Of a stretch of 64,000 nt of DNA, positions 1 through 64,000 are shown in pieces. The position numbers were made by a program, and so were the translations under genes. This DNA comes from a virus. The stretch is taken from the IMG/VR virus record IMGVR_UViG_3300027861_004304, positions 1-64,000 of that record. One strand, given 5' to 3'. The number at the start of each line of letters is the position of its first letter. Position 1 is the stretch's first letter. Below the pieces are notes generated by a model. That model searched no databases. It saw nothing but the letters and a program-made list of their open reading frames with translations, and was not told the origin of the DNA.

Positions 1-115
1 CCATGGACTTTTTGAGTGCTCCATAATCGTTTTTTGTCAGAAAGAACAAGGAAACCATCACGATAAGTCCGATTGTTTGCCAGTTTTTAGCGAAAAAAGG
101 TCCGAGATGCTTCAT
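1..115 (-). CDS. Small N-terminally anchored membrane protein, 3' part cut by the window edge (spanin-like candidate)
   Basis: Partial gene: the start (ATG at 115) is inside the window and the rest lies before position 1. A GGGAGAAG ribosome binding site lies just upstream. The 38 visible residues begin MKHLGPFFAKNWQTIG, then a hydrophobic stretch (LIVMVSLFFL), then a charged segment, which is one N-terminal membrane anchor with the rest outside. It follows a holin-like gene by 27 nt. In phage lysis cassettes this order and topology fit an inner-membrane spanin (Rz-like), but a coiled coil cannot be seen because the gene is truncated. The membrane anchor is seen; the spanin role is inference from context. 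Confidence 0.5.
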   Translation of the reverse strand, partial: MKHLGPFFAKNWQTIGLIVMVSLFFLTKNDYGALKKSM

Positions 116-142
116 TGCTTCTCCCAAATTTAAATTTACCAA

Positions 143-343
143 TCAAACCCCCTTGAGTTTTGTAATCGCATCGATTACTGATTGACCACCGATATATAGC
201 GCGCTAAGATAAAGCCAATGTTCACTTTCAAGGTTGGAAGTGAAAAGCAGTGCTGTTGCAACGCCCCATACAAGCAATTTTCGTGAAATCGCCTTTTCTA
301 GTGCTCTGTCTATTGCGCCTTTTGCCATTTGTGTCATTGTCAT
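143..343 (-). CDS. Small membrane protein, possible holin
   Basis: A 66-aa protein with a strong AAGGAGGG ribosome binding site about 4 nt before its ATG. Residues 22-35 (KLLVWGVATALLFT) and 43-56 (WLYLSALYIGGQSV) form two hydrophobic segments separated by a short polar turn, preceded by a positively charged N-terminal stretch (residues 8-22). The two-segment hairpin, tiny size and neighbouring single-anchor protein are what a class II holin of a lysis cassette would look like, but no family signature is recognised. It starts 29 nt after the stop of the Mre11-Rad50 fusion gene and is probably co-transcribed with it. Confidence 0.55.
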   Translation of the reverse strand: MTMTQMAKGAIDRALEKAISRKLLVWGVATALLFTSNLESEHWLYLSALYIGGQSVIDAITKLKGV

Positions 344-372
344 AATCCCTCCTTTTACACCTATAATTAGTC

Positions 373-3300
373 TTATTGTTGAATAAACGCATATCCATTT
401 TTCTTGTCAATCGTGATCTGCATGTCGACACAGTCTTTTAGGCTGTCCAAATGAGAGACAAGAAGGACGGTTTTAAAGTAAGATTTGATCAAATCAAGGA
501 TGTCAACGAAGCCTTGCATGTTTTCTTCGTCCAAAGCAGTGCCCGGTTCGTCCAAAATGAAGATATCGGACTTCGGAAGAGAAGAAACGCTCAATAAAGC
601 GAGTCTGATAGCCATTGCAGCAATTGTCTTTTCTGCGCCAGAGCCCATTTCAAGAGGGCGAGGATCGAAGCTTGGGTGTTTAATAAAAATGTCCAATCGC
701 TTGCCGTCATCTTCGAAAAATACCTCGAATTCTACGATATTTGCCAAGATTTTGGCAATTTCTTCGTTGATGATAGGCAATTTTCTCTTGATTACATCGT
801 AAGCAATCCCGTTTGGATGCATACATCGCATATAGAGGTCGTAAGCAGAGAATTCTTCTTGAAGATCCGAGTATTCGCGGCTCTGGGCTGTAATATTGGC
901 GACTTTTTGCTCTAATGAGCCGACCATCTTGTAGAAACCGAGGATCTCAATGTTACAAGTGTCCAGATTACTCTGGAAATTTTGTGATTTAATCTTTAAT
1001 CCTTTACGTTTTTGTGACAAGTTCTCTAAATTCTCAATAACTTCCTTATTCAGTTCGTACTGAGAGAGTTTTTCCTCTAAAGTTTGGATGTCAGACATCA
1101 AAGTCTTCATAATACTTGAATTCTTCTCTATTTTTAGATCATAATTGGTGATACTGTTAGATAACGAGTTCTTTAGGTTGACTACTTCGTTGTATTTGCT
1201 TATGTGGTCTTCAACTTCGGCCGGATTTAGCTCTTTTATGTCGTCATTTAGGTCATCAACTTGGTCTGATAGGTTGTTAACTTCACTTTCGTTGAAGGGG
1301 ATCGTCGCTTTGGAGATATAAGCGTCCTTAATGAACTTACACTTCGGGAAAGAGGTGCCACAGGGGATGCCACTTAACAATTGAAGCTTGTTTTTGTTTC
1401 GCCTAAGCTCATCTTCCTCGGATGACAGGCTGCTTTCCAGAATTATCATCTGTTCAAGCAACTCGGAGGCCTTTTCTTGCTTTTCGAAGAGGCTTTCTTT
1501 GTCGAAACTGTCCAAAAAGATCAAAGATCTCCGATATTTGTCCTTGGCCCTGTCCCCTTTCTCTTGAAACTCGGCACTTTGATCAGAAACAGAGATTAGT
1601 TGGTTTCTTTTGTCGCTCAGTTCGTCTTGAACTTTCATAACATCAATGATTTCAGCAGGAATTGATTTAATTTTTTCGTTAATGACTTCAATCTCGGTGT
1701 CACACTGAGATATGTGGAACTTTATAGACTCGCATCTTTTCTTTTTTGCTTCTAACTTGTTATTGATAGTCTCAAGCTCTTCTTGGGCGGTCAAAGTCTC
1801 GCTGTTGAAGTCTCTACCTTCGGATTTTCTCAGGGCGCCCCTTGTATCTGACGCATCTTCTCTTGACAGTCGGAATTTTGTCTCAAAGAACTCAAGGTCC
1901 AAGAATTTAGCAAGAATTTCTTTTCTTTTTGTTGAACCTTCCTTGATAAAGGTCAGAGAGTCTAACTGGGAAGCCATGGAAGAGTAAAGAAAGTCGTCCA
2001 ATGTTCCAAAAACCTTCCTGATGTTCTTATCTGTCTGATTTCTCGTCAATCCGTTGAGGCTTTCCACACAATCAGTAGTCGGGTCATATACTGTGAATTC
2101 TGCGTTGGTTTTTGCCTCCATAGTTGTCTCCCCCTTCAGTTTTCGTGTATATTTTTCCGAACTCCTCTCAATATAATAGTCTCGGTCACCAACAGTGATC
2201 TTTACTCTTCCAGATCCGATGTCTTTGTTCTGATTGATGATATTTAGGTTCTTTCTATCGTTCTTTGATGTTGAATTGAAGATTGTATACAGGATTGAAT
2301 CAATAATACTTGACTTTCCAGAGAAGTTCTTGCCAAAAATGCCGATGATCCCCTCTAAGTTGTCAAAATTGATGATATTTCCTTCGCCATAATTGAAAAG
2401 GTTGTCCCACTCAATGGAGCGAAGGCTCCAATTGATGTTTCTTGAGACCTCTTCGCTCTCTTCTGCGATCTTATTGTACTTCAAATTGAGGTTTAAGACT
2501 CTTTCCATCAATTCGTCGGAGGCCTCGAAGTCTTTTAGATATTCTCTGATGAGTTCTTCTTGAATCTGAATATCTCTCAGGTCTTCCGTCTCTAAACCGT
2601 CGGTAATACTCTGGACACTCCCAGCCGTACCTGTCGCTCTGTTCAAAAACTTGATGCTTTCGGGCTGGAACCTCTGTTTTGCGACGTCGATTGCCTTCTT
2701 CATCACGTCAATTGGAAGATTGTTGGCGGAAACCAAGCGAAGACGGGCCATTTGAGGAACTTTCTCATTGGCGTCGGATGGCATCTTACCTTCCGAGGTT
2801 AAATTGATGGTTACAAAAGGCCTCGGATTTTTAAGCTCAAAATGCTTACAAGTAAAGTTCTCTTTATCTTGGATGTCCCACAGTAAAAAGCCTTTGTCAT
2901 TTGTTTCTCCGTGATTTTGTTGGATTGTTGAGCCGGGGTAACGAATTTTGCCTTCAGCGTCAAGTCTTTGATCTGTTTTGTGAATATCTCCCAAGAAACC
3001 GTAATCGTGTCCCTCAAAAATCTCAAGAGGGTGTTCTCCGTGTGTCATAACCCAACCTGTGTCTGTGACGACACCTGATACGGAACCATGGTAAAGAGCA
3101 ATGTTGACTTTATCCGGATTCGAGGGTTTCACCCAGCCTTCTTCGTCAAAGACGGACAAAACATTTAGCGTTATATCGCCTCGGAGGGGGACTTCGCCAG
3201 ACTTCTTAAGCAAGTGTAGGTCTTTGTGATCCAAAGCCTCCACGATAGGCGTTAAGGCGTCCTGACGGCTACTATTTCGCAGGTTTCCATCGTGGTTTCC

Positions 3301-3531
3301 CAGGATAACATAGGTTGGAGCGATATTGGCCAAGGAACTCAGGAATTCTGAGCACATTTCAACGAATTCGGGACTAATTTGCGTCTTCGTGTGCGCAATG
3401 TCACCACAATGAATGATATAATCTGGATTTTCTTCTCTTAAGAGTGTGTACAGTTTCTCAAAAACAAACCTGTACTCGTAATGATATTTCAAATTTCTGA
3501 TATGTGTATCTGCTATATGGGCAAACTTCAA
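373..3531 (-). CDS. Single-chain recombination nuclease: Mre11/SbcD (gp47-like) fused to Rad50/SbcC (gp46-like)
   Basis: A 1052-aa protein joining two subunits that are separate in T4 (gp47 nuclease, gp46 ATPase). Residues 1 to about 300 are a calcineurin-type nuclease with all phosphoesterase motifs: DTH (8-10), GD (43-44), GNHD (78-81), YHG (147-149) and GDIHK (181-185). A Walker A motif, GKNFSGKSS, lies near residue 397, followed by about 550 residues of charged coiled-coil sequence. Its middle holds a Cys pair (CGTSFPKC, near 722-729) in the zinc-hook position, spaced CX6C rather than CX2C. Near the C terminus are a signature-like GSGAEKT, Walker B (FILDEP, near 990) and a switch His (LVSHLDS). 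The predicted role is resection of DNA ends for recombination-dependent replication. The start is TTG, chosen because AGGAGAG lies just upstream and translation from it gives the expected MKFAHIADTH. The reading frame is uninterrupted at the junction. Confidence 0.93.
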   Translation of the reverse strand: MKFAHIADTHIRNLKYHYEYRFVFEKLYTLLREENPDYIIHCGDIAHTKTQISPEFVEMCSEFLSSLANIAPTYVILGNHDGNLRNSSRQDALTPIVEALDHKDLHLLKKSGEVPLRGDITLNVLSVFDEEGWVKPSNPDKVNIALYHGSVSGVVTDTGWVMTHGEHPLEIFEGHDYGFLGDIHKTDQRLDAEGKIRYPGSTIQQNHGETNDKGFLLWDIQDKENFTCKHFELKNPRPFVTINLTSEGKMPSDANEKVPQMARLRLVSANNLPIDVMKKAIDVAKQRFQPESIKFLNRATGTAGSVQSITDGLETEDLRDIQIQEELIREYLKDFEASDELMERVLNLNLKYNKIAEESEEVSRNINWSLRSIEWDNLFNYGEGNIINFDNLEGIIGIFGKNFSGKSSIIDSILYTIFNSTSKNDRKNLNIINQNKDIGSGRVKITVGDRDYYIERSSEKYTRKLKGETTMEAKTNAEFTVYDPTTDCVESLNGLTRNQTDKNIRKVFGTLDDFLYSSMASQLDSLTFIKEGSTKRKEILAKFLDLEFFETKFRLSREDASDTRGALRKSEGRDFNSETLTAQEELETINNKLEAKKKRCESIKFHISQCDTEIEVINEKIKSIPAEIIDVMKVQDELSDKRNQLISVSDQSAEFQEKGDRAKDKYRRSLIFLDSFDKESLFEKQEKASELLEQMIILESSLSSEEDELRRNKNKLQLLSGIPCGTSFPKCKFIKDAYISKATIPFNESEVNNLSDQVDDLNDDIKELNPAEVEDHISKYNEVVNLKNSLSNSITNYDLKIEKNSSIMKTLMSDIQTLEEKLSQYELNKEVIENLENLSQKRKGLKIKSQNFQSNLDTCNIEILGFYKMVGSLEQKVANITAQSREYSDLQEEFSAYDLYMRCMHPNGIAYDVIKRKLPIINEEIAKILANIVEFEVFFEDDGKRLDIFIKHPSFDPRPLEMGSGAEKTIAAMAIRLALLSVSSLPKSDIFILDEPGTALDEENMQGFVDILDLIKSYFKTVLLVSHLDSLKDCVDMQITIDKKNGYAFIQQ

Positions 3532-3540
3532 ACTTCTCTC

Positions 3541-4464
3541 CTATAAGCCGTAAATTGCCGTCATCAAAGAATCATCTTCCTTAATGAGCGGTGCATTGTG
3601 GCTTAAAATTTTTACTTCTTCTTTTGACATATCACCTATGTCTCTTTCATCCTGATATTGAAGTTCTCGAACCTCAATACCATATTTCAAAAATAACTTT
3701 TTGATGTTCTCGGCTTTATATTTTGCATCTGGGTCCAATGCCAATAAAACCTGCGTATCATTTTGAACTATCCTTTTGAATAGCTTTGATGTTTCTCTAA
3801 TTGTTGAGCCCAAAATGGGAATAGCATTCTCAGCCTTGACGGCATCAAACGCTCCTTCTACAATTGTTACCTCCTTGTCGAAGTCAACGTACAATTCATT
3901 AAATATTATATCACGACTGACCGGAGGATTCAAGTATCTTTTGTAATTATTTGTAAATGTCCTCGCGATGAAGTAATTTAGGTCGCCACTGTTGTTAAAT
4001 GAAGGAATTATGATCCTTCCTTTGAATGGACCATCGGAACAAAATCCCATTTTCCACTTTAAGATGTCTTTTCTGTTAATACCTCGTTTTTCAAGGTACC
4101 CTAGGGGTACCCTAAAATGGACACTTCCACAGAGGGTGTTAAAATGTGGGGGCATTTCTATGATTTGCTCGAAATTGTCTTCTTCTTCCTCCTCGAAGAG
4201 ATTTCCAAAAGCATTTAGATCTGTTTTCTCGCCCGTGAATGCTTTCCAAGCCTCTCGATCTTTGGATGATCCAAACTTGCGAACGAGGCGATAAAGATTT
4301 CTGCCTTTTTGATCACAGATCCAACACTTGTAAAACCCGCGTTTAATGTTGACGGAGAATTTTCTCTTGTGGTGCTTGCAAAAAGGACATTGAAATAAAT
4401 ATTCGTTGTTTGACTTGTGAGGTTTTCCGAGGAACCCTGTTACAATAGAAAGCTTTTCATCCAT
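3541..4464 (-). CDS. 61: DNA primase, DnaG/gp61 type
   Basis: A 307-aa primase that lays down RNA primers for lagging-strand synthesis. An N-terminal zinc ribbon uses Cys26, Cys29, Cys47 and Cys50 (CPFC and CWIC pairs). A Toprim catalytic core follows, with VEGAFDAV (Glu203) and LALDPDA (Asp244, Asp246), the metal-binding residues of this fold. The length is close to T4 gp61 and much shorter than bacterial DnaG, because the helicase-binding tail is absent. It ends 9 nt before the Mre11-Rad50 gene. A consensus promoter (4471-4499) stands directly in front, with its -10 box ending 6 nt before the ATG, so the mRNA would be leaderless or nearly so; no ribosome binding site is visible. The family call is secure. 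Confidence 0.93.
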   Translation of the reverse strand: MDEKLSIVTGFLGKPHKSNNEYLFQCPFCKHHKRKFSVNIKRGFYKCWICDQKGRNLYRLVRKFGSSKDREAWKAFTGEKTDLNAFGNLFEEEEEDNFEQIIEMPPHFNTLCGSVHFRVPLGYLEKRGINRKDILKWKMGFCSDGPFKGRIIIPSFNNSGDLNYFIARTFTNNYKRYLNPPVSRDIIFNELYVDFDKEVTIVEGAFDAVKAENAIPILGSTIRETSKLFKRIVQNDTQVLLALDPDAKYKAENIKKLFLKYGIEVRELQYQDERDIGDMSKEEVKILSHNAPLIKEDDSLMTAIYGL

Positions 4465-4470
4465 GTTATT

Positions 4471-4499
4471 AATATAGCATGAATGCTACTGCTTGTCAA
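4471..4499 (-). promoter_or_regulatory. Sigma-70-type promoter of the primase gene
   Basis: On the minus strand TTGACA (4494-4499) and TATATT (4471-4476) are separated by exactly 17 nt. Transcription should begin at about 4463-4465, which is on the primase start codon (4464). The promoter occupies nearly all of the 38-nt gap between two genes. It would add an early transcription start for primase and the Mre11-Rad50 gene behind the structural block. Confidence 0.8.
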
Positions 4500-4502
4500 G
4501 GA

Positions 4503-5303
4503 TTATTTTTGATCCTGCGCGGGCTTACCTGCGAACTTGTGGACTCCGAAGACGGAGTCCGACATTCTGCTCGTGACTGGCGCCAGAGCGTTCGCCAGAA
4601 AGCTGACGCCACCAACAATCGGGCCAATATATCCAAGATATGTGGTTATATCGATAAGTTTTTCCTTCACTTTATCAATCAAGCCCGGAATAAATTGCTC
4701 GACAAACGTTTCTCTCAGGAATTTTAAAAAGTGATCACTTATTTCACCACTTAATGCCTCTTTTATCATCGTGCCCGCCTTTTCGTAAAGGAACATTAAT
4801 AAAGCTCCCAATGAAGTTGCAACAAGGGCTTTTTTCCATCCGCCCTCCATGTCACGGAATTTCTTCAGAACTGATTCAAATATTTCTAAAATCTTTGAAC
4901 CAAATTGTCCAACCGCGCCGCCTATCTCCTCCATTTTATTAAAAACTGTACGAAATTCTCGAGCGGGGTATTTAATAACCTTTGACGCTACAAGGCGGAT
5001 ATAAATTTCAACCCTTCTAGGGTCGGTAAAAACCCCAGCTAATGTCATAAGTAAATCTTTAAGTTGTCCCGATTTCTTCTTAACTCCATTTATAATGCTG
5101 CTAAGAAAGCTCTCAAAAAGAAGGTGCTCCTGAAGAATATGATCTTTCAGTTCTTCATTCAGATGGACCTGCCCAGATTCATTAATTGGTAATCGAATAC
5201 CTAAAACGCCAGAGATATATTCATGACGCTCAAAGATCTCTTCCAAATGTCCAGTCTCTACATAGCCACGCCAGTTTTCCATGATGAGTTTCATTTCAGA
5301 CAT
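4503..5303 (-). CDS. Unknown phage protein with two hydrophobic segments (possible internal virion protein)
   Basis: A 266-aa protein of unrecognised family. The N terminus (MSEMKLIMENWRGYVE) resembles a short start motif I recall from other marine T4-like phage proteins, but I cannot check this. The first third is acidic and helical. The rest has long amphipathic helices and two hydrophobic stretches: ALVATSLGALLMFLYEKAG in the second half and IGPIVGGVSFLANALAPV near the C terminus. The start overlaps the end of the resolvase gene by 8 nt, with AGGAGA upstream; a second in-frame ATG three codons later (5294) is also possible. Membrane interaction is inferred from hydrophobicity only. It could be an injected or internal virion protein, or a host-membrane protein. 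Confidence 0.6.
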   Translation of the reverse strand: MSEMKLIMENWRGYVETGHLEEIFERHEYISGVLGIRLPINESGQVHLNEELKDHILQEHLLFESFLSSIINGVKKKSGQLKDLLMTLAGVFTDPRRVEIYIRLVASKVIKYPAREFRTVFNKMEEIGGAVGQFGSKILEIFESVLKKFRDMEGGWKKALVATSLGALLMFLYEKAGTMIKEALSGEISDHFLKFLRETFVEQFIPGLIDKVKEKLIDITTYLGYIGPIVGGVSFLANALAPVTSRMSDSVFGVHKFAGKPAQDQK

Positions 5304-5820
5304 TTTTTAGATTCTCCTGTAATAAATAGTGTCCTGCGCGAGCAACGACAATTGCATCCGCGATGTCATAACAATATTTCTGAACGTTGCCAAATTTGGT
5401 GTAAACTATTTCAAACTCTTTGCTTTCAATGAAGTGTTCCATGACGACTTCTTTGGCTTTTTTGCCTCTCATGACTTTAATGCCGCATTTTGATCGTGCG
5501 GAGATGGGAGTTACATAGTTTGGTTCCATATCAAAGATTTGATAGGACTGCCAAGAGACAATACCGTTGAATCTCTGGAGGACTGACATAGTTTTCGCTG
5601 TTGAGCCACCTCTGCGGAAGAACATGAGGGCCTGCTCAATGAAGACATACTCGATGTTATAATTTTTTCTTATTTCCTTCAAGACCGTCTCGGCTTTTTT
5701 AGCTTTCTCGAAGAAAGAGCCAACCTTTCGCAAGTCGATATACTCCGTATGAGCGATCTTATTGTTATCTAAGACGCATACTCCAACTATGCTCGTGCTT
5801 AAGTCTAATCCCAATATCAT
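5296..5820 (-). CDS. RuvC-like Holliday junction resolvase
   Basis: A 174-aa RNase-H-fold nuclease. It begins MILGLDLSTSIVGV, the first strand carrying the catalytic Asp6, then has Glu62 in VFIEQAL and Asp152/Asp155 in CYDIADAIVVA. That is the D-E-D-D arrangement of RuvC. The length equals that of bacterial RuvC. It would cut branched DNA made by recombination-dependent replication before packaging, a job done in T4 by the unrelated endonuclease VII. Start and upstream stop share ATGA with the structural gene before it, so it is read from the end of the tail operon. It lies two genes upstream of the primase. The family call is firm, although exact substrate preference (Holliday junction or other flaps) cannot be read from sequence. 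Confidence 0.88.
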   Translation of the reverse strand: MILGLDLSTSIVGVCVLDNNKIAHTEYIDLRKVGSFFEKAKKAETVLKEIRKNYNIEYVFIEQALMFFRRGGSTAKTMSVLQRFNGIVSWQSYQIFDMEPNYVTPISARSKCGIKVMRGKKAKEVVMEHFIESKEFEIVYTKFGNVQKYCYDIADAIVVARAGHYLLQENLKNV

Positions 5821-7004
5821 TGTAAGTCTAATTTTAGTTTGAAGGTGAAGTCTCTACTTAATTCTTTTTTCACTGGTTTTGACACTGTTGCGATGCCAAT
5901 AAGATTCTCTTCATTGTCATAAATTCCAACTTTTGTTATGTAAGTTATTTTTTCGAACGAAGCCGAAGGGTCGGCATATGGACTTTTTACTGTATTTTTA
6001 ATAACTCTCGGTGTCTCGAGGAACACATTGGAGTTGATTTGGAAATTACCGGCCGGGGCATCAAGCTCAACATATGTTGGGTTATTCGAGTGGTTAAACT
6101 CCCCCTTTTCAGCGTGAGCCAGCATCGTTAATGTCTCAATATAATTGACTCCTTCAAAATCCATGCGATAATTGACGAAAGGTATATTTGACCCAGAATT
6201 ATCATTCATTCCGGCGCCATAATATATCCAAGATGATGCCACATCGCCCGATGGAACATTATAATCGCGAGCTTTCGCTTCGAGGGCCCAGGAGCCAGTC
6301 AATAGAATAAATCCCTCGTTATATAAAACCATGCCGGCAATAGAGCCCGAACCAGTGCTTCCGGGAGGCCCAACCTGGATTAATTCGCCGTTTCTTCTAA
6401 CATCTTGAAGTTCTCCGATGAGAGATCCAGAAATATAATATTTTAAGCTTATTGAACCATTTTCTTTATTTATTGAGGATCCGTAAAAAATAGAGGGAAT
6501 GGAAATCAAATTAATTGGCGTTTTCGCGCCCCAGTCGCCAATGGAGGCGCTAAATTGGTACTGAGGGCTCCAATAGGTGTACGCATCCATGGAAGATCTC
6601 AGGGCGGTTATTCTTAATGATGATATGGGTGGCGTCGAAAACGGATATTGTGTTATAAGTTCTCGGCTAATGCTGGCAGAGAGCGGATAAGTGCGGGTGA
6701 ATACTTGGCCGGGCAGCGCCGAGTTGAAGGACGCCGTAGAGACCGACTTAAATGTGGTCAACGAACTGCCCTTATCTATCGTAGGAAAAATTAATCCTGT
6801 TTGGGTCGCGTTTCTGTCAACATTTAGCTCGTAGAGAGACACAAAGCCCGTAGGAATACACGGCACGCTTCCAGTGAAGGCGCCTGAGATCTGAGATTCA
6901 TTCTGATAATATACTTTCCCTCCGTATATGTCAAATTGATTTTTCGGAAAGGATTTAAGCGTATTATGAAAGATGTCATCATCGCCAAACTTTTTAAGAG
7001 GCAT
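5817..7004 (-). CDS. Virion protein of the tail block, paralogue of the next upstream gene
   Basis: A 395-aa protein rich in Ser, Gly, Thr and aromatic residues in short beta-strand-like runs, typical of tail or baseplate parts; no catalytic motif is seen. Its C-terminal part matches that of the neighbouring 324-aa protein: an EFNHSNNPTY segment, a DPSAS segment, then YITKVGIYDNEENLIGIA and KPVKKE, against EFNYSSNQTY, DPSSYVTS, GLYSPNHELLAVA and EPLKKD in the neighbour. The two are therefore tandem duplicates that have diverged in their N-terminal halves. It has a purine-rich ribosome binding site before the ATG and ends in an ATGA overlap with the resolvase gene. It is the last gene of the tail operon. 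The exact place in the virion is unknown. Confidence 0.7.
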   Translation of the reverse strand: MPLKKFGDDDIFHNTLKSFPKNQFDIYGGKVYYQNESQISGAFTGSVPCIPTGFVSLYELNVDRNATQTGLIFPTIDKGSSLTTFKSVSTASFNSALPGQVFTRTYPLSASISRELITQYPFSTPPISSLRITALRSSMDAYTYWSPQYQFSASIGDWGAKTPINLISIPSIFYGSSINKENGSISLKYYISGSLIGELQDVRRNGELIQVGPPGSTGSGSIAGMVLYNEGFILLTGSWALEAKARDYNVPSGDVASSWIYYGAGMNDNSGSNIPFVNYRMDFEGVNYIETLTMLAHAEKGEFNHSNNPTYVELDAPAGNFQINSNVFLETPRVIKNTVKSPYADPSASFEKITYITKVGIYDNEENLIGIATVSKPVKKELSRDFTFKLKLDLQ

Positions 7005-7019
7005 TTTTAAACCCCCTCT

Positions 7020-7994
7020 TTAATAATCCAGCCTCACACGGAAAATTAATTCAGTCGAGGGATCCTTTTTGAGAGGCTCAGATAGTTTAGCAACAGCCAA
7101 CAGTTCATGATTGGGCGAATAGAGGCCAATTGATGTAACATACGATGAGGGATCTTTATTTGAAATATTATTTTTAACAATTATTTGACTTTGAGACAAA
7201 TATGTTTGATTGGAACTATAATTGAATTCGTTATTTGCGGCTCTGCAAAAATAAATCGTTGAATTTAGCTCCGTAGTGTTCTGAAAATCATTGTCGACCC
7301 ACTTGCTCCTGACATTGTCGGCGGTGCCGCTAATTGAAAGAGTTCCGGTAAAAGATGAAAAGGAGTCAAAGAGTATTGCCGAAGCTGTCAGCGCCACAAC
7401 GCCGGCCTGATAATAAATCAATCCAACTCCATCTCCATATGGCGTTACAGAAGAAGTATATAGAATTCCGTATTCTCCGGCTGGGGAGTTGACTCTGTAT
7501 TCTGTGTTTGCGCCATAATCGCCAATTGTTATTTCGGTGGAGCCACTTAACAACCTAAATTCATAGCTTTGTTTTTTAATCTCATCTTTTGTCAATAATC
7601 GTGTATAACTGAGAAACACGCATGCGTTCATGGAATCGGTGGTCGTTGTGAAGTCCCCATCTGCGTCAAACCTTCTAATTGAGCCAGTTTGGTCATATCC
7701 CACCAAAACCTGGGCCATTTGGTTGTACATGTTTAACTTCTTCGCGTTTAATACGTTCGAAGCCCCAGATAGGGCGCTTGAATATCCATAAGAAATATCA
7801 AAAATATGATTTGCAGAAGAAGACAAATATGGGTAATCGTATACACTCTGAAACATCCCGTGGGAATAATTCTTAATGTTATTATCGCTATAAGTCCCCG
7901 AGACTACGGTACCTGTGATCGGAATAGCCTCGTTTAATAGTGTTCTCGTTAGAGATACATCGTTGGTTGAGAGTTGTTTAAATACGGTTGCCAT
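7020..7994 (-). CDS. Virion protein of the tail block, paralogue of the following gene
   Basis: A 324-aa beta-rich protein, the longer-diverged twin of the 395-aa gene that follows it after 15 nt. Both end with the same arrangement: an EFNYSSNQTY-type segment, a hydrophilic spacer with DPSS, a GLYSPNHELLAVAKLSEPL strand pair, and a short hydrophobic-charged tail (FRVRLDY). The N-terminal half is Ser/Asn/Thr/Tyr rich and without recognisable domains. An AAAGGAT ribosome binding site precedes the ATG. The shared C-terminal module may be the part that docks on a common virion platform while the N-terminal halves differ in job; that is inference. No enzyme motif is visible. Confidence 0.7.
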   Translation of the reverse strand: MATVFKQLSTNDVSLTRTLLNEAIPITGTVVSGTYSDNNIKNYSHGMFQSVYDYPYLSSSANHIFDISYGYSSALSGASNVLNAKKLNMYNQMAQVLVGYDQTGSIRRFDADGDFTTTTDSMNACVFLSYTRLLTKDEIKKQSYEFRLLSGSTEITIGDYGANTEYRVNSPAGEYGILYTSSVTPYGDGVGLIYYQAGVVALTASAILFDSFSSFTGTLSISGTADNVRSKWVDNDFQNTTELNSTIYFCRAANNEFNYSSNQTYLSQSQIIVKNNISNKDPSSYVTSIGLYSPNHELLAVAKLSEPLKKDPSTELIFRVRLDY

Positions 7995-8035
7995 TTTTTA
8001 TCCTTTAAAATTTGTCTTTAATAAGTATATTGAGA

Positions 8036-9010
8036 CTATGGGATGCACTGATAAGCATCCTTTGCCCTCACATATCTAACTGGGACGTCAATTGTATATC
8101 CCGTTGTCATTCCAGTCACTCGCACTATAGAATCGATGAAATAACTATCAACCGGCCCGAATGTAGTTTTTGCAGCGTCGAATTCTCCGCCTAATTTTGT
8201 AAACAGACTGGTTGTGGTTTGCAGTTGTATGCTGGCTTGGATTTGAAAACCAAATGTTGATCCGCGCCATCCGGCGATTGACTGTGCATTGGTGGTGTTG
8301 TTACTAACAACGGAGTTATCCTTAACAAACATGGGATCTCCTGTAGATGAAAAATAATATACGTCTATTCCGTCATCGTCCGTGAAAGAGGGATTGGCCA
8401 AAGTCGCGCCGTCAGCGCTGATAATCTGGCCGAAACGCCCGTCCATTTCAATTCGATATTGATTTTCGTACATTTCAGAACTTACTTGGTTCGAGCCGGG
8501 TGGAACAAGAGAGTTGTCTATCCCTTGGTCAAGTCGGCAAGCTGTTTGAATTTGAGATGGATCGTAGCCATACCAGATTCCTTCGTCAAGAGTTGCGTTG
8601 GTTCCGGCGGGGGCCCAACCACCGGTCTCGGTGAGGCCACATGTTGTATTAAGATCTACTGCTACCAAAAAAGAATTAAATTGACTATTGATATTCTTTC
8701 CAGCTTCCAAGGTATTTAGCTTAATCACCGGCAAATACATAAGAGTGTGATTGTCTGTGTACGTCTGTAAGAAAGAATGCATCATGGAAGTATTATTTGT
8801 AAAAGCCTCCAAAATCGGAGTTTGCATGATTTCCAAATCTTCTTGGCCTGGATCTGCAAAACCGTCATATGTCCCATAATTAATTTCTTCGTCGCTCAGG
8901 GCAAATTTTACAATTCTAAAAGATCCATCGCCGCGAGCGAGTCTTTTTCTGCCGGTATCCGTCAAAACAGCATCTAAAATGATGTCGCCGCTATTATCTA
9001 AAAAAGCCAT
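8036..9010 (-). CDS. Virion protein with a conserved N-terminal tail-attachment-like motif
   Basis: A 324-aa protein of the tail block. Its first 45 residues carry a motif, LDAVLTDTGRKRLARG followed by FRIVKFALSDEEINYG, which also opens the 357-aa protein encoded at 15748-16821 (LDIQLTQFGKQLLSIG, then a YYTFFDSNILYDG segment). I read this as a shared N-terminal domain for docking on the baseplate or tail. The remainder is Asn/Thr/Ser rich and beta-like, with no active-site motif. GGGAGAA lies just before the ATG. The 65-nt gap upstream holds AT-rich sequence and a short repeat. Function beyond 'virion component' is unknown. Confidence 0.7.
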   Translation of the reverse strand: MAFLDNSGDIILDAVLTDTGRKRLARGDGSFRIVKFALSDEEINYGTYDGFADPGQEDLEIMQTPILEAFTNNTSMMHSFLQTYTDNHTLMYLPVIKLNTLEAGKNINSQFNSFLVAVDLNTTCGLTETGGWAPAGTNATLDEGIWYGYDPSQIQTACRLDQGIDNSLVPPGSNQVSSEMYENQYRIEMDGRFGQIISADGATLANPSFTDDDGIDVYYFSSTGDPMFVKDNSVVSNNTTNAQSIAGWRGSTFGFQIQASIQLQTTTSLFTKLGGEFDAAKTTFGPVDSYFIDSIVRVTGMTTGYTIDVPVRYVRAKDAYQCIP

Positions 9011-9059
9011 AAGTATTCTCCCTTCTCTCTATAAATAGTATTATATAATTTAAAATTAC

Positions 9060-9092
9060 CATTCATTTTTCATTTTCATTTTTCATTTTCCA
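9060..9092 (-). repeat. Short direct repeat at the 3' end of the 1010-aa gene
   Basis: On the minus strand GAAAATGAAAAATGAAAATGAAAAATGAATGG: a 13-nt A-rich unit (GAAAATGAAAAAT) occurs twice in tandem across the last codons and stop of the upstream gene. It contains several possible ATG codons but no ribosome binding site. Slippage during replication is the simplest origin; no function is visible. Confidence 0.6.
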
Positions 9093-12000
9093 CCTTAAAA
9101 GCGACATTTAAATCAAGTTTTTTGCCCGAACTCTTGGAAATCAGGCGAATTTTAATTATTTTTGGACTGTCTTCTTTTCCAAACAATTTTGGAACTGTCA
9201 CCCCCAATGCGATACCGTCAGTTTTTCCCTTTTGTTTCGTCGCGCTGTCTACGATCTTTCCGTCTACGGAGAGTTCCGACTCTTCATAATTTATCATTTT
9301 TTGTGCGATGGCAGGAACAAGCTGCAAAAATTTCTTAAAGTTTTTTGTTTTTGTTTGTGGTTTCGGCTTGGGAACCAGGTCAATCACTCTAATAAGTGGG
9401 TAAATTGATCCGCCATCGTTAACCATTTGAACTTGGAAAACCGAAGAGGGGAAAGATCTCGCGCCGTGTACGTCAACTGCTCGCACCATATAATAATAGG
9501 TGGTATTTGGAACAATTTTGTCTTTGTACGCTGTATCCCATGCGTAGATATACTCAAAAGAGCTTCTTTGCAACGTCGATATTGAATCTCTGAATTTGCC
9601 GGTGAAATCTTCGTACGATGTCGGCTTCGTCTCGGTTCTGTAAATTTCAAAACCTGCCACAAGATCATCTGATTTGTAAGTTATTAGATCGTTTGGACCC
9701 AAGCCTCGGGCATTTCGAAGAGTATCAATGTAATCAGCATCGGTTGAGTCAAGTATAACCGCTCTGTTTTTGTATTCTCCAATTAGCGCCTGCATGCTCA
9801 AAGTTATTCTATTATCAATCCCGATGTATGGTATAAAGAAAACATCAGGTGCGATGGTCGGATCAGACACGATGGCGCCATCAAAATCAAAAAGGTGTGT
9901 TTCAATAAGATCAACAACTGGAGTCGTTATAACTTCTAAGATTATGGCTTCTATTGCTTCAATCTCCGGGTCTTCAAGCTCGGTGCCACCGCTCGGTGCG
10001 TCGGGTGTGTCATCGCCGCTGGCAGGGATTTTAGGGAGGTTAGGGAGGTACTCACCCTTGCCTGGAGTGGCGCCGTCGCCTCCCGGAGTGAGGCCGCCGG
10101 CAGTTTCACCAGTTTCTGTCTCGCCCGCTGTATCGAAGGTGGGCTTTCCGATTTTCCCCGTGGAGCCGGGGTTTGCGCCGCCGACGCCGCCGATACTGTT
10201 TGCCTGGTACCCCCCAAGATAATAACCTGCTCCAATATTCCCACCGAAGGCCTGGCCTGCTGCGCCTGCTTCTTGGCCGTCATCGAAGGCGGGACCTTTT
10301 CCGCCTCCTCCGTTCCAATATTTTGCCGCCCCTTCGTAGCTGTCGCCGCCGTCTGGTGGGCCAGCAGTACCTCCGCCGTCGTCTTGGTTGACGTCGGGGT
10401 AAATCGTAGTGTCAAGCCTCACTCTATTGTCGACGTCGAAGTCCGGGTCGTTTGCGCAAATAGTAGTACCATTGCCGTCAGAATTAACCCTATATAGATG
10501 AGAGTGGGGATTCCCAGGGTCTGACTGGTGAGCACCGGCGCCGATGGAGGTTCCCGTCTGTCCATCAAGGGTGTAACCGGCTGGCGGTGGCGAGACAGAA
10601 TCGGCGATGTATTCGTGCCGATGGATGTCGTCGTGGTTGATGGCGTTGCCGACGCTCCAATTTGTTATAGTGTGCTGATGATCATCAACAGGGAGCCCTT
10701 CTTCTCCTGCTGGAACAATTACTGGGCACCCTTTTTGAAGGCCCGCGACATCATAATAATAATCAGTGCTAACAACCATATTGTACGCAAACACGCTGTA
10801 AAAATAGTTTTTATTAAATTTTATTTGAGTGTCGATGTATTCGATCGGCAATTTGTCACTGTCTGGCTTGTTCGGGATCCAGAATGTTTGAATCGGTCTA
10901 AGCGAGTTCGGATCGGACCTTTTCTCAATTTTATAGAACACTATTTTTGAGAAGCTCTTGGCGCCACTGTTAATCTCTTCAAAAGATCTCAAACCATTGT
11001 CTTCTGCTATTCGAGTTAAACCTTCTAATAGAGTCAGTGCTGAATCAATTCGCGGATCGGGGGTACCTATATTGTTGTCGGCAAACCCTATAGATACAAG
11101 TGAATTATTAGTTTTTGCTAAATATATTTTATTATTTGATGCCTTGCCAACTTGCCAGTCAATGATATTGACTACATCGTCTGCCCAAAGTCCAACATTA
11201 AGAAGAAATTTATTTTCTGTTGAATTAATTTTTTCTCCACCAATAGTTCTTTCTGTAATCTGAAAAGTCCTTTCCAGTGTGGGTAAATTTGATGTAACCC
11301 CCCTCGTTCCATATAACATCGTCGAGTTTATTAAAGCCAAATCTAAATTAGAATCATTTAAGACATTATAAAATCTATTGCTTCCCGGAGCGTTGTAGGG
11401 ACTCACTATATTTTCGAGGGGATATAAATTCGCATAAACATTGAGCGCCATGAGTTCATCGAGACTATCCATCGGAAAAATAACATTTTCGTATTGTGGG
11501 CGATCGGTGGGGAGCACTTTATTTATGTGATCCTCCAAAAATGAGCCGGCTTGTATAAGCTGCAAGTCATCATCGAGTAGGTCTCCATCGGCGTCGACGC
11601 CTTGAACTGTAGCAGAGTAGAAGTTAATGAGCGACAACTCAGAAACCGAAGGATCGGAAGCGGCATCTTCGTATTTTTTCTCGGCGGCTGTTCCAAGAAA
11701 ATTTATAAGAAATTCTTCATTAACAGAAAAATCATGCGCTGCTACGGGGTCAGTTGACGTTGAAAAATCTATTGTCACCTCTGGTATTTTATTTATGAAT
11801 ACAGTGTCTCTAAACCCGTTTGTCGTAGCAAGTGACGCAAGAAGATTTAGAGCATATTCCTCAAAGGTTTCTGAGACGACTGATGGGCCTCCGGAGTTGA
11901 GTGGATTTTTAAAGGTGTGTACCTTCGGAGTCAGCGTAATCCCCTGCTTTGTTTGGAGAGTGGCATGATCATAAACTTTCGGAGTATAAGAAATGTTAAG

Positions 12001-12108
12001 CAAGCTCGTATCGTTGGGAATACCGAGAAAATTATCGTCGACCCAGTAGGATCCGATATCTAGCCTAATTTGATCCGTGATATTTAAGACGTATGTTTTT
12101 TTAGCCAT
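9076..12108 (-). CDS. Large virion protein with FN3-like segments, a His-rich HxH region and a glycine-rich linker
   Basis: A 1010-aa tail-block protein. Two fibronectin-III-like stretches can be seen: about residues 390-455 (KIVFYKIEKRSDP... YFYSVFAYNM) and about 815-900 (GFEIYRTETKPTS... TTYYYMVRAVD). Between them lie a His-rich part (about 470-545) with three HxH pairs (HQH, HRH, HSH) plus further His and Asp, and a Gly/Pro-rich linker (about 555-705). HxH pairs coordinate metal in the tips of several phage fibres, so an iron- or zinc-bound adhesive element is possible, but this is inference. The glycine-rich linker is locally GC-rich compared with its surroundings, which raises long shadow frames on the other strand. 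Start has AGGA upstream. Likely a baseplate-attached fibre or decoration protein. Confidence 0.75.
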   Translation of the reverse strand: MAKKTYVLNITDQIRLDIGSYWVDDNFLGIPNDTSLLNISYTPKVYDHATLQTKQGITLTPKVHTFKNPLNSGGPSVVSETFEEYALNLLASLATTNGFRDTVFINKIPEVTIDFSTSTDPVAAHDFSVNEEFLINFLGTAAEKKYEDAASDPSVSELSLINFYSATVQGVDADGDLLDDDLQLIQAGSFLEDHINKVLPTDRPQYENVIFPMDSLDELMALNVYANLYPLENIVSPYNAPGSNRFYNVLNDSNLDLALINSTMLYGTRGVTSNLPTLERTFQITERTIGGEKINSTENKFLLNVGLWADDVVNIIDWQVGKASNNKIYLAKTNNSLVSIGFADNNIGTPDPRIDSALTLLEGLTRIAEDNGLRSFEEINSGAKSFSKIVFYKIEKRSDPNSLRPIQTFWIPNKPDSDKLPIEYIDTQIKFNKNYFYSVFAYNMVVSTDYYYDVAGLQKGCPVIVPAGEEGLPVDDHQHTITNWSVGNAINHDDIHRHEYIADSVSPPPAGYTLDGQTGTSIGAGAHQSDPGNPHSHLYRVNSDGNGTTICANDPDFDVDNRVRLDTTIYPDVNQDDGGGTAGPPDGGDSYEGAAKYWNGGGGKGPAFDDGQEAGAAGQAFGGNIGAGYYLGGYQANSIGGVGGANPGSTGKIGKPTFDTAGETETGETAGGLTPGGDGATPGKGEYLPNLPKIPASGDDTPDAPSGGTELEDPEIEAIEAIILEVITTPVVDLIETHLFDFDGAIVSDPTIAPDVFFIPYIGIDNRITLSMQALIGEYKNRAVILDSTDADYIDTLRNARGLGPNDLITYKSDDLVAGFEIYRTETKPTSYEDFTGKFRDSISTLQRSSFEYIYAWDTAYKDKIVPNTTYYYMVRAVDVHGARSFPSSVFQVQMVNDGGSIYPLIRVIDLVPKPKPQTKTKNFKKFLQLVPAIAQKMINYEESELSVDGKIVDSATKQKGKTDGIALGVTVPKLFGKEDSPKIIKIRLISKSSGKKLDLNVAFKVENEK

Positions 12109-12122
12109 AAATTAATTCCTGT

Positions 12123-15100
12123 TTATCTTCTTCTCTGGACTGGGGCGATTGCCACGCCGACTGAACGTTGGACTCCTGGATCCTCATCTGTACGGCGATT
12201 TTGTTGGCGTCGTCGTGCTGGCGGCGCTTCCGTTGGCGGTCTCATAATTTCAAGGGAAGATTTGTTTTTTGTAATTAAAAAGTACATGTTTGTTTGAGTC
12301 ATCTCCAAGCCTCGGGCTGAAATTAGTTCTTCGTCGGCCTGCCTTTCAACTCTACACAGAATAAACTCATGTGGAGTTCTATCATTTCTCAGATCTGTAA
12401 GCGCGCTTGACCAGTTTTTGGGAGATTTCCAAATTGGCTTCTTTACGTCGGCGCCTTCATAACCCATGAAAATCGTTACTTTTGCTAGCATGCCAACTCT
12501 GAATCTATCCTTTGGGGTTGCCGAATAAGTTTCCCTCTCTGATAAAGAGCCTATGTGTTTTCTAATCTGTGGCGGGACAGAGAGTGGCTCTTTTTCTATT
12601 CTTTTCATCATAGTCTCAACTCTCTCGTGGCTTGAGATATCAGTTCTACGCGGGAACGTTTTGTTTATTAACCTCGGATTCCCATCTACCTGTTCAGTGA
12701 CCCTATCCAAAGTAGCATTGGATGCCAGGATATTTACAAACTCTTGAGTCACCGGGAGAGCCCAGTTTTGGTTTTTGTGCATTTCCAGCAGTAAAGAACT
12801 GTTGTCTGAGCATTCAGAATTGGTTAAAGCATTGGTCGTAAACTTTACTGTATCTATTGGCCCTAGAATCGTAGCCTCCGACACCAAATTTGTGTCCTTT
12901 CCTTGATTTAAGTTCAAATCAATCGCTACGTTTATCGGAGTCTTTGTCGCGATGACGGCAATACCCAGCGAGCCAAGTATTCTGTCTTGCATTGTCGAAT
13001 CTCGTAACTGGGGGGGCTTCGCGGATATTTCTGCCGAGGTTGCGATTACTATATTTTGCATATCAATATATTGCTGCATTTCCTCAGCATTCTCATTTAT
13101 GCTGGTTATTTTAATAGTTTTGGTCTCGGCGCCTTGTCTGGAATCAATAAGCCTTGGAGACAAATATAATGCCACTTCTTCTTCGGCTGGATTGTTGACG
13201 GTTGCTGCGCCATCTCTTTGCGATTCTTTTCTTTTCTCTTTTAATCTATCTATTAGCTTTTTGCGACGTTGTTTCTGTCGGTCAGAAAGATCACCAGAGA
13301 TCTCCTCCACTGGCCCATCCGTCTGGCTTTCTGGAACTTCTGCCATCATCTCCTCATCCATTATGACAAGTTCAAAATCTGATGCGGTTACAGCAAGAAG
13401 GCCTGCATTTACGTGGGCACTCAACTCTGTAAATTCTGTACCCCTCACGTTGGCGCCCGGATGTATAACTGTCTTAAAATTTCCTGACGTCTTCACATCA
13501 GTAACCAAGTCCGTTGAGAAGCCAATATAATCTGTGGCTGGTCGGTGCGAGTTCCGTGTATCAAATGGCTGATCGAAGGTTTCCTTTAAATTTAAAATAG
13601 ACATCGCCGGGTTTTTGGATATGGCGTTCCCCTTGCCAGAGTTGGGCTGACTTTGTTGCTTGGACGAACCCATAGAGGAGCTTATTTTCTGATAAATGAT
13701 TTCGAAGAGTGAAATAGCCTTGCTGACTGATCCCTGTGTGGCAGTATATGGATCTAAAAGACTTCGCATTCCGAAAAGAGAGTTATTTAAATCAAATCTT
13801 GGTATAGATTCTATATTTATTTTCTCTTTGGCGGCAGCATCATTCGTACCAGATTGTGAAGAATTTAAATATTTGAGCTTTTGTTGCGCGGTCGGACGCA
13901 GCATGGCGGGGCGGGAGGAGCCGTTGGTTGGATGGTCGGCGAAAAGTCCGCTTGAAACGGATTTAATGGTATCTCTGAAATACGCCGGCGCCAATATCCA
14001 CGGATAGGGCATGTCATCAGCAGTCAGGTCGTCCACGGGAATTCCAAATTCCGTCAGCATGCGCGTCAAATTATTGAGGACGTTGGCGGTGTTGTTAGAC
14101 GCGGTCGTTTGGGCGGATTGAAAGTTTTTAGTTATTACCTGAACATTGCTGGTAGTTTGCAGGAAAGCACGATATTGAATTAAATATTCTATGATCACTT
14201 TCAGTCTTTTCAGCCTCTCGTTTAAGAAGGCTAGAGTTCCGTCCTCGATGCTAGCGGCAATGCCGTACTGATAAGACCCGTTGCTCAAGGCGCCACATGA
14301 CATATCGGTAAACATAAGAACTCGATTTCCTTTTTGCAGATTCTTTAATTTAGTCATTTCCTGAATACTGCCGATTACATCGCCTGGTGTTCCCACCGCC
14401 ATTCCCGGACCAATTGATTTAGCGGCTTCCAAAAATGCAAGGCCTGCTTTTGATGTTGTTTCGACGATAGTGACCACGTTTGGCTCTGATTGAATGACGC
14501 TCTCGTCTACTTGGATCTCGGTTCCAAGACGGTTATGGCCTCTTGCTCTTGTGATGAGTTTCTTTCTGATTATCTTTAAGTTTGTTATCATTGAATTTTT
14601 AAAAATTTTCTGTCTTGTTGTGCTCGGCAGTGAACTGTTTGTCAAGATTTTACCGAATTCGCTTTCTTGTGCTACAAAGCCGTAGTAATCAAAAAATATC
14701 AGCCCTCTACAATTGTTTTCCATATCTCTCGATAGAAAGGAGCGAGTATAAGAATTGGGAGATTTTATAGAGTTATTGAAGGTGTCTCTGCCTTCTATGG
14801 CCATGGCCCTGGTTGGCTCTAAATCATATTTTAAGTCAGGAACCTGTTTTGTAATCCTTAGATCTTGTATGACTGAATTTCTAACGGTGGCTTTTTCTAA
14901 CTCCATGGGTGGGCTAGTTTCTTTCAAGCGCTGGACCCTGCGACTGGTGGTCCACCTGGCAGTCATCAGTTTTCCATCTTGGGTTTGTTTAACAGGACCT
15001 GTCCAATAAGAACCCTGCATCTTTCCCTGAGAAGAAATGCGATAAACGGATGATTTGGTGTTAAGTTTCCCAGATTCTATGATTCTCTCGCCCGAGATTG

Positions 15101-15695
15101 GCCCGCCAAGGGCTTGCCTGGGTGGCATTTTTAAATTATTTTTCTGTAACTTGTAGGGCGGCGAATCTGATTTTTTATGCACGTCATTGTCACCAATAGC
15201 TAAATAACAAGCCGAATAATAAGAAAGATGATCTTTTACGTTTTCTGGACAGTCTTTTAGTTCAAATTGTATTTCCAAGCTCTTGCCATTTTTCAATCTC
15301 TTTGAGGCCATGGCTATTTTTCGAGGATCTACAAGATTTGATAATAATCCCTGATAAATTATATCGTAATCGTCTTGATTATATAATTTTTGAAGATTTA
15401 AGCTATTGGATTTTTCCATGGTAGAAGAGAAATTCTTTTGTTTTGTTCTCACCACGACAACACCCAAGGATTTAAAAATTTTACTATCCATCGCAGAAAG
15501 ACTTGGCTGTACTGTGAGGTTTATATGCATTTTTAGCATTACTTCGATGCTTCTTTCCGAAAAATCCCTGAAATTTGACGTCCTATCTGGAATATCTAGC
15601 TCTATTTTATCAAAATGAGGAATTGGAACTGGAGATTCCCTATCGTCTTGGGATAATATTGTACCGTTATTCGTTCTGGTTAATTTTACAGCCAT
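12123..15695 (-). CDS. Large virion protein of unknown family
   Basis: An 1190-aa protein in the middle of the tail block. I recognise no domain. Visible features: an N-terminal third with many Lys/Arg and short strands; a central part with helices (residues about 480-560) and a stretch rich in Gln/Ser/Asn; a charged segment near 830-860 (DLSDRQKQRRKKLIDRLKEKRKE) that would be a short coiled coil or a disordered hinge; and an Arg/Pro-rich C-terminal tail (PPARRRQQNRR... PVQRRR). No signal peptide or membrane segment. It ends 14 nt before the 1010-aa gene and follows a 52-nt gap after the 357-aa gene, all in one operon. By position after gp6 it is probably a baseplate wedge or fibre part, which is inference. 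Confidence 0.7.
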   Translation of the reverse strand: MAVKLTRTNNGTILSQDDRESPVPIPHFDKIELDIPDRTSNFRDFSERSIEVMLKMHINLTVQPSLSAMDSKIFKSLGVVVVRTKQKNFSSTMEKSNSLNLQKLYNQDDYDIIYQGLLSNLVDPRKIAMASKRLKNGKSLEIQFELKDCPENVKDHLSYYSACYLAIGDNDVHKKSDSPPYKLQKNNLKMPPRQALGGPISGERIIESGKLNTKSSVYRISSQGKMQGSYWTGPVKQTQDGKLMTARWTTSRRVQRLKETSPPMELEKATVRNSVIQDLRITKQVPDLKYDLEPTRAMAIEGRDTFNNSIKSPNSYTRSFLSRDMENNCRGLIFFDYYGFVAQESEFGKILTNSSLPSTTRQKIFKNSMITNLKIIRKKLITRARGHNRLGTEIQVDESVIQSEPNVVTIVETTSKAGLAFLEAAKSIGPGMAVGTPGDVIGSIQEMTKLKNLQKGNRVLMFTDMSCGALSNGSYQYGIAASIEDGTLAFLNERLKRLKVIIEYLIQYRAFLQTTSNVQVITKNFQSAQTTASNNTANVLNNLTRMLTEFGIPVDDLTADDMPYPWILAPAYFRDTIKSVSSGLFADHPTNGSSRPAMLRPTAQQKLKYLNSSQSGTNDAAAKEKINIESIPRFDLNNSLFGMRSLLDPYTATQGSVSKAISLFEIIYQKISSSMGSSKQQSQPNSGKGNAISKNPAMSILNLKETFDQPFDTRNSHRPATDYIGFSTDLVTDVKTSGNFKTVIHPGANVRGTEFTELSAHVNAGLLAVTASDFELVIMDEEMMAEVPESQTDGPVEEISGDLSDRQKQRRKKLIDRLKEKRKESQRDGAATVNNPAEEEVALYLSPRLIDSRQGAETKTIKITSINENAEEMQQYIDMQNIVIATSAEISAKPPQLRDSTMQDRILGSLGIAVIATKTPINVAIDLNLNQGKDTNLVSEATILGPIDTVKFTTNALTNSECSDNSSLLLEMHKNQNWALPVTQEFVNILASNATLDRVTEQVDGNPRLINKTFPRRTDISSHERVETMMKRIEKEPLSVPPQIRKHIGSLSERETYSATPKDRFRVGMLAKVTIFMGYEGADVKKPIWKSPKNWSSALTDLRNDRTPHEFILCRVERQADEELISARGLEMTQTNMYFLITKNKSSLEIMRPPTEAPPARRRQQNRRTDEDPGVQRSVGVAIAPVQRRR

Positions 15696-15747
15696 ATTAA
15701 GTTTTCCACACCATTAAATAGTTTATCATTAAAAGTATTCATCTCTT

Positions 15748-16821
15748 TTATTCATCCTGGCATGCTGGATCTTTGGCGCCTTCCGCATATGGACTGATTG
15801 TTGTCGGAGAAGAAATAATATCTTCGCACTCAATTGGATTATCAACATATATGCCTTTTGATTTAACTTCGCTAATGGATTCACAAATTGTTTTCTTATT
15901 TATTCTTGAGTCGACATTGATGTCAAAATAATATTCAACGTAAGTATCATCAATATCTGGGTTAATTTCGGGGATTGTCTCGCTTATTAAGAGTCCATCG
16001 ACGATATTGGTCGGCTCCTCTTTGAAAAATAGCGGAGTGTAAGACGCGTCGGGTTCAATTATGTAAACTTCAATTTCAAAATTTTCTTTTTCAAAAGTAA
16101 CGCCGTTTTCCTCGACCATCAATAAGAGGTCTCTGTTGCCATCTTTAAAATTAACGTCAACTCTGGATCCATCCTGAAAAGTGATTGAACTCTCAATTGG
16201 ATCTGGCTCATTGTTGTTTTTTACATTAAATTGATTGAGGATTGCTATGTTGGCTTCTTCTTCTATCATTTCGGCTGCTGTCAGAACTTTTGTGACGTAT
16301 GTAACGTTCAGTGATATCTGTGGAATTTGAAGATCGGGATAAGATCCCACTATCGAAGGGAGCAAAGGATTGGAGCCGGTTAAAAAGAAAGAAGCTGTGT
16401 TCGCATATTCACCATCGAGGAAAACTATTTTCCAATTTGGGGCCATTCGTGATTGAAAGTCTGAATCGCCCATTGGATCAACCAAAGAAAAATGCTTTTC
16501 CGGAGTTGATTGAATACGAACCCTGTCCTCCTCTGGCAACTCAAGCCTCTCGTCATCTGTCATACTGTCAACAATAAGCGTATAATCTGTTGCTCTTCCA
16601 GAAAAAGCATGCTGCGTCTTTAATTGCGCCGTGTTTTCCTGAATTCTCCCTTCAATGTCGTTTTGTACCTCCGTAATCTCTCCGTGATCACCGTCATAAA
16701 GGATGTTGCTATCAAAAAAGGTGTAGTAAACTGGCTTAAATTTTCCAATTGACAGGAGTTGTTTTCCGAATTGCGTAAGTTGGATGTCTAAAACTTCTTC
16801 TTTTTTGTTAAAAAACGTCAT
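15748..16821 (-). CDS. Virion protein with the same N-terminal motif as the 324-aa gene at 8036
   Basis: A 357-aa acidic protein. It starts MTFFNKKEEVLDIQLTQFG and continues with a KLLSIGKFKPVYYTFFD-type segment, a domain shared with the protein encoded at 8036-9010. The remainder is rich in Asp/Glu with beta-like segments and ends with a Cys-containing tail (residues about 325-357, with Cys in KTICES, PIECED and DPACQDE). Start codon and the stop of the 3614-aa gene's reading order overlap in ATGA: the giant gene stops at 16818 only after this gene's ATG position, so the two are translationally coupled in the order giant gene then this gene. Role: tail or baseplate adaptor, by motif sharing and position. 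Confidence 0.7.
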   Translation of the reverse strand: MTFFNKKEEVLDIQLTQFGKQLLSIGKFKPVYYTFFDSNILYDGDHGEITEVQNDIEGRIQENTAQLKTQHAFSGRATDYTLIVDSMTDDERLELPEEDRVRIQSTPEKHFSLVDPMGDSDFQSRMAPNWKIVFLDGEYANTASFFLTGSNPLLPSIVGSYPDLQIPQISLNVTYVTKVLTAAEMIEEEANIAILNQFNVKNNNEPDPIESSITFQDGSRVDVNFKDGNRDLLLMVEENGVTFEKENFEIEVYIIEPDASYTPLFFKEEPTNIVDGLLISETIPEINPDIDDTYVEYYFDINVDSRINKKTICESISEVKSKGIYVDNPIECEDIISSPTTISPYAEGAKDPACQDE

Positions 16822-19800
16822 TTCTTATTCCGCCCCTTTTTGCTTTTCTTTTTCTTTGAAGTTGCCACTATCAATGGATCTTCTTTAATTTCTGCGACCT
16901 TTTGGTTGACTCCATCATCTTCAAGTCCTTTACCGAAGCCTATTTTCGCGTCAATATCGGCAAATTCAACCAAAGAGAAGAAATCATAGGGCCAGTTATA
17001 ACTATATTGGAGTTGATCAGTCTTTTTACCAGTTTCCTTGGCAATTTTGCTAAAATAATTATTATTTGCTCTTTGTTTCACCTTAAAAACCATCCACTGC
17101 AAGCAATCCTCAATCTGTTCGTCTTCTCCGTTTCCAAAAGAACCCATTAGTTCATTAGAGAACAGCTTATGAGAGATCGAAGCCTCGGCTTCAGAAAAAG
17201 ATACATCTTTAACCGGCGGATAAAGGTTTTGAGCGATATAAGCAAGATCATTCTGATCAAAGGTCTTATCAAATTCAAAAATGTACATCGCAAATGGAGT
17301 CACTGCACTCAGATTCGTGACAAAATCCATTCTTGGTGGAAAAACGTATTTCTTCATCTTGTTGACCATGTCTTTTATGGTCTGTGGGACTGTGGATGCT
17401 GTTTTCTCATCTGCCATTGCGCCGGCTGCTGCCCCTTCTGCTGCTGCCATGGCTGCCGCTCGGGCTCTCGCCTGCTTAACGTCAGCTTCGTTGTCAAAAA
17501 ATTCTCCTGAGATTTTATCGAGTCCCTCGAGGGCTGCGCGAGCAGTATAAGAAGCCATGGAGACGGCTTTATCTGAGGAAATTGAATTTAATTCACCCAA
17601 TGCTTTTCTAATTGTATCCGACGGGATTTCAAAATATTGTCTTTCACCATTTCTAACCACAAAGGGTACTGCGACGACTGCTTCTGAGACAGTTAAAGAC
17701 TCGGCCAAGTTGCCCATTCTTGTTTTGTTTGTCCCAAGCGGGCTGCTAAATCCGACCAGCTTGCTTAAATCTTCAAATTTTGGATTTTTATAGACGGTCA
17801 TGTCAATTCCAGACAGCTTTTCCATATTGAATGTGCTGCTGGAGACTGCTCCACGGACCTCTCGCCAACCTTGCGGGATGGCGTCAATTTCATAGTAAAC
17901 TCCCCTGTCCGCCTCAATCGATCCAAAATTAGGCCAACCACCAATCGGAGTGCTCGCAGAGCCGATAAGGGGCAGGGTGGGCGCAGCATATCCAACACTA
18001 TTTGTGTTGTAATTGAACATGGGTTTTTCATGTTTTGGTTGGATAACCCATTTATCACCCTCTTTGCCCAGTAGATTAAACGTTGCGTCAACCTGCATGG
18101 CGTACGCGTTTGCATATCGAGCGCTCATTGGAGTTGAAAAATCTTGGAAGGCGGTATTCTCATTTGTCGACCAAATGGCTTGTTGTCTTGGTGTCCCGTA
18201 GGTTGATCCAGAAAAGGTTCCAGTAGGTCCAGTTAACAGATCATTTTCCAGCGGATCAATGCGCCAGTAATTACTAACACCCTGTGAAAATATCTCATCT
18301 ATAGTTATTTTACCACTCGTTTTCGCTTTAAATACAAAATCCCACCAGCCCTCGCCACCGTGAGGGGCTGGTTGCCCGCACTCATTGTGACCAGTCAAGC
18401 AATCAGAGGCGAATGCATCCGTATTGTAGGCGGCGACGAAAGGAATATCATCGAGAGTTGCATTTTCACCAACATTGGACGCGCGGTAGCCCAGATATGT
18501 AGTTCCCGCGACAGGAGGGAACCACGCCGATGGGTTTGTTGGGGCCCACGTAAAGGTTTCTCTAAAATCTTGCATTTCCCCCATCAAAATTCTAGGATCT
18601 TGGGGTACGTCGCCCCAGGGGATTACATTTCCAAGGGCGGAATAATCTAGCCACTGGCGAGGTTTGTTTGTTGTTCTATATACTTTCAATCTCATTCCGT
18701 AGGATGTTCCCGATGCGACTGTTAAAAAGTTGCCCTCTGGGACACTTTCCAGGCGGGAGTACTCTCCACGAGGCATAAAAAATTCTGTATGTGCTGCCAA
18801 ATAATTTGACATAGCTCTAGAATACAATTTATCCCCTTCCCCATTCCAGTTTGCTACCACATCCAGGGAAGAACTTGGGGAGGGTTCCAGATCATAAATA
18901 TCAATTTTTGCAGCATACTTTTCTGGCTCCACAAGGGACTCGAAAGGAAGCCTGAAATCCCAGGAAGCGCTATAAAAAGTTGAATGCGGTGTGCTATAAG
19001 TTTTTTGGGTGCCCAGAGCAAACATGTTGCTATAAGATCTCTGCAGTGCAGATCCGCTAGCCTGATATGTTACATAATTGATCACTTGGGGCTCGGATGA
19101 CATTCCTGGATGATCTACCGCCATGCATGATTTTTCCATATTAAAAAAGATTCCGGGGGAAAAGAATTGCGTTAAAAATGGGCGGAATCGCGCGTTTGTT
19201 AAACTGGAATCCAGTCCTGAATATGCTATATTCTTTCCGTAAGATTGGGAAAATAGACTCGCCAATTGCAGGCCTCGTTCAGCCGGGAAAAAACCGTCAT
19301 AAGGCAAGAATTTTTTAAGGGCGCGGCATTTGAGAGTGATCGTTGTTGGATTTATTACGTCACCCTCGAGATCCTTCTTTATGAGAGAGAAGTTTTTCAG
19401 AAAATCGGTATGTGAATAAATCTCGAAGAAACCATCCTGGGTGCTGTCAACAATCGTCCCAGTAGCGCCAGGGATTGATAACCAATTATCGTTCTTGGCC
19501 AGGAAATCACCATTTTGCTTGTTCAGATAGAAGTCAATCTGGTCGCTCATCCTGAACTCTGGCAAAATTGACTTATGCTGGTTCTTCAACCTCAGATTAA
19601 TATTGAAATCAGAGTATGAATCATAAAACGGCTGTGACGGAGAACTAACCCAGGCACCGTTTTTGATGTAACCGGCTTGGGTTCCGGCCTCCCAAAGCGC
19701 CTGGCCACCACATGTCGCGACTTTTCCAAGCGGATAAGGTTGAAATGTGCCAGTGAGACAGGAGCCGGCACCGCATGGAGGCTGGGGTGTTACTGAGGCG

Positions 19801-22800
19801 ACCCAGTCCGCAAAGGCGCCGCTAGTTTGTGGAAGCGGAGTTGTAATTGTCCTATCTGAATAATCGGCCGTCGAAGGATATACTGCTTTCGGTGGCGCCC
19901 AACCGAACTGGCCGACAGAGAATGCGGATTGTAGGGTATGTTTCCTGCTATAAAGGGGAGCGGCGATGAGATAATTTTTATCGGGCGGGAGATATCCAAA
20001 AGGGCACGGAGTCCAGCCGCCGGCGTTGTCACCGCTCGGGGTGATCCCCGAAGCAGAAAAGATCATATTAACATTTGCTGTGCCGGGACTCAAAGAAATA
20101 TCCAAAACAGGATATCCGTCACCTCTGGAATAAAATGGGTTTCGGTAGTTGGCCGGGGTTCCAACTGGATAAACTCTAAGATCGGCGGGCCAATAGATGC
20201 CGACGGCATTAATCAAGCGCGCGACAGTCGGTGTGGTGACAGTTGTATCCGGATCCCAAGAAGCGCTGCCTCCATTCGTTGGTGGGCGCCCCGCATTGGC
20301 GGGGCCCATCCAGGCCGCGAAGGATGTGGCCGGATTGGCGGGTTCAGAGCCCATTCTGTACCAGCCAATTGGTCGAAGAGTGTAGTCATCGAATGTTGGT
20401 ATGAAACTCATATTTGGAGGGCAGCCATCGTTATACATTTTTTCAACCAAAGAGGGATTATAAGAGTGAATGGAATAATTGAAAAAACTAACCTCAGTAA
20501 TATCCCCTTCAAAAACATTATTAATGAAATAGGAGTTTGTTGATGCGCCGGTAGTGCTTCCGGTGAGGGTCGCAATATCTGTATTGTAGGAGACATCGTG
20601 GCCAATGGCGCCGGTTGACGCATTGAGCGTCCCGTAATAGGGTTGTGTTGTGGGCGTAGTTGTAATGGCACCCAAGGAAACCAGTGCTCCATTGATATAA
20701 AGCTTAATTCTATCGTCAGTTGACGCGTCCTCGCCGGGTGTTGTCGCATCATAGCAACACAAAATGTGGTACCAGCTTGAGCCCACATCAAGGCTTATAC
20801 TCGAGGTCGCTGTGTCGACATGAAAACCAGCAGAAGTAGAAATTACTGTCTCTGTTCCAACGTACAGGTCCGCAGAGCTTGGGTTCGCACCGGTTAAAAA
20901 CAAACGGACGGAACATGTTCCGGGGGTCGGCGTTACTGGTCGCGTATGGTCAGAAGAAGCGAATGAAATTATGTGGGCTTTCCTCGAATTACTTAAACCG
21001 GCCGGGGAGGACGCCGGCGCCTTCGGTCTAACCCAGGCCGAAAGAGTATAAGCATTTGGAACGCCAGAGGTAGGCGAACCATTACCAACCGCGTATTCGC
21101 CAAATTGTCGTGCGTTAAATCCCTTATTTTCATAAGTTCCACTATCAAGCAATTCATTATATAAAACCGCGCCAAAGAGCAAGGGAGCAATTGTGCCCGG
21201 ATATGATGAGGGACCCTGATAGCTGCAACTCAACGCATAACTTGATGAAAAGAGCGGGGCACTTGAAAAACATTGAGAATAATTGTTTTGAAGTTCGCCG
21301 GGGTGTCCGAGAGTAGAACCACCTAGGGTCCCGGATCCGGGCCCAACGACTGTTACTGAGAAGTCCAAATCATTTGAAACATAAATGGGGCCCGTTTCAA
21401 AATCGTCATTGGCATCCATAGCCCAGGCGCTCTGAACCACAACTGGCTGCTGAACGGAATATGCGGCCGGATTTGGCTCAAAAGCCTGAATTCCCATAGA
21501 ATTAAAGCCATAGGGGCCTGTGCCGGGGGGCAGGCCTCCTGGGACAAACACTGCTGTTGTAAGCGTCGAAAAGTCTATGAATTTTTTAGCACCTTGCAAG
21601 GTTCTTGCTGATCTGTCGGTTCTCCAAAATGTATTTGAATATTCGTTTCTCTTTCTATTCATGGAGCTAAATTTATTCTTTGGTGCGGGATATATGGGAG
21701 CAGAATATACCAGTTCCACGAGAGATTCAACCGGAGAACTTGTGGAATCCATATTGTGAATCATGTCAGATAGGGGGCCATAACCCGTGTCCTCAAAAAG
21801 ATCCGCCTCTTCGTATTTCACATCGCCATTTGGATCCAAATTATACTGACCCAGGGCTGTTTTGGCGATCATATGTGGCAACAAAACCGGTCTCAAATGA
21901 TTTAATGCCGAAGCGCAAGCTTTCAATTGAGAATTGGCAAAAGAATAAGCATTGATCAGAGAGACTTCAAGATTGATAACATTTTCACTATCGATATCGG
22001 ATGATCCAAACGCTTTGACGCCGAACATGGCGCCCAGCGGAAGGGACCGGGCTTGGACTGCTGGCTCACAGTAAAGAGTAGTTGATGTGCCGGCGACGGT
22101 GCGAGGGAATGTCTCATATGAGAAATTTACCAATCTGTCTTCTACACACCCAATAAAGTTGTTTTTCCTCAGATATCGCGAGGTGGAGGTTTCTCCGGAT
22201 CTAAGCTGTTTCCAAGATGGGTATTGATAGGGTCCATTTCTGTGAAGATTCAGGACGTTTAAGAGATCAGGCAGTCTGTTTCCATCGAATGGGCCTTTTC
22301 CGGCTCCACCTCCGGTGGCCGGGGTTGGAATGGCTTCATAGCTTAAAATATCACCATAATCAAAATTTGAAGCTTCTGTTTTGTCTGCTTGGTTTATCTT
22401 TGGCACAGCAGACTTTTGTAATGGATAAAAGCACCTCGCAGATGTATATTGTTCCTGAATCGGCTCATATACGAGTTGGTTCATCCCCACAAAATCAACA
22501 AATCCGATAGCGGTTTTAGCAGAGGATCCAACTATGGCGAATGTCACCGGAGGAATTGAGGCGCTTACAGCCGAAGGGACATAAAAATCTTTTGGCCAAT
22601 ATCCGAAACCGGCTGGAGTTATGGACTCAAGAGACGCCGTGATCCAAGCATATCTAAGGTCTGTCGCCGGGATTGGATGCTGAACCCAATAATTATCACG
22701 TTGGGTGCCTGTGACAATAGATCCGTCTGCCAATTCTTGCATGACCATTCTGGAATTTCTGTTTACTTGATAGAAAGATCCCGTCCCAGAGTAATTTTGA

Positions 22801-25800
22801 GCGTTCACTGTCGAACCAGGAATCCCGAATTCAGGAACGCCGCTATAATATCCAAACTGGTTAACGCTCGGAGTCAACATGAAGTCTCTCAATGGCCCTC
22901 GGACCATGCTATTTCTCCAGTTGAGTTGGTTATTCGGTGAGAATTCTGCTGCGTATCGGTCTAGACCTGGGCCGCCGTTGCTATCTCCCATGGTGCTGGG
23001 ATCACCTGGTGCTGAAAACCTGGAAACCATTACATGTTCCGTGCGCCCTCTTTGAATTTTAGCAGCATCAAACATTCCTCCGACGAAAGCAGATGCAGAC
23101 AAAGTTGTATCGCTCGGGTCGTTAAGCAAGCTCCAGGGGCCTTGACGCGTCCACGCTCTGTTATTTGATGTTCTGCCCGGCGCTTGAACGATTTCATAAT
23201 CTTTTCTAAAGTTTCCGATATTGGAATGCAGGGTTCCCGAAACATAGCCTGTTGGCTGTCCAACGACTTGCTTAATATTTTGAATGTTTATGGGCCTCTT
23301 CGCCATGGGGGCGCGATATAAAGTTGCCCTGGGAAGGTTGAATGGCTGTGCCAGGATTTTCACAACCCCAGTTGATGAAGTAATTTGCCACGCTTCGGCT
23401 CTATTCGTGGCAGTATCGGCGCCGGTCTGGTTTAAATCAGTGTGGCGGACCTGCATGCCTCCAACAAATTTCTCTGTGAATGGGCCTTGGAGGGGAACTA
23501 AGGAGTCAACGGTGTCAACATGAATTTTTGTCATGTCAACATTGTGGCCTAAATCTGCTGATATTTTCAGGGCGTATTTGTTGACGGTCGTGGTGGTCAA
23601 TATGGTAAATGGAACAATTCTTTCGCCTTTGACGGATTGATAATCAAACGAATCTGAAAATGTAGTTAAACTTCCTTCTGCCTTGAAGGCTGAATACTTA
23701 AGTTTTCTCTTTATTAATGGATTATCAGAAGTATTCGGGGCGTAGCTCTCAATATTGGCGGTTGTTAGATAAATGCCATCCGTGTCTCCGGTGATCGGTC
23801 TCACATGAGGAAGAGTGTTCTTTAAATAATCGTTATCCTTGTTGATATATGAATTCACTCCACCGTCAATAGGTTTATCCAGCATCATTCTGAGCGTTTC
23901 AACTGTGCGATGGCCTCCAGAAAGCCCTCGTTGGGATTGGCGTCGATAAATATTTCTATTTGCATCCACTTCTGGATTTCCGGAAGAAATAGCTGGCGTG
24001 GCGCTATCGGCGAAGCGGGCCCACCAAGCACGGTTGAATTCGGGGTCATCATTAACTGGGTGTCTGTTATTTTCATATGACTGGGCGAATTCTTGCGGAA
24101 GACTTTTCCACTTACCAGGTTGGAAAATTTCTTGCCCGCCCTTGCGCAGACCCGAATTATCATTGGAATCAAGATCTAGTTGATTAAACCCCTTGCCACT
24201 CATGCCAGTCTTGTCGGCTTCCCACGTTTCCAAGCAATTGCCGGCGTCATCAAATTTCTGGCAACCTTCGTTGTTTTCCAGATCTGGTATCCGAGTTTCC
24301 AACGTTGGAAATTTGGTCCAGTACTTATTCCTTTCAAGAACATGGCTTTCTACCATATTTCTCATACTATCGGAAAACTTTGCAGAAGCAGGAATTAACT
24401 GATTTAGGAAATTTGATAAAGAATTGTCAATCCATTTATAAAACTCAATATATCTGTCTAAATCTGGCTCATTTTGAACCCTTTCGAAGAAAAGTTGCCG
24501 CAATTTTGACAATTGTTTGTATTCTTGCCTATATCTATTGACAGGATCACCGATTAAAGTGTTAAAATCAACAATTGTGGCAAAAACATTCAATATCTCT
24601 TCGGAAATATTCTGATACATGCTCTTTTCAATTGCGAAAAAGTATTCAATCGGGCGATTCACCAATTGATATACGTCGTCTGTTTCATCGATGTTTATCA
24701 TATCAGCGCTTTGAATGTTCTCTGGAATTGTTTGCTTGCCGCTGTAAACAAATCTTGTATCCAAAACTTTGCTGCTGTCTGCTGGGAAGAAATCTGCCTT
24801 TCCTGGGTGTTGAGTGCCAACAACTTCACCCATCCATCTATATCTGCTTTGCCTCTCGGTTGATCCGGACGACAAATCGGGAACAAAAAATTCTCCTGAT
24901 GCGTCGGATCCCGTTAAAGTATCAAACTCCCAATTAAGAGCCAAAGTCTCCATTTCTGGGATTAGAACCCCAGAAAGGGGAGTTGAATATAGATATGTGC
25001 TTTCATAAGGATGAATGACCCCGTGATTTTCAGGATCTCGACTGTGAGCTTGAATAGCCTGATCATTTAAGTAAGATGTCCAATATCTGACGGATCCTAG
25101 CTTAACGTCCGTTTCTTCCAGGAGAGATCCAGTAAAATTGGTTCTATGTGCGCCGGCATAAATTCTTTTTGGTTGATTTATAAATCCTAATCGGCTGGTG
25201 TAAGACACAGGTAAAGAAGCAGTTAAGAGAAATTCGTTCGCGACAATTCCAGCATCAGAATTGACGCCGTATAGTTCCAAAATGCGTGGTGGCGAGCTTG
25301 ATCCGCTTACTAAGTCGAGGCCATAAACGCTTGGAGAGAACCTTACAGCAAAATTCCATTTTTGATTATCATAAACATCATAAAATAAAGAACTCGTTAA
25401 TTGTCCGGTGCCTGCCGAAGAGCTATAGTTCATTTGAAAATGAACATTATCTGATTCAATTTCTTCTCTGATTGAGTATACTTGCATATTCCAATCGGAA
25501 GCTGGCCAAGTGTAATCGCCAGGAGATGATGTAAGGGCTGTATGGAAACCAAACAAGGAGGAGGTTATAAAATTTGTTGGAAAGTATTCTGGGTGGCTTT
25601 GAGTTAATTTTTTTGGAAAAATTGCTTCTGCTTCTAGAGTAAAAGAGGTGTTCCCTTCTCCACCACCCCCGCCCGAAGCGCTTATAAAAGATCTTGCATC
25701 TGAACCGGGGGAGCTTGCGGTATGTTGATAAACCGAACCGCCAAATCTTGCTGTTTCATTAAAATCTACATATTTCTTGCGCGTTGAATTGACCTCGTAA

Positions 25801-27662
25801 TTATCTCTGAATTGATATGTTGCATTGTCTCCGTAAAGATTGATTTTAACCAAGTCTGTATCAATGCCGTAGCACCTCATGAGGTTCCGAAAGGCCTTCA
25901 TATTCCCTTTGGATTTGTAGATGTAAACAAGGTTGTTGTAAATATTTTTATAAATTAAATTCTTGATGTCTGTCAAATCAAGATCAAATTTCTTAGTCTC
26001 GTCTCTATTGGAAATCTGTTCTAAAATTGTTGAATCAACAAAAATCTCAGAAGTTGACAGGCCAAAGCCCTCGAGCAGCTTATATGAGAAAGGAAGAGGC
26101 TTTGTTGTTGCTCCTGGATAGGTTACGTCCTTGAGTTTGGGATAATTTTCAATTTGAAGATAAAGAGTGTCCAAATAACTTGACAAAACTTGACTTAATT
26201 TTAATAATTCCTGTCCCGATTCATCATCTTCTTCAATTATCCAGGTTGGCATCGTATAATAAAAGGAAGCATTGTTTGTTAGATCATAAGTTGATCCGGA
26301 AGATTCTAAAGATGTTCTTGTTGAGACAACGTCTGGGTGAAAAGAATAAATGATTGGATCTTTGAACTCGCTTTCTTTTCCGAGATACAGATCAATTGCC
26401 GATGAGGTTGATCTCGCTTCGGCGGAGTATCCAACCCACGTTCCGTTTGAAATTCTGCCAGAATAATCAAGAGCGATAGAGTCGGTTGCGGCAATTCCGG
26501 TGATTCCTTCGTTGAACTTGAGATAAACACCAAGATCAGTATTCGCTTCGTCGTTGTTTGTCCCTCCGCCGTATTGAGTAAACCAATATCTGCCAATTTC
26601 TTCTGATGTTCTTGCTGTTTTCCAATAGCGGAATTCGTCAATTGAACCAGAAAGCTTTGCGGATCCTTCCGGAACTCCAATAAACCCGTCATAAGAAAAT
26701 GGTCTTGTAGCGCCCAAGTTGGCGATCAAAGATCCGGTAACTTCGCCAATTGCATTGCCGGCGCTGATGGTTGTGTCTTTTAATTGACCGTCAAGATATG
26801 CCTTAGAGACGGCATCGCTTCCAGAATTTTGAAAAGAGATGGCGACGTGATGCCAATTATTATCAATAAGCTCACTAGTCGTTATCCCCGAATAGATATA
26901 TATATCGCTTACAGTGCCGGAAGTAAAAGAGGCCACCAATGGGGTGTCTGATGCTCCCGAATTGCTTGTTAGAAAGAATATTTGGAGGGATCCCGAAGTA
27001 TCTGTACCCGTTTCATCGTTTGTTAGGTGAAAAAGATATTCAACGTCCGAGGATGCTGTCGGAATAAGAGCTTCTTTCTTAATCCAAGTTTCAATTGTGA
27101 CGCCCTGGTTGAAATCAAATTTTAAATTAGATTCACGATTCTTATCTGGATCGTAAAAGTTGGAATTTTCAAAAGTATTTGAAAGATCTTTCCCAATCAT
27201 ACCAGAAGAAGCTGTATGTGGACCACCCACGATTTGAATATATTCAACAATATCAGGGAGACCGATCGTAATAGAGCCCGATGTAACACTTGAATCCACC
27301 GAGCCCCATCCATTCGGGGAAATCGTCGCATAACCAGTCGTTCTTGGATAAACATTATCATAAATATACAAGTCAAGATAAGTGGAATTATTAAAAAATT
27401 CTGTTTGTTCTCTTAATGACCCATCATATGGGTATTGATTAACAATTCTGTCAAAAGAGTCGCTGTAATATTTGACAGCGGATCCAAAATGAGCGAAGGT
27501 TTCTGGCCTGCTGTAATCTTTTTGAGGAATGAACCTATTTTTTTCGATAATCTTCTGTTTAATGTTGCCAGATGACTCAACAGATTTGCCTAATTTTTCT
27601 AGATCCGTAGAAGATACAACAGATTGCGGTATTCTTTTATCAAAAAGTTTTCTAATACTCAT
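16818..27662 (-). CDS. Giant virion protein (3614 aa) with several LamG/concanavalin-like domains
   Basis: A single uninterrupted frame of 10.8 kb. Residues about 180-360 form a LamG-like domain (FNQGVTIETWIKK, NNWHHVAISFQ, YLDGQLKD, GSIDEFRYWKTARTSEEI). A second is likely at about 670-880 (TLEAEAIFPKKL... LGSVRYWTSYLNDQAI). A third lies at about 2190-2410 (YTLSAWVRPKAP, GSSWYHILCCYD, LYINGALVSL, ITEVSFFNYSI). LamG folds usually bind sugars or proteins. Other parts are Ser/Gly/Pro/aromatic-rich, with an Ala-rich helix near 3380-3420 and a very basic end (KKKKSKKGRNKK). No protease or hydrolase motif was found. It starts 11 nt inside the previous gene. The position behind gp6 and the sugar-binding-type folds suggest a baseplate-attached fibre or host-recognition scaffold; length and domain content are seen, the role is inference. 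Confidence 0.85.
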   Translation of the reverse strand: MSIRKLFDKRIPQSVVSSTDLEKLGKSVESSGNIKQKIIEKNRFIPQKDYSRPETFAHFGSAVKYYSDSFDRIVNQYPYDGSLREQTEFFNNSTYLDLYIYDNVYPRTTGYATISPNGWGSVDSSVTSGSITIGLPDIVEYIQIVGGPHTASSGMIGKDLSNTFENSNFYDPDKNRESNLKFDFNQGVTIETWIKKEALIPTASSDVEYLFHLTNDETGTDTSGSLQIFFLTSNSGASDTPLVASFTSGTVSDIYIYSGITTSELIDNNWHHVAISFQNSGSDAVSKAYLDGQLKDTTISAGNAIGEVTGSLIANLGATRPFSYDGFIGVPEGSAKLSGSIDEFRYWKTARTSEEIGRYWFTQYGGGTNNDEANTDLGVYLKFNEGITGIAATDSIALDYSGRISNGTWVGYSAEARSTSSAIDLYLGKESEFKDPIIYSFHPDVVSTRTSLESSGSTYDLTNNASFYYTMPTWIIEEDDESGQELLKLSQVLSSYLDTLYLQIENYPKLKDVTYPGATTKPLPFSYKLLEGFGLSTSEIFVDSTILEQISNRDETKKFDLDLTDIKNLIYKNIYNNLVYIYKSKGNMKAFRNLMRCYGIDTDLVKINLYGDNATYQFRDNYEVNSTRKKYVDFNETARFGGSVYQHTASSPGSDARSFISASGGGGGEGNTSFTLEAEAIFPKKLTQSHPEYFPTNFITSSLFGFHTALTSSPGDYTWPASDWNMQVYSIREEIESDNVHFQMNYSSSAGTGQLTSSLFYDVYDNQKWNFAVRFSPSVYGLDLVSGSSSPPRILELYGVNSDAGIVANEFLLTASLPVSYTSRLGFINQPKRIYAGAHRTNFTGSLLEETDVKLGSVRYWTSYLNDQAIQAHSRDPENHGVIHPYESTYLYSTPLSGVLIPEMETLALNWEFDTLTGSDASGEFFVPDLSSGSTERQSRYRWMGEVVGTQHPGKADFFPADSSKVLDTRFVYSGKQTIPENIQSADMINIDETDDVYQLVNRPIEYFFAIEKSMYQNISEEILNVFATIVDFNTLIGDPVNRYRQEYKQLSKLRQLFFERVQNEPDLDRYIEFYKWIDNSLSNFLNQLIPASAKFSDSMRNMVESHVLERNKYWTKFPTLETRIPDLENNEGCQKFDDAGNCLETWEADKTGMSGKGFNQLDLDSNDNSGLRKGGQEIFQPGKWKSLPQEFAQSYENNRHPVNDDPEFNRAWWARFADSATPAISSGNPEVDANRNIYRRQSQRGLSGGHRTVETLRMMLDKPIDGGVNSYINKDNDYLKNTLPHVRPITGDTDGIYLTTANIESYAPNTSDNPLIKRKLKYSAFKAEGSLTTFSDSFDYQSVKGERIVPFTILTTTTVNKYALKISADLGHNVDMTKIHVDTVDSLVPLQGPFTEKFVGGMQVRHTDLNQTGADTATNRAEAWQITSSTGVVKILAQPFNLPRATLYRAPMAKRPINIQNIKQVVGQPTGYVSGTLHSNIGNFRKDYEIVQAPGRTSNNRAWTRQGPWSLLNDPSDTTLSASAFVGGMFDAAKIQRGRTEHVMVSRFSAPGDPSTMGDSNGGPGLDRYAAEFSPNNQLNWRNSMVRGPLRDFMLTPSVNQFGYYSGVPEFGIPGSTVNAQNYSGTGSFYQVNRNSRMVMQELADGSIVTGTQRDNYWVQHPIPATDLRYAWITASLESITPAGFGYWPKDFYVPSAVSASIPPVTFAIVGSSAKTAIGFVDFVGMNQLVYEPIQEQYTSARCFYPLQKSAVPKINQADKTEASNFDYGDILSYEAIPTPATGGGAGKGPFDGNRLPDLLNVLNLHRNGPYQYPSWKQLRSGETSTSRYLRKNNFIGCVEDRLVNFSYETFPRTVAGTSTTLYCEPAVQARSLPLGAMFGVKAFGSSDIDSENVINLEVSLINAYSFANSQLKACASALNHLRPVLLPHMIAKTALGQYNLDPNGDVKYEEADLFEDTGYGPLSDMIHNMDSTSSPVESLVELVYSAPIYPAPKNKFSSMNRKRNEYSNTFWRTDRSARTLQGAKKFIDFSTLTTAVFVPGGLPPGTGPYGFNSMGIQAFEPNPAAYSVQQPVVVQSAWAMDANDDFETGPIYVSNDLDFSVTVVGPGSGTLGGSTLGHPGELQNNYSQCFSSAPLFSSSYALSCSYQGPSSYPGTIAPLLFGAVLYNELLDSGTYENKGFNARQFGEYAVGNGSPTSGVPNAYTLSAWVRPKAPASSPAGLSNSRKAHIISFASSDHTRPVTPTPGTCSVRLFLTGANPSSADLYVGTETVISTSAGFHVDTATSSISLDVGSSWYHILCCYDATTPGEDASTDDRIKLYINGALVSLGAITTTPTTQPYYGTLNASTGAIGHDVSYNTDIATLTGSTTGASTNSYFINNVFEGDITEVSFFNYSIHSYNPSLVEKMYNDGCPPNMSFIPTFDDYTLRPIGWYRMGSEPANPATSFAAWMGPANAGRPPTNGGSASWDPDTTVTTPTVARLINAVGIYWPADLRVYPVGTPANYRNPFYSRGDGYPVLDISLSPGTANVNMIFSASGITPSGDNAGGWTPCPFGYLPPDKNYLIAAPLYSRKHTLQSAFSVGQFGWAPPKAVYPSTADYSDRTITTPLPQTSGAFADWVASVTPQPPCGAGSCLTGTFQPYPLGKVATCGGQALWEAGTQAGYIKNGAWVSSPSQPFYDSYSDFNINLRLKNQHKSILPEFRMSDQIDFYLNKQNGDFLAKNDNWLSIPGATGTIVDSTQDGFFEIYSHTDFLKNFSLIKKDLEGDVINPTTITLKCRALKKFLPYDGFFPAERGLQLASLFSQSYGKNIAYSGLDSSLTNARFRPFLTQFFSPGIFFNMEKSCMAVDHPGMSSEPQVINYVTYQASGSALQRSYSNMFALGTQKTYSTPHSTFYSASWDFRLPFESLVEPEKYAAKIDIYDLEPSPSSSLDVVANWNGEGDKLYSRAMSNYLAAHTEFFMPRGEYSRLESVPEGNFLTVASGTSYGMRLKVYRTTNKPRQWLDYSALGNVIPWGDVPQDPRILMGEMQDFRETFTWAPTNPSAWFPPVAGTTYLGYRASNVGENATLDDIPFVAAYNTDAFASDCLTGHNECGQPAPHGGEGWWDFVFKAKTSGKITIDEIFSQGVSNYWRIDPLENDLLTGPTGTFSGSTYGTPRQQAIWSTNENTAFQDFSTPMSARYANAYAMQVDATFNLLGKEGDKWVIQPKHEKPMFNYNTNSVGYAAPTLPLIGSASTPIGGWPNFGSIEADRGVYYEIDAIPQGWREVRGAVSSSTFNMEKLSGIDMTVYKNPKFEDLSKLVGFSSPLGTNKTRMGNLAESLTVSEAVVAVPFVVRNGERQYFEIPSDTIRKALGELNSISSDKAVSMASYTARAALEGLDKISGEFFDNEADVKQARARAAAMAAAEGAAAGAMADEKTASTVPQTIKDMVNKMKKYVFPPRMDFVTNLSAVTPFAMYIFEFDKTFDQNDLAYIAQNLYPPVKDVSFSEAEASISHKLFSNELMGSFGNGEDEQIEDCLQWMVFKVKQRANNNYFSKIAKETGKKTDQLQYSYNWPYDFFSLVEFADIDAKIGFGKGLEDDGVNQKVAEIKEDPLIVATSKKKKSKKGRNKK

Positions 27663-29139
27663 TTAAACTCTCAATCCTAAATTTCCAAAGGTATGGCTGC
27701 TCAACATAAGAAGTTTCATCATAAAAGGCAACTTTTATACCATAAGAATAGCCTGATTGTAGAATTCCCATGTCAAAATCAAAATAATTTCCACTCACAT
27801 CGTAAGACATTTGTGTATAATTATCGCTGGATGTTCCATAGGGAACGATAGATAAATCATCAACTATTCTAAAGATCTGGTACGAAGCACTCTCAATTAT
27901 CGAAGTTTCTATATTTGAATTTGCTACAGTATAAATAGTAGGAGACCAATTTTTTTGCCGGGAGTAAAGTCTAAGTCGGACTTGCTCGTCCTTGGTATAA
28001 GACGGTTTAAGATTCGTAATATTGACAACATATTTTGGATTTGGATTATAAGCTGACGCAGCGTGTGATTTAACGCTTATCGTTCCCGTGTGATAGCAGG
28101 TTGCAAGCCCAGAGTCGTACCAGCGGTCGTAAACGGTCGTTAGCGCGGTTTCCAAGGCGAAGGAGGCCGAATACACCCCCGTTGAAACAAAGCCCCCTGT
28201 GACGGTTGTAGGAGTTAAATCTGTTCCAGCCGATGATGAATCAAAGACTTTAACGTAGATTTCTCCGGTTCCCACTCCTGGGATATTTTTCAGTTTTCCA
28301 CCGAAAATGTTATAGAGGTAAATTGTGTGAATATTATCCGCTGCCGACAACAAAGAACTGCTCGCATAGAAATTTCCCCTGTCGTCTTTGAGAGCCGAAT
28401 CCCAGCGCGCTTCAATATACGGGCGCTTGTAATAAAATTCGGAATTTCTGCCAAAAAACTTCTTGGTATAAAAGCTGTATTGAGATCCACTTAAATTATT
28501 AAGTTCTCCGTCTGCTGAGTCAGCAGCAAATGAGCCTGAATAATATGCCTCTTGAGTTCCGGTCAAATGAACTCCGAATCCATAGTTGTCTTTTGTTCCC
28601 GCAACCCATTCTTCAATTAAGGGTGTTACATCAACCTCTAAATCCTCAATTCCTTTGTCAAAGTAATTGGTATAAATTGGAGAGGCGTGATAATCTCCAC
28701 CCATTCTTGTCCACGCCGTCGTTTGAGATGCCGACATCCAAGTCGAACCTTCGTTGTTTGGATATACAATGTCTGTATATCCATCCATGTCGAGGCCGAA
28801 GCCTTCCTCCCAAGATCGAGAGACCGCTGAAATATTCATTGTAAATTTGCGGGGGACGGTTTGCGAGTGTCTTGCGTTTGACATTTTTAAATAGAATGAA
28901 ACTCCGCCGGCGCTTGGCAAATCTCCGGTGGATCTGTCTGTGGTGATTTCCGAAATTGGGAATTTTATTAGGATTCTCTCCAATTCGGTTGATCCGGAAG
29001 AGGCTTGCCCATAAACAGAGAACACCTCTAGAACATCAGATGCTCCCATATTCGCGTTTGTTCCTCGGCTTGTCAAGCTTGGGCGAAATGCGTTTGTTAT
29101 GGTGTTGTCTGCGTCTGAAAAATATCTCTTAATTGCCAT
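27652..29139 (-). CDS. Virion protein with a DNRLRE-like N-terminal domain
   Basis: A 495-aa protein between gp6 and the giant gene. The N-terminal region (AIKRYFSDADNTI, GASDVLEVF, LERILIKFPIS, then a strand pair and a SWEEG segment) resembles DNRLRE-type carbohydrate-associated beta domains, which have a conserved 'thread of strands ending in RxLIKFD' pattern; the match is by eye and weak. The rest is beta-rich with many Tyr and Ser and a YNPNPKYVVNITNLKPSYTK segment that looks like a linker into a second beta domain. The start overlaps the stop of gp6 by one base (TAATG). It probably binds the wedge and the giant protein, being encoded between them. Confidence 0.7.
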   Translation of the reverse strand: MAIKRYFSDADNTITNAFRPSLTSRGTNANMGASDVLEVFSVYGQASSGSTELERILIKFPISEITTDRSTGDLPSAGGVSFYLKMSNARHSQTVPRKFTMNISAVSRSWEEGFGLDMDGYTDIVYPNNEGSTWMSASQTTAWTRMGGDYHASPIYTNYFDKGIEDLEVDVTPLIEEWVAGTKDNYGFGVHLTGTQEAYYSGSFAADSADGELNNLSGSQYSFYTKKFFGRNSEFYYKRPYIEARWDSALKDDRGNFYASSSLLSAADNIHTIYLYNIFGGKLKNIPGVGTGEIYVKVFDSSSAGTDLTPTTVTGGFVSTGVYSASFALETALTTVYDRWYDSGLATCYHTGTISVKSHAASAYNPNPKYVVNITNLKPSYTKDEQVRLRLYSRQKNWSPTIYTVANSNIETSIIESASYQIFRIVDDLSIVPYGTSSDNYTQMSYDVSGNYFDFDMGILQSGYSYGIKVAFYDETSYVEQPYLWKFRIESLNEY

Positions 29140-30935
29140 TATGTAACTGCTCCCATGATATCTACGGATGGAAATCTAATTTCAAATGCCACATTGTCTG
29201 GAGCAGAAACGTATCTTCCATCTGGGGACATCAATTGATCGATGCTGACGTAAACGTCAGAGTAAGATCCGCCATTCTTTGCGACAATTTTAACCTTCGT
29301 TACGTCAATGACTCCAACAACATCGTTTAAGTAATTATAGACGTCCGTTATGTACATAGGTTCGCCAATAAGCAGAGGTTCTGAAAATTTAGATGCCAAT
29401 AGGCTGACACACTCAGTTAAAATATCGTATTTATTGTAGTTTAGGTCATGAATTATCTCGAATTCGATTCCAAGGTTCACAACGTGAGCGTCTAAAATAT
29501 CAACTGTATCATTAATCATCTTGTTTCTGTTCAGCCATGTTCTCAAATTCTTTTTCAATGTAGAGCTAGCTTGGGTCAGATAGCCACTTGCGCTCTCTGA
29601 TAATATATATAAATTTAAATTTCTCTTAAACGCGCTGGAATCTTGGTGAATGTTGCACCTCTTTACTGCGCCAAATTTGTGAGGCATTCTGTAAATCATA
29701 GCCTGATAGTCTTCCCTCGTTACAGCACGGTTTTGAGTCGCGAAGTAATCAATGGATCGCTGCCGAATCTCTTCGGATGATGGCGCAGAAACATCGCCGA
29801 CGAGCGGCTCTGGGTTTATAATTTCTATTGAATTTCGAACCGAAACTACATTTGAAGAAATTAAACTTGAAAGATTTCGGAATGACCATAGTGCCGATGT
29901 CATCTGAGTTACCGTATTGGCAGCAGCATTGACGTTATCGCTTGTGTTGACTCTATATGCGACTGTTAGCGTTGTATTCGTTGGCGAAATTCCGAATTTA
30001 TCAGAAAAAATCAATTTTGATGGATCGAAGCTTTCTTCGCTTATGTAATTTTTTGCGTGAAATTGTAAGACGACGTTCGATGGATCTACCGGGGAGGCCT
30101 CGGCGATCTCACTATCTGATCCGTATCCAAATTGCAGAAAAGAGATAGAACCGATAGTTTCCACCGTAAATCTTCTTGGAACAGAATATGGCCTCAAAAT
30201 AGACGGCACCACATTGCTATCTGCGGCTCGGTTTATGACGTCTCTGTAAATTACGTCTTGAGACAGGTTTTCAACTTCGTAATATTCATTTCCCTCGGAG
30301 TCGAAAACGCTAATAACTTCGGCGGTGCGCGGAATTGAAAGCGCTAGTTTTCTAAATCTTTTATATTCCCCGACCGTAAAGGTTTCTTGCACAAATTTGC
30401 CTGAAATTATCTTGCCAGGAGCTTTTACTGCATAACTTGTCGGGACGCCGGTTGCCGAATTTATTCTAGCTGCGACAACCTCGTTCTGTGGATTTGAAAA
30501 ATTAATATCGCTGTTCACAATAAAACTTCCACCTCCAGCCGAGGAGCAAGTGCTTCCTCTTTTGAGAATCGGGAGATAAGCTGAATCTGGACCCAACCCT
30601 TGAGCATTCGCTGGGACAATTATGAAAAAATTAACAAGACCTTCGGTGCTTGGGACTCCCTGATTTTTGTATCCCTGTTGGCGTGCTAAACGAATTACGT
30701 TATTATATTCGGCGGCTGAGTCAAGGAAGGACTCGTTCACTTGATAGTCCAAGTAAAAAGACAAGATATCTCCGACATAAGACACGGTATCCACCATCAA
30801 TGACCCGAAAGATGCTTCACTAAAATCTCTATAAGATTCTGGATAATATCTTTTCACGTATTCAAGCAAGTCTTCGCGAATTGAGGCGAAGTCTCTGCTT
30901 GTATACCTGACTGGTGTTCTTTTTTTATTGGCCAT
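29139..30935 (-). CDS. 6: Baseplate wedge protein gp6 (Baseplate J family)
   Basis: A 598-aa homologue of T4 gp6, the wedge subunit that forms the inner baseplate ring and holds it together during sheath contraction. The N terminus carries the signature of T4-like gp6 proteins: RYTSRDFASIREDLLEYVKRYY, then DFSEASFGSLMVDTVSYVGD and LSFYLDYQVNESFLDSA. The central part has the Baseplate_J region (EIRQRSIDYFATQNRAVTREDYQAMI, FGAVKRCNIHQD). Length is close to T4 gp6 (660 aa). It follows gp25 after 26 nt and overlaps the next gene by one base. gp25-gp6 adjacency is the standard order in T4-like marine phages. Identification is firm. Confidence 0.95.
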   Translation of the reverse strand: MANKKRTPVRYTSRDFASIREDLLEYVKRYYPESYRDFSEASFGSLMVDTVSYVGDILSFYLDYQVNESFLDSAAEYNNVIRLARQQGYKNQGVPSTEGLVNFFIIVPANAQGLGPDSAYLPILKRGSTCSSAGGGSFIVNSDINFSNPQNEVVAARINSATGVPTSYAVKAPGKIISGKFVQETFTVGEYKRFRKLALSIPRTAEVISVFDSEGNEYYEVENLSQDVIYRDVINRAADSNVVPSILRPYSVPRRFTVETIGSISFLQFGYGSDSEIAEASPVDPSNVVLQFHAKNYISEESFDPSKLIFSDKFGISPTNTTLTVAYRVNTSDNVNAAANTVTQMTSALWSFRNLSSLISSNVVSVRNSIEIINPEPLVGDVSAPSSEEIRQRSIDYFATQNRAVTREDYQAMIYRMPHKFGAVKRCNIHQDSSAFKRNLNLYILSESASGYLTQASSTLKKNLRTWLNRNKMINDTVDILDAHVVNLGIEFEIIHDLNYNKYDILTECVSLLASKFSEPLLIGEPMYITDVYNYLNDVVGVIDVTKVKIVAKNGGSYSDVYVSIDQLMSPDGRYVSAPDNVAFEIRFPSVDIMGAVT

Positions 30936-30961
30936 TTATTGTGATTCCTTCATCTGTGCTT

Positions 30962-31369
30962 TTAAGTAAATAGCGGCAAAGTCAAAACATTTACCGAATC
31001 AAGAGCAAGTATTTTAAAAAGAATTTGTATATACATCGCGTTTGCGTCGGCAATCGTTAATTGATCTGATGCCTCGTTTGACCCGCCAGAAAATCTGATG
31101 TCCAAGACCTGAATTGAACTCATATATTTTGCGGCTTGTTGTTGGATTCTTTCTGTAATCTCTTGCTGAATTCCCCCATTATCCAATTCAAATAAATATT
31201 GTTTTATTCCCACGCCAAAGCCTGGATCCATCATTTTTTCACCAGGGTTTGTCAAGATAAGGTGCTTAAAGTTTTGTGTTATCGCTTCTTTAATTGTTTT
31301 TGTCAGGCGATAAGGGCCATCTAGCTGATCATAATCTAGGGGTAATGCTGGTGATATTCCTATGGCCAT
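30962..31369 (-). CDS. 25: Baseplate wedge protein gp25
   Basis: A 135-aa member of the GPW/gp25 family, the wedge component that nucleates sheath polymerisation with gp53 and gp6. Seen are the family's RLTKTIKEAITQNFKHLILTNPGE, the MDPGFGVGIKQYLFE segment carrying the conserved acidic residues, and an amphipathic helix (EITERIQQQAAKYM). Length matches T4 gp25 (132 aa). The ATG at 31369 directly abuts the stop of the 2277-aa gene at 31370. Same operon as gp6, which follows it. Confidence 0.95.
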   Translation of the reverse strand: MAIGISPALPLDYDQLDGPYRLTKTIKEAITQNFKHLILTNPGEKMMDPGFGVGIKQYLFELDNGGIQQEITERIQQQAAKYMSSIQVLDIRFSGGSNEASDQLTIADANAMYIQILFKILALDSVNVLTLPLFT

Positions 31370-34300
31370 TTAGTCATCCTCCTCTTCGCAGAGTTCGGCG
31401 GGCTTTGGAACTTGTAGCCTCCTTTGCCACCATTTAATGTCCTTGTTGCTTGGAAGTTTTCTCTTAACTCTGAGTTTTTTTCTTGATTTTTCTTCATTTG
31501 TTTCTTCTTCTTCGTCCCTATATGATGCGTCTCTTGAATTATAAAATCCCTCGAAAAGCCTTCTTAAATTCTTTCTTGTCTTCTTAAAATCAGGTTCCTT
31601 ACTCCACCTCTTGAATTGGCTTCCTTTTTTTCCTCCGGGTCGTGGGTCGTCGTCTTTGTCAAGCCACTCGCTCCCAATCGACAACAGAAATGTCTCTATA
31701 ACATAAATAGTTACAAATGAAAGTAAAGATGGCAAAGGAAGGCAATATTTAAAAAGAGTTTTATATTCCGGAGTTCCTATCAATTCAGAGATCATGCAGT
31801 TGAGGTCATACTCACCTATCAATGATTCGTTTAAAATTTCATCACGACTTATTGGCACTTCGGCGATGGCGACTGGGACTACATATTTTCTGCTATCCTG
31901 ACCTGATCCGAATTTTAATGATTTGATTTCCAAAACGTCAGCGTCAGAAATTGATGCATCAAAAGTCGCTGGATCTGGAATAAAATCATCTGGCATAATC
32001 ATGGAAAGTCTCAAACCATAGCTCCATTCCCGATAATTGTTTGATATAGGTACTCCTGCGGTTTTTTTACCTTGTTTTTGCAAAAAATCTTTCCAATAAT
32101 CTAATCCGAAAATTTGAGGCCCAGGAGTAGAAGTGAAAGGTCCTGCAGGGTTATACTCTACTTTTATATATTTTTCTAGAATAAAGGGGAAAAATCCCTT
32201 CCCATATTCATCTGGAGTCAGTTCGTTGGCAATTTGGATGATATCGATCGTTTCATCGTCACTGTCATTGAGCGGATCTTCTGAAACATCATCTGGCCCG
32301 CCGTCTTCAACTGCGCCTTTGGCCATCCATTCGCGTGATCCCAAAACCCAACTCTCCAAATTGGAGACAGAGGGATCAAGAACTTCATTAAAAAGTTTTC
32401 CCACTTCAATTAGTTGCTGGGCAATATAATGATTTAACAGAATTAAACATTCAGGCTCAACCGTTCGTATATAATAAAAGTACCAGTCCCTTCTTGTCCT
32501 CTTGGGTACTCCAATTCCGGATTCAAAAAATCCAAGGAATTGACGAGGAGGCCAGGTCTCTTGCACTGAATTGATTTTTTCCATGGCGTCAAGCTGCGCC
32601 TGAGTTGGCATAATTTCCCCTATGTCAACCTTCTTTCCAAAATTTTGAACCACCTCTTCTAAAAATGTATAATAATATCTTTCTTTACTGACTGGTTTTC
32701 TAAAATTTAATCCCGTATCCAACATTCCTTTTCTCATTTTTGTGGCGATATAAGCAAGCAAGGTATCGTCATAAACATCTGGAAATTTTGGATTAAACAT
32801 TGAAAACGACGGAAGGCCCGCCAAAAGAGCCTCTAGAACATAAAGGCGCACTGTTGCCATAATTGCGCCATCTGTGCCGGCCAGGGAAGCGCGGGGCATC
32901 GCTCTGTCAAAAGGTCTTTCTGTGCCAATGGTACAAGCAGCGGGGAACTGCATGCGCGGGTCATCTTTAAGTTTGCTGTTATATTCGCCGGTTTGTTCTG
33001 CAATAGAATTGAAACTTGTAATTGATTTAGTTGTGCAACCATCAGCAGGCGGTAATATTTTATCGTACAACGATATCATGCCAGTATGAACTGCGGGCTC
33101 AACATAGAAGGCGGGGTTCTTCGCCGTACCTCCGTAAATTGTGTGATCTAACTTTACAATTGTATCTTCGGCATTTTCATCATATCCAAAGCTAAATGCT
33201 CTCGAGTTTTGTGAAATTTTAAGCGCGAACTTCTCAACGATCTTGTTGGTTAAATATTCGAACATGGTTGTTCTAAAATATTCTTCGATGTCGGACGATT
33301 GATCGGTGGTATATTGAGCCCAACTGTCAGCAATAAGTTTTCCAAAAATATAGGCCTGATTTGGCACGTCGGTGGCGTTATTCGGAGAGACGGGTGAAGA
33401 ACCGCCGAGAGATTCAATTTTATCAACAATAGACGAGCCCGGTGCTCCAGACGTGATTGTGTTATAAGAGTGAATGGCATCAAATTCAACGGGTGGGCCA
33501 TATCCGTCGTCTGTTGAATAAAATTTTATATTTATTCTTGTGTCATCATCTTTTTGATAATTGTATTCAAATGTTATTTCTTTTGGTTTATCAGGGCCGA
33601 GGAGTTTATTGGCTTCGTCAAAGCTTGTGAATATTAAAGTTAAATTTGGATCTTTTGCGTTCCCAAATTCAACTTCCAGTGGATTATCGGAGGCGGCGGC
33701 GTCACCGGACAATATATCTCGAAGCCACGGGGCAACTTCATCCGGGTAGGTTCCGAAGGGGGCATTGGCGAACCAAGACTTACCATTAACCGGCTTGGAG
33801 GGCCCCTCGATATCTGCGTGACTACCAAGGGGCCCCAAATCTGAACCAAATGGCTGCCCAAACCGGTTAACCCAAAACTCATTATGCATTTTAAATCCAG
33901 CGCCTTTCGTGTCCGCCAGCATCATATTTAACATTCCGTCCTTCGTGGCCAACTCTGTTATAAATGAGATGTTGATAACCTCGTAATTGGAATCAAAAAA
34001 GTCCTGCGTAAGTTGTTTCGTCTCTGGATCTTCGGCTGGATAAATCCCCTCTTCCGGACAAAGGAGGCCTCCCTCTGTGTCAATATCTCCAAAATAATTC
34101 TCATTTAAAACATTCGCCAGATCATCAAAATCACACTTGGCGCGGTCTTTTAGTTTATCCAGTTGATCCTGACATTCAGCATCGGTAAGTCCCTTTTCTT
34201 TCAATAATGAACATCGCAAATCATCAAAATCTTTTTCGCAGATTGACGGACAAATAGGTTTGTCTGCCGAGGCTGCTATTCTATTTCGAAGGGCTCCTCT

Positions 34301-37300
34301 GTCGAACACTCTCCCCAAACCAACAAACAGATTTCTTATGTCATCGTCTGTGGCAAGTACGGCGGCAAGATTTGGTATGCCATTGACAATTTGTCTGGCA
34401 TATGCGACGGCTTGATCGGATGGGCGACCATCGAGAAAGTCAAGTAATTCTTGCTGTGTGAGGATCGCAGAGATGCCGTCCATAAAGACACCCATATCAT
34501 CGTCTGTTGGCTTAGGAACGCCAGGAAGGCCCAAAGAACCCAGCGAATCGTTAAGTTTGTTTAGGGCGCTGTTAAGTTCGGCGTCGTTGAGACTGTCGCC
34601 ACAGAGATTGTTGGCTACAACACTCCTAAAATCAGATCCTCCGATCAAATCTTTCGTTATGCCGGCTGTATCCTTTAAGATCTCACAGCTAGCATTTGCT
34701 AAAACTTTAAGTATTTTACTCAGAATTAGAGTCATCGCTTTCGCGACCAAGGCTTCAAGTGCTTCTTCGGCCGCCTCTATTAGAATTGTCTTTATATCTC
34801 CCAGAAAAGGTCTAACTGGGAATTTTGGAATCACAGGAAGTGTTATCGCGTAATGTCCTGCGCAGAAATCCAACTCCAATGTTTTTAAAATGTCATCGAG
34901 TGGTGGCGAAAAGAGAGGCGGAAGAGGGCAATCCAGAACTCCGGTTACAGTATCTTTGAGAAGTGCGGCTCCTGGGATTTTATTTATACTCTCCATGAAC
35001 GATTTACTCGAAATTACATTATTTTCTATTGATTCGAGCATTGCGTCTCTTAGAGCCTCAATGGTATTGTCTTGAACCCGGTCGAGTGCTGTACCAACAG
35101 AGCCAGCATGAGCAAATGGGCCAGCAAAGGAGCGTGGTCCGAGGCCAGGAACGGGCGCTACGCCCGTGGGGCTCGTAATTATGACTTGATTTCCATCCTT
35201 ATCTAATATTGGATTTCCGTCACCATCAGTTAGCGGCATATCCGTAAATGATTTGAATTTTTCTTTCTGTTCTTCTATCGTTGTCTTTGATCTTGCAACA
35301 AATCTCTTTAAATTACCCTCCGGTGTATCTCCGCTAGAATCTGGAGTTTTGGCTAGCCGTTCAGCTTGAGTTTCCTCTTTTCCCGTTAAATAATCCGTAG
35401 AATATTTAACTCCGGCACCCTGATAACTTCCAGGCCTATATCCGGCCTCCCAGGGGAGCGGAAGAGAGGTGACTTGAAATACCGAGTCTCTAACAATCTG
35501 CTTAAGTACCGGATTAAATGTGAAGAAGATACCTTGTAGTTCTTTTTCCGTGGCATTCTGTATAAAAGCTTTTACAAGCATCTCCATGGAGAGTTCTATG
35601 TCCAAACCCTTCAAAATACACTTCAAAGCGGCTGAAACAATGGATGCAAGACCGCAAACACCCAATTTGTCTAATATTTCCGTATAAAGTTCTTTGAGAT
35701 TCCCGACTTCTTTTATAGTTTCGGGTAAATTTTCCAGAAGAAGGTCGCCTGCAAAGATTTCACGCAACTTAGCGTCAGCAAATCTCTGTTTGACGTCTTC
35801 AAGGGCGTTGTATTTTTCGTCCTGGCGCTCTTTTCCTTCTAAGGTTAAGCATGTTTCTTCGCCGATAGCGGCAGCGTACAGCTTTGGAAACGATAGAGCG
35901 GTACCCAGAACCTCAGATCCAAGAATGAGTGCAGGTCTTGTTAAATTAGCGGCCAGTTCGGCTGCATTACAGTCATTTTCATCGATAAACGCCTGCGTCA
36001 TTGTCAATTCTTGACCTATATTCTCCGCGATTGGGGGGAAATAGTAAGTTTTCATGAACAAATCAACTGCTGGAGGTGCATCGGAGGTGACGCTGTCATA
36101 CATTGATGGTATGTTGGCTACAAACGCCAGAGTTGTGGGGTGATTGGTTACGGATTTACTAGAAAAACTAAACCATCCTGGGCCGCCATCAATTCCGTTT
36201 GTGTTATTGCCAAGTTCTATTGCTTCACATCCGAAGTTGTTGGCTTTTATGTACTCAATTCCCTTATATTCTTCTTTAAAAGCTATTTCTACTGCTTCCA
36301 AGACACCGTTTTTCTTTCTAGTGGGGTTAAATTTAAAGTCTTGGTGGCGGAGCAAGTCTATCAATTCTTTTTTGAACTCTCTTAGACGCTGTGCTTCCTT
36401 TTTTAACAAAGTTCCCTTTGGTAATCCTGAAAATTGACCTTTATAGGTCTCTATTTCTACTTGAACGGCGTATTTTCTGCCTATTGCTCGACTTACTAGG
36501 TTAAACATTGAACCTCTGCCGCGAATATCGGCGCCAGTTAAAACAACGTTCAGGGGAAAGTCTGCAGAATCCTCTGGTGGCTTGGGGGGTTTGTTTTCAA
36601 CTTCAAAGACAACGCCAAATGGAAGTTTTACTAAAACCTTTATTTTTGCTAGATTTCTAAAGCCAACAAAATAGTCTGTTGTGGCTTCGGAAATGAGAGA
36701 TTGAATAGAGGTTTCCGATGATTCTTTTCCCAGCGAATCTAAAATTAACGCTATTCCTGGGGAAAGATACTCACTCATTATGGTATCGATGCTTTCCCCA
36801 TCCAATTTTTCATATTCGGTGTTTATTGGTACCCAGTATTCACAAGTTCCTTCATTCAAGAAAGTAATATTAATCGGAGAAGTGGTCCAGTCAATTGGAT
36901 CACAATCTTTTGGGATACAGGGAGGGGGACATTCTGTGATCGGGGGAGTGTAACACTCGATTGGTACTCCACAAGGGCCTTTTTCACCGCAATCGCCTGG
37001 ATCAAAGAAATCATATTTAAGTTCGCCGCAGCCTTGTGCGGCTTCTGCTGCCTCGATGAAGCTTTTCCAAAAATTTAAAACATATTGGTATAGGCCATGG
37101 CCGGCTTGGGTACCAACAAATGCGCCACCAGAGGACTTTACATCTTCATCCAAGGCGCCGGCGCCGAAGACGGATGCGTTCACTTCAAAAACATTATTAT
37201 TTTCCCAATCGGACTCATAGTTTTTAAGATCTGCCTCGTTGTCATCAATAAATGCTTTCAAATCCGCAATCATTTCACAAGAAAAAGACAAGAAAAATTC

Positions 37301-38203
37301 TCTCAAATCCTCAAGAGTGAGCGAAAAGCCTTCAAAATAAAATGGCAGAATTGACTGGTACCATTCCAGTCTGGCGGTATTCCACTGCTTTCCCGCCTCA
37401 ATGGTGATCTGATGTGTTCCGCCGCCAGAGACTTTGACTGGGACGTCAAAGATCTCATCGGCAAGTGGGTGGTCGAACATTTTTGCAAACGACGCGTTTT
37501 TAGCCGCTTCGGGTTCAACATGATCTTTAAACAGACCTGCGACCATATTTGAGAATGGAGAAAATAAATAAAATTGTGTTGGCTCCAAAGTGGTTGAGGG
37601 AGAGTCAACATAGGGAGCAAAAAGTTCAGCATTTGGATCAAACAATCTTTGAAGAGCGATTCCATAAAAGTAAAAAAGATCAAAATCAGTATAAGCGCTG
37701 GTGGTACCATTCGTGATACTACTATTTACATTAATCCAGATTACTTCAGAAGAGTCACTAATAGAAGAATAAAGCTCCTTCATAAAAAAGTCTTTGGCAA
37801 AATCTGTGTTAATTGCCGGAGGATTGACTCCCCCAAGAGCTTCGTGGGATTTGCCATTATATGCACCAACTGTATTCCTCAAATAATTAAGGTTATATTG
37901 CAGCATATTGCTAAAATCTGCTGCTGGCGGGCTGCTGATACCTATTGTTTCGTCAAAATAATAATTGCCGGGCACCGGAACATTCGAGTTGGGCTCTGTG
38001 AACAACTGATTCGACCACTGAGCTTCCTTTTTCGGGCGATCTATTGAATTTCTGACATAATCTATCTGGTTCTGGTCGAGATCAAACGAGCCAACAATTG
38101 CGTCATCTGCGTTATCTTTACTAAAAATTTTATCCTTCACTTTTGCTAAGGCAAAGGGCATAACTAATGATAATTGTTGATAAGCGTCGTCGTAACTAGC
38201 CAT
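31370..38203 (-). CDS. Very large virion protein (2277 aa), unknown, between spike-like protein and gp25
   Basis: One 6.8-kb frame with no recognisable enzyme domain. Seen: a Cys/Pro-rich segment at about residues 388-440 (GDCGEKGPCGVPIEC, ITECPPPCIPKDCDP), a second Cys cluster at about 1310-1365 (KPICPSICEKDFDDLRC, ECQDQLDKLKDRAKC), long helical stretches around 1150-1250 with Ala/Leu/Glu, and a Lys/Arg-rich C terminus (SRKKLRVKRKLPSNKD). The Cys clusters could bind zinc or form disulfides. Its start is 3 nt after the previous stop and its end abuts gp25. Position among hub and wedge genes argues for a baseplate hub/wedge protein, possibly taking the place of several T4 wedge subunits not found here. 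That is inference. Confidence 0.75.
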   Translation of the reverse strand: MASYDDAYQQLSLVMPFALAKVKDKIFSKDNADDAIVGSFDLDQNQIDYVRNSIDRPKKEAQWSNQLFTEPNSNVPVPGNYYFDETIGISSPPAADFSNMLQYNLNYLRNTVGAYNGKSHEALGGVNPPAINTDFAKDFFMKELYSSISDSSEVIWINVNSSITNGTTSAYTDFDLFYFYGIALQRLFDPNAELFAPYVDSPSTTLEPTQFYLFSPFSNMVAGLFKDHVEPEAAKNASFAKMFDHPLADEIFDVPVKVSGGGTHQITIEAGKQWNTARLEWYQSILPFYFEGFSLTLEDLREFFLSFSCEMIADLKAFIDDNEADLKNYESDWENNNVFEVNASVFGAGALDEDVKSSGGAFVGTQAGHGLYQYVLNFWKSFIEAAEAAQGCGELKYDFFDPGDCGEKGPCGVPIECYTPPITECPPPCIPKDCDPIDWTTSPINITFLNEGTCEYWVPINTEYEKLDGESIDTIMSEYLSPGIALILDSLGKESSETSIQSLISEATTDYFVGFRNLAKIKVLVKLPFGVVFEVENKPPKPPEDSADFPLNVVLTGADIRGRGSMFNLVSRAIGRKYAVQVEIETYKGQFSGLPKGTLLKKEAQRLREFKKELIDLLRHQDFKFNPTRKKNGVLEAVEIAFKEEYKGIEYIKANNFGCEAIELGNNTNGIDGGPGWFSFSSKSVTNHPTTLAFVANIPSMYDSVTSDAPPAVDLFMKTYYFPPIAENIGQELTMTQAFIDENDCNAAELAANLTRPALILGSEVLGTALSFPKLYAAAIGEETCLTLEGKERQDEKYNALEDVKQRFADAKLREIFAGDLLLENLPETIKEVGNLKELYTEILDKLGVCGLASIVSAALKCILKGLDIELSMEMLVKAFIQNATEKELQGIFFTFNPVLKQIVRDSVFQVTSLPLPWEAGYRPGSYQGAGVKYSTDYLTGKEETQAERLAKTPDSSGDTPEGNLKRFVARSKTTIEEQKEKFKSFTDMPLTDGDGNPILDKDGNQVIITSPTGVAPVPGLGPRSFAGPFAHAGSVGTALDRVQDNTIEALRDAMLESIENNVISSKSFMESINKIPGAALLKDTVTGVLDCPLPPLFSPPLDDILKTLELDFCAGHYAITLPVIPKFPVRPFLGDIKTILIEAAEEALEALVAKAMTLILSKILKVLANASCEILKDTAGITKDLIGGSDFRSVVANNLCGDSLNDAELNSALNKLNDSLGSLGLPGVPKPTDDDMGVFMDGISAILTQQELLDFLDGRPSDQAVAYARQIVNGIPNLAAVLATDDDIRNLFVGLGRVFDRGALRNRIAASADKPICPSICEKDFDDLRCSLLKEKGLTDAECQDQLDKLKDRAKCDFDDLANVLNENYFGDIDTEGGLLCPEEGIYPAEDPETKQLTQDFFDSNYEVINISFITELATKDGMLNMMLADTKGAGFKMHNEFWVNRFGQPFGSDLGPLGSHADIEGPSKPVNGKSWFANAPFGTYPDEVAPWLRDILSGDAAASDNPLEVEFGNAKDPNLTLIFTSFDEANKLLGPDKPKEITFEYNYQKDDDTRINIKFYSTDDGYGPPVEFDAIHSYNTITSGAPGSSIVDKIESLGGSSPVSPNNATDVPNQAYIFGKLIADSWAQYTTDQSSDIEEYFRTTMFEYLTNKIVEKFALKISQNSRAFSFGYDENAEDTIVKLDHTIYGGTAKNPAFYVEPAVHTGMISLYDKILPPADGCTTKSITSFNSIAEQTGEYNSKLKDDPRMQFPAACTIGTERPFDRAMPRASLAGTDGAIMATVRLYVLEALLAGLPSFSMFNPKFPDVYDDTLLAYIATKMRKGMLDTGLNFRKPVSKERYYYTFLEEVVQNFGKKVDIGEIMPTQAQLDAMEKINSVQETWPPRQFLGFFESGIGVPKRTRRDWYFYYIRTVEPECLILLNHYIAQQLIEVGKLFNEVLDPSVSNLESWVLGSREWMAKGAVEDGGPDDVSEDPLNDSDDETIDIIQIANELTPDEYGKGFFPFILEKYIKVEYNPAGPFTSTPGPQIFGLDYWKDFLQKQGKKTAGVPISNNYREWSYGLRLSMIMPDDFIPDPATFDASISDADVLEIKSLKFGSGQDSRKYVVPVAIAEVPISRDEILNESLIGEYDLNCMISELIGTPEYKTLFKYCLPLPSLLSFVTIYVIETFLLSIGSEWLDKDDDPRPGGKKGSQFKRWSKEPDFKKTRKNLRRLFEGFYNSRDASYRDEEEETNEEKSRKKLRVKRKLPSNKDIKWWQRRLQVPKPAELCEEEDD

Positions 38204-38206
38204 TTT

Positions 38207-39163
38207 TTATGTTGTCCTATTGGCGCGACTGCAAATATATCTGCCGCCGTGTGGCGTTAAATAATTCGTTTTAAAACCGGATGCGTTTTTTTGTTGAGGC
38301 CACGCGAGCATGTTACAGTTAATATACTGTTTTATGGATGAATCAAGAAAGGCTGGTGTGATAGAGATGAGATCTGGAATCGCAAGGGCGGCTGCGACAA
38401 CCGGATGAGTGTGAAATGCGATGGCGCGGTTATAAGCGCTTTGGGCTTTGGCAAAATTATCAAGTCTGATAGATAAATCCATTATTTGGGTGACGATTTC
38501 ATCTAAGGCATCAGTAAGATTATCTCCCTTCACCAGCGGCTGAAGAAAGTGGACCTTCTTGCCGAAATCGGGTAAACCAAATGGCTTTCCGAGCGCCTGT
38601 TGCGAATCATCATTGCCTGCGATAAGATCAATTCCATATGGCCGAGTGATTGGCATACCTTGGGAGTTCTTCGTCCATGTTTGTGTAACCAATTTTATTC
38701 CTTCGTTGCCGATGATTCTAACTGCATCTGCTTTTATGGCTATTCCTGATTTTCCGATGGACTGTCCAACGTTGCCGGCAACTAAATCAAAATTATCATC
38801 TATATCGGTTTTTTGGCTGATATAAATTCTTGCGGCGTCCGATTTCATGTTGGGGCTAGCCCAGATATTTGATTTTGGACCGCCCTCGACGGAAGACATT
38901 CTTCCCACCACGAGATCAATCATGCCACACTGAGTGCCGCCGTTGGCGCCATAGCCGCTGCCTGGGACGCTGGCTCGGTCGCGACCTAAAACTATCCAAG
39001 AATTATTTTGATTTGAAAAAACAACTTCTCCGTCCGCTCTATTAAAAATAGGAACCGGTTCAACTGTGTTGGAGTTGTTTATACCCTGAGCATTGGGATT
39101 TTCTTCGATTATCTCTTTTTTGCGAGGGGGCAGACCTTCCAGGTCTATAATTTTTTTGCCCAT
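38207..39163 (-). CDS. Spike- or hub-associated virion protein
   Basis: A 318-aa protein rich in repeated beta strands of the form 'IxIKADAVRIIGNEGIKLVTQ' and 'GIDLIAGNDDSQ', as in the beta-helical parts of central spikes. A short helix (ALDEIVTQIMDLSIRLDNFA) then leads to an AIAFHTHPV segment. The HTH triplet and flanking Asp could bind metal, as in spike tips, although no PAAR motif is evident. No hydrolase domain is present; the peptidase is carried by the next upstream gene. GGAGAAAC precedes the ATG. Encoded between an M15 fusion and the hub/wedge genes, it may be the spike of the baseplate. Family identity is not certain. Confidence 0.6.
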   Translation of the reverse strand: MGKKIIDLEGLPPRKKEIIEENPNAQGINNSNTVEPVPIFNRADGEVVFSNQNNSWIVLGRDRASVPGSGYGANGGTQCGMIDLVVGRMSSVEGGPKSNIWASPNMKSDAARIYISQKTDIDDNFDLVAGNVGQSIGKSGIAIKADAVRIIGNEGIKLVTQTWTKNSQGMPITRPYGIDLIAGNDDSQQALGKPFGLPDFGKKVHFLQPLVKGDNLTDALDEIVTQIMDLSIRLDNFAKAQSAYNRAIAFHTHPVVAAALAIPDLISITPAFLDSSIKQYINCNMLAWPQQKNASGFKTNYLTPHGGRYICSRANRTT

Positions 39164-39210
39164 AAATTAGTTTCTCCGTTTATTCTGATTCTGATTCTCA
39201 TTATACACGT

Positions 39211-40329
39211 TTATTTCTGTCCTGGCTCATATAACGTCGTCCCCGTGGGGCCATACCCATGCAAATATTTTTTCTCGCTGGAATTTTCTATATAATCAAT
39301 ATGCACATGGCCGCCTTTATTGACGTCATACCATATAAGCTGTCCTCGCCAGTCGATTTCTTGCTCAACAATCCATTGGGAAAATTCATATGCATCAGCG
39401 AATTTGGCAGGCTTTCTCATATCAGTCGTGTAGCCGAATGTATGTTTGCTGTTCTTGACCCCTCCTGCTTTCTTGTTAACTTCTTCATTGCGAAAACCAG
39501 AGGTTATGTATATTTCTCCAAGACCCTGTTCGTTCAGTTTTGTCTGAATTGGGTCCAACACCTTTTCTACAAGCAATTGTAAGCTGTCAAATTGTTTATC
39601 ATTCGGTAAGTTGGCAAGATTTCCACTATTTCTTAGCATGTTCTCCAGGCTGAATTGTTCGGGAAAATTTGTATTTATCTCGCGACCAAACCAGCCGGCG
39701 CCAGGGCCAGGGCCTTTGTCTCCCACGTCCTCGGTTTGCCCGTCAAATAAGCCACTGAGGTTAAATGGATCAATTAATTTTGAGTGATCGATAATATTTA
39801 AGCCTTGTTGAACCACACCTACAAATTCTGCGTTTTCGAACTTTCCATCTTTAAACCTGACTAAAATAATATCGCCGGGATTGAGGCGAGCAGGAGTTGG
39901 ACCTTCAGCCGATATCGGTATCCACAAATGTGGGTGGGCAGAAATCAACAATTCTTCTTCCGCTGCAGGCTCCAAGCAAGAAAGCCGGTTAGATCCAGTG
40001 TTGGACCCATTCAGGAGGCGATTCGGGCCCGGAATAATAATATTTCGGAAAGATGGGGGCAGAGGAAGAAATTTGTGAAAGTCTGGTACTCTGAAATAGA
40101 TCTTGTATTTTGGTGGCGACCAGCCGGGGGCGAGCAGGGGATCAGTGAAGCTGCCCGTCCAGGATGGGCCGGTGGGGCTAGCCACTGTCTTCAAGCTGGC
40201 ATATAAGACTACAGCGTTAAAAGTTCCATCACCCAAGCCCGTACGAGATTGAACCTCCGAGAAAGCGCGCACTGTTTCTCTGAGTTGATAAAACGAATTA
40301 TTTCTATTTGTTCTGTTGAACGCTCCCAT
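39211..40329 (-). CDS. Tail-associated lysin: virion-type N-terminal domain fused to M15 D,D-peptidase
   Basis: A 372-aa two-part protein. The C-terminal about 110 residues are an M15-type zinc peptidase with SKHTFGYTTDMR (His296 and Asp303 as zinc ligands) and GGHVHID (His341, His343, catalytic/ligand pair), preceded by a conserved YITSGFR. It would cut peptide cross-links of peptidoglycan. The N-terminal about 260 residues have a hub-like beta composition (NPGDIILVRFKDGKFENAEFVG) and no signal peptide. Being the first gene of the tail block and fused to a virion-like domain, it is more likely a baseplate-carried enzyme used at entry than a soluble lysis endolysin, though either is possible. 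It starts 1 nt inside the preceding small gene's stop. Confidence 0.85.
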   Translation of the reverse strand: MGAFNRTNRNNSFYQLRETVRAFSEVQSRTGLGDGTFNAVVLYASLKTVASPTGPSWTGSFTDPLLAPGWSPPKYKIYFRVPDFHKFLPLPPSFRNIIIPGPNRLLNGSNTGSNRLSCLEPAAEEELLISAHPHLWIPISAEGPTPARLNPGDIILVRFKDGKFENAEFVGVVQQGLNIIDHSKLIDPFNLSGLFDGQTEDVGDKGPGPGAGWFGREINTNFPEQFSLENMLRNSGNLANLPNDKQFDSLQLLVEKVLDPIQTKLNEQGLGEIYITSGFRNEEVNKKAGGVKNSKHTFGYTTDMRKPAKFADAYEFSQWIVEQEIDWRGQLIWYDVNKGGHVHIDYIENSSEKKYLHGYGPTGTTLYEPGQK

Positions 40330-40622
40330 TAGTCAACGTCGCCTCCGTTTTGTAGCATATCAAAAATATCCGCTTTGTCGTCTTCCGAAAGGCCGGTATC
40401 CTTCTTTTCTTCCTTTTGGACCAAAGATGCGACCTTGACGAGTTGTTCGTTCGATCTCTGCAACGTCTCAACATATTTGGCGGCTGTCATGCCGACTTCT
40501 CTATGTCTTTCGTCGCTTTTGCTTAGATAAATCATCACGTCATCGAGCAAACGACGGGTTATTTCCCTGTCTTTTCGGACATTGTCAATTGCTTCGGCGA
40601 TGTATTTATCAATCTTTTTCAT
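40329..40622 (-). CDS. Small protein following the late sigma factor (gp33-position candidate)
   Basis: A 97-aa, highly charged helical protein. I chose the ATG at 40622 (MKKIDKYIAEAIDNV) because it overlaps the sigma-factor stop as ATGA, the coupling used throughout the window, instead of an upstream in-frame start 18 nt earlier. The sequence is Arg/Lys/Asp/Glu-rich, with helices interrupted near residue 70 and an acidic C terminus ending IFDMLQNGGDVD. T4 encodes the small late co-activator gp33 separately from gp55; size, charge and pairing with the gp55-like gene suggest the same job (bridging RNA polymerase and the clamp). No diagnostic motif confirms this. Confidence 0.55.
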   Translation of the reverse strand: MKKIDKYIAEAIDNVRKDREITRRLLDDVMIYLSKSDERHREVGMTAAKYVETLQRSNEQLVKVASLVQKEEKKDTGLSEDDKADIFDMLQNGGDVD

Positions 40623-41350
40623 AAGTCTCCACGGTCCCATTTTGTTTTGAAGATTTTATAACGGCCCCTCATTTTGTTTAAACAATTAACGACTTGTTTT
40701 GTGTTTAAACCCGTTATTTCTCTCATGTACAGATAAATAGCCTTCTTATTGAAAATTTCTATATCATCTGGCGACTTTAACAAGATTTTTATGGCCTCAA
40801 GAACTTTTTTCTCATTGTCTCGAAGCTTCATTCTGTCCCATGTGTCTATTTCAGTCCACAAATGATTCCAGAACTCTTCTTTTTCCCTTCGCTCATCGCA
40901 ATCCATCTCAACTGCGACGTATTTCATTTCCATCTCTTTTGAGAGGTCTTGAAATTCTATTTCCCTTTGCCGGCTTCTCTTATTTTTCTTAACTTTCTGG
41001 ATAAACCAGTTTTTTGTTATGACAGAAAAGTAAGAAAAGGCTTTTGAGCCTTTTTCTGGTTTGAACTTATCAAGAACGGTTGTGAGCCAAACTTTACAGT
41101 CTTCTCTCAGGGTGTCAATATTTGGGAGAGTCGTGAACTTATAGGTAAAGACAATTTTATCAACCATTTCGCTTAGCGGAGGCTGTATCAATGTCCTATA
41201 AAGATGTTCTCTTCGTTTTAGATCTGTCGAAGTATTATATTCAATGATTGCGTTCTCATTGACTTTTGTGAAATAGTTTCTTGAATTTTTACTTCTTCTA
41301 ATTCGGCGTCTTTTCTTTGGCGTAACTGGTGCGCTGGGCTTTGTCGTCAT
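40619..41350 (-). CDS. 55: Late-transcription sigma factor, gp55-like
   Basis: A 243-aa divergent sigma factor that would direct host RNA polymerase to phage late promoters (TATAAATA-type -10 boxes). After a basic N-terminal tail (KKRRRIRRSKNSRN) come NYFTKVNENAIIEYN and EHLYRTLIQPPLSEMVDKIVF. Then follows the sigma-region-2-like block with aromatic residues KGSKAFSYFSVITKNWFIQKVKK, the strongest signature of gp55-type factors. The C-terminal third has helices and ends GRYKIFKTKWDRGDL. There is no region 4, so -35 recognition is not expected, as in T4. GGAGTTAATTAATG gives a clear ribosome binding site. It overlaps the preceding membrane-protein gene by 53 nt. Confidence 0.88.
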   Translation of the reverse strand: MTTKPSAPVTPKKRRRIRRSKNSRNYFTKVNENAIIEYNTSTDLKRREHLYRTLIQPPLSEMVDKIVFTYKFTTLPNIDTLREDCKVWLTTVLDKFKPEKGSKAFSYFSVITKNWFIQKVKKNKRSRQREIEFQDLSKEMEMKYVAVEMDCDERREKEEFWNHLWTEIDTWDRMKLRDNEKKVLEAIKILLKSPDDIEIFNKKAIYLYMREITGLNTKQVVNCLNKMRGRYKIFKTKWDRGDL

Positions 41351-41654
41351 TAATTAACTCCTCTGTTGTATCATCGTCGGAATATAAATTGTATTGATCA
41401 AACACCGAGGTCAAATCCTCAGCATGCTTGAGCAAGTGTCTCAAAGTCTCATCGCCATAGAAAGTTTCTAGCTCATAGACCGATTTTAAATGATTTTTGA
41501 AATTGCTGATAACTGTGATGTTTTCTGTTAATTCTTCATCGTAGTACTTTACTTGCTTGAGTAAATTGATCATATACCAGATCGTTCCAACGTGAACCAT
41601 GAAGCTCGCGAGCAGCGATAAAAGTAAAATGATCGTAATTGTTGACCAACTCAT
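41298..41654 (-). CDS. Small membrane-anchored protein next to the late sigma factor
   Basis: A 118-aa protein with one N-terminal transmembrane segment (ITIILLLSLLASFMVHVGTIW) and a cytoplasmic-looking charged helical tail (KQVKYYDEELTENI, LRHLLKHAEDLTSVF) rich in Asp, Glu and Thr. AAGGAG is followed by ATG in an ATGA overlap with the FmdB-like gene's stop. Its last 53 nt overlap the gp55-like gene in another frame. I do not recognise a named family; similar short membrane proteins sit at this place in other T4-like phage genomes as far as I recall. No function can be assigned. Confidence 0.72.
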   Translation of the reverse strand: MSWSTITIILLLSLLASFMVHVGTIWYMINLLKQVKYYDEELTENITVISNFKNHLKSVYELETFYGDETLRHLLKHAEDLTSVFDQYNLYSDDDTTEELINDDKAQRTSYAKEKTPN

Positions 41655-41911
41655 GATTTATACTCCTTTTCTCTCAATTTTCTCTTCTCTTCGGAAATAG
41701 ATTCCTTATTCTTCTTTATATACTCTTCGACAACGGATCCAGTTTTTTTCTCGGAACTCTTGTTGAGCTTGTTTATATAAGTAGGAATAGACGGAACACG
41801 ACGAAAGGCCTGGGAATCACAAATATTGCAATTCTCCAGGCTTTCCGACATGCCGTGTTTTATTTCGAAGTATTCATCGCAATCTTCGCAATGATAGTTA
41901 TACCTCGGCAT
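41651..41911 (-). CDS. FmdB-like zinc-ribbon protein
   Basis: An 86-aa protein from the ATG at 41911. I prefer this start because FmdB/zinc-ribbon family members begin with MPxYxYxC, and the in-frame codon 10 residues upstream (41941) is TTG. The zinc ribbon is Cys8 and Cys11 (HCEDCDEYF) with Cys28 and Cys31 (NCNIC). A basic/acidic helical tail follows (EEYIKKNKESISEEKRKLREKEYKS). In phages this small family is a conserved passenger near transcription genes; a nucleic-acid-binding or regulatory role is inferred from the family. It overlaps the upstream 64-aa gene by 14 nt and shares ATGA with the next gene. Confidence 0.8.
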   Translation of the reverse strand: MPRYNYHCEDCDEYFEIKHGMSESLENCNICDSQAFRRVPSIPTYINKLNKSSEKKTGSVVEEYIKKNKESISEEKRKLREKEYKS

Positions 41912-42092
41912 CTGTTTGTTCTTCGTCCTCTTGTTCGCCAAACTGGACGATTGGTGGGTTTTCCACCATTAATCCCTCTTCTGACTCTTTGAAAACGAAT
42001 TCTTTGAAAACAGGAACAATATCTGATTGTTCCATCAATGATTTTTGAAGCGCCATCATTACTGCGCCAATTGCTTGATTTGATAAATGCAT
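41898..42092 (-). CDS. Conserved small T4-like protein, function unknown
   Basis: A 64-aa protein starting MHLSNQAIGAVMMALQKSLMEQSDIV, an amphipathic helix, followed by an acidic tail (EQEDEEQTDAEV). I recall very similar starts in other marine T4-like phages but know no function. AAGGAGAT precedes the ATG, and a perfect consensus promoter (42113-42141) lies upstream, so it heads the operon that continues into the FmdB-like, membrane and sigma-factor genes. Confidence 0.75.
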   Translation of the reverse strand: MHLSNQAIGAVMMALQKSLMEQSDIVPVFKEFVFKESEEGLMVENPPIVQFGEQEDEEQTDAEV

Positions 42093-42112
42093 ATCTATCT
42101 CCTTATATATAT

Positions 42113-42141
42113 ATTATAACCCTTTATTCACTATTTGTCAA
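42113..42141 (-). promoter_or_regulatory. Consensus sigma-70 promoter before the sigma-factor operon
   Basis: TTGACA (42136-42141) and TATAAT (42113-42118) with a 17-nt spacer, both boxes matching the consensus exactly, in a 62-nt gap. Transcription should start near 42106, giving a short leader with AAGGAGAT before the ATG at 42092. Transcription from here would read the small genes, the gp55-like gene and possibly the tail block. Confidence 0.9.
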
Positions 42142-42154
42142 GGATTAAAGTAAA

Positions 42155-42805
42155 TTATCTTAAAATTTTTCTTAATAATTGAAATTTTTCTGCGTATGCC
42201 AAGCCTACTTCTGCTCCCCACACCTGCATTAAATTGATGATATTTTCTATGCTTCGGGTATGTGGAAAGTTTCTAAGTTCTTCTTCATAACACTCCTTTA
42301 GGACCTGGATTTTCTTATCCATTGTTTTATTAACGTCAAAATAAACATTTCCGTTAAAATTGGCCAAAGGATTATAATCTGTAGAGGACGGGACATAATA
42401 ACTGTAAATCTCTTGATGGCGGCCGTATTGAGGGCGAAAAACTGTCAAAGTTGCGCGGGACACAATTGAGTGATCAATGTTGAGACAGCCTGGATGGTGG
42501 GTAAAAATTATATTGGGAGTGAAATTTACATTACTTTCTATGAATTTACAAACTTCCAACATAGAAACCGTATCCATCTTATTATCGGGAAAAGCACCAC
42601 AAGAATAGTGGGCTATTCCCAATATATCACAAACCCGATCAAGCTGCTTGCTTCTCCCAGAAGAAGAGTTGTTGCGGGCACCAACACCATCTGTAAAAGT
42701 TATCAGATTAATCTTGTGTCCCTCTTGCGAGAGTTTTGCTAATGTTGCTCCGCAGCCGAGAGTTTCATCATCTGGGTGCGCAGCCAATACCAAAATATCA
42801 CTCAT
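42155..42805 (-). CDS. PIG-L/LmbE-type N-acetyl-sugar deacetylase
   Basis: A 216-aa zinc-dependent deacetylase of the PIG-L family, which removes acetyl from N-acetylglucosamine-containing substrates. It has the family opening AAHPDDE (8-14; His10, Asp12/Asp13 for metal and catalysis) and a second His pair in FTHHPGCLNIDHS. No signal peptide, so it acts in the host cytoplasm on a soluble or lipid-linked sugar. It is the last gene of the glycan operon, sharing ATGA with the methyltransferase before it. Its substrate is unknown; a sugar nucleotide or nonulosonate precursor made by the neighbours is a reasonable guess. Confidence 0.87.
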   Translation of the reverse strand: MSDILVLAAHPDDETLGCGATLAKLSQEGHKINLITFTDGVGARNNSSSGRSKQLDRVCDILGIAHYSCGAFPDNKMDTVSMLEVCKFIESNVNFTPNIIFTHHPGCLNIDHSIVSRATLTVFRPQYGRHQEIYSYYVPSSTDYNPLANFNGNVYFDVNKTMDKKIQVLKECYEEELRNFPHTRSIENIINLMQVWGAEVGLAYAEKFQLLRKILR

Positions 42806-43443
42806 GTTGATCTTTTTTTCAATAAATATACATGTTGCTTGCGATTATTTCTCCCACTGGGAAGTGGATATTTTTCTTCCTTTAAAAGTTCCAAATTATC
42901 ATGACTATTTAAATAAATAAGAGGAAAATTATCCGCCCAACACGCGTTCATCGTGCCCCTCCACTGGATCGCCACATTATCATCATGGTATAATTCACAT
43001 CCCCAAATATAGCCGCCCTCCTTGACACACCGACAGATTTCCTCAACAGCGGCCGCGATATCGTCGGGGCTAATGTGTATGAGCACTCCCGCTGTATAAA
43101 CAACGTCAAAGAAGCTGTCTCTAAATGGCAGTTCCAAGGCGGACGATACTTGTGCATTTACATTTGGAACTCTTTCTTTTAATTTTTCAATAGCTTGCGA
43201 TTGTATATCTATTCCATATAAATTTTTAAAACCATTTTGGTGGAGTACATGTAAATTTCTTCCGACATTGCACCCCACTTCTAAAATTTTGGCCTCTTTG
43301 TCTATAGATTCAAAATCTTTTAAAATATAAGAATTAGCATGAGAAATGTTAAATTTTTGTGTTCTCGGATTCCAATCATCATTACTTTTAGTATAACGCT
43401 CACCAACTTGCTCCCAAAATTTTATTTGTTCTGTTTTTTTCAC
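42802..43443 (-). CDS. Class I SAM-dependent methyltransferase (first of two)
   Basis: A 213-aa methyltransferase with motif I ILEVGCNVGRNLHVLH, an acidic residue binding the SAM ribose (YGIDIQSQAIEKL), and motif IV-like YTAGVLIHISP. The start codon is GTG at 43443 (TAGGAG upstream), translated as MKKTEQIKFWEQ. Given its place in the glycan operon, a sugar or capsule-like glycan is a likely acceptor, but no substrate motif can be read. Related phage-encoded methyltransferases also modify lipids or small metabolites. It shares ATGA with the deacetylase gene. Confidence 0.85.
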   Translation of the reverse strand: MKKTEQIKFWEQVGERYTKSNDDWNPRTQKFNISHANSYILKDFESIDKEAKILEVGCNVGRNLHVLHQNGFKNLYGIDIQSQAIEKLKERVPNVNAQVSSALELPFRDSFFDVVYTAGVLIHISPDDIAAAVEEICRCVKEGGYIWGCELYHDDNVAIQWRGTMNACWADNFPLIYLNSHDNLELLKEEKYPLPSGRNNRKQHVYLLKKRST

Positions 43444-43453
43444 TATTTATCTC

Positions 43454-44134
43454 CTATTTTTTTAATAAAATGTTTAAACTTAAATTGGGATTATCCACGG
43501 TTATACATTTATCCCAACGGGCATCGCGCTGGCCTGAATTGATCGCGAATCTAATTTCTTCGCAACTTTTGAAGCCGGCCTGCTGCGCAGCTAGCCTAAG
43601 TTCTTCAAAAGAATAAAAACTAATAAGGTGGTTGTATTTCCCGTGAGGATTTCCTTTTTTCATTTTTTCACTATGACAATGAAAGATGGCGGCTTGACCG
43701 TTCCCATCCAATATGCGAAATAAATTTTTCATCGCAACATAAATTTTTGATTTATCTAGATATTGCATGCATGCTCCGGAGAAGGCCTTCGAAAAGGCGC
43801 CAGAGGGCAATTCAGATAAATCCGGGAAGCTGTCATTGAGGCATGTTACGTTTTTAACATTTACGTTTTTAACATTTCTTTGTGCTATTTTTACTTGACT
43901 TGGTGAATAATCAACCATGACCACTCCGTTAACGAGCTTGGAAACTTCTAGGGCGAGGCCGGCGCTAGCTCCCCCAATATCTGCTACATTATCTTTTTTA
44001 TTAAATTCCAAAAATTTATTTAAAATTATGGCCATTTCGTTATATGACATCAACCCACTTCTAGCGGCGCTTTTATAAACATCAGATGTCGCTTTGTTGT
44101 TGTATAGGGTTCTCCAATATTCCTCTTGATTCAT
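43454..44134 (-). CDS. Class I SAM-dependent methyltransferase (second)
   Basis: A 226-aa methyltransferase: motif I is NVADIGGASAGLALEVSKL, with MVDYSPSQVKIAQ (SAM ribose-binding Asp) and AFSGACMQYLDKS as the catalytic-strand equivalent. It begins MNQEEYWRTLYN. It follows the WbqC-like gene by one base (TAATG). It is not a close copy of the next methyltransferase, so the two are probably independent acquisitions or very old duplicates acting on different positions of the glycan. Substrate unknown. Confidence 0.82.
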   Translation of the reverse strand: MNQEEYWRTLYNNKATSDVYKSAARSGLMSYNEMAIILNKFLEFNKKDNVADIGGASAGLALEVSKLVNGVVMVDYSPSQVKIAQRNVKNVNVKNVTCLNDSFPDLSELPSGAFSKAFSGACMQYLDKSKIYVAMKNLFRILDGNGQAAIFHCHSEKMKKGNPHGKYNHLISFYSFEELRLAAQQAGFKSCEEIRFAINSGQRDARWDKCITVDNPNLSLNILLKK

Positions 44135-44817
44135 TATTCACCTCTTATAAGTTGTTGTGATTTTTCTGGGCCCTCATTAAACAGAAGATCCACTATAGAC
44201 AAATAGGGAATGAATTCACCCCATTGCTGATTGTAAGTTGGATGTTCATAATCTTGAAAATATATTTCTATATTTTCATTTTCAAATTTCTCATTATCAA
44301 CGTAATCTTTTCCCTGAGATCCAAAAAGGAAACTATTAGCTTTTCTTTTTTTACAAATATCAATTACTAAATCCTGTTTTTTGGATTCTACTTCCAAGGC
44401 GCTTAATTTGATAAAGCAGGTCTCAATATCTAATTCCTTGATAAAAAATCTAGTTGAATAGTCTGTTAAGTCGATTAATTTTTCCCAATTTTTCGCATAC
44501 ATATCCTCAAAAAAATCACTATATTGCGAAAAAAATGGCGCCCTTTTATAATTATTTAACAAAGTGAGCCAGTGCTTTTTTCTCCACTTACTTGTATTGT
44601 TTATCTTCATATCCAATATTGTTTTTTCGTGATAACCCTTTGTTAAAACGGGGACCGTTAACCAAGCGGGGCCGGACGACGTCTTAATTCTATTTCGATT
44701 AATAAAGCTATTTTTTTCAAACTGAACTTTGTCTAAAATGATGTATTCGCTACTTAATATCATTTTTTGAAAATAGCCAAGCCATGGCAAATAGGCCGGC
44801 TGGTGTGCTGTTAACAT
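44134..44817 (-). CDS. WbqC-like protein
   Basis: A 227-aa protein of the WbqC family, found in O-antigen and other glycan gene clusters, whose biochemical role is not settled. The start LTAHQPAYLPWLGYFQKM is the family hallmark, followed by LDKVQFEKNSFINRNRI and WLTVPVLTK. It sits between the acetyltransferase (7-nt overlap) and a methyltransferase (1-nt overlap). Presence of this family next to nonulosonate genes supports the reading of the region as a surface-glycan operon. No catalytic residue can be named with confidence. Confidence 0.85.
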   Translation of the reverse strand: MLTAHQPAYLPWLGYFQKMILSSEYIILDKVQFEKNSFINRNRIKTSSGPAWLTVPVLTKGYHEKTILDMKINNTSKWRKKHWLTLLNNYKRAPFFSQYSDFFEDMYAKNWEKLIDLTDYSTRFFIKELDIETCFIKLSALEVESKKQDLVIDICKKRKANSFLFGSQGKDYVDNEKFENENIEIYFQDYEHPTYNQQWGEFIPYLSIVDLLFNEGPEKSQQLIRGE

Positions 44818-45260
44818 GATGGCGTGCCTCTCGTCTTATAATATCCCTCTTTAACCCTATAGGGGTTTCCCACAATTAAAGAATAGGGGGGAATATGTCC
44901 CCCATTAATTAAAATAGTGCCGGCCGCGACGACTGAATGGTGTCCTATATGAGTTTTTCCGCCAATAAAACTATGAGAACCCACGAACACGTTGTCTTCT
45001 AAAATTATTTCTCCACGCTCAATTTCATCATGTATACCTATGCACAACTTATGAGAATCTGCTACGTTAATTGAGACAAAGGAGGCTATATCGCAATTAT
45101 CTGACAGAACCACCTTCCCCTTTGTTGCATTAACTTCCGAATAAAATCCTACAAAAACATTTTTCCCTATTTCTGGAGATCCCTTAATATATACAAGCGG
45201 ATGAAACTGATTGGGATATAGCCCCAGAAGTTTAACCAAGAGATTTTTAATTAATCTCAT
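44811..45260 (-). CDS. Hexapeptide-repeat acyltransferase
   Basis: A 149-aa left-handed beta-helix protein. Repeats of the I/V-G-x-x-x-x type are seen (IGKNVFVGFY, LSDNCDIASFVSINV, ILEDNVFVGSHSFIGGKTHIGHHSVVAAGT), ending with the IPPYSLIVGNPYRVK signature of sugar O-/N-acetyltransferases. It would transfer acetyl from acetyl-CoA to a sugar. Position right after the NeuB-type synthase (4-nt overlap) fits a NeuD- or PseH-like acetylation of the nonulosonate or its precursor. It starts MRLIKNLLVKLLG, a slightly hydrophobic but not signal-like start. Confidence 0.85.
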   Translation of the reverse strand: MRLIKNLLVKLLGLYPNQFHPLVYIKGSPEIGKNVFVGFYSEVNATKGKVVLSDNCDIASFVSINVADSHKLCIGIHDEIERGEIILEDNVFVGSHSFIGGKTHIGHHSVVAAGTILINGGHIPPYSLIVGNPYRVKEGYYKTRGTPSC

Positions 45261-46276
45261 TGTGAAATATCCTCATAAAGTATAATGTCGTCCTGTATTT
45301 TATCAACCTTTAAGATGCGACCAATAAGATCATCGATCTTTTTAGGAGAAAGGCCTGTGCCCGGTCGCTTAAATGATAAATCACTCCTAGACAAAATATG
45401 ACCCCTCGACAGTGGCTTGTTAGTGACAATACTTCTGCGAGCGATATCCCTCATCGATCGTTCTCTAATGGTAGGCACCAAGTCTGGAGATCCAAGAATG
45501 GCCTCTGTGCGGCGGATATCTAGTACTAACTTTTTCATTTGGGATGGTGTGGCCGAGAAATGGTGGTCGGGGCCCGGAAGACTCGAATCGAGGGTGAAAT
45601 GTTTTTCGACGACCTCGGCGCCTTGAGCGACTGCGATTACAGATGCGAGTTCATCGCGCGTGTGATCTGAAAATCCGATTTTTACATTGAATTTTTTTTT
45701 AATTTCTAACATTTTTCTCATATTAACTTCACAATCCTCCGCAGGATATGAAGAAATACAATGTAAGACTGTCAAGTCCAATTGCCCCTCGCTCCTTATC
45801 GCAAATACAGCGTCTGCGATTTCCTCCTCGAAGGACATGCCTGTTGAGATTATCATTGGTATTTTTTTATTTGCATAGTATTTCAGCAAATCTAAATTGG
45901 TTAAATCATCGGAGCCAACCTTTATCATTGGAGGATCAAAGATTCTCAGAATAAAATCCAAATCTGACTTATTTTGCGGAGTTGTGAAACAAACTATTTC
46001 ATTTATGTTACAAAAATTGACTATTTCTAGCCATTCCTCATCGGAAAATTCATATCTTTTGAACATCTCCATTTGAGATTCTGTGATTTCTTTTCCTTGA
46101 GACTCATAGGTGTAAGTTAAGTCTGAATCTACTATGAACTCCTCTGCTTTAAACGTCTGAAATTTGACTGCGTCAGCCCCGGCGTCCTTTGCTGCCTTAA
46201 TTGTCTCTTTGGCCAAAGAGACAATTCCATTATGATTTATTCCTATTTCAGCTATGATAAAGCACCGGTTAACCAT
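45257..46276 (-). CDS. neuB: Nonulosonic acid synthase (NeuB/PseI/LegI family)
   Basis: A 339-aa enzyme that condenses phosphoenolpyruvate with an N-acetylmannosamine-type sugar to a nine-carbon nonulosonic acid. Residues 1 to about 275 are the TIM barrel: EIGINHNG, DAVKFQTFKAEEF, IKVGSDDLTNLDLL, MIISTGMS, LHCISSYPA, GFSDHT, EKHFTLDSSLPGPDHHFSATP. The C-terminal about 55 residues are the SAF (antifreeze-like) domain that closes the substrate site in these enzymes. Length equals the cellular family. Substrate (N-acetylneuraminate, pseudaminate or legionaminate) needs a phylogeny. The context includes a PseB-like dehydratase and a PseC-like aminotransferase, so pseudaminate-type sugars are favoured. 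Confidence 0.94.
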   Translation of the reverse strand: MVNRCFIIAEIGINHNGIVSLAKETIKAAKDAGADAVKFQTFKAEEFIVDSDLTYTYESQGKEITESQMEMFKRYEFSDEEWLEIVNFCNINEIVCFTTPQNKSDLDFILRIFDPPMIKVGSDDLTNLDLLKYYANKKIPMIISTGMSFEEEIADAVFAIRSEGQLDLTVLHCISSYPAEDCEVNMRKMLEIKKKFNVKIGFSDHTRDELASVIAVAQGAEVVEKHFTLDSSLPGPDHHFSATPSQMKKLVLDIRRTEAILGSPDLVPTIRERSMRDIARRSIVTNKPLSRGHILSRSDLSFKRPGTGLSPKKIDDLIGRILKVDKIQDDIILYEDISQ

Positions 46277-46463
46277 TCTCGGATAGCTCTTTTACCAACG
46301 TTGAGATTCGATTATCAAACTCATCGACTCTTGACATCAATTTCCTTGCTTCATCTGGTGCGACCGTGAATACTAACCTCAAGATATCCATCCAATTAAC
46401 GTTGTTTTTTGTTCTAATCTTCTCAATTTCATCAATAATTTCTAGATCTGTTCGTTTTGACAT
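46269..46463 (-). CDS. Small protein of the nonulosonate cluster, unknown
   Basis: A 64-aa helical protein (TDLEIIDEIEKIRTKNNVNWMDILRLVFTVAPDEARKLMSRV). Its start lies 22 nt inside the CMP-sugar synthetase gene and its end 8 nt inside the synthase gene, so it is fixed in place between the two central pathway genes. I have a recollection of similar short proteins beside neuB-like genes in marine bacteria, not verifiable here. No motif suggests catalysis; a small accessory or binding partner is possible. An independent reading frame with its own ATG and the overlaps support it being real. Confidence 0.62.
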   Translation of the reverse strand: MSKRTDLEIIDEIEKIRTKNNVNWMDILRLVFTVAPDEARKLMSRVDEFDNRISTLVKELSENG

Positions 46464-47152
46464 TTTCCCTCTCTTTGTGAATTTTCAAACATTTTTTCAG
46501 CTATTTCAAGCTGCCACTCATAATCAATATCCCAGCATTCCTTTTCGCTCTCAACAACAAAAATATCCGGATCGAAGCGCCTACGGAAAGAACCCATATG
46601 TATATTTCTCCGTATGTCGGCTGTGGATCCCGCATATAAGCAATGGGCCGCTTCATAAATTATATTGGCTTTTTTAGTGTCCAAGTGTGCCGTACACTGT
46701 TCTAATGGTGTGCCCCCCGAATCCCAATAAAATGTACGTTTTTTTACAACTCCGAACAAGCCACGGTAATCAGATTGTAGATATTTTTTAATAAAACTCT
46801 CTATTGTTGTGGTTAATAGAAAAGGACAACATGCATTTATCTCTACAAAAAATTTGTGTGGAATATGGTCAACAATTTCATAAATCTCTCTGATGGTGGC
46901 AGTCTCTGAAATTGATGCGTCGGCTCTTTTGAAAAGATTTATATCTGTATATTTCGAGGCGATATTTAATACTTCTTGGCCATGGCCTGCTACAAAAATT
47001 TGATCATTTGGGATTATTTTCGAGGCGAGTAATTTATTTATTGCCACATCAAGAAGGGTAGTTTGAGAAAACTTCTTAAACATTTTTCCCGGAAGCCTCT
47101 CAGAATTAGACTTTGCCAATATCAAAAATGAAATATCTTTAATATTTTTCAT
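46442..47152 (-). CDS. CMP-sugar synthetase (NeuA/PseF-like cytidylyltransferase)
   Basis: A 236-aa enzyme that activates a sugar acid with CTP. The N-terminal FLILAKSNSERLPGKMF is the nucleotide-binding loop of this family (SxRLPGK). Next come a partner-strand Asp segment and IREIYEIVDHIPHKFFVEINACCPFL, the region that in NeuA/PseF holds NPTSPLR-type residues (here ACCPFL). It is encoded directly upstream of the small protein and the NeuB-type synthase. An alternative would be an acylneuraminate/3-deoxy-manno-octulosonate cytidylyltransferase; the neighbours favour a nonulosonate. Confidence 0.87.
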   Translation of the reverse strand: MKNIKDISFLILAKSNSERLPGKMFKKFSQTTLLDVAINKLLASKIIPNDQIFVAGHGQEVLNIASKYTDINLFKRADASISETATIREIYEIVDHIPHKFFVEINACCPFLLTTTIESFIKKYLQSDYRGLFGVVKKRTFYWDSGGTPLEQCTAHLDTKKANIIYEAAHCLYAGSTADIRRNIHMGSFRRRFDPDIFVVESEKECWDIDYEWQLEIAEKMFENSQREGKCQNEQI

Positions 47153-48036
47153 TATTTTTCATAACCCCATCTTTTAAGTTGTGGATGTAAAATTTCTGTT
47201 ATATATGAGGGCAGGTCTTTTGGTAAACTTTTCCACTCTTCAAGAATGCCACTATTCATATGGTCACCATGAAGAGATAATCCGGTTTTATTTTTTTTAT
47301 CCCACGATCTAAAATTTTGATGTAATCTAGTTTTTTTAAAATTATTCTCAAAAGAGAATCTTGATTTCAAATCTTCTCTTTTATCTTCCCCTATTCTTAA
47401 ATCCCCGTCATAACCGTGAAATTTTAAAATTTCCCTATTTTCTGTAGAATTAAAGAAGGCTTCGAATTTATCAAAGATCTTATTATAATCACTATAAAAA
47501 TCTTCATATTTCAACAACAATACCCGATCTTTAAATTTTGAATTAATAAACTCAAACCCATTAATTTGAGGGATTACTTCTCTTTCGGCCAATAAGAATA
47601 ATTCTTTTTTCGTAGGGAGAGTCGTGAAGGACTCTTCTTTGCAAATACCAAACATAGATAATCTCATTCGCCTCGTCGACAAAATAATATCTCTAAAATC
47701 TCGATACGTCACAATGATCGGACTCCCATTAGTTGGTGGTCGAAATAAATTAAATCTAGGTAACTTATAAAAATAGAGAATTTTATCGTAGTCAAAAATT
47801 TCTGACATCAACTGCTTCAATAAAGTAGATCCGCTCCTTGGAACAGAAAAATTGTATATAATTTCATCATAGTTGTTAATATCTGTGTTTCTTCTTCGCG
47901 ACTTTGAATTGTCGAATTGATCGCCCTCTTCTAGATAATTTAAGACTTTAGGATTGTCCGTTTCTCCCCAAAAGCTATGAGTGGGTCTGGTGTATTCAAG
48001 ATATCTCATATACTTTTGAAATTTTATTGTTGTCAT
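47152..48036 (-). CDS. PAPS-dependent sulfotransferase
   Basis: A 294-aa sulfotransferase. The 5'-phosphosulfate-binding loop is SVPRSGSTLLKQLM (64-77), and the 3'-phosphate-binding stretch is VTYRDFRDIILSTRRMR. A YEDFYSDY helix and an acidic/aromatic C-terminal half follow. It would move sulfate from PAPS to a hydroxyl or amino group of a glycan (or glycolipid), in the cytoplasm (no signal peptide). It is flanked by the CMP-sugar synthetase (1-nt overlap) and the DUF115-like gene. Phage-encoded sulfotransferases in sugar operons are unusual; acceptor unknown. Confidence 0.86.
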   Translation of the reverse strand: MTTIKFQKYMRYLEYTRPTHSFWGETDNPKVLNYLEEGDQFDNSKSRRRNTDINNYDEIIYNFSVPRSGSTLLKQLMSEIFDYDKILYFYKLPRFNLFRPPTNGSPIIVTYRDFRDIILSTRRMRLSMFGICKEESFTTLPTKKELFLLAEREVIPQINGFEFINSKFKDRVLLLKYEDFYSDYNKIFDKFEAFFNSTENREILKFHGYDGDLRIGEDKREDLKSRFSFENNFKKTRLHQNFRSWDKKNKTGLSLHGDHMNSGILEEWKSLPKDLPSYITEILHPQLKRWGYEK

Positions 48037-48044
48037 TTTTTACC

Positions 48045-48938
48045 CTATGTTTGAACATATTCTATAAAATTATTAAGAATAGTAAATTTATCTTCCACAA
48101 TCGAATATATATTCATGTTTGTGTATTTTTTCCATTCAACCCATTCTTTCAAGTAGAATTCCTGAAATGACGAATCTTCGAAGATGCCGGCTGAATTTTT
48201 CGGATCATCCCAGCGGCCGCCAATTCCATCGAATCCGACAATATAGACATTACTGGATCCGATATGGGCACAAACAGGTAGTGTTACCATGGTCATCTTG
48301 TTTTCAGTCATGTGCATAAATCCATACTTCTTTTTGTTGACATATGGAAACGCGCGGCCTTGCGAATATATATTTCTTAAATAAGGCTCTGCTGCTGGTG
48401 GATATCCAGAACTTCCAAAGATTATAATATTTTCTTCATTATTAAATCTTAGGCTTGGTTGCCTAGAATTTTCTCCAAGACTAGCTAGCTTAGGATATTC
48501 TTCCGGATTCTGGTTTATACTCTTAATTGAAGTATATTTTAAATCCTGCACTTCGGAAAACTTTGGGCGCGCCATTTGTAGATTTTCCCAAAATTCTGTC
48601 CAATATTTCAAAGGAAGGCGCACTGTATCTCCTGCAAAATATTTATTTAGAGTCTTGATATCGCCGATATGTGTTCCCTTTTCGTGATGAATTGTTAGTA
48701 ATTTTGTTTTTAATTTTTTATGTTCAGTATATGTATCATTAATTAATTTTAAAGTATCAAGAGCCGACGTGGGGTCAACGAAAAACCAATAATCTGGCTC
48801 AATTCCCCTTTGCAAGAATAGTTCCATAGAATTACTATAACACATGATCTCAATATTGGGATCTTTAGAAAATCTTGCGAGATCATCCCACATTTTTAAG
48901 GTACTCTCACCGGTACCGACAAGTAATATGTTTTTCAT
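48045..48938 (-). CDS. DUF115/GT42-like protein, possible sialyltransferase
   Basis: A 297-aa protein with the layout of DUF115/motility-accessory or GT42 sialyltransferase folds: NILLVGTGESTL at the start, DYWFFVDPTSA in the middle, a later SSGYPPAAEP and, near the C terminus, SNVYIVGFDGIGGRW. A similar domain forms the C-terminal part of the 677-aa glycosyltransferase encoded at 50922 (ILSCGPTLTDHDE, GVSEIITVGWDN). In bacteria these domains transfer nonulosonic acids to protein or lipid. Because the operon makes and CMP-activates such a sugar, I favour a nonulosonyltransferase. The fold assignment is by pattern only. Confidence 0.6.
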   Translation of the reverse strand: MKNILLVGTGESTLKMWDDLARFSKDPNIEIMCYSNSMELFLQRGIEPDYWFFVDPTSALDTLKLINDTYTEHKKLKTKLLTIHHEKGTHIGDIKTLNKYFAGDTVRLPLKYWTEFWENLQMARPKFSEVQDLKYTSIKSINQNPEEYPKLASLGENSRQPSLRFNNEENIIIFGSSGYPPAAEPYLRNIYSQGRAFPYVNKKKYGFMHMTENKMTMVTLPVCAHIGSSNVYIVGFDGIGGRWDDPKNSAGIFEDSSFQEFYLKEWVEWKKYTNMNIYSIVEDKFTILNNFIEYVQT

Positions 48939-49948
48939 AATTTAAATTCCGTGTGTAGCGGCAAATTTAGAATAGAAGAATGCACAAGCTCTAAATTAGG
49001 AAGTATTTGGCCGTTGCTAAAATATGAGGTTTTGTGCAACATCGGATAGTGTCTCGCTAATCTATTATTTAATATAACATCATTTGCCTTGATTGTCAAG
49101 GCCGTAGCGAAATAAAATGAAGATTTTTTATTGTGAGGTAATAGACACCCCTCAAATTTATCTAGCATTTTGAAATAATTCTCTTGCCTGATCTTCAAAC
49201 TGTCCTCATATCGATCTAGTTGAACTAACCCCATTGTGGCGTTGAGATTGTTCATATAAAATTTGAAGCCTTCTTGAACTATATCATATGATCCTTCGCC
49301 TTGTTGTCTTCCAAAATTGCGATAAGATCTGAAATATTCATCAGCACCGGGGTCATCTGTGGAAATCATTCCACCATCAGATGTACAAATTGGTTTATAG
49401 GGGTGGAAAGAGAAAAATATAAAATCACTTTTAATAGTTGGCGTGACACAATGAGCGGAGTCGACTACGACAATCTCGTCATCGCATTTTTCTTTATAAA
49501 AGGCATCAAAACCTTCAATGTTGCTTACCCCGCCGTATAGAACTGGCATAACGACGCGAGGATTTGATTCCCAAAAAACGTCCCGCAATTTGTCGCGGCG
49601 AAGTTGCCTTTGTTTTTTATAATCTTTTATGCTAAATTGAAGATTATCGTCAACATCAACAAAAATTAAATTATGGCCAAAATGTTTTGCTGCCCAAGCT
49701 GGGGATGTGAATCCCAGAGATGTAGTATATACATCGCACACTCCATATTTTTCTTTAAGATAAGAAAAAATCATAAAAGCCGATGCGCTGGCTGAATTTG
49801 TTGCAATATTAAATTTTTTATTTGAAAAGGAAGCAAACTTGTTCTCGAATAATGACACATTTTCGCCAAAACCTATATTCCCACTCAATAAAACCTCATT
49901 TATTTTACCAAGATCTTCTTTGCAAATTCTTGTTTCAAACATCTTCAT
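48935..49948 (-). CDS. PLP-dependent sugar aminotransferase (DegT/DnrJ, PseC-like)
   Basis: A 337-aa member of the DegT/DnrJ/EryC1 family. Seen: SGNIGFGENV (N-terminal nucleotide-sugar loop), ATNSASASAF (phosphate-binding), VVVDSAHCV (Asp163, pyridine-nitrogen ligand) and FFSFHPYKPICTSDGGMIST (Lys185, Schiff-base lysine). It would aminate a keto-sugar nucleotide made by the neighbouring dehydratase, giving the 4-amino sugar that is the precursor of pseudaminic-type sugars (PseC role). It follows the dehydratase gene by 5 nt and shares ATGA with the next gene. Length is a little below the cellular family (about 370-390 aa) but all key residues are present. Confidence 0.9.
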   Translation of the reverse strand: MKMFETRICKEDLGKINEVLLSGNIGFGENVSLFENKFASFSNKKFNIATNSASASAFMIFSYLKEKYGVCDVYTTSLGFTSPAWAAKHFGHNLIFVDVDDNLQFSIKDYKKQRQLRRDKLRDVFWESNPRVVMPVLYGGVSNIEGFDAFYKEKCDDEIVVVDSAHCVTPTIKSDFIFFSFHPYKPICTSDGGMISTDDPGADEYFRSYRNFGRQQGEGSYDIVQEGFKFYMNNLNATMGLVQLDRYEDSLKIRQENYFKMLDKFEGCLLPHNKKSSFYFATALTIKANDVILNNRLARHYPMLHKTSYFSNGQILPNLELVHSSILNLPLHTEFKL

Positions 49949-49953
49949 TTAAA

Positions 49954-50922
49954 TTATTCCGCGATCTCGAGCCCAGACTTGATTAACTCAATTAATTGAC
50001 AAACATCTTCGTTTAAATGAAGTGATGAATTAAATTCTTTTCCGGCATAGAGAACACTATAAGTGTGCTTCTTGTGAGTGTATTGAGGTAGCACGGCCAA
50101 TAAATTATTTGATATTTCCATAGTGAAGGGAAGTTCTGTCTTAGCCAGCATATCTTCATGAAGCTTTTCCCCAGGGCGCATGCCGATAATTTTCACCTTT
50201 AAATCATCAATATTTGTTATTTTTTTAATAGAATCTAAAATGGTACCCATCGAAAAGGAATTAATCTTTGGTATAAAAACTTCTCCACCCTGAGCGCTCT
50301 CCAAAGAATTTAAAACTGTGTCAACTGCATCGTTGAGAGTAAATAAAAATCTACTACACTCCATAGAGGTGACAGTGATCTCTCGACCAGACTTAATTTG
50401 ATTGAGCCAAAGAGGAATGAACGAGCCGCGAGAGGCAATCACATTTCCATAGCGAACCGATGCAAAAATTGTGCTACTTGAATTGTAATCAAAATTTGTA
50501 AAAATACGTTCTGCTATGAATTTTGAAGAACCATAGACGTTGACCGGTTGACACGCCTTATCTGTTGAGATAAGAATGCACTTTTTAACATCGTTATTAA
50601 GCGAGGCTATTGCTACATTCTCACTACCTTTAATATTTGTTTTAACGCACTCGTCTGGATAAAATTCCATATCTTCTATTCTTTTTAGAGCACCAGCGTG
50701 AATAACATAATCTGGTTTATGTAGCCTCATTGTTGTGTCGAGTTTTTTATGATCTCTCACATCTCCGATGACACACTTGATTCTTGGACGACCCTTGAAC
50801 GAAACCGCTTGTTTTCCCTCGTCTCTGCTATAAACAATTATTTGATTCTTGGGATCTTTCAGAAGCTTTTTGATGAGTGCTTTACCCAAAGATCCTGTAC
50901 CGCCGGTAATAAAATATTTCAT
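49954..50922 (-). CDS. Nucleotide-sugar 4,6-dehydratase / 5-epimerase (PseB/CapD-like)
   Basis: A 322-aa short-chain dehydrogenase fold. TGGTGSLG (6-13) binds NAD(P); IGDVRDHK is the adenine-side segment. STDKA (119-123) and YGSSK (Tyr130, Lys134) are the catalytic pieces in the variant typical of the inverting 4,6-dehydratase PseB and of CapD/WbpM proteins, where STDKA includes the catalytic Asp and Lys. Likely substrate is UDP-GlcNAc. It is the first committed step for the operon's amino sugar; the aminotransferase gene follows 5 nt later. The start overlaps the upstream glycosyltransferase by one base. Confidence 0.92.
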   Translation of the reverse strand: MKYFITGGTGSLGKALIKKLLKDPKNQIIVYSRDEGKQAVSFKGRPRIKCVIGDVRDHKKLDTTMRLHKPDYVIHAGALKRIEDMEFYPDECVKTNIKGSENVAIASLNNDVKKCILISTDKACQPVNVYGSSKFIAERIFTNFDYNSSSTIFASVRYGNVIASRGSFIPLWLNQIKSGREITVTSMECSRFLFTLNDAVDTVLNSLESAQGGEVFIPKINSFSMGTILDSIKKITNIDDLKVKIIGMRPGEKLHEDMLAKTELPFTMEISNNLLAVLPQYTHKKHTYSVLYAGKEFNSSLHLNEDVCQLIELIKSGLEIAE

Positions 50923-52955
50923 TATAATTTTACTCTTTCAATTGTTTTTGGTGCAGGATTGATAGAGGAAACTATTTTTAAAGTTGTGCCTCTTTTATTT
51001 AACCAATCTGCCCAATTAGTGATTGCATCAGTCGTGATCTCGGCCTCATGCTTGAGGGTGGCCACTGCGTCTGGATTATCTGATACTTTATTTTGCTGAA
51101 TGAACTCTTTCTCATTATAATTAGACCCTTCTTTGTCATAAAAGTGCGTCTTAGACGGATCAGGGCTTATCAATTTATTATCCCACCCGACAGTTATAAT
51201 CTCTGATACTCCTAAATGCTGGGCTAAATAGAATACTGATTCATACATAATTCCGGGCCCATAGGGTCTGGTATTGGTTTCTTTGTCATATGTCCAAGAG
51301 TCGAAATCGTGTGTTTTGGAAACAGAATTGTTAAAATCCCTTTCTCTAATAAAGAATTTTAAATCATTTACCCCCAAGTTCCACGGAGTCGTAGATGCCT
51401 CAACCGCAATTGGATTGTGGGTTGAATAATCATAATTCTTAAAATTGGCGCAGTTATATGTATGAAAATCTACATATTCTCCAAACAAGTCAAAGGCTTG
51501 CTTTACTGAAATTACAACGTTGTCTTTAAGAAGATCTTTTAATTTTCCTTCGTCGTGGTCCGTTAAGGTCGGCCCGCATGATAAAATATAGCATTTCTTT
51601 CCCTTGAAAGAATCTTTCAACAACTCAATTTTTTCTGTCTGAGAGTTGAGGTTTCTTACTGCGCTTTTAAGGGCTTTTGACCTTTCTTTCACATTTTCAA
51701 TTTCTAAAATTGAATCTTTGACGGTCGACAAATTCTGGACATCTTTAATGCCCGGAAGAACCTCTTCCGCAAACTCATTATATATTTTTTCTTCTGTGAA
51801 ATTCTTTACAAGATATTTCTTCAATTTTGCAGCGTTTCTTTTGAACCTGGAATATTCACCCCGGACTTCTCGGAGCCTCCTCTTAAAGCTGGCTTCTCTC
51901 GGAAAGGCCCATTGAGAATCCGCCTGGATAACATTCTCCCAAACGGCCTGCTTCTGGACGTCCTGTAAATCATAGTCTACGGACGCAAACATGGGCTTCT
52001 TTTTCCCTTTTCTCTTTGGATCAGGCATGTAAAGGAAGTCACAGTGACCTGACCAGCCAGATACGATCACTGGAAGACCATTATAAGCTGCCTCAAATAG
52101 AGGAAGACCAAAGCCTTCTCCGTGAGCCGTCGAAACAAGCGCTTTAATTTTTGGATGTTGATATAAACCGGTCATTTCTTCCGGTGTCAAATCTCCGTGT
52201 ATCAGATAAACTTTACACTTACAGGTTTCCCCTCCAAAGGTGCGCAGGAGAGATTGGAGTCTGCTTTGAGTGTGGCCCCGATCAATGATGCAATTGCTCT
52301 TAACAGAAGTTTTAAGAACAAGGCCAACTTCTTGATCAAAGTTTTCTTCCAGAAACCATTTGACGAGATTATCAAAGTTTTTCCTTGGACCCCATTGAGA
52401 AACGGCAAGGTAATTGAAATCATAATCGAGTTTCAAGTTGAGCTTCTCTTTCTCAAAATGACGAACTGGATAATTAACTGCCGCAATCGGAGTCTGACAA
52501 GTCAAGTGAACAGTTTCGCCTGTCTGATTATTCTGCCCTTGATAGTTTGTTGTTTCAAAGACGCCCTTAGAGTGGTTTGAGACAACGACAATTCTATCCA
52601 TCTCGTTTGCTTTTTGAAGCCAAACTGGTGCAACCTTCGTTGTTTCAATTCCCGCTGTATATCCAATGTTAATTGGTGCCAGTTTCTCCCATTCGTTGGG
52701 AATTGTTACTTGCAATGACATGTCAAATTGTCCACCCTGCTGAGTAAAAATATGCGTCTGTGCGATTCTCTGATCTGTCCAAGTTCGTTCTTCGCACGCA
52801 TCGCTAACCCAGCCAGTTTGGCCCCATGCGGTCGGAATAACATAAATATCAAAGATGTCTTCCCTTGATCTGAGAGCCCTCAAAGCAAATCTTGCCTGTT
52901 CTCCATATCCAGATTGTGAAAGGACTGGCCCCCTTACTACGATTTTTTGTCTCAT
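50922..52955 (-). CDS. Two-domain glycosyltransferase: GT4-type domain plus DUF115/GT42-like domain
   Basis: A 677-aa protein. I take ATG 52955 (MRQKIVVRGPVLSQSG) because it shares ATGA with the previous stop, rather than an in-frame start 24 nt upstream. Residues 1 to about 420 are a GT-B glycosyltransferase with a glycine-rich N-terminal GYGEQAR loop and the donor-site signature HGEGFGLPLFEAAYNG (near 275). Residues about 445-677 form a second domain (KCYILSCGPTLTD, VVISVKQAFDLFG, GPGIMYESVFYLAQH, ITVGWDN) similar to the protein at 48045-48938. A double transferase that adds one sugar and then a nonulosonic acid is one reading. The second domain's function is inferred. Confidence 0.78.
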   Translation of the reverse strand: MRQKIVVRGPVLSQSGYGEQARFALRALRSREDIFDIYVIPTAWGQTGWVSDACEERTWTDQRIAQTHIFTQQGGQFDMSLQVTIPNEWEKLAPINIGYTAGIETTKVAPVWLQKANEMDRIVVVSNHSKGVFETTNYQGQNNQTGETVHLTCQTPIAAVNYPVRHFEKEKLNLKLDYDFNYLAVSQWGPRKNFDNLVKWFLEENFDQEVGLVLKTSVKSNCIIDRGHTQSRLQSLLRTFGGETCKCKVYLIHGDLTPEEMTGLYQHPKIKALVSTAHGEGFGLPLFEAAYNGLPVIVSGWSGHCDFLYMPDPKRKGKKKPMFASVDYDLQDVQKQAVWENVIQADSQWAFPREASFKRRLREVRGEYSRFKRNAAKLKKYLVKNFTEEKIYNEFAEEVLPGIKDVQNLSTVKDSILEIENVKERSKALKSAVRNLNSQTEKIELLKDSFKGKKCYILSCGPTLTDHDEGKLKDLLKDNVVISVKQAFDLFGEYVDFHTYNCANFKNYDYSTHNPIAVEASTTPWNLGVNDLKFFIRERDFNNSVSKTHDFDSWTYDKETNTRPYGPGIMYESVFYLAQHLGVSEIITVGWDNKLISPDPSKTHFYDKEGSNYNEKEFIQQNKVSDNPDAVATLKHEAEITTDAITNWADWLNKRGTTLKIVSSINPAPKTIERVKL

Positions 52956-54217
52956 TTTGTAATCTCCGTGAAAGCCCAAGGCTTATATCCTTTCCGTGTT
53001 TCCCAGGAACCGTGGTTCTCGACGACTGAATCAATCAAATCAATCCACTGCTTCTGGAAGTTCTCAAAATTATAGTTTTTTGCGACGTGTTGACGGCCTT
53101 TGATTCCCAGAAGTTTCCTTTCATCGCGACTCATCAAAAAAACGTCTCTCAGAGCCCGTATGAAGTCTTCCTTAGAAACCCTGTCTTCGTAGATGTATGG
53201 AACCTGTTGAGAGCCTATGATGGCCTTTGAGGCCGGTGTAAGGCCTATTCCAAACCAGTCCTTCCCGTCAGTGACTTGTTCCTGCAGGCCGCCGGTCATA
53301 TTGACGATAATCGGGGTCTGGCAAGAGAGGCTTTCAAGCGTTGCCAGCCCAAATCCTTCTGCGTCTGAAATATTGATCGTACAGTCGGCCATGTTGTACA
53401 TCGCTGCAAGGGCTTCAGGGGCAATTTTGTTTGTCGAAAGAACAATGCGGCCGTCTGTTGCTTCAAGATTATTTAGAATGACCTCGAGGTCTTGACCGTT
53501 TGGATCCTTCGGGTCCGTATGCATGATGAGACGAACTTTATCTGTCCCCACCTCTTCCGCAAATTCATTAAACCAGTGAACAAGCGAGCCGCTCATCTTC
53601 CGGCGTGCGTTTCTGTTATTCCAGAAGAATGTCACCCTTTTGTCTTCGTCGCCATCAAAGTGGTTTGCTCGAAGGCTCGCGATATCTTCATCTGAAAATG
53701 GTCGGAAGATTCCAGTATCAACTGCGTGAGGAATATAATGGTTTTCGACATGCGGAGAAACTTTATTGACAATATCGTGGGTTACCTTTGAGATTGACGC
53801 GATGACGTCTGTTGAGCTATAGAACTTATCATTAAATTTTGGAAGAGGATAATTGTCCCAAACGTGATAATAGACCATTGGAATATGTTTTCGCACTTCA
53901 TTTTCAATGGACCACAACCAGCCGTAGAAGCGAGGGTCTGTCATAAACCAAAGCATATCTGGCTTTTCATTGAAGATGACTGAACGGACCATTTCTGGGG
54001 TTCCATAGCCCTTAACTGGATATACGATCCAATCTTCGTCCCAGCCTTCTACTTTTTGTGGTTTGTAATCTTTGTGTGCGACGGCGCCGCCAAGACAAAT
54101 GAATTTGTATTTGCCTGTTTTTAGCAGTGTCTCAATAATGTACTTCGTTTGAGTTCCAACTCCCGACGGAGCCATGGGGTGATCTGCAATCACCAAAATC
54201 TTCTTTTTTTCTGTCAT
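52952..54217 (-). CDS. GT4-type glycosyltransferase
   Basis: A 421-aa GT-B enzyme of the GT4 family. Seen: ADHPMAPSGVGTQTKYIIE (acceptor/glycine-rich loop), HAVDTGIFRPFSDED, WNNRNARRKMSG, and the donor-binding motif SDAEGFGLATLESLSCQTPIIV (EGFG-x7-E). The C terminus holds a short helical tail. No signal peptide or membrane segment. It is the first gene of the glycan operon after the nuclease (8 nt later) and overlaps the next glycosyltransferase (ATGA). Donor and acceptor cannot be told from sequence. It may act on a lipid-linked glycan, a virion protein or DNA; the neighbours favour a surface glycan. Confidence 0.9.
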   Translation of the reverse strand: MTEKKKILVIADHPMAPSGVGTQTKYIIETLLKTGKYKFICLGGAVAHKDYKPQKVEGWDEDWIVYPVKGYGTPEMVRSVIFNEKPDMLWFMTDPRFYGWLWSIENEVRKHIPMVYYHVWDNYPLPKFNDKFYSSTDVIASISKVTHDIVNKVSPHVENHYIPHAVDTGIFRPFSDEDIASLRANHFDGDEDKRVTFFWNNRNARRKMSGSLVHWFNEFAEEVGTDKVRLIMHTDPKDPNGQDLEVILNNLEATDGRIVLSTNKIAPEALAAMYNMADCTINISDAEGFGLATLESLSCQTPIIVNMTGGLQEQVTDGKDWFGIGLTPASKAIIGSQQVPYIYEDRVSKEDFIRALRDVFLMSRDERKLLGIKGRQHVAKNYNFENFQKQWIDLIDSVVENHGSWETRKGYKPWAFTEITK

Positions 54218-54225
54218 TTAAACCT

Positions 54226-54987
54226 CTATGGACATTCGGGGGATCGGCAAAAATCGCACTTTGCGCAAGACCGCTTGTCCTTAATATAATTCTTTCTTTT
54301 AATGTTGAAAAGAGCCTTTTTTAGAAGGCTGCTTGCATTTTCCATCTTTTTGTTTCCGCTTGTTACGCGAAAGATTTCAACTCTTGATTTTTTTGCTGTT
54401 CGTTTAAGAAGAGCAAAGTGTGTCTCAATATTTTTCAAGTCGATTCCGTGCTTCTGCGCAAAGAAAATCTTGTATAATGTCAACTGATAGGTCACCATTG
54501 GATCAGATCGTTTTCGCATATCCCATCCCCAAGAGCAGGACTTCCAATCAATAATGTGATATTTTCCGTCAGGGGTCTTGACGACAGCGTCGATATATCC
54601 CTTGAAGTTGTAATCTTCATTGTCAATTTTAACCATGAGTTGTTCTTCTGTTGAGAACACTTCGTATCCTTCCTTAAAATACTCGGTGACGGCTGGAATA
54701 ATCGCTGGGAGGATCCCCATTGCTTGGACGGCCATATTCTCCAAGTCTTCTCGGAACTCGATGTCGCTATCCAATGCTGCCAAGCACTCCTCGAATCTCT
54801 TCATAAAGTATTCTGGCGGCTCAAATTTCTCTTCTAACAATTTCTTCTCACAAACGTCGTGAATGGCAGTTCCAAAGGCAGTATATTCGTTTCCCCTAAA
54901 TCCCTTGAGCTTATCAATATAAGTCAATTTGTGATAGAAGGGACAGAAATTCCAATTTTTCAACTCAGAAAAGGATATGTGTGGCAC
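54226..54987 (-). CDS. RecB/Cas4-like PD-(D/E)XK nuclease with iron-sulfur cluster motif
   Basis: A 253-aa nuclease. Core: His43 (FGTAIHDV), Asp133 (GYIDAV), Asp147 and Lys149 (IIDWKS), then YQLTLYKIF with Gln168 and Tyr172, the Q-x3-Y helix of RecB/Cas4/AddB nucleases. Four Cys near the C terminus (Cys241, 244, 247, 252; CAKCDFC... C) plus Cys15 near the start match the spacing of a 4Fe-4S site in AddB and Cas4. No helicase domain is attached. It likely degrades or processes DNA ends, possibly host DNA. It has its own promoter (55028-55055) inside the upstream gene. It is a single-gene leader to the glycan operon. Confidence 0.88.
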   Translation of the reverse strand: MPHISFSELKNWNFCPFYHKLTYIDKLKGFRGNEYTAFGTAIHDVCEKKLLEEKFEPPEYFMKRFEECLAALDSDIEFREDLENMAVQAMGILPAIIPAVTEYFKEGYEVFSTEEQLMVKIDNEDYNFKGYIDAVVKTPDGKYHIIDWKSCSWGWDMRKRSDPMVTYQLTLYKIFFAQKHGIDLKNIETHFALLKRTAKKSRVEIFRVTSGNKKMENASSLLKKALFNIKRKNYIKDKRSCAKCDFCRSPECP

Positions 54988-54990
54988 TTG

Positions 54991-55395
54991 TTACTCTTTT
55001 GATGGTAAAGTTTCTTCTTGTATATATATTATAACATCTTCAGGAGATTTGTCAAGTGTTTTTTTCACTTTTTTCACTTTTTTTATGGTTTTAACTGGTT
55101 TTTTCTTAATTGGGGCTGATTTTTTAACTTGAGGGGGTGGCTCTGGCAGGACGGGTGATTTTTTAGGTTTCTCAAAGACCCATTCTCCAGATAAATATTT
55201 ATGCCCAGACTTGTTTGTAACCATATCTGATGAGGGGCTTTTCAGGCATGCTCCAACTTCCACTTCTTGCTGTGAAAGATATTTCATGACATCTTTATGT
55301 AAAATCTTTTCCCTGACCTTATTTTTTCCTTTCAATGGGGCGACACTCACCAAGACTGATATTGTGTCGTCACTTTCATTTATTTTAATCTTCAT
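54991..55395 (-). CDS. Lys/Pro-rich protein of unknown function
   Basis: A 134-aa protein. The first 70 residues are compact and may form a small fold (VSVLVSVAPLKGK... SGHKYLSGEWVFE). The rest is low-complexity and strongly basic, with KKSAPIKKKPVKTIKKVKKVKK and Pro runs, ending in an acidic tail. Basic disordered tails of this sort often bind nucleic acid. The start overlaps the metalloprotease gene's end by 11 nt. The tail carries, on the same strand, a promoter (55028-55055) for the nuclease gene. Not recognised by family. Confidence 0.6.
   Translation of the reverse strand: MKIKINESDDTISVLVSVAPLKGKNKVREKILHKDVMKYLSQQEVEVGACLKSPSSDMVTNKSGHKYLSGEWVFEKPKKSPVLPEPPPQVKKSAPIKKKPVKTIKKVKKVKKTLDKSPEDVIIYIQEETLPSKE
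55028..55055 (-). promoter_or_regulatory. Sigma-70-type promoter for nuclease and glycan operon
   Basis: TTGACA (55050-55055) and TATAAT (55028-55033) with a 16-nt spacer, lying within the last codons of the upstream gene. Start near 55021, about 34 nt before the nuclease ATG (54987). Since no other promoter is visible before 42155, this one probably drives the nuclease plus the whole glycan operon. Confidence 0.8.
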
Positions 55396-56083
55396 ATTCG
55401 TGTAGCTCCTCTACTTTTTTATAAAGCTGCGGACATATTTTGGCAAGATACGAGCGCTCGTCTAGAAAATAATATTCAAATCCATTTGCAAAATACTCTC
55501 GCAATGATGTTGCGCTGTATGCAGATGTAAAAATTCCATATGATGAGCAGATAAAGTTGAGGCGGTCATATCCAACGTCCTCATACAGATACATATCAAG
55601 TTCTTTTGAATAATCTGGATCCATAAACATCTTTAAGCTTGGATCTAGCCCTTCTGCTTTTAGAATTTCGTATAATTGTGTTCGTTTGGCCAAGAATTCT
55701 TTTTGAAGTTTCCCGTCTCCGTAGATAAAATATCCCTGTGGGGATTCCAGCGAGTGGGCGATTTCGTGAACGATGTCATCCACCATGTCTTCTTCGTTGC
55801 TTTGGTCGTTGGTCACATATATCGCGCCGTCTTTGAACATTGCGTTTGTTTCCATTTCTTCAAATTCTTCGAAGATTCCAACAAAAATAGAATCAATTTC
55901 TGAAATGAGATGAGATGGAATAACAGTGCTGATTTTCTCCATAACGTTGCGGACGTCTACTTCTCTGGTAAGTGGATCTTTTATATAGAGATTTATTTTT
56001 TCATTCAAATAAAATTCCCTCTGCTGTTCTTTGGATTTTTTAACAGAAGTCTGCAAGTACTCAACAATATAATTATTGGTCAT
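55385..56083 (-). CDS. Zinc metalloprotease of anthrax-lethal-factor-like (ATLF/PPEP) type
   Basis: A 232-aa protein with the zinc motif HEIAH (His106, Glu107, His110) in IVHEIAHSLE, and a third-ligand/Glu motif REYFANGFEYYFLDER with Glu196, spaced as in the anthrax lethal factor C-terminal domain and Pro-Pro endopeptidases. The N-terminal 90 residues are acidic and helical. No signal peptide, so it acts in the host cytoplasm. It would cut a particular host or phage protein; the target is unknown. The start lies 11 nt inside the upstream small gene and it is co-transcribed with it from the promoter at 56376-56404. Family by HExxH and EyFAxGFe pattern. Confidence 0.78.
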   Translation of the reverse strand: MTNNYIVEYLQTSVKKSKEQQREFYLNEKINLYIKDPLTREVDVRNVMEKISTVIPSHLISEIDSIFVGIFEEFEEMETNAMFKDGAIYVTNDQSNEEDMVDDIVHEIAHSLESPQGYFIYGDGKLQKEFLAKRTQLYEILKAEGLDPSLKMFMDPDYSKELDMYLYEDVGYDRLNFICSSYGIFTSAYSATSLREYFANGFEYYFLDERSYLAKICPQLYKKVEELHEYED

Positions 56084-56354
56084 CTTTCGTTTCTTTTTCT
56101 TTAATTAGTTCTGAAGTCACTTCTAGCGACGACTCAAAATCTTGCAATCCTTGACTGTATCCTCTGAAGAAATTCTCTTCCGCCAGTACGAGGACCAATT
56201 CTGGGAAGTCTTTTGCCAAAACTTCGATGACCATTTCTATAGTCACTTCCTCATTCTCTGGGCTTAATTTGTCTCCCACATAATCTACGATGAAACTTTT
56301 AAGTTCACCTTCTTTGGAAACTGTTTTATCCAATAATTCTCTTTCGTCAAACAT
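56073..56354 (-). CDS. Small acidic helical protein, unknown
   Basis: A 93-aa protein, rich in Glu and Leu, with several amphipathic helices (ELKSFIVDYVGDKLS, VEIKSEL-type repeats, EENFFRGYSQGLQDFESSLE). GGGGAGAGG is a strong ribosome binding site before the ATG. A consensus promoter (56376-56404) stands 22 nt upstream, and the gene overlaps the metalloprotease gene by 11 nt. No known family recognised. An inhibitor or chaperone for the protease is possible because of the overlap, but this is only a guess from order. Confidence 0.65.
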   Translation of the reverse strand: MFDERELLDKTVSKEGELKSFIVDYVGDKLSPENEEVTIEMVIEVLAKDFPELVLVLAEENFFRGYSQGLQDFESSLEVTSELIKEKETKDDQ

Positions 56355-56375
56355 GGCCTCTCCCCTAATATCTTA

Positions 56376-56404
56376 ATTATAACCGTTCTAACTACAAAAG
56401 TCAA
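56376..56404 (-). promoter_or_regulatory. Sigma-70 promoter of the metalloprotease operon
   Basis: TTGACT (56399-56404) and TATAAT (56376-56381) separated by 17 nt, in a 56-nt gap after the PhoH gene. Start near 56369, giving a short leader with GGGGAGAGG. One mismatch from consensus in the -35 box. Confidence 0.82.
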
Positions 56405-56410
56405 GTAAAA

Positions 56411-57739
56411 TTATAATATTTCTGCTGCCAAAGTGGCTATTTTAGATCTTTCACCCTTTTTCAAGGTGATGTGACCCGTTAGCGACGTGGCTTTAAATTT
56501 TTCGACGGCATGAACCAAACCACTTGATGTCTCATCTACATAAACATTGTCAATTTGCTCAATATCCCCAGTCAATACGAGCTTGGTGCCCTCACCAACT
56601 CTGGTCATAATTGTCTTAATTTCATGCATAGAGAGGTTCTGGGCCTCATCAATCACGATAAAGGCGTTTGAAATGGATCGACCACGGATATAAGTCAGAG
56701 CTTCAAGTTCTATGACCCCCTGAGACATATAATCCTCTAAGGTGACCTTGTCATTCCCCATAATATATTGCAAGTTATCCTGAATTGGCATCAACCAAGG
56801 GCGCATTTTGTCTTCCATAGAGCCCGGCAAGAAGCCAATGTCTTTCCCCATTGGTTGAACTGGTCTTGAGACAACAAGCTTTTTAAAAAGTGGAGAATTA
56901 TTTGCAAAGGGGTCTCTTAAAACTTGAGAGATTCCTGCTGCGATTGCAAGCAAGGTCTTTCCACTTCCTGCTTTACCGACAAGGCTGACAAACGGAATAT
57001 TTGGATCCAGCAACAAATCCAAAGCGAAAGCTTGTTCTTTATTCCTTGGGCTGACGCCCCATAGGCCCTTTTTGCCGATATCATAAAGCTTTCTAAGGGG
57101 GTCATTATTCGAGATATATCTTGCCAATGCAGTCTTTTTTTCCGTAGACGAAGATACAAGCATTATAAATTGATTTGGATATAGAGACGATGTTTTTTCC
57201 AAATATACTTCTTTTCCATCGTAAAATTGATCAATGATTTGGTCGTCAACAAGGATTGTCGTGAAGCCATCGTAGAGGCTCGTGTGGTTTTCAATAACTT
57301 TATCGAGGTTATATCCTTCTGATATTATTCCCACAGAATCGCAGATAACTCGCATGTTTATATCTCGCGAGACCAAAATCGTTTTTCTGCCAGAATTTTC
57401 GTGATGTTCAGACAAAGCTGTTGAGATGATCAAATGATCGGCAATTAGCGGATCTAAATCTTCTGGAAGCAATGTTGCGTCACCGGAAGCGACCTTAAGA
57501 ATTCCTTTTCCCTTCCCTATCCGAACTCCTTTTTGGAGACTGCCTTTTAAACGAAGAGAATCAAAAGATCTAATGATGCTTCTTGCGTTTGCACCAACAG
57601 AATCTTGTCTTTTTTTGTGTTGGTCAATCTCTTCTAAGACTTTTAAGGGAATTACAATATCATTATTTTGATATTTATTCAAGCAAGATGCGTCAGTTAA
57701 GCAGACGCTTGTGTCTAGAACATATGTTTTTTTAGCCAT
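56411..57739 (-). CDS. phoH: PhoH2-type protein: PIN ribonuclease domain fused to PhoH ATPase
   Basis: A 442-aa protein. Residues 1 to about 145 are a PIN nuclease with Asp9, Glu37, Asp101 and Asp126 as acidic metal ligands. Residues about 240-442 are a PhoH ATPase with Walker A GKAGSGKT (255-262), Walker B VIDEAQNLS, a FLPGSMEDKMRPWLMPI segment and a sensor-like LTGDIEQIDN. The two-domain arrangement equals bacterial PhoH2, an ATP-dependent RNA helicase/RNase. Phages often carry phoH; the job in infection is not settled. It is preceded by a terminator and a T4-type late box (TATAAATA). No ribosome binding site lies right before the ATG (AAGGAT at about 15 nt). Confidence 0.93.
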   Translation of the reverse strand: MAKKTYVLDTSVCLTDASCLNKYQNNDIVIPLKVLEEIDQHKKRQDSVGANARSIIRSFDSLRLKGSLQKGVRIGKGKGILKVASGDATLLPEDLDPLIADHLIISTALSEHHENSGRKTILVSRDINMRVICDSVGIISEGYNLDKVIENHTSLYDGFTTILVDDQIIDQFYDGKEVYLEKTSSLYPNQFIMLVSSSTEKKTALARYISNNDPLRKLYDIGKKGLWGVSPRNKEQAFALDLLLDPNIPFVSLVGKAGSGKTLLAIAAGISQVLRDPFANNSPLFKKLVVSRPVQPMGKDIGFLPGSMEDKMRPWLMPIQDNLQYIMGNDKVTLEDYMSQGVIELEALTYIRGRSISNAFIVIDEAQNLSMHEIKTIMTRVGEGTKLVLTGDIEQIDNVYVDETSSGLVHAVEKFKATSLTGHITLKKGERSKIATLAAEIL

Positions 57740-57768
57740 TTATAACCACTTTATATCCTTAATTAGTT

Positions 57769-57776
57769 TATTTATA
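57769..57776 (-). promoter_or_regulatory. T4-type late promoter motif before phoH
   Basis: TATAAATA on the minus strand, identical to the T4 late -10 consensus that gp55 recognises, about 30 nt before the phoH ATG. It overlaps the U-tract of the candidate terminator. A gp55-like factor is encoded in this genome, so use as a late promoter is plausible; the short motif alone is weak evidence. Confidence 0.5.
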
Positions 57777-57801
57777 AAAAGAAAGCCACCAAATTGGTGA
57801 C
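57775..57801 (-). terminator. Candidate intrinsic terminator before phoH
   Basis: On the minus strand GTCACCAATTTGGTGGC forms a short stem (CACC/GGTG, extendable to CACCAA/TTGGTG with a one-base loop) followed by TTTCTTTTTA. It lies 8 nt after the stop of the upstream gene. The stem is short, so confidence is moderate. Confidence 0.45.
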
Positions 57802-57808
57802 TTAATGT

Positions 57809-58054
57809 TTAAATATAATTTTTATTAATCCAAACGATTGTTTGGGCTCCGTCGTGAGAAACAAGAGTCTCTACACTATTTGCCCGAGTTACAACTGCAA
57901 TTAGATTTTCATCAGCACATTTCCAGTTCTTTTTTATTTCAACGTCCTCGTCTGTGGCGAAACAGGTACAGCCGTGAAAATCTATAACTGGATAGATCTT
58001 GTCGTTTTTCCCCTTTTCAGAAACAAAGCATGGAGTCCCAGCCTTGATCTTCAC
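57809..58054 (-). CDS. Small Cys-containing protein, unknown
   Basis: An 81-aa protein; the start is GTG at 58054, directly after the stop of the preceding gene. Contains DFHGCTCFATDEDVEIKKNWKCAD and an AVVTRANSVETLVSHDGAQ segment: a compact beta-like domain with four Cys (residues 9, 29, 31, 46), perhaps SH3-like. No signal peptide. Last gene before the candidate terminator. No family recognised; overlap and length are typical of small phage early genes. Confidence 0.6.
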   Translation of the reverse strand: MKIKAGTPCFVSEKGKNDKIYPVIDFHGCTCFATDEDVEIKKNWKCADENLIAVVTRANSVETLVSHDGAQTIVWINKNYI

Positions 58055-58228
58055 TTAAAATCCCAGCAATTGCCAAGTATTCGTCAATAAATATTGAACA
58101 AAGGCAATAGCATACAATGCCAACCACACTCCAACACCGAGACAGATTATATAATAAGCCACGGACAAACCGGTTCGGACAGGATCCTTGATAGATCTAA
58201 TCGCAACTTCTTTAGTTTTTTCTAGCAT
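58055..58228 (-). CDS. Small one-pass membrane protein
   Basis: A 57-aa protein. I prefer ATG 58228 (MLEKTKEVAIRS) because GGAG lies 6 nt before it; the ATG 12 nt upstream has no good site. It has a charged N-terminal helix and one long hydrophobic segment (LSVAYYIICLGVGVWLALYAIAFVQYLL), inserting once in the inner membrane. No family recognised. It is one of a run of small membrane genes between phoH and the tRNA. Confidence 0.6.
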   Translation of the reverse strand: MLEKTKEVAIRSIKDPVRTGLSVAYYIICLGVGVWLALYAIAFVQYLLTNTWQLLGF

Positions 58229-58250
58229 TTTACTCTCCATTCTAAAAATC

Positions 58251-58502
58251 TCACCTATTTCTTAACAGTACTCCAAAATACTCTTCGACCGCTTCCTCAA
58301 TTATGGATGCGCAGGGCCTCTTTTGACCCCTCTTTTTATGATATTCAACTACAAATTCGTGCGGTATGACGTACATCAATCCGTAAGGGGCCTCCATCAT
58401 CCCAGGTGCCATTGAGCAGCGCCCGACACCGTTCTGGCCGGGTTCTATTATCTCGTCGCCCTCAATTATACTCTCTTTTACTACATATAAGAACCAGTTC
58501 AT
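58251..58502 (-). CDS. Small unknown protein
   Basis: An 83-aa protein (MNWFLYVVKESIIEGDE... EFVVEYHKKRGQKRPCASIIEEAVEEYF). A beta-like N-terminal half with Gly/Met/Pro (SMAPGMMEAPYGLMYVIPHEF) and a helical C-terminal part. No motif, signal or anchor. Ribosome binding site weak. Probably part of the early small-gene run; function unknown. Confidence 0.55.
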   Translation of the reverse strand: MNWFLYVVKESIIEGDEIIEPGQNGVGRCSMAPGMMEAPYGLMYVIPHEFVVEYHKKRGQKRPCASIIEEAVEEYFGVLLRNR

Positions 58503-58510
58503 ATCAATAA

Positions 58511-58675
58511 CTATGTTTCTAAATTATCATTTCTTATTTTTTCTCGTAAAATTCCATAATATAAAAAATTAGAAAAAACGAAACCTGACACCAAAGACCA
58601 ATATCCAATATGAAAAGGCATTTTGACTGCTTTTTTGAGGGCACCGATTCTTCTTTTTTTAGAAAAACATCGCAC
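58511..58675 (-). CDS. Very small basic membrane protein (start uncertain)
   Basis: At most about 54 aa from a GTG at 58675, placed 2 nt after the stop of the cytidylyltransferase gene; an ATG at 58621 would give 36 aa. Sequence: a basic stretch (KKRRIGALKKAVKM) followed by a hydrophobic segment (IGYWSLVSGFVFSNFLYYGIL) and a charged tail. The positive-inside pattern suggests one membrane span. Neither start has a clear ribosome binding site, and a longer frame running 79 nt into the upstream gene is less likely. It is listed as a weak gene. Confidence 0.4.
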   Translation of the reverse strand: MRCFSKKRRIGALKKAVKMPFHIGYWSLVSGFVFSNFLYYGILREKIRNDNLET

Positions 58676-58677
58676 GA

Positions 58678-59112
58678 TTAACCCACAGTATGTCCATCGT
58701 GGGTTGCCTCTACCAGTTCGGATGACGACTGGATTTTCTGTCCTCCGATATTCCACAGCATTTTAATTCCAAGCTCTTCACAAACTGTTTTTTCTGGTGT
58801 ATTTGTTGAAGTTCTGTCTCCACCGTTGGCGAAGTAAGTCGGCGTTAAGTGCCTAAGTGCAGAGCATACGGTGCCATCTTTATCATCTACGGGAATAACC
58901 TCTATGACTCCCTTGATCGCCATGAGGATCTCTTTTCTTTCGTTGAACCCCATGAAATTATAGCCCTTCTTTCGAAACAGCCAATCATCTGAGTTGGCGA
59001 CAACAATAACATATCCATGTTCTGCTGCTTCACGAATCATTCGGATGTGTCCGACGTGAATCGGATCAAACCCTCCAGATACCATGACTGTTTTATATTC
59101 TCCCTTTTTCAT
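58678..59112 (-). CDS. Cytidylyltransferase-family nucleotidyltransferase (TagD/RfaE-like)
   Basis: A 144-aa HxGH-motif nucleotidyltransferase: GGFDPIHVGHIRM (13-25) binds nucleotide, NSDDW and later NGGDR and SSSELV line the pocket. Length and motifs match glycerol-3-phosphate cytidylyltransferase (TagD) or the C-terminal ADP-heptose half of RfaE. Very strong ribosome binding site (GGAGGAGAAGAGG). It might feed sugar/lipid precursors to surface modification, along with the glycan operon, but could equally act in phosphonucleotide metabolism. Its first 20 nt overlap the preceding small membrane gene. Confidence 0.85.
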   Translation of the reverse strand: MKKGEYKTVMVSGGFDPIHVGHIRMIREAAEHGYVIVVANSDDWLFRKKGYNFMGFNERKEILMAIKGVIEVIPVDDKDGTVCSALRHLTPTYFANGGDRTSTNTPEKTVCEELGIKMLWNIGGQKIQSSSELVEATHDGHTVG

Positions 59113-59275
59113 TCCTCTTCTCCTCCAAACATTCTGTAATGCTTAAAATTTCCTCTAAATCTGGATTACCATACGCTAGCGACATTATCACCCAAGATAA
59201 TGTCGCAGCGATGGCCGAGCCAACTATGATTCCCGCCCCAAAGACAAAGTAAGATTTTATTATTCTTTTTATCAT
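59093..59275 (-). CDS. Small membrane protein behind the tRNA
   Basis: A 60-aa protein with one hydrophobic helix (SYFVFGAGIIVGSAIAATLSWVIMSLAY) and an acidic C-terminal tail (EEILSITECLEEKRNEKG). It starts 5 nt after the 3' end of the tRNA gene, without a ribosome binding site, so its mRNA 5' end could be created by tRNA processing. The last 20 nt overlap the next gene. No family recognised. Confidence 0.5.
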   Translation of the reverse strand: MIKRIIKSYFVFGAGIIVGSAIAATLSWVIMSLAYGNPDLEEILSITECLEEKRNEKGRI

Positions 59276-59280
59276 CTAAA

Positions 59281-59356
59281 TGGTGCCTCCGACACGATTC
59301 GAACGTGTAACCCTCGGCTTAGAAGGCCGATGCTCTATCCGTTGAGCTACGGAGGC
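59281..59356 (-). tRNA. tRNA-Arg (anticodon TCT), CCA encoded
   Basis: On the minus strand the 76-nt sequence folds as a complete cloverleaf: acceptor GCCTCCG/CGGAGGC, D arm GCTC/GAGC, anticodon stem TCGGC/GCCGA with loop CTTCTAA (anticodon TCT), 5-nt variable region GGGTT, T arm ACACG-TTCGAAT-CGTGT, discriminator A and an encoded CCA (59281-59283). The 5' end abuts the stop codon of the preceding gene (59357-59359). It reads AGA, a codon favoured in AT-rich phages but rare in many hosts. Confidence 0.96.
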
Positions 59357-59821
59357 TCAATCTGTAATCTCCAGCGACCCCAATGGGTGATCAACTTGAA
59401 TATTCCAACCGGCCAATTCAAAATCCGCCATTTCAGAAACGACACCAACTGTTGTTTCCAGAAATGTAGAAACTGTTGTGAAACCCCTCTTGTGGTCGTA
59501 TTTTTCTGTTGAAGTTTCAATCCAGTCGTATTCTTGCCAGTTTTTAGCAACTACTTCCGAAACAAAATCTTCGAAGCCGTCACTTCCTCGTTCATAATCA
59601 TCCAAGAGGCCGTTCGCCCTCATTTCTTGAAGGACGTGGTTATTCCCGAGAGATGGATTAATCGCCATTTCACTTAGATGATTTGCGATGCAGGTACCCC
59701 CAACGGCGTATGATTCATAATCATCGTGACAATGCACTACGTCTAGACCATCCTCATATTTGAGCATAACCCTAGTATTCGTAGCTAGATTCGCGTCTTT
59801 TAGTTTTTGAATTTTTGACAT
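59357..59821 (-). CDS. Conserved small protein, unknown
   Basis: A 154-aa acidic, Asp/Glu/His/Asn-rich protein (DGLDVVHCHDDYESYAVGGTC, AINPSLGNNHVLQEMRANG, NIQVDHPLGSLEITD). The His and acidic residues might bind metal, but there is no recognised fold. AAGG lies 6 nt before the ATG. The stop codon TGA is the last thing before the tRNA gene, so the two share one transcript and the tRNA must be cut out right behind the stop. Its start overlaps the previous gene's end by 50 nt. Confidence 0.7.
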   Translation of the reverse strand: MSKIQKLKDANLATNTRVMLKYEDGLDVVHCHDDYESYAVGGTCIANHLSEMAINPSLGNNHVLQEMRANGLLDDYERGSDGFEDFVSEVVAKNWQEYDWIETSTEKYDHKRGFTTVSTFLETTVGVVSEMADFELAGWNIQVDHPLGSLEITD

Positions 59822-60035
59822 TTTTTTCCTTTTTTGTTCTAGTTTTTTGGTTGTCGGCTACTGCCTGTTTCATAAGTCTAATTCGCTCTTTAACAGCGCC
59901 CAGGTCTTTTCCAAGGCGCTCGTCGAGAACTTTTAATTGTTGATCGGGCGTAAGTTTCCCCCTCTCAGTTTGTCGTTCCAAAGCTTCCTCCATCCGGATT
60001 TCCCTTGGTGTTGCGGTTCCATTTGGACATCTCAT
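59772..60035 (-). CDS. Small helical protein (MRCPNG type), unknown
   Basis: An 87-aa protein. The ATG at 60035 is chosen for its AAAGGAGA site at optimal spacing and for the MRCPNGTATPREIR opening, which I recall from other T4-like marine phages; an in-frame ATG 42 nt upstream has no such site. Rich in Arg/Lys/Glu and Ala (LERQTERGKLTPDQQLKVLDERLG, KERIRLMKQAVADNQ), with a Lys/Arg-rich tail. A strong promoter (60060-60088) is right upstream, so it starts a transcript that includes the gene at 59357 and the tRNA. Nucleic-acid binding is possible but unproven. Confidence 0.65.
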   Translation of the reverse strand: MRCPNGTATPREIRMEEALERQTERGKLTPDQQLKVLDERLGKDLGAVKERIRLMKQAVADNQKTRTKKEKNVKNSKTKRRESSYEY

Positions 60036-60059
60036 ATAATCTCCTTTGACTATATATAT

Positions 60060-60088
60060 AATATACCACGATATCAACCTGTTGTCAA
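60060..60088 (-). promoter_or_regulatory. Sigma-70 promoter upstream of the tRNA operon
   Basis: TTGACA (60083-60088) and TATATT (60060-60065), 17-nt spacer. It lies partly in the C-terminal codons of the hydroxylase-family gene. Start near 60053, with AAAGGAGA in the short leader of the gene beginning at 60035. Confidence 0.85.
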
Positions 60089-60523
60089 GTCTTTTTTATA
60101 ATAAGTTCCAAAAACTTTGTCAATAAACGGCATTGTTCCTGAAAAGTTGTGTTTTATGGACTTTCTGTGGTGGGTATAATGGTGACTCGAGCATTTTCCA
60201 GTCTTATCATCGTTGTGCATTTTGTGATGTAACCATTCGTAATAAAAGGCGTAACAAATATATCCGACTGCAAAAGAAACTGAAAATAGGGATATCAGCA
60301 AGAATGCCAGAATAAACGAGATCTTTGCCCAGAGTGGTAAGAGCAGGTGATCATTTCTTTTTTCATTGTAATCGTTTCTGTGGTGGATCAGGTGGAGTCT
60401 TTTTATGTTGCGAAGGAGAGGTAGTTTTCCAAGGGGACCGTGTCCCACAAATCTATGATTCAAATAAAACATCAAAGAAGTAAAAAAAAATCCAATAATC
60501 CCCAAACCTATCTCAAAAAGCAC
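60074..60523 (-). CDS. Fatty-acid-hydroxylase/sterol-desaturase family membrane protein
   Basis: A 149-aa membrane protein with the His clusters of di-iron hydroxylases: H23..H28 (NHRFVGH), H44..H47-H48 (HLIHH), H99-H100..H103 (HHKMH) and H114-H115..H118-H119 (HHYTHH), plus H125. At least three hydrophobic segments (residues 5-22, 68-92 and flanking) place the site at the membrane surface. The family hydroxylates or desaturates lipids such as fatty acids, sphingolipids or carotenoids. It is shorter than the cellular members (usually over 200 aa) but keeps the motifs. Start is GTG at 60523 with GAGG 6 nt before. Likely substrate unknown. Confidence 0.82.
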   Translation of the reverse strand: MLFEIGLGIIGFFFTSLMFYLNHRFVGHGPLGKLPLLRNIKRLHLIHHRNDYNEKRNDHLLLPLWAKISFILAFLLISLFSVSFAVGYICYAFYYEWLHHKMHNDDKTGKCSSHHYTHHRKSIKHNFSGTMPFIDKVFGTYYKKDLTTG

Positions 60524-60553
60524 CGTTAACCTCGTCTACCTATAACTATAATA

Positions 60554-61222
60554 TTATTTTTCTTTTTTCAAGAAATTTCTCAATCTTACGACACCATTGT
60601 TAATCTCGACGTAAGTTGCGTGAGAAACCCAGTCTCCAGAATTGACATATGTTTTTATTTTTTCGTTCTCGTCAATCCAAATAACTGCTTCTGGGATATG
60701 CGTATGCCCTATTATAAGGACGTCAACATCATTATTTAAATCAATGATATCCCACAATCTTTTGATTTTTCTTCTGTTTATTCTGAGATTGTTGAACCAA
60801 GTAGAAACATCTAGATTAAAATATCTTTCTAAAAAATCTTGAAACACTGAAATTATTTTCATTACAGTTCGATAATGGACAATTCCTTTCTCATATTTAT
60901 CTCCGTGTTCTACTCTAAATTTCCTTCCGTTCTCTTCAAATTCATATTGGTTCATGAATCTGATTCCAAATATTTCTTTTCCTGCGAAGTTTGCCAAGGC
61001 TCGATCGTGATTCCCGATAATATAAATGATTTCTTTATTGTAGTCGACAATCTTTAAAACGTTCATTGCCCATTTGGTGAACGTTGGTATTTTTAAAAAT
61101 TCAATTATGTCGCCATTTAAGATAAGTTGATCATATTTCGCAGACGATAAAAATTCACAAAGCTCTTCTTCTTTATAAAATTTTGATCCTATATGCGTAT
61201 CGGAAATGATCAGCCTTTTCAA
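60554..61222 (-). CDS. LpxH-like metallophosphoesterase
   Basis: A 222-aa calcineurin-type phosphoesterase with ISDTHIG (Asp8, His10), NGDIIEF, IIGNHDRAL, EHGDKYEKG and IIGHTHIPE, all di-metal site motifs in order, and NSGDWV near the C terminus. This motif set and length match UDP-2,3-diacylglucosamine hydrolase LpxH and its relatives, which make a lipid A precursor. In a phage it might alter lipid A or hydrolyse another pyrophosphate. Shares ATGA with the preceding 89-aa gene. A generic phosphodiesterase role cannot be excluded. Confidence 0.8.
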   Translation of the reverse strand: MKRLIISDTHIGSKFYKEEELCEFLSSAKYDQLILNGDIIEFLKIPTFTKWAMNVLKIVDYNKEIIYIIGNHDRALANFAGKEIFGIRFMNQYEFEENGRKFRVEHGDKYEKGIVHYRTVMKIISVFQDFLERYFNLDVSTWFNNLRINRRKIKRLWDIIDLNNDVDVLIIGHTHIPEAVIWIDENEKIKTYVNSGDWVSHATYVEINNGVVRLRNFLKKEK

Positions 61223-61488
61223 TATATTAAATCCTCCAAATCAGGATCTTCCTCATAACTATAAATAACAATTGTCCTCATTTCATTATAATTTGGCGGA
61301 AGGTCTTCACGCAACATCTTCGCGCTATCTTCCCCATCGACAAAAAATTCTATAAGGCGCCCTCCGTCATCACTTGAAACTTTTATTTTTAGATTTGCTG
61401 ATTTAGGTAATCGGGGCGTATATTCCGAATATGCTAAATCAACAATTTCTTTTAGCGTCAAGGCGACCAACATGTCCTTGTGTAACAC
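61219..61488 (-). CDS. Small protein behind the structured leader, unknown
   Basis: An 89-aa protein from GTG 61488 (GAGAG upstream); an ATG at 61473 is an alternative start. LTLKEIVDLAYSEYTPRLPK and LKIKVSSDDGGRLIEFFVDGE look like a small alpha/beta fold, followed by an acidic tail (EEDPDLEDLIY). Not recognised. About 200 nt of non-coding, structure-rich sequence and a promoter precede it (61489-61708), unusual for this otherwise packed genome. Confidence 0.6.
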   Translation of the reverse strand: MLHKDMLVALTLKEIVDLAYSEYTPRLPKSANLKIKVSSDDGGRLIEFFVDGEDSAKMLREDLPPNYNEMRTIVIYSYEEDPDLEDLIY

Positions 61489-61678
61489 AAATACTCTCTC
61501 ATTTTTTTATTTTTTTTTAAAAAAGGAAACAGAAGATGTTGGTTTACTCGCATGGCCAACATGCTATCCTCTCGTTAATTTTGGTGCTTAAGAAGCTTCC
61601 CCCTCATCCACGGTTCGTAAGAGATATTGAACCACCTATGTTAATAAAATAAATCCTTCTTCTATTTCCTATGTCTTA
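61489..61678 (-). ncRNA. Structured leader or small RNA candidate upstream of the 89-aa gene
   Basis: This stretch of about 190 nt has no gene. On the minus strand it contains a hairpin GGTTC (61629-61633) / GAACC (61612-61616), a GCTT-CTT-AAGC hairpin, and GCATG-TTGGC-CATGC (61550-61564), whose loop bases TTGG can pair with CCAA (61539-61542), i.e. a possible pseudoknot. TGTTGG/CCAACA is the competing pairing. Behind it lies an A/T run (TTTTTTAAAAAAAAATAAAAAAATG). It starts at a promoter (61679-61708). It may be a 5' regulatory element or an independent small RNA. Confidence 0.4.
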
Positions 61679-61708
61679 ATTATAACACTTATTTAGGCTC
61701 TTTGTCAA
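61679..61708 (-). promoter_or_regulatory. Sigma-70 promoter of the structured leader
   Basis: TTGACA (61703-61708) and TATAAT (61679-61684) with an 18-nt spacer, both boxes perfect, overlapping the last codons of the Fis-like gene. The transcript would begin near 61672 and carry the structured leader. Confidence 0.82.
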
Positions 61709-62057
61709 CAAAATAATCATCCAAACCAAACTTTTTTCTCAAAATATGAAAGGATTGCTCCTTCAAACCAAGAAAACGCATTGCTTCCGCCTGTGTTCTT
61801 GTGGCAGAGAATGCGTATTTGAAGACAGCGTCTTGTACAATGGCATGCAGGGAACTCCAAATGGGAAATCCATACATTCGATTTGAGACAGGCTTCGTTG
61901 ACAGTTCCAATTTCAAGGCTATTACTTCTTCCAAGGTTAGACTGGAAAGCATAATTTCAAACTCTTCGTTAGACCGTCGTTCTTTTTTGAGTTTGCTGCT
62001 CATACTATAATTTTTATTTTTTCCATTATAGTTTTTCTTTCTCTTCCAGGAAATCAT
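61689..62057 (-). CDS. Fis-like helix-turn-helix DNA-binding protein
   Basis: A 122-aa protein with a C-terminal Fis-type helix-turn-helix: FSATRTQAEAMRFLGLKEQSFHILRKKFGL, with TRTQAEAMRFLG and QSFHILRKKFG as the two helices. The N-terminal half is basic (KRKKNYNGKNKNY, KLKKERRS) with one helix (FEIMLSSLTLEEVIALKLEL). No sigma-54 activator domain is attached. It may be a regulator of early or middle phage genes or a nucleoid-like protein. A long leader with a 9-nt repeat array precedes it. An alternative start at 62003 would remove the basic tail. No clear ribosome binding site precedes either start. Confidence 0.72.
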   Translation of the reverse strand: MISWKRKKNYNGKNKNYSMSSKLKKERRSNEEFEIMLSSLTLEEVIALKLELSTKPVSNRMYGFPIWSSLHAIVQDAVFKYAFSATRTQAEAMRFLGLKEQSFHILRKKFGLDDYFVDKEPK

Positions 62058-62070
62058 GTTAACCCGTGTT

Positions 62071-62176
62071 AGTGCGATTAGTGTGTTTAGTATGATTATA
62101 TATTAGAGTGTTAAGAGTGAATAGAGTGAATAGCTTGTTTAGAGTGTTTAGAGTGATTAGAGTGAATAGCTTGATT
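62071..62176 (-). repeat. Nine-nucleotide tandem repeat array in the leader of the Fis-like gene
   Basis: Reading the plus strand, eleven 9-nt units of consensus AGAGTGNNT (variants AGTGCGATT, AGCTTGTTT) run from 62071 to 62176, broken once by ATATATT. They lie between the promoter at 62186-62214 and the gene start at 62057, i.e. in the 5' leader. Possible protein-binding array or slippage-prone leader. Units are too short and lack spacers, so this is not a CRISPR. Confidence 0.85.
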
Positions 62177-62178
62177 GG

Positions 62179-62186
62179 TATTTATA
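62179..62186 (-). promoter_or_regulatory. T4-type late motif overlapping the Fis-like gene promoter
   Basis: TATAAATA on the minus strand overlaps the last base of the -10 box of the sigma-70 promoter at 62186-62214. It may be chance, or it may allow both early and late reading of this gene. Confidence 0.35.
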
Positions 62187-62214
62187 ATATAACAGAGTTT
62201 TAGAATCTTGTCAA
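62186..62214 (-). promoter_or_regulatory. Sigma-70 promoter of the Fis-like gene
   Basis: TTGACA (62209-62214) and TATATT (62186-62191) with 17-nt spacing, in a 175-nt gap. Start near 62179, leaving a leader of about 120 nt containing the 9-nt repeats. Confidence 0.85.
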
Positions 62215-62232
62215 GGAAAAAGATGTAATTTT

Positions 62233-63150
62233 TTATAACTCTAAATCAAGTTCTTCTTCATTTTCAAAGTCGACGTCGCCTGGTGAAGCTATAGTGACAT
62301 CTGTAATTGGATTTTCATTAAAATATTCATTATTATATCTTCCCGCCCACGACAAAACATTTACTTTATAAAATATTTTAAATAAATCTCGTTCTGTTAA
62401 CGAGCCGGCTGGATATACTATATCTTTTCTTTCAGATTCTGGAATAAATACGTTGTTTGTCGTATCAAGTACAATATCGTCTTCAATTGAGTTATCCTTA
62501 AATAATTGGTAATAGTCAATTAAAGCGGCGCCAATTGGTGCGTATGCCCTTTCAGAATAATTTTTTAATTCTTGGTTTTCATCTTCAATTTCATCTTCAA
62601 TTTCTATTCCTTCACCGCTTTCTCCGAGAGTAAACTCCTCTTCATCGTCCTCGATGACTGGAGCGGTGTCCGCTGCTAGATCCCCACCAGGAATATCTCC
62701 TACTGAAACTGTTATGGTATCGTCCTCGGGTTCTTCAATTTCTATTTCACTCTCTTCTTCCTTCTTTTTAGGACCTTTTTTAATGTCTTCTATATCTTCT
62801 CCAGCATCTATTGCATTCATGGTTTCCTTTGAAAAATCTAAAATAAATTCTACAAATGTTTCGCGATCAGCAGAATTTGAGACTAAATCAATGAAAGATT
62901 CCTTGAAAGCAAATTTACCGTCACTTCTTTTTGGATCAGTAGAGCCATAAACACTCGACATCATATGGCCCAGTTGGTTGAGGGAATCATATTGATATCT
63001 GGGTGTAGTGGCTTCTTCTTTGATAAGATGGCGAACAATTGTGCGAACATAATTTTCGTCTTTATTGTGCCTATTTTTTACAATTTTAATTGCTTTGCGA
63101 ATGTTTTCTCTGAGAAGTTGCTCTTCCAGCATGTTTTGTCTATCAATCAT
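62233..63150 (-). CDS. Acidic protein of unknown function
   Basis: A 305-aa protein. Residues 1-110 are helical and mixed in charge (EEQLLRENIRKAIKIVKNRH, IDLVSNSADRETFVEFILDFSKE). The middle (about 125-200) is extremely acidic (KKKEEESEIEIEEPEDDT, EDEIEDENQELKN), likely disordered. The C-terminal part returns to a folded look (YAPIGAALIDYYQLFKD, FKIFYKVNVLSWAGRYNNEYF) and ends acidic. Scaffold-like or internal capsid proteins of T4-like phages have such charge, but no family is recognised. A GGAG site lies 10 nt before the ATG; the next gene upstream ends 36 nt away. Confidence 0.6.
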   Translation of the reverse strand: MIDRQNMLEEQLLRENIRKAIKIVKNRHNKDENYVRTIVRHLIKEEATTPRYQYDSLNQLGHMMSSVYGSTDPKRSDGKFAFKESFIDLVSNSADRETFVEFILDFSKETMNAIDAGEDIEDIKKGPKKKEEESEIEIEEPEDDTITVSVGDIPGGDLAADTAPVIEDDEEEFTLGESGEGIEIEDEIEDENQELKNYSERAYAPIGAALIDYYQLFKDNSIEDDIVLDTTNNVFIPESERKDIVYPAGSLTERDLFKIFYKVNVLSWAGRYNNEYFNENPITDVTIASPGDVDFENEEELDLEL

Positions 63151-63186
63151 TGAAATAAGACTCCAGTTTGCTTATAATTAGTTTGG

Positions 63187-64000
63187 TTATGAGCTTCTAG
63201 TATAAATATTTATACCTTTCACTTTTGGACGACGAGAGGGAGCCGGAGCCAGAGCCACACCTCCGCCGCTCGAGCTAGATATTTCTTCAAGATCTTCTTC
63301 TTCTAAATCCATCACGCTGTGTGCGTCACTACAAGTATCGTAACAAGCTTTTTGTTTTCCTGTTTTGTGACTAATGACAGCACAATTTCCAGACTTTCGT
63401 TTTCCTGATTTGGTTTTTGATTTTTTCTTACACGGTTTTTTTACGGCTCTTTCTAAAATAGCTTCTTCAATCATTTCATAAATCATTTCTTGAATTTCAG
63501 TATTTATTTCTTCTTTTTCTTCTCCGCCAAGAATATTACAAATTTCATTTGCTCTATCAGCAGCAAATTCGGGAATAAAAGCCTCAAAACCTTCTTTTTC
63601 CTTAATGGCTTGACGGAAATTGGTAGCACTCAAAGCACAGGACCGGTCCTCATCTGGACACGCAGAAACCATTACCGGGGTTACTTTTAGATTCGCGAAA
63701 CCGCCCAGAGTCGCTTTTGCAATGGCATCATAATTCTCATCTTTATCACTATATACTATTCCAATATTATTTTTATTCCCAGGAACATTTTTCTTTATCC
63801 ACTCCCAAGGGTTCGTACTCATGGACTTGGATCCATCTTTTTTGATCAAATCTTCTCCTTCTTTATTTGTACGCACGATGGGTTCGTCGACTTTGATCAA
63901 TTCAATATTATCCAAACCTGATTCTTTAATATAGATATTCCAGACTTTTTCAGCCTGGTCTAGCGTAACACCCTCTCTTGGTACTTTTCCGCTCACGATA
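63187..64000 (-). CDS. Nucleotidyltransferase with Lys/Cys-rich tail, 5' end beyond the window
   Basis: Only the C-terminal part is seen; the frame is open to the right edge (codon ATC precedes the GTG at 63996), so the start is outside. GKVPREGVTLDQAEKVWNIY, NIGIVYSDKDENYDAIAK and LSATNFRQAI match the C-terminal half of HxGH-type nucleotidyltransferases (pattern ISxTxxR), as in phage nicotinamide/nicotinate-nucleotide adenylyltransferases. Behind it comes an unusual extension: acidic helix (EMIYEMIEEAILE), then KPCKKKSKTKSGKRKSGNC, a KACYDTCSDAH Cys stretch, and a Ser/Gly/Pro tail. Its last codons contain a palindromic TATAAATATTTATA. Confidence 0.7.
   Translation of the reverse strand, partial: IVSGKVPREGVTLDQAEKVWNIYIKESGLDNIELIKVDEPIVRTNKEGEDLIKKDGSKSMSTNPWEWIKKNVPGNKNNIGIVYSDKDENYDAIAKATLGGFANLKVTPVMVSACPDEDRSCALSATNFRQAIKEKEGFEAFIPEFAADRANEICNILGGEEKEEINTEIQEMIYEMIEEAILERAVKKPCKKKSKTKSGKRKSGNCAVISHKTGKQKACYDTCSDAHSVMDLEEEDLEEISSSSGGGVALAPAPSRRPKVKGINIYTRSS
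63201..63214 (-). promoter_or_regulatory. Palindromic late-promoter-like motif TATAAATATTTATA
   Basis: A perfect 14-nt palindrome at the 3' end of the nucleotidyltransferase gene contains TATAAATA on both strands. On the minus strand it lies 57 nt before the ATG of the acidic protein at 63150, at a usable distance for a late promoter. It also encodes part of the NIYT codons, so chance is possible. Confidence 0.4.

Follow-up and report, generated by a model that had tools for sequence, protein, structure and literature searches.

A predicted nonulosonate cassette at an exchangeable glycan locus of a T4-like phage

Gene content of the locus

The window analysed here comprises 64,000 nt (positions 1–64,000) of the 71,937-bp virus contig record IMGVR_UViG_3300027861_004304. 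Its positions 42155–54217 are filled by 14 ORFs. All of these, like the other features given below, lie on the minus strand, so that transcription proceeds from higher towards lower coordinates. Neighbouring ORFs mostly overlap, by 1–28 nt, and gaps do not exceed 10 nt. The original prediction had read this stretch as fifteen genes in one direction with mostly 1–8 nt overlaps, although it named fourteen; the single direction holds, while the ORF list gives 14 genes and the longer overlaps.

Family assignments by Pfam/NCBIfam profile scans agree with those first made for the operon proteins (glycosyltransferase, PseB-like, DegT, DUF115-like, NeuA/PseF-like, NeuB-SAF, hexapeptide, WbqC, methyltransferase and PIG-L). 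A perfect sigma-70 promoter (TTGACA-16-TATAAT, with TG before the −10; 55028–55055) lies 40 nt upstream of the exonuclease–island transcription unit, which opens with a PD-(D/E)XK exonuclease (54226–54987), the constant left flank. Two glycosyltransferases follow, namely the constant stem gene GT1 (GT4 family; 52952–54217) and GT2 (a GT4 domain with a PF01973/Maf-like C-terminal domain; 50922–52979), and then a PseB/FlaA1-type UDP-HexNAc 4,6-dehydratase (49954–50922; PF02719, 277 bits, nearest solved structure 2gn4), a divergent, PseC-like DegT-type PLP aminotransferase (48935–49948; PF01041, 122 bits, SFHPYK lysine motif), a DUF115/PF01973-like protein (48045–48938), a weakly matched putative sulfotransferase (47152–48036), a cytidylyltransferase of the CMP-nonulosonate (NulO) synthetase type (46442–47152), the candidate accessory domain p64 (46269–46463), a NeuB-family nonulosonate synthase with a SAF domain (45257–46276), a hexapeptide (left-handed beta-helix) acyltransferase (44811–45260; profile match), a WbqC-like protein (44134–44817; 263 bits), two SAM-dependent methyltransferases (43454–44134 and 42802–43443; both profile matches) and, as the final cargo gene, a PIG-L/LmbE-type deacetylase (42155–42805; PIG-L, 77 bits). 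A second perfect sigma-70 promoter (TTGACA-17-TATAAT; 42113–42141) marks the right border and drives a downstream unit that flank comparison shows to be constant (40619–42092: a 64-aa protein, a zinc ribbon, a 118-aa membrane protein and a gp55-like late sigma factor).

A NeuB search of IMG/VR retrieved a second phage contig, IMGVR_UViG_3300002231_001563 (G001; 167.6 kb, 167,580 bp), which has all 14 genes in identical order, at nearly equal lengths and between the same flanking genes. The proteins of the two phages are 54–91% identical across the 14 genes, p64 being the most conserved cargo protein (91%), and their exonucleases are 85% identical. Non-synonymous change amounts to 0.05–0.30, and synonymous change approaches saturation in most genes; the former is far below the latter in each gene, and all 14 are thus under strong purifying selection. 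When viral contigs were scanned with the DUF115 and cytidylyltransferase queries, the complete operon was found again in G001 only, together with partial relatives (G046–G049). Megablast of the operon against phages gave no match, and tblastn with NeuB against 50,697 public phage records gave three distant matches only.

By its gp23 capsid protein sequences the clade, which is one of marine phages, is T4-like, as first proposed: gp23 was found in G001 and 12 other relatives, its position falling outside the window fragment, and the window itself has matches to a baseplate wedge protein, the gp55-like late sigma factor, an SbcC/gp46-like protein and primase. No T4-type late promoter (TATAAATA) was found ahead of the operon; one occurs at PhoH.

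Enzymes of the predicted nonulosonate route

The NeuB protein matches PF03102 with 265.2 bits (cut-off 22.1) and SAF with 39.4 bits (cut-off 21). Of the active-site residues of N. meningitidis NeuB, equivalents of E25, K53, K129, H215, H236 and R314 are kept; E134 is replaced by D124, and a D at this position is also present in the sister bacterial proteins. The cytidylyltransferase matches PF02348 (CTP_transf_3; 49 bits, cut-off 22.6) and, by PDB profile, the CMP-Neu5Ac synthetase 1qwj (E 6e-7). These two genes occur in an identical set of 15 of the 50 phage records, and once four records fetched through the cytidylyltransferase are left out the co-occurrence is 11/11 vs 0/35 (p 7e-11, a nominal value, related phages not being independent). 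The sulfotransferase named in the original prediction retains a P-loop-like motif (PRSGSTLL), but its profile score of 18–19 bits is under both Pfam cut-offs, and a PDB sequence search found no relative. In G005 p64 is fused to a GNAT acetyltransferase and in the L088 record to a formyltransferase, which suggests that this domain is accessory to N-acylation.

In the route that we propose, UDP-GlcNAc would be converted to a UDP-amino-dideoxy sugar by the PseB-like dehydratase and the DegT aminotransferase, and N-acylated by the hexapeptide acyltransferase with p64. UDP would be removed by a hydrolase from the host (PseG) or by an unrecognised enzyme, the phage having none; NeuB would then condense the freed sugar with phosphoenolpyruvate, and the cytidylyltransferase would yield CMP-NulO. 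GT1 and GT2 would start a glycan, which the PF01973/Maf-type domains would cap with the NulO and which the methyltransferases, the putative sulfotransferase and the PIG-L enzyme may decorate. We consider it very probable that the cassette makes and CMP-activates a NulO, and the near-complete route with activation and transfer enzymes that was originally predicted is borne out.

The missing step is also the one first named. PseG, the UDP-sugar hydrolase, was found in none of the 50 phage records (contigs may be incomplete), the bacterial control L093 scoring 313 bits, and a NeuC-type epimerase is absent from the window phage and occurs among the phage records only in G027 and G037. Since the window phage has neither enzyme, its route would be incomplete without the host; and since NeuC is found in just two phages and PseG in none, the NulO made at this site probably differs from phage to phage.

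A pseudaminic acid route, with which the pathway was first equated, is not supported. Curated cut-offs were missed for PseB (277 vs 408 bits), for PseC by the DegT aminotransferase (97 vs 424), for PseF by the cytidylyltransferase (TIGR03584; 34 vs 206) and for PseI by NeuB (TIGR03586; 269 vs 340); with the NnaB equivalog TIGR03569 NeuB scored 345.7 bits, below the cut-off of 399.65, yet above its PseI score. In the NeuB tree the proteins of the window and G001 join those of the bacterial loci L093, L097 and L098 (support 99/87) and stand apart from the PseI reference 8h2c, the reference branches being long. As the Pse-specific curated thresholds are all missed and NeuB groups with another, bacterial NeuB subfamily, pseudaminic acid as the name of the sugar is not justified by the sequences. 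The 17 phage NeuBs are scattered over several places in this tree, and no fewer than five changes are needed to account for its well-supported branches, which makes independent recruitment likely, with a caveat for long branches.

An exchange site between the exonuclease and the late sigma gene

Two short peptide patterns taken from the flanking exonuclease served to retrieve the relatives, whose contigs are incomplete. The search gave 80 related contigs, in 44 of which the distance from the exonuclease to the gp55-like sigma gene was measurable; it ranges from 0.8 to 27.5 kb (median 14.7 kb), with both genes invariably on the same strand. The search for related operons in other phages, proposed at the outset, gave one full match (G001), and NulO genes occur in 10 of the 44 intervals, NeuB lying each time inside the exonuclease-to-sigma interval.

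The islands combine a constant start with variable contents. GT1 and GT2 come immediately after the exonuclease in 38 of the 39 islands compared (G037 has one extra ORF between), and relatives of the remaining window cargo occur in just a few of the 39. Cargo differs even between phages whose exonucleases are 83–85% identical: in G002 it includes fucosyltransferase-type genes of GT11 and GT10, an FkbM methyltransferase gene and hexapeptide-like and DegT genes. A further relative, G018, is without cargo, its sigma gene following 0.8 kb after the exonuclease. The exonuclease–GT1–GT2 order recurs in the Flavobacterium phage immuto (GT1 29% identical over 464 columns, E 6e-64), and the Microcystis phage Mel-JY01 has the exonuclease, GT1 and GT2 at the equivalent place, with one gene intervening; in both, sugar genes come next.

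Both borders carry promoters. In the close clade (G001–G008 and G044) a sigma-70 promoter lies 31–64 nt upstream of the exonuclease and agrees with the consensus at 11–12 of 12 positions (null mean about 8), and the right-border sigma-70 promoter scores 12/12 in all nine closest relatives examined. The order is therefore sigma-70 promoter, exonuclease, GT1 and GT2, swappable cargo, second sigma-70 promoter. We are nearly certain that this fixed site holds an exchangeable glycan cassette, with the operon as its cargo.

The exchange site, the conserved GT1–GT2 pair and the two border promoters were not included in the earlier reading of this DNA.

Transfer, acceptor and relation to known systems

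GT1 and GT2 both match PF20706 (GT4-conflict) above its cut-off. Within GT2 the N-terminal GT4 domain is constant and the C-terminal domain swappable. A PF01973-like domain stands there in the four close-clade phages with NeuB (G000, G001, G004 and G005), and the six remaining close relatives have neither NeuB nor this domain (p 0.005, nominal); in further phages GT-A or different domains, or none, occupy this end. The GT2 C-terminus (about residues 440–600) scores 31.8 bits with PF01973 (E 1.5e-7) and the DUF115 protein 26.0 bits (E 9e-6), both below the gathering score of 34.6. An AlphaFold model of the DUF115 protein (pLDDT 53) has a low-confidence GT42/GT29 sialyltransferase-like fold: its best match is a P. 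multocida sialyltransferase (Z 8.7), with CstII (Z 7.8) and CstI among sialyltransferases spanning Z 8.7–7.5, values that are borderline, MptE-type and unrelated thiamin pyrophosphokinase folds being also close. For the GT2 C-terminus (pLDDT 45) the structure search gave no useful match, and PDB sequence searches with both regions found nothing. The PF01973 domain of Maf, which attaches nonulosonic acids to flagellin, is reported to resemble Cst-II (PMC11339370). We regard both phage regions as predicted CMP-NulO transferases, and think it probable that they transfer the NulO onto the GT1/GT2 glycan.

Cells depend on sialic-acid-like sugars as key molecules of recognition. The fixed, promoter-bounded site with its constant glycosyltransferase pair gives the loosely defined 'phage LPS genes' the form of a testable system for the acceptor, the sugar and the supplier of the hydrolase. 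The enzymes of the cassette are all predicted to be soluble and cytoplasmic, which points most readily to a phage-borne protein as acceptor. The GT1–GT2 pair, kept beside the exonuclease in nearly all relatives and in the Flavobacterium and Microcystis phage isolates, argues in turn for an acceptor that is phage-borne and not host-specific, and the protein-directed transferase family counts in the same direction. We tentatively favour a component of the virion, a choice that falls a little short of even odds; if it is correct, phage particles would vary in glycan serotype. Virion glycosylation is reported for mycobacteriophages (Freeman 2023, as cited in PMC12619734). The whole scheme, of an exchangeable island with a NulO cassette, a glycan made in the cytoplasm and a phage-borne acceptor, has in our estimate slightly better than an even chance. 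A broader picture, offered with more reserve, is of a clade with exchangeable virion glycans, in which GT1–GT2 would form the stem on a phage protein, promoter-bounded cassettes, swapped along with the GT2 C-terminal domain, would set the outer sugar and NulOs would have been recruited repeatedly and independently.

In the main rival explanation, the cassette might act early in infection on a glycan of the host surface (LPS core/O-antigen or capsule) so as to block rival phages or disguise the cell, and would then provide a rapid, swappable superinfection block. The perfect host-type sigma-70 promoter ahead of the unit implies early expression, the hypervariable cargo looks like O-antigen diversity, GT4 enzymes, though soluble, can use lipid-linked or core acceptors located at the inner membrane, and modification of the host O-antigen is the customary interpretation of similar cyanophage and pelagimyophage clusters (PMC7824862 and PMC7029224). 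However, a hydropathy scan of the islands found no multi-span membrane transporter or polymerase, flippase or Gtr-type membrane protein, and the initiating polyprenol-phosphate transferase (PF02397) was found in 0 of 22. Moreover, GT1–GT2 persists among phages whose hosts are Bacteroidota or Cyanobacteria, with different surface glycans, the bacterial counterpart of the cassette is flagellin (protein) glycosylation, and a lytic cycle allows little time for re-coating; we therefore judge a host surface acceptor less likely than one on the virion. It is improbable that the product is another 3-deoxy-ulosonate, or a sugar that is not activated, in place of a sialic-acid-like NulO: the absence of PseG, the PseB, DegT and cytidylyltransferase scores under their family thresholds and the D at NeuB E134 would fit such a sugar, but the NeuB assignment is strong (265 bits, with SAF), its co-occurrence with the cytidylyltransferase is strict, and a complete Pse-type set, as well as the D, is found in the sister bacterial islands.

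Host flagellin as a Maf-like acceptor is very unlikely, even though the PF01973/Maf-like domains and the collinearity with flagellin-glycosylation islands speak for it; a selective reason for a lytic phage is not evident, and GT1–GT2 is also carried by phages that infect Flavobacterium and Microcystis, hosts not known to be flagellated. A glycan on phage DNA, comparable to the glucosyl-hydroxymethylcytosine of T4, could draw on the PF20706 matches of GT1 and GT2 and on known phage DNA glycosylation, but was rejected as scarcely credible because a thymidylate-synthase-family hydroxymethylase is absent in 21 of 22 relatives; there is no known precedent for DNA being NulO-capped, sulfated and methylated in this way. 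Lastly, an assembly error that joined bacterial DNA with a phage contig, which the original prediction had itself raised and to which the GC content of the cargo (31–40%, below much of the window) might point, is excluded to near certainty by the 14 genes in order between identical flanks in an independent metagenome contig (G001), by the conserved border promoters and by dozens of contigs with other cargoes at the same site.

Returning to the preferred reading of a NulO cassette with a phage-borne acceptor, the closest bacterial NeuB proteins among the matches listed lie in islands of which that of L093 has PseB, PseC and PseG over their cut-offs. The islands of Noviherbaspirillum (L093) and Endozoicomonas (L098) are ordered PseB–PseC–cytidylyltransferase–PseG–NeuB–acyltransferase–WbqC–PIG-L, the shared families being collinear with the phage, their acyltransferases 60–65% identical to that of the phage and their NeuB in the sister group (99/87). 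Their neighbours are presumably flagellar (FlaG/FliS/FliT-like in L093, FlrA-like in L098). The phage, in contrast, has neither PseG nor a second DegT gene, its PseB and DegT proteins are divergent, and it adds GT1, GT2-PF01973, DUF115, p64 and the putative sulfotransferase.

The resemblance to Maf/PF01973 and GT42 (CstII) consists of similarity just under threshold and a rough-model fold match, the domain in GT2 being fused to GT4. Phages immuto and Mel-JY01 share the exonuclease–GT1–GT2 order, but their GT identities are merely 29–36%, and no NeuB relative was found there. None of the papers in the literature searched describes a NulO operon in a phage: neuB/neuA reads have been described from uncontaminated viromes, as read counts only, with no operon, pathway, site or transferase (PMC3877843), and term searches of PMC7824862 and PMC7029224 found no mention of NeuB or sialic acid. 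The clusters of marine T4-like cyanophages (P-SSM2) and pelagimyophages also consist of hypervariable sugar genes, to which the phage described here adds a GT1–GT2 stem, a fixed site and border promoters.

Capsid and baseplate regions

The gene for the gp23 capsid protein lies at C1:82319-83854 in G001, a phage relative that carries the same 14-gene operon. Within its 591-aa frame, the Pfam model was matched as two pieces separated by a long insertion, and this insertion in the gp23 of the clade may be a domain exposed on the surface, to which the glycan could be attached. In the window, two giant ORFs adjoin baseplate genes, one of 3614 aa (16818-27662) and one of 2277 aa (31370-38203), the latter with no match in a PHROG search.

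NeuB-family genes on other records

The phage contig L003, which is unrelated to that of the window, carries, a short way upstream of its large-terminase gene, a DegT-NeuB-hexapeptide trio (1791-4218) in which NeuB scored 440 bits against the NnaB model, over the threshold for this profile. The same contig also encodes a DUF115-like ORF of 166 aa (13100-13600), close to capsid-type genes, so that here, as in the operon of the window, such a protein occurs together with a NeuB. Two different NeuB-family genes per record were observed in two cases, G009 (L183) and G046 (L087), and a sialic acid synthase (29% identity) occurs at FPLJ01000048.1:4943-5833, a short Moritella viscosa record classed among phages.

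Promoters and tRNA in the window

The sole tRNA gene of the window is a tRNA-Arg (TCT) at 59281-59356. Promoters of the glycan island are of the sigma-70 type only, whereas the PhoH gene is preceded, at a distance of 37 nt, by a T4-type late promoter (TATAAATA, 57776).
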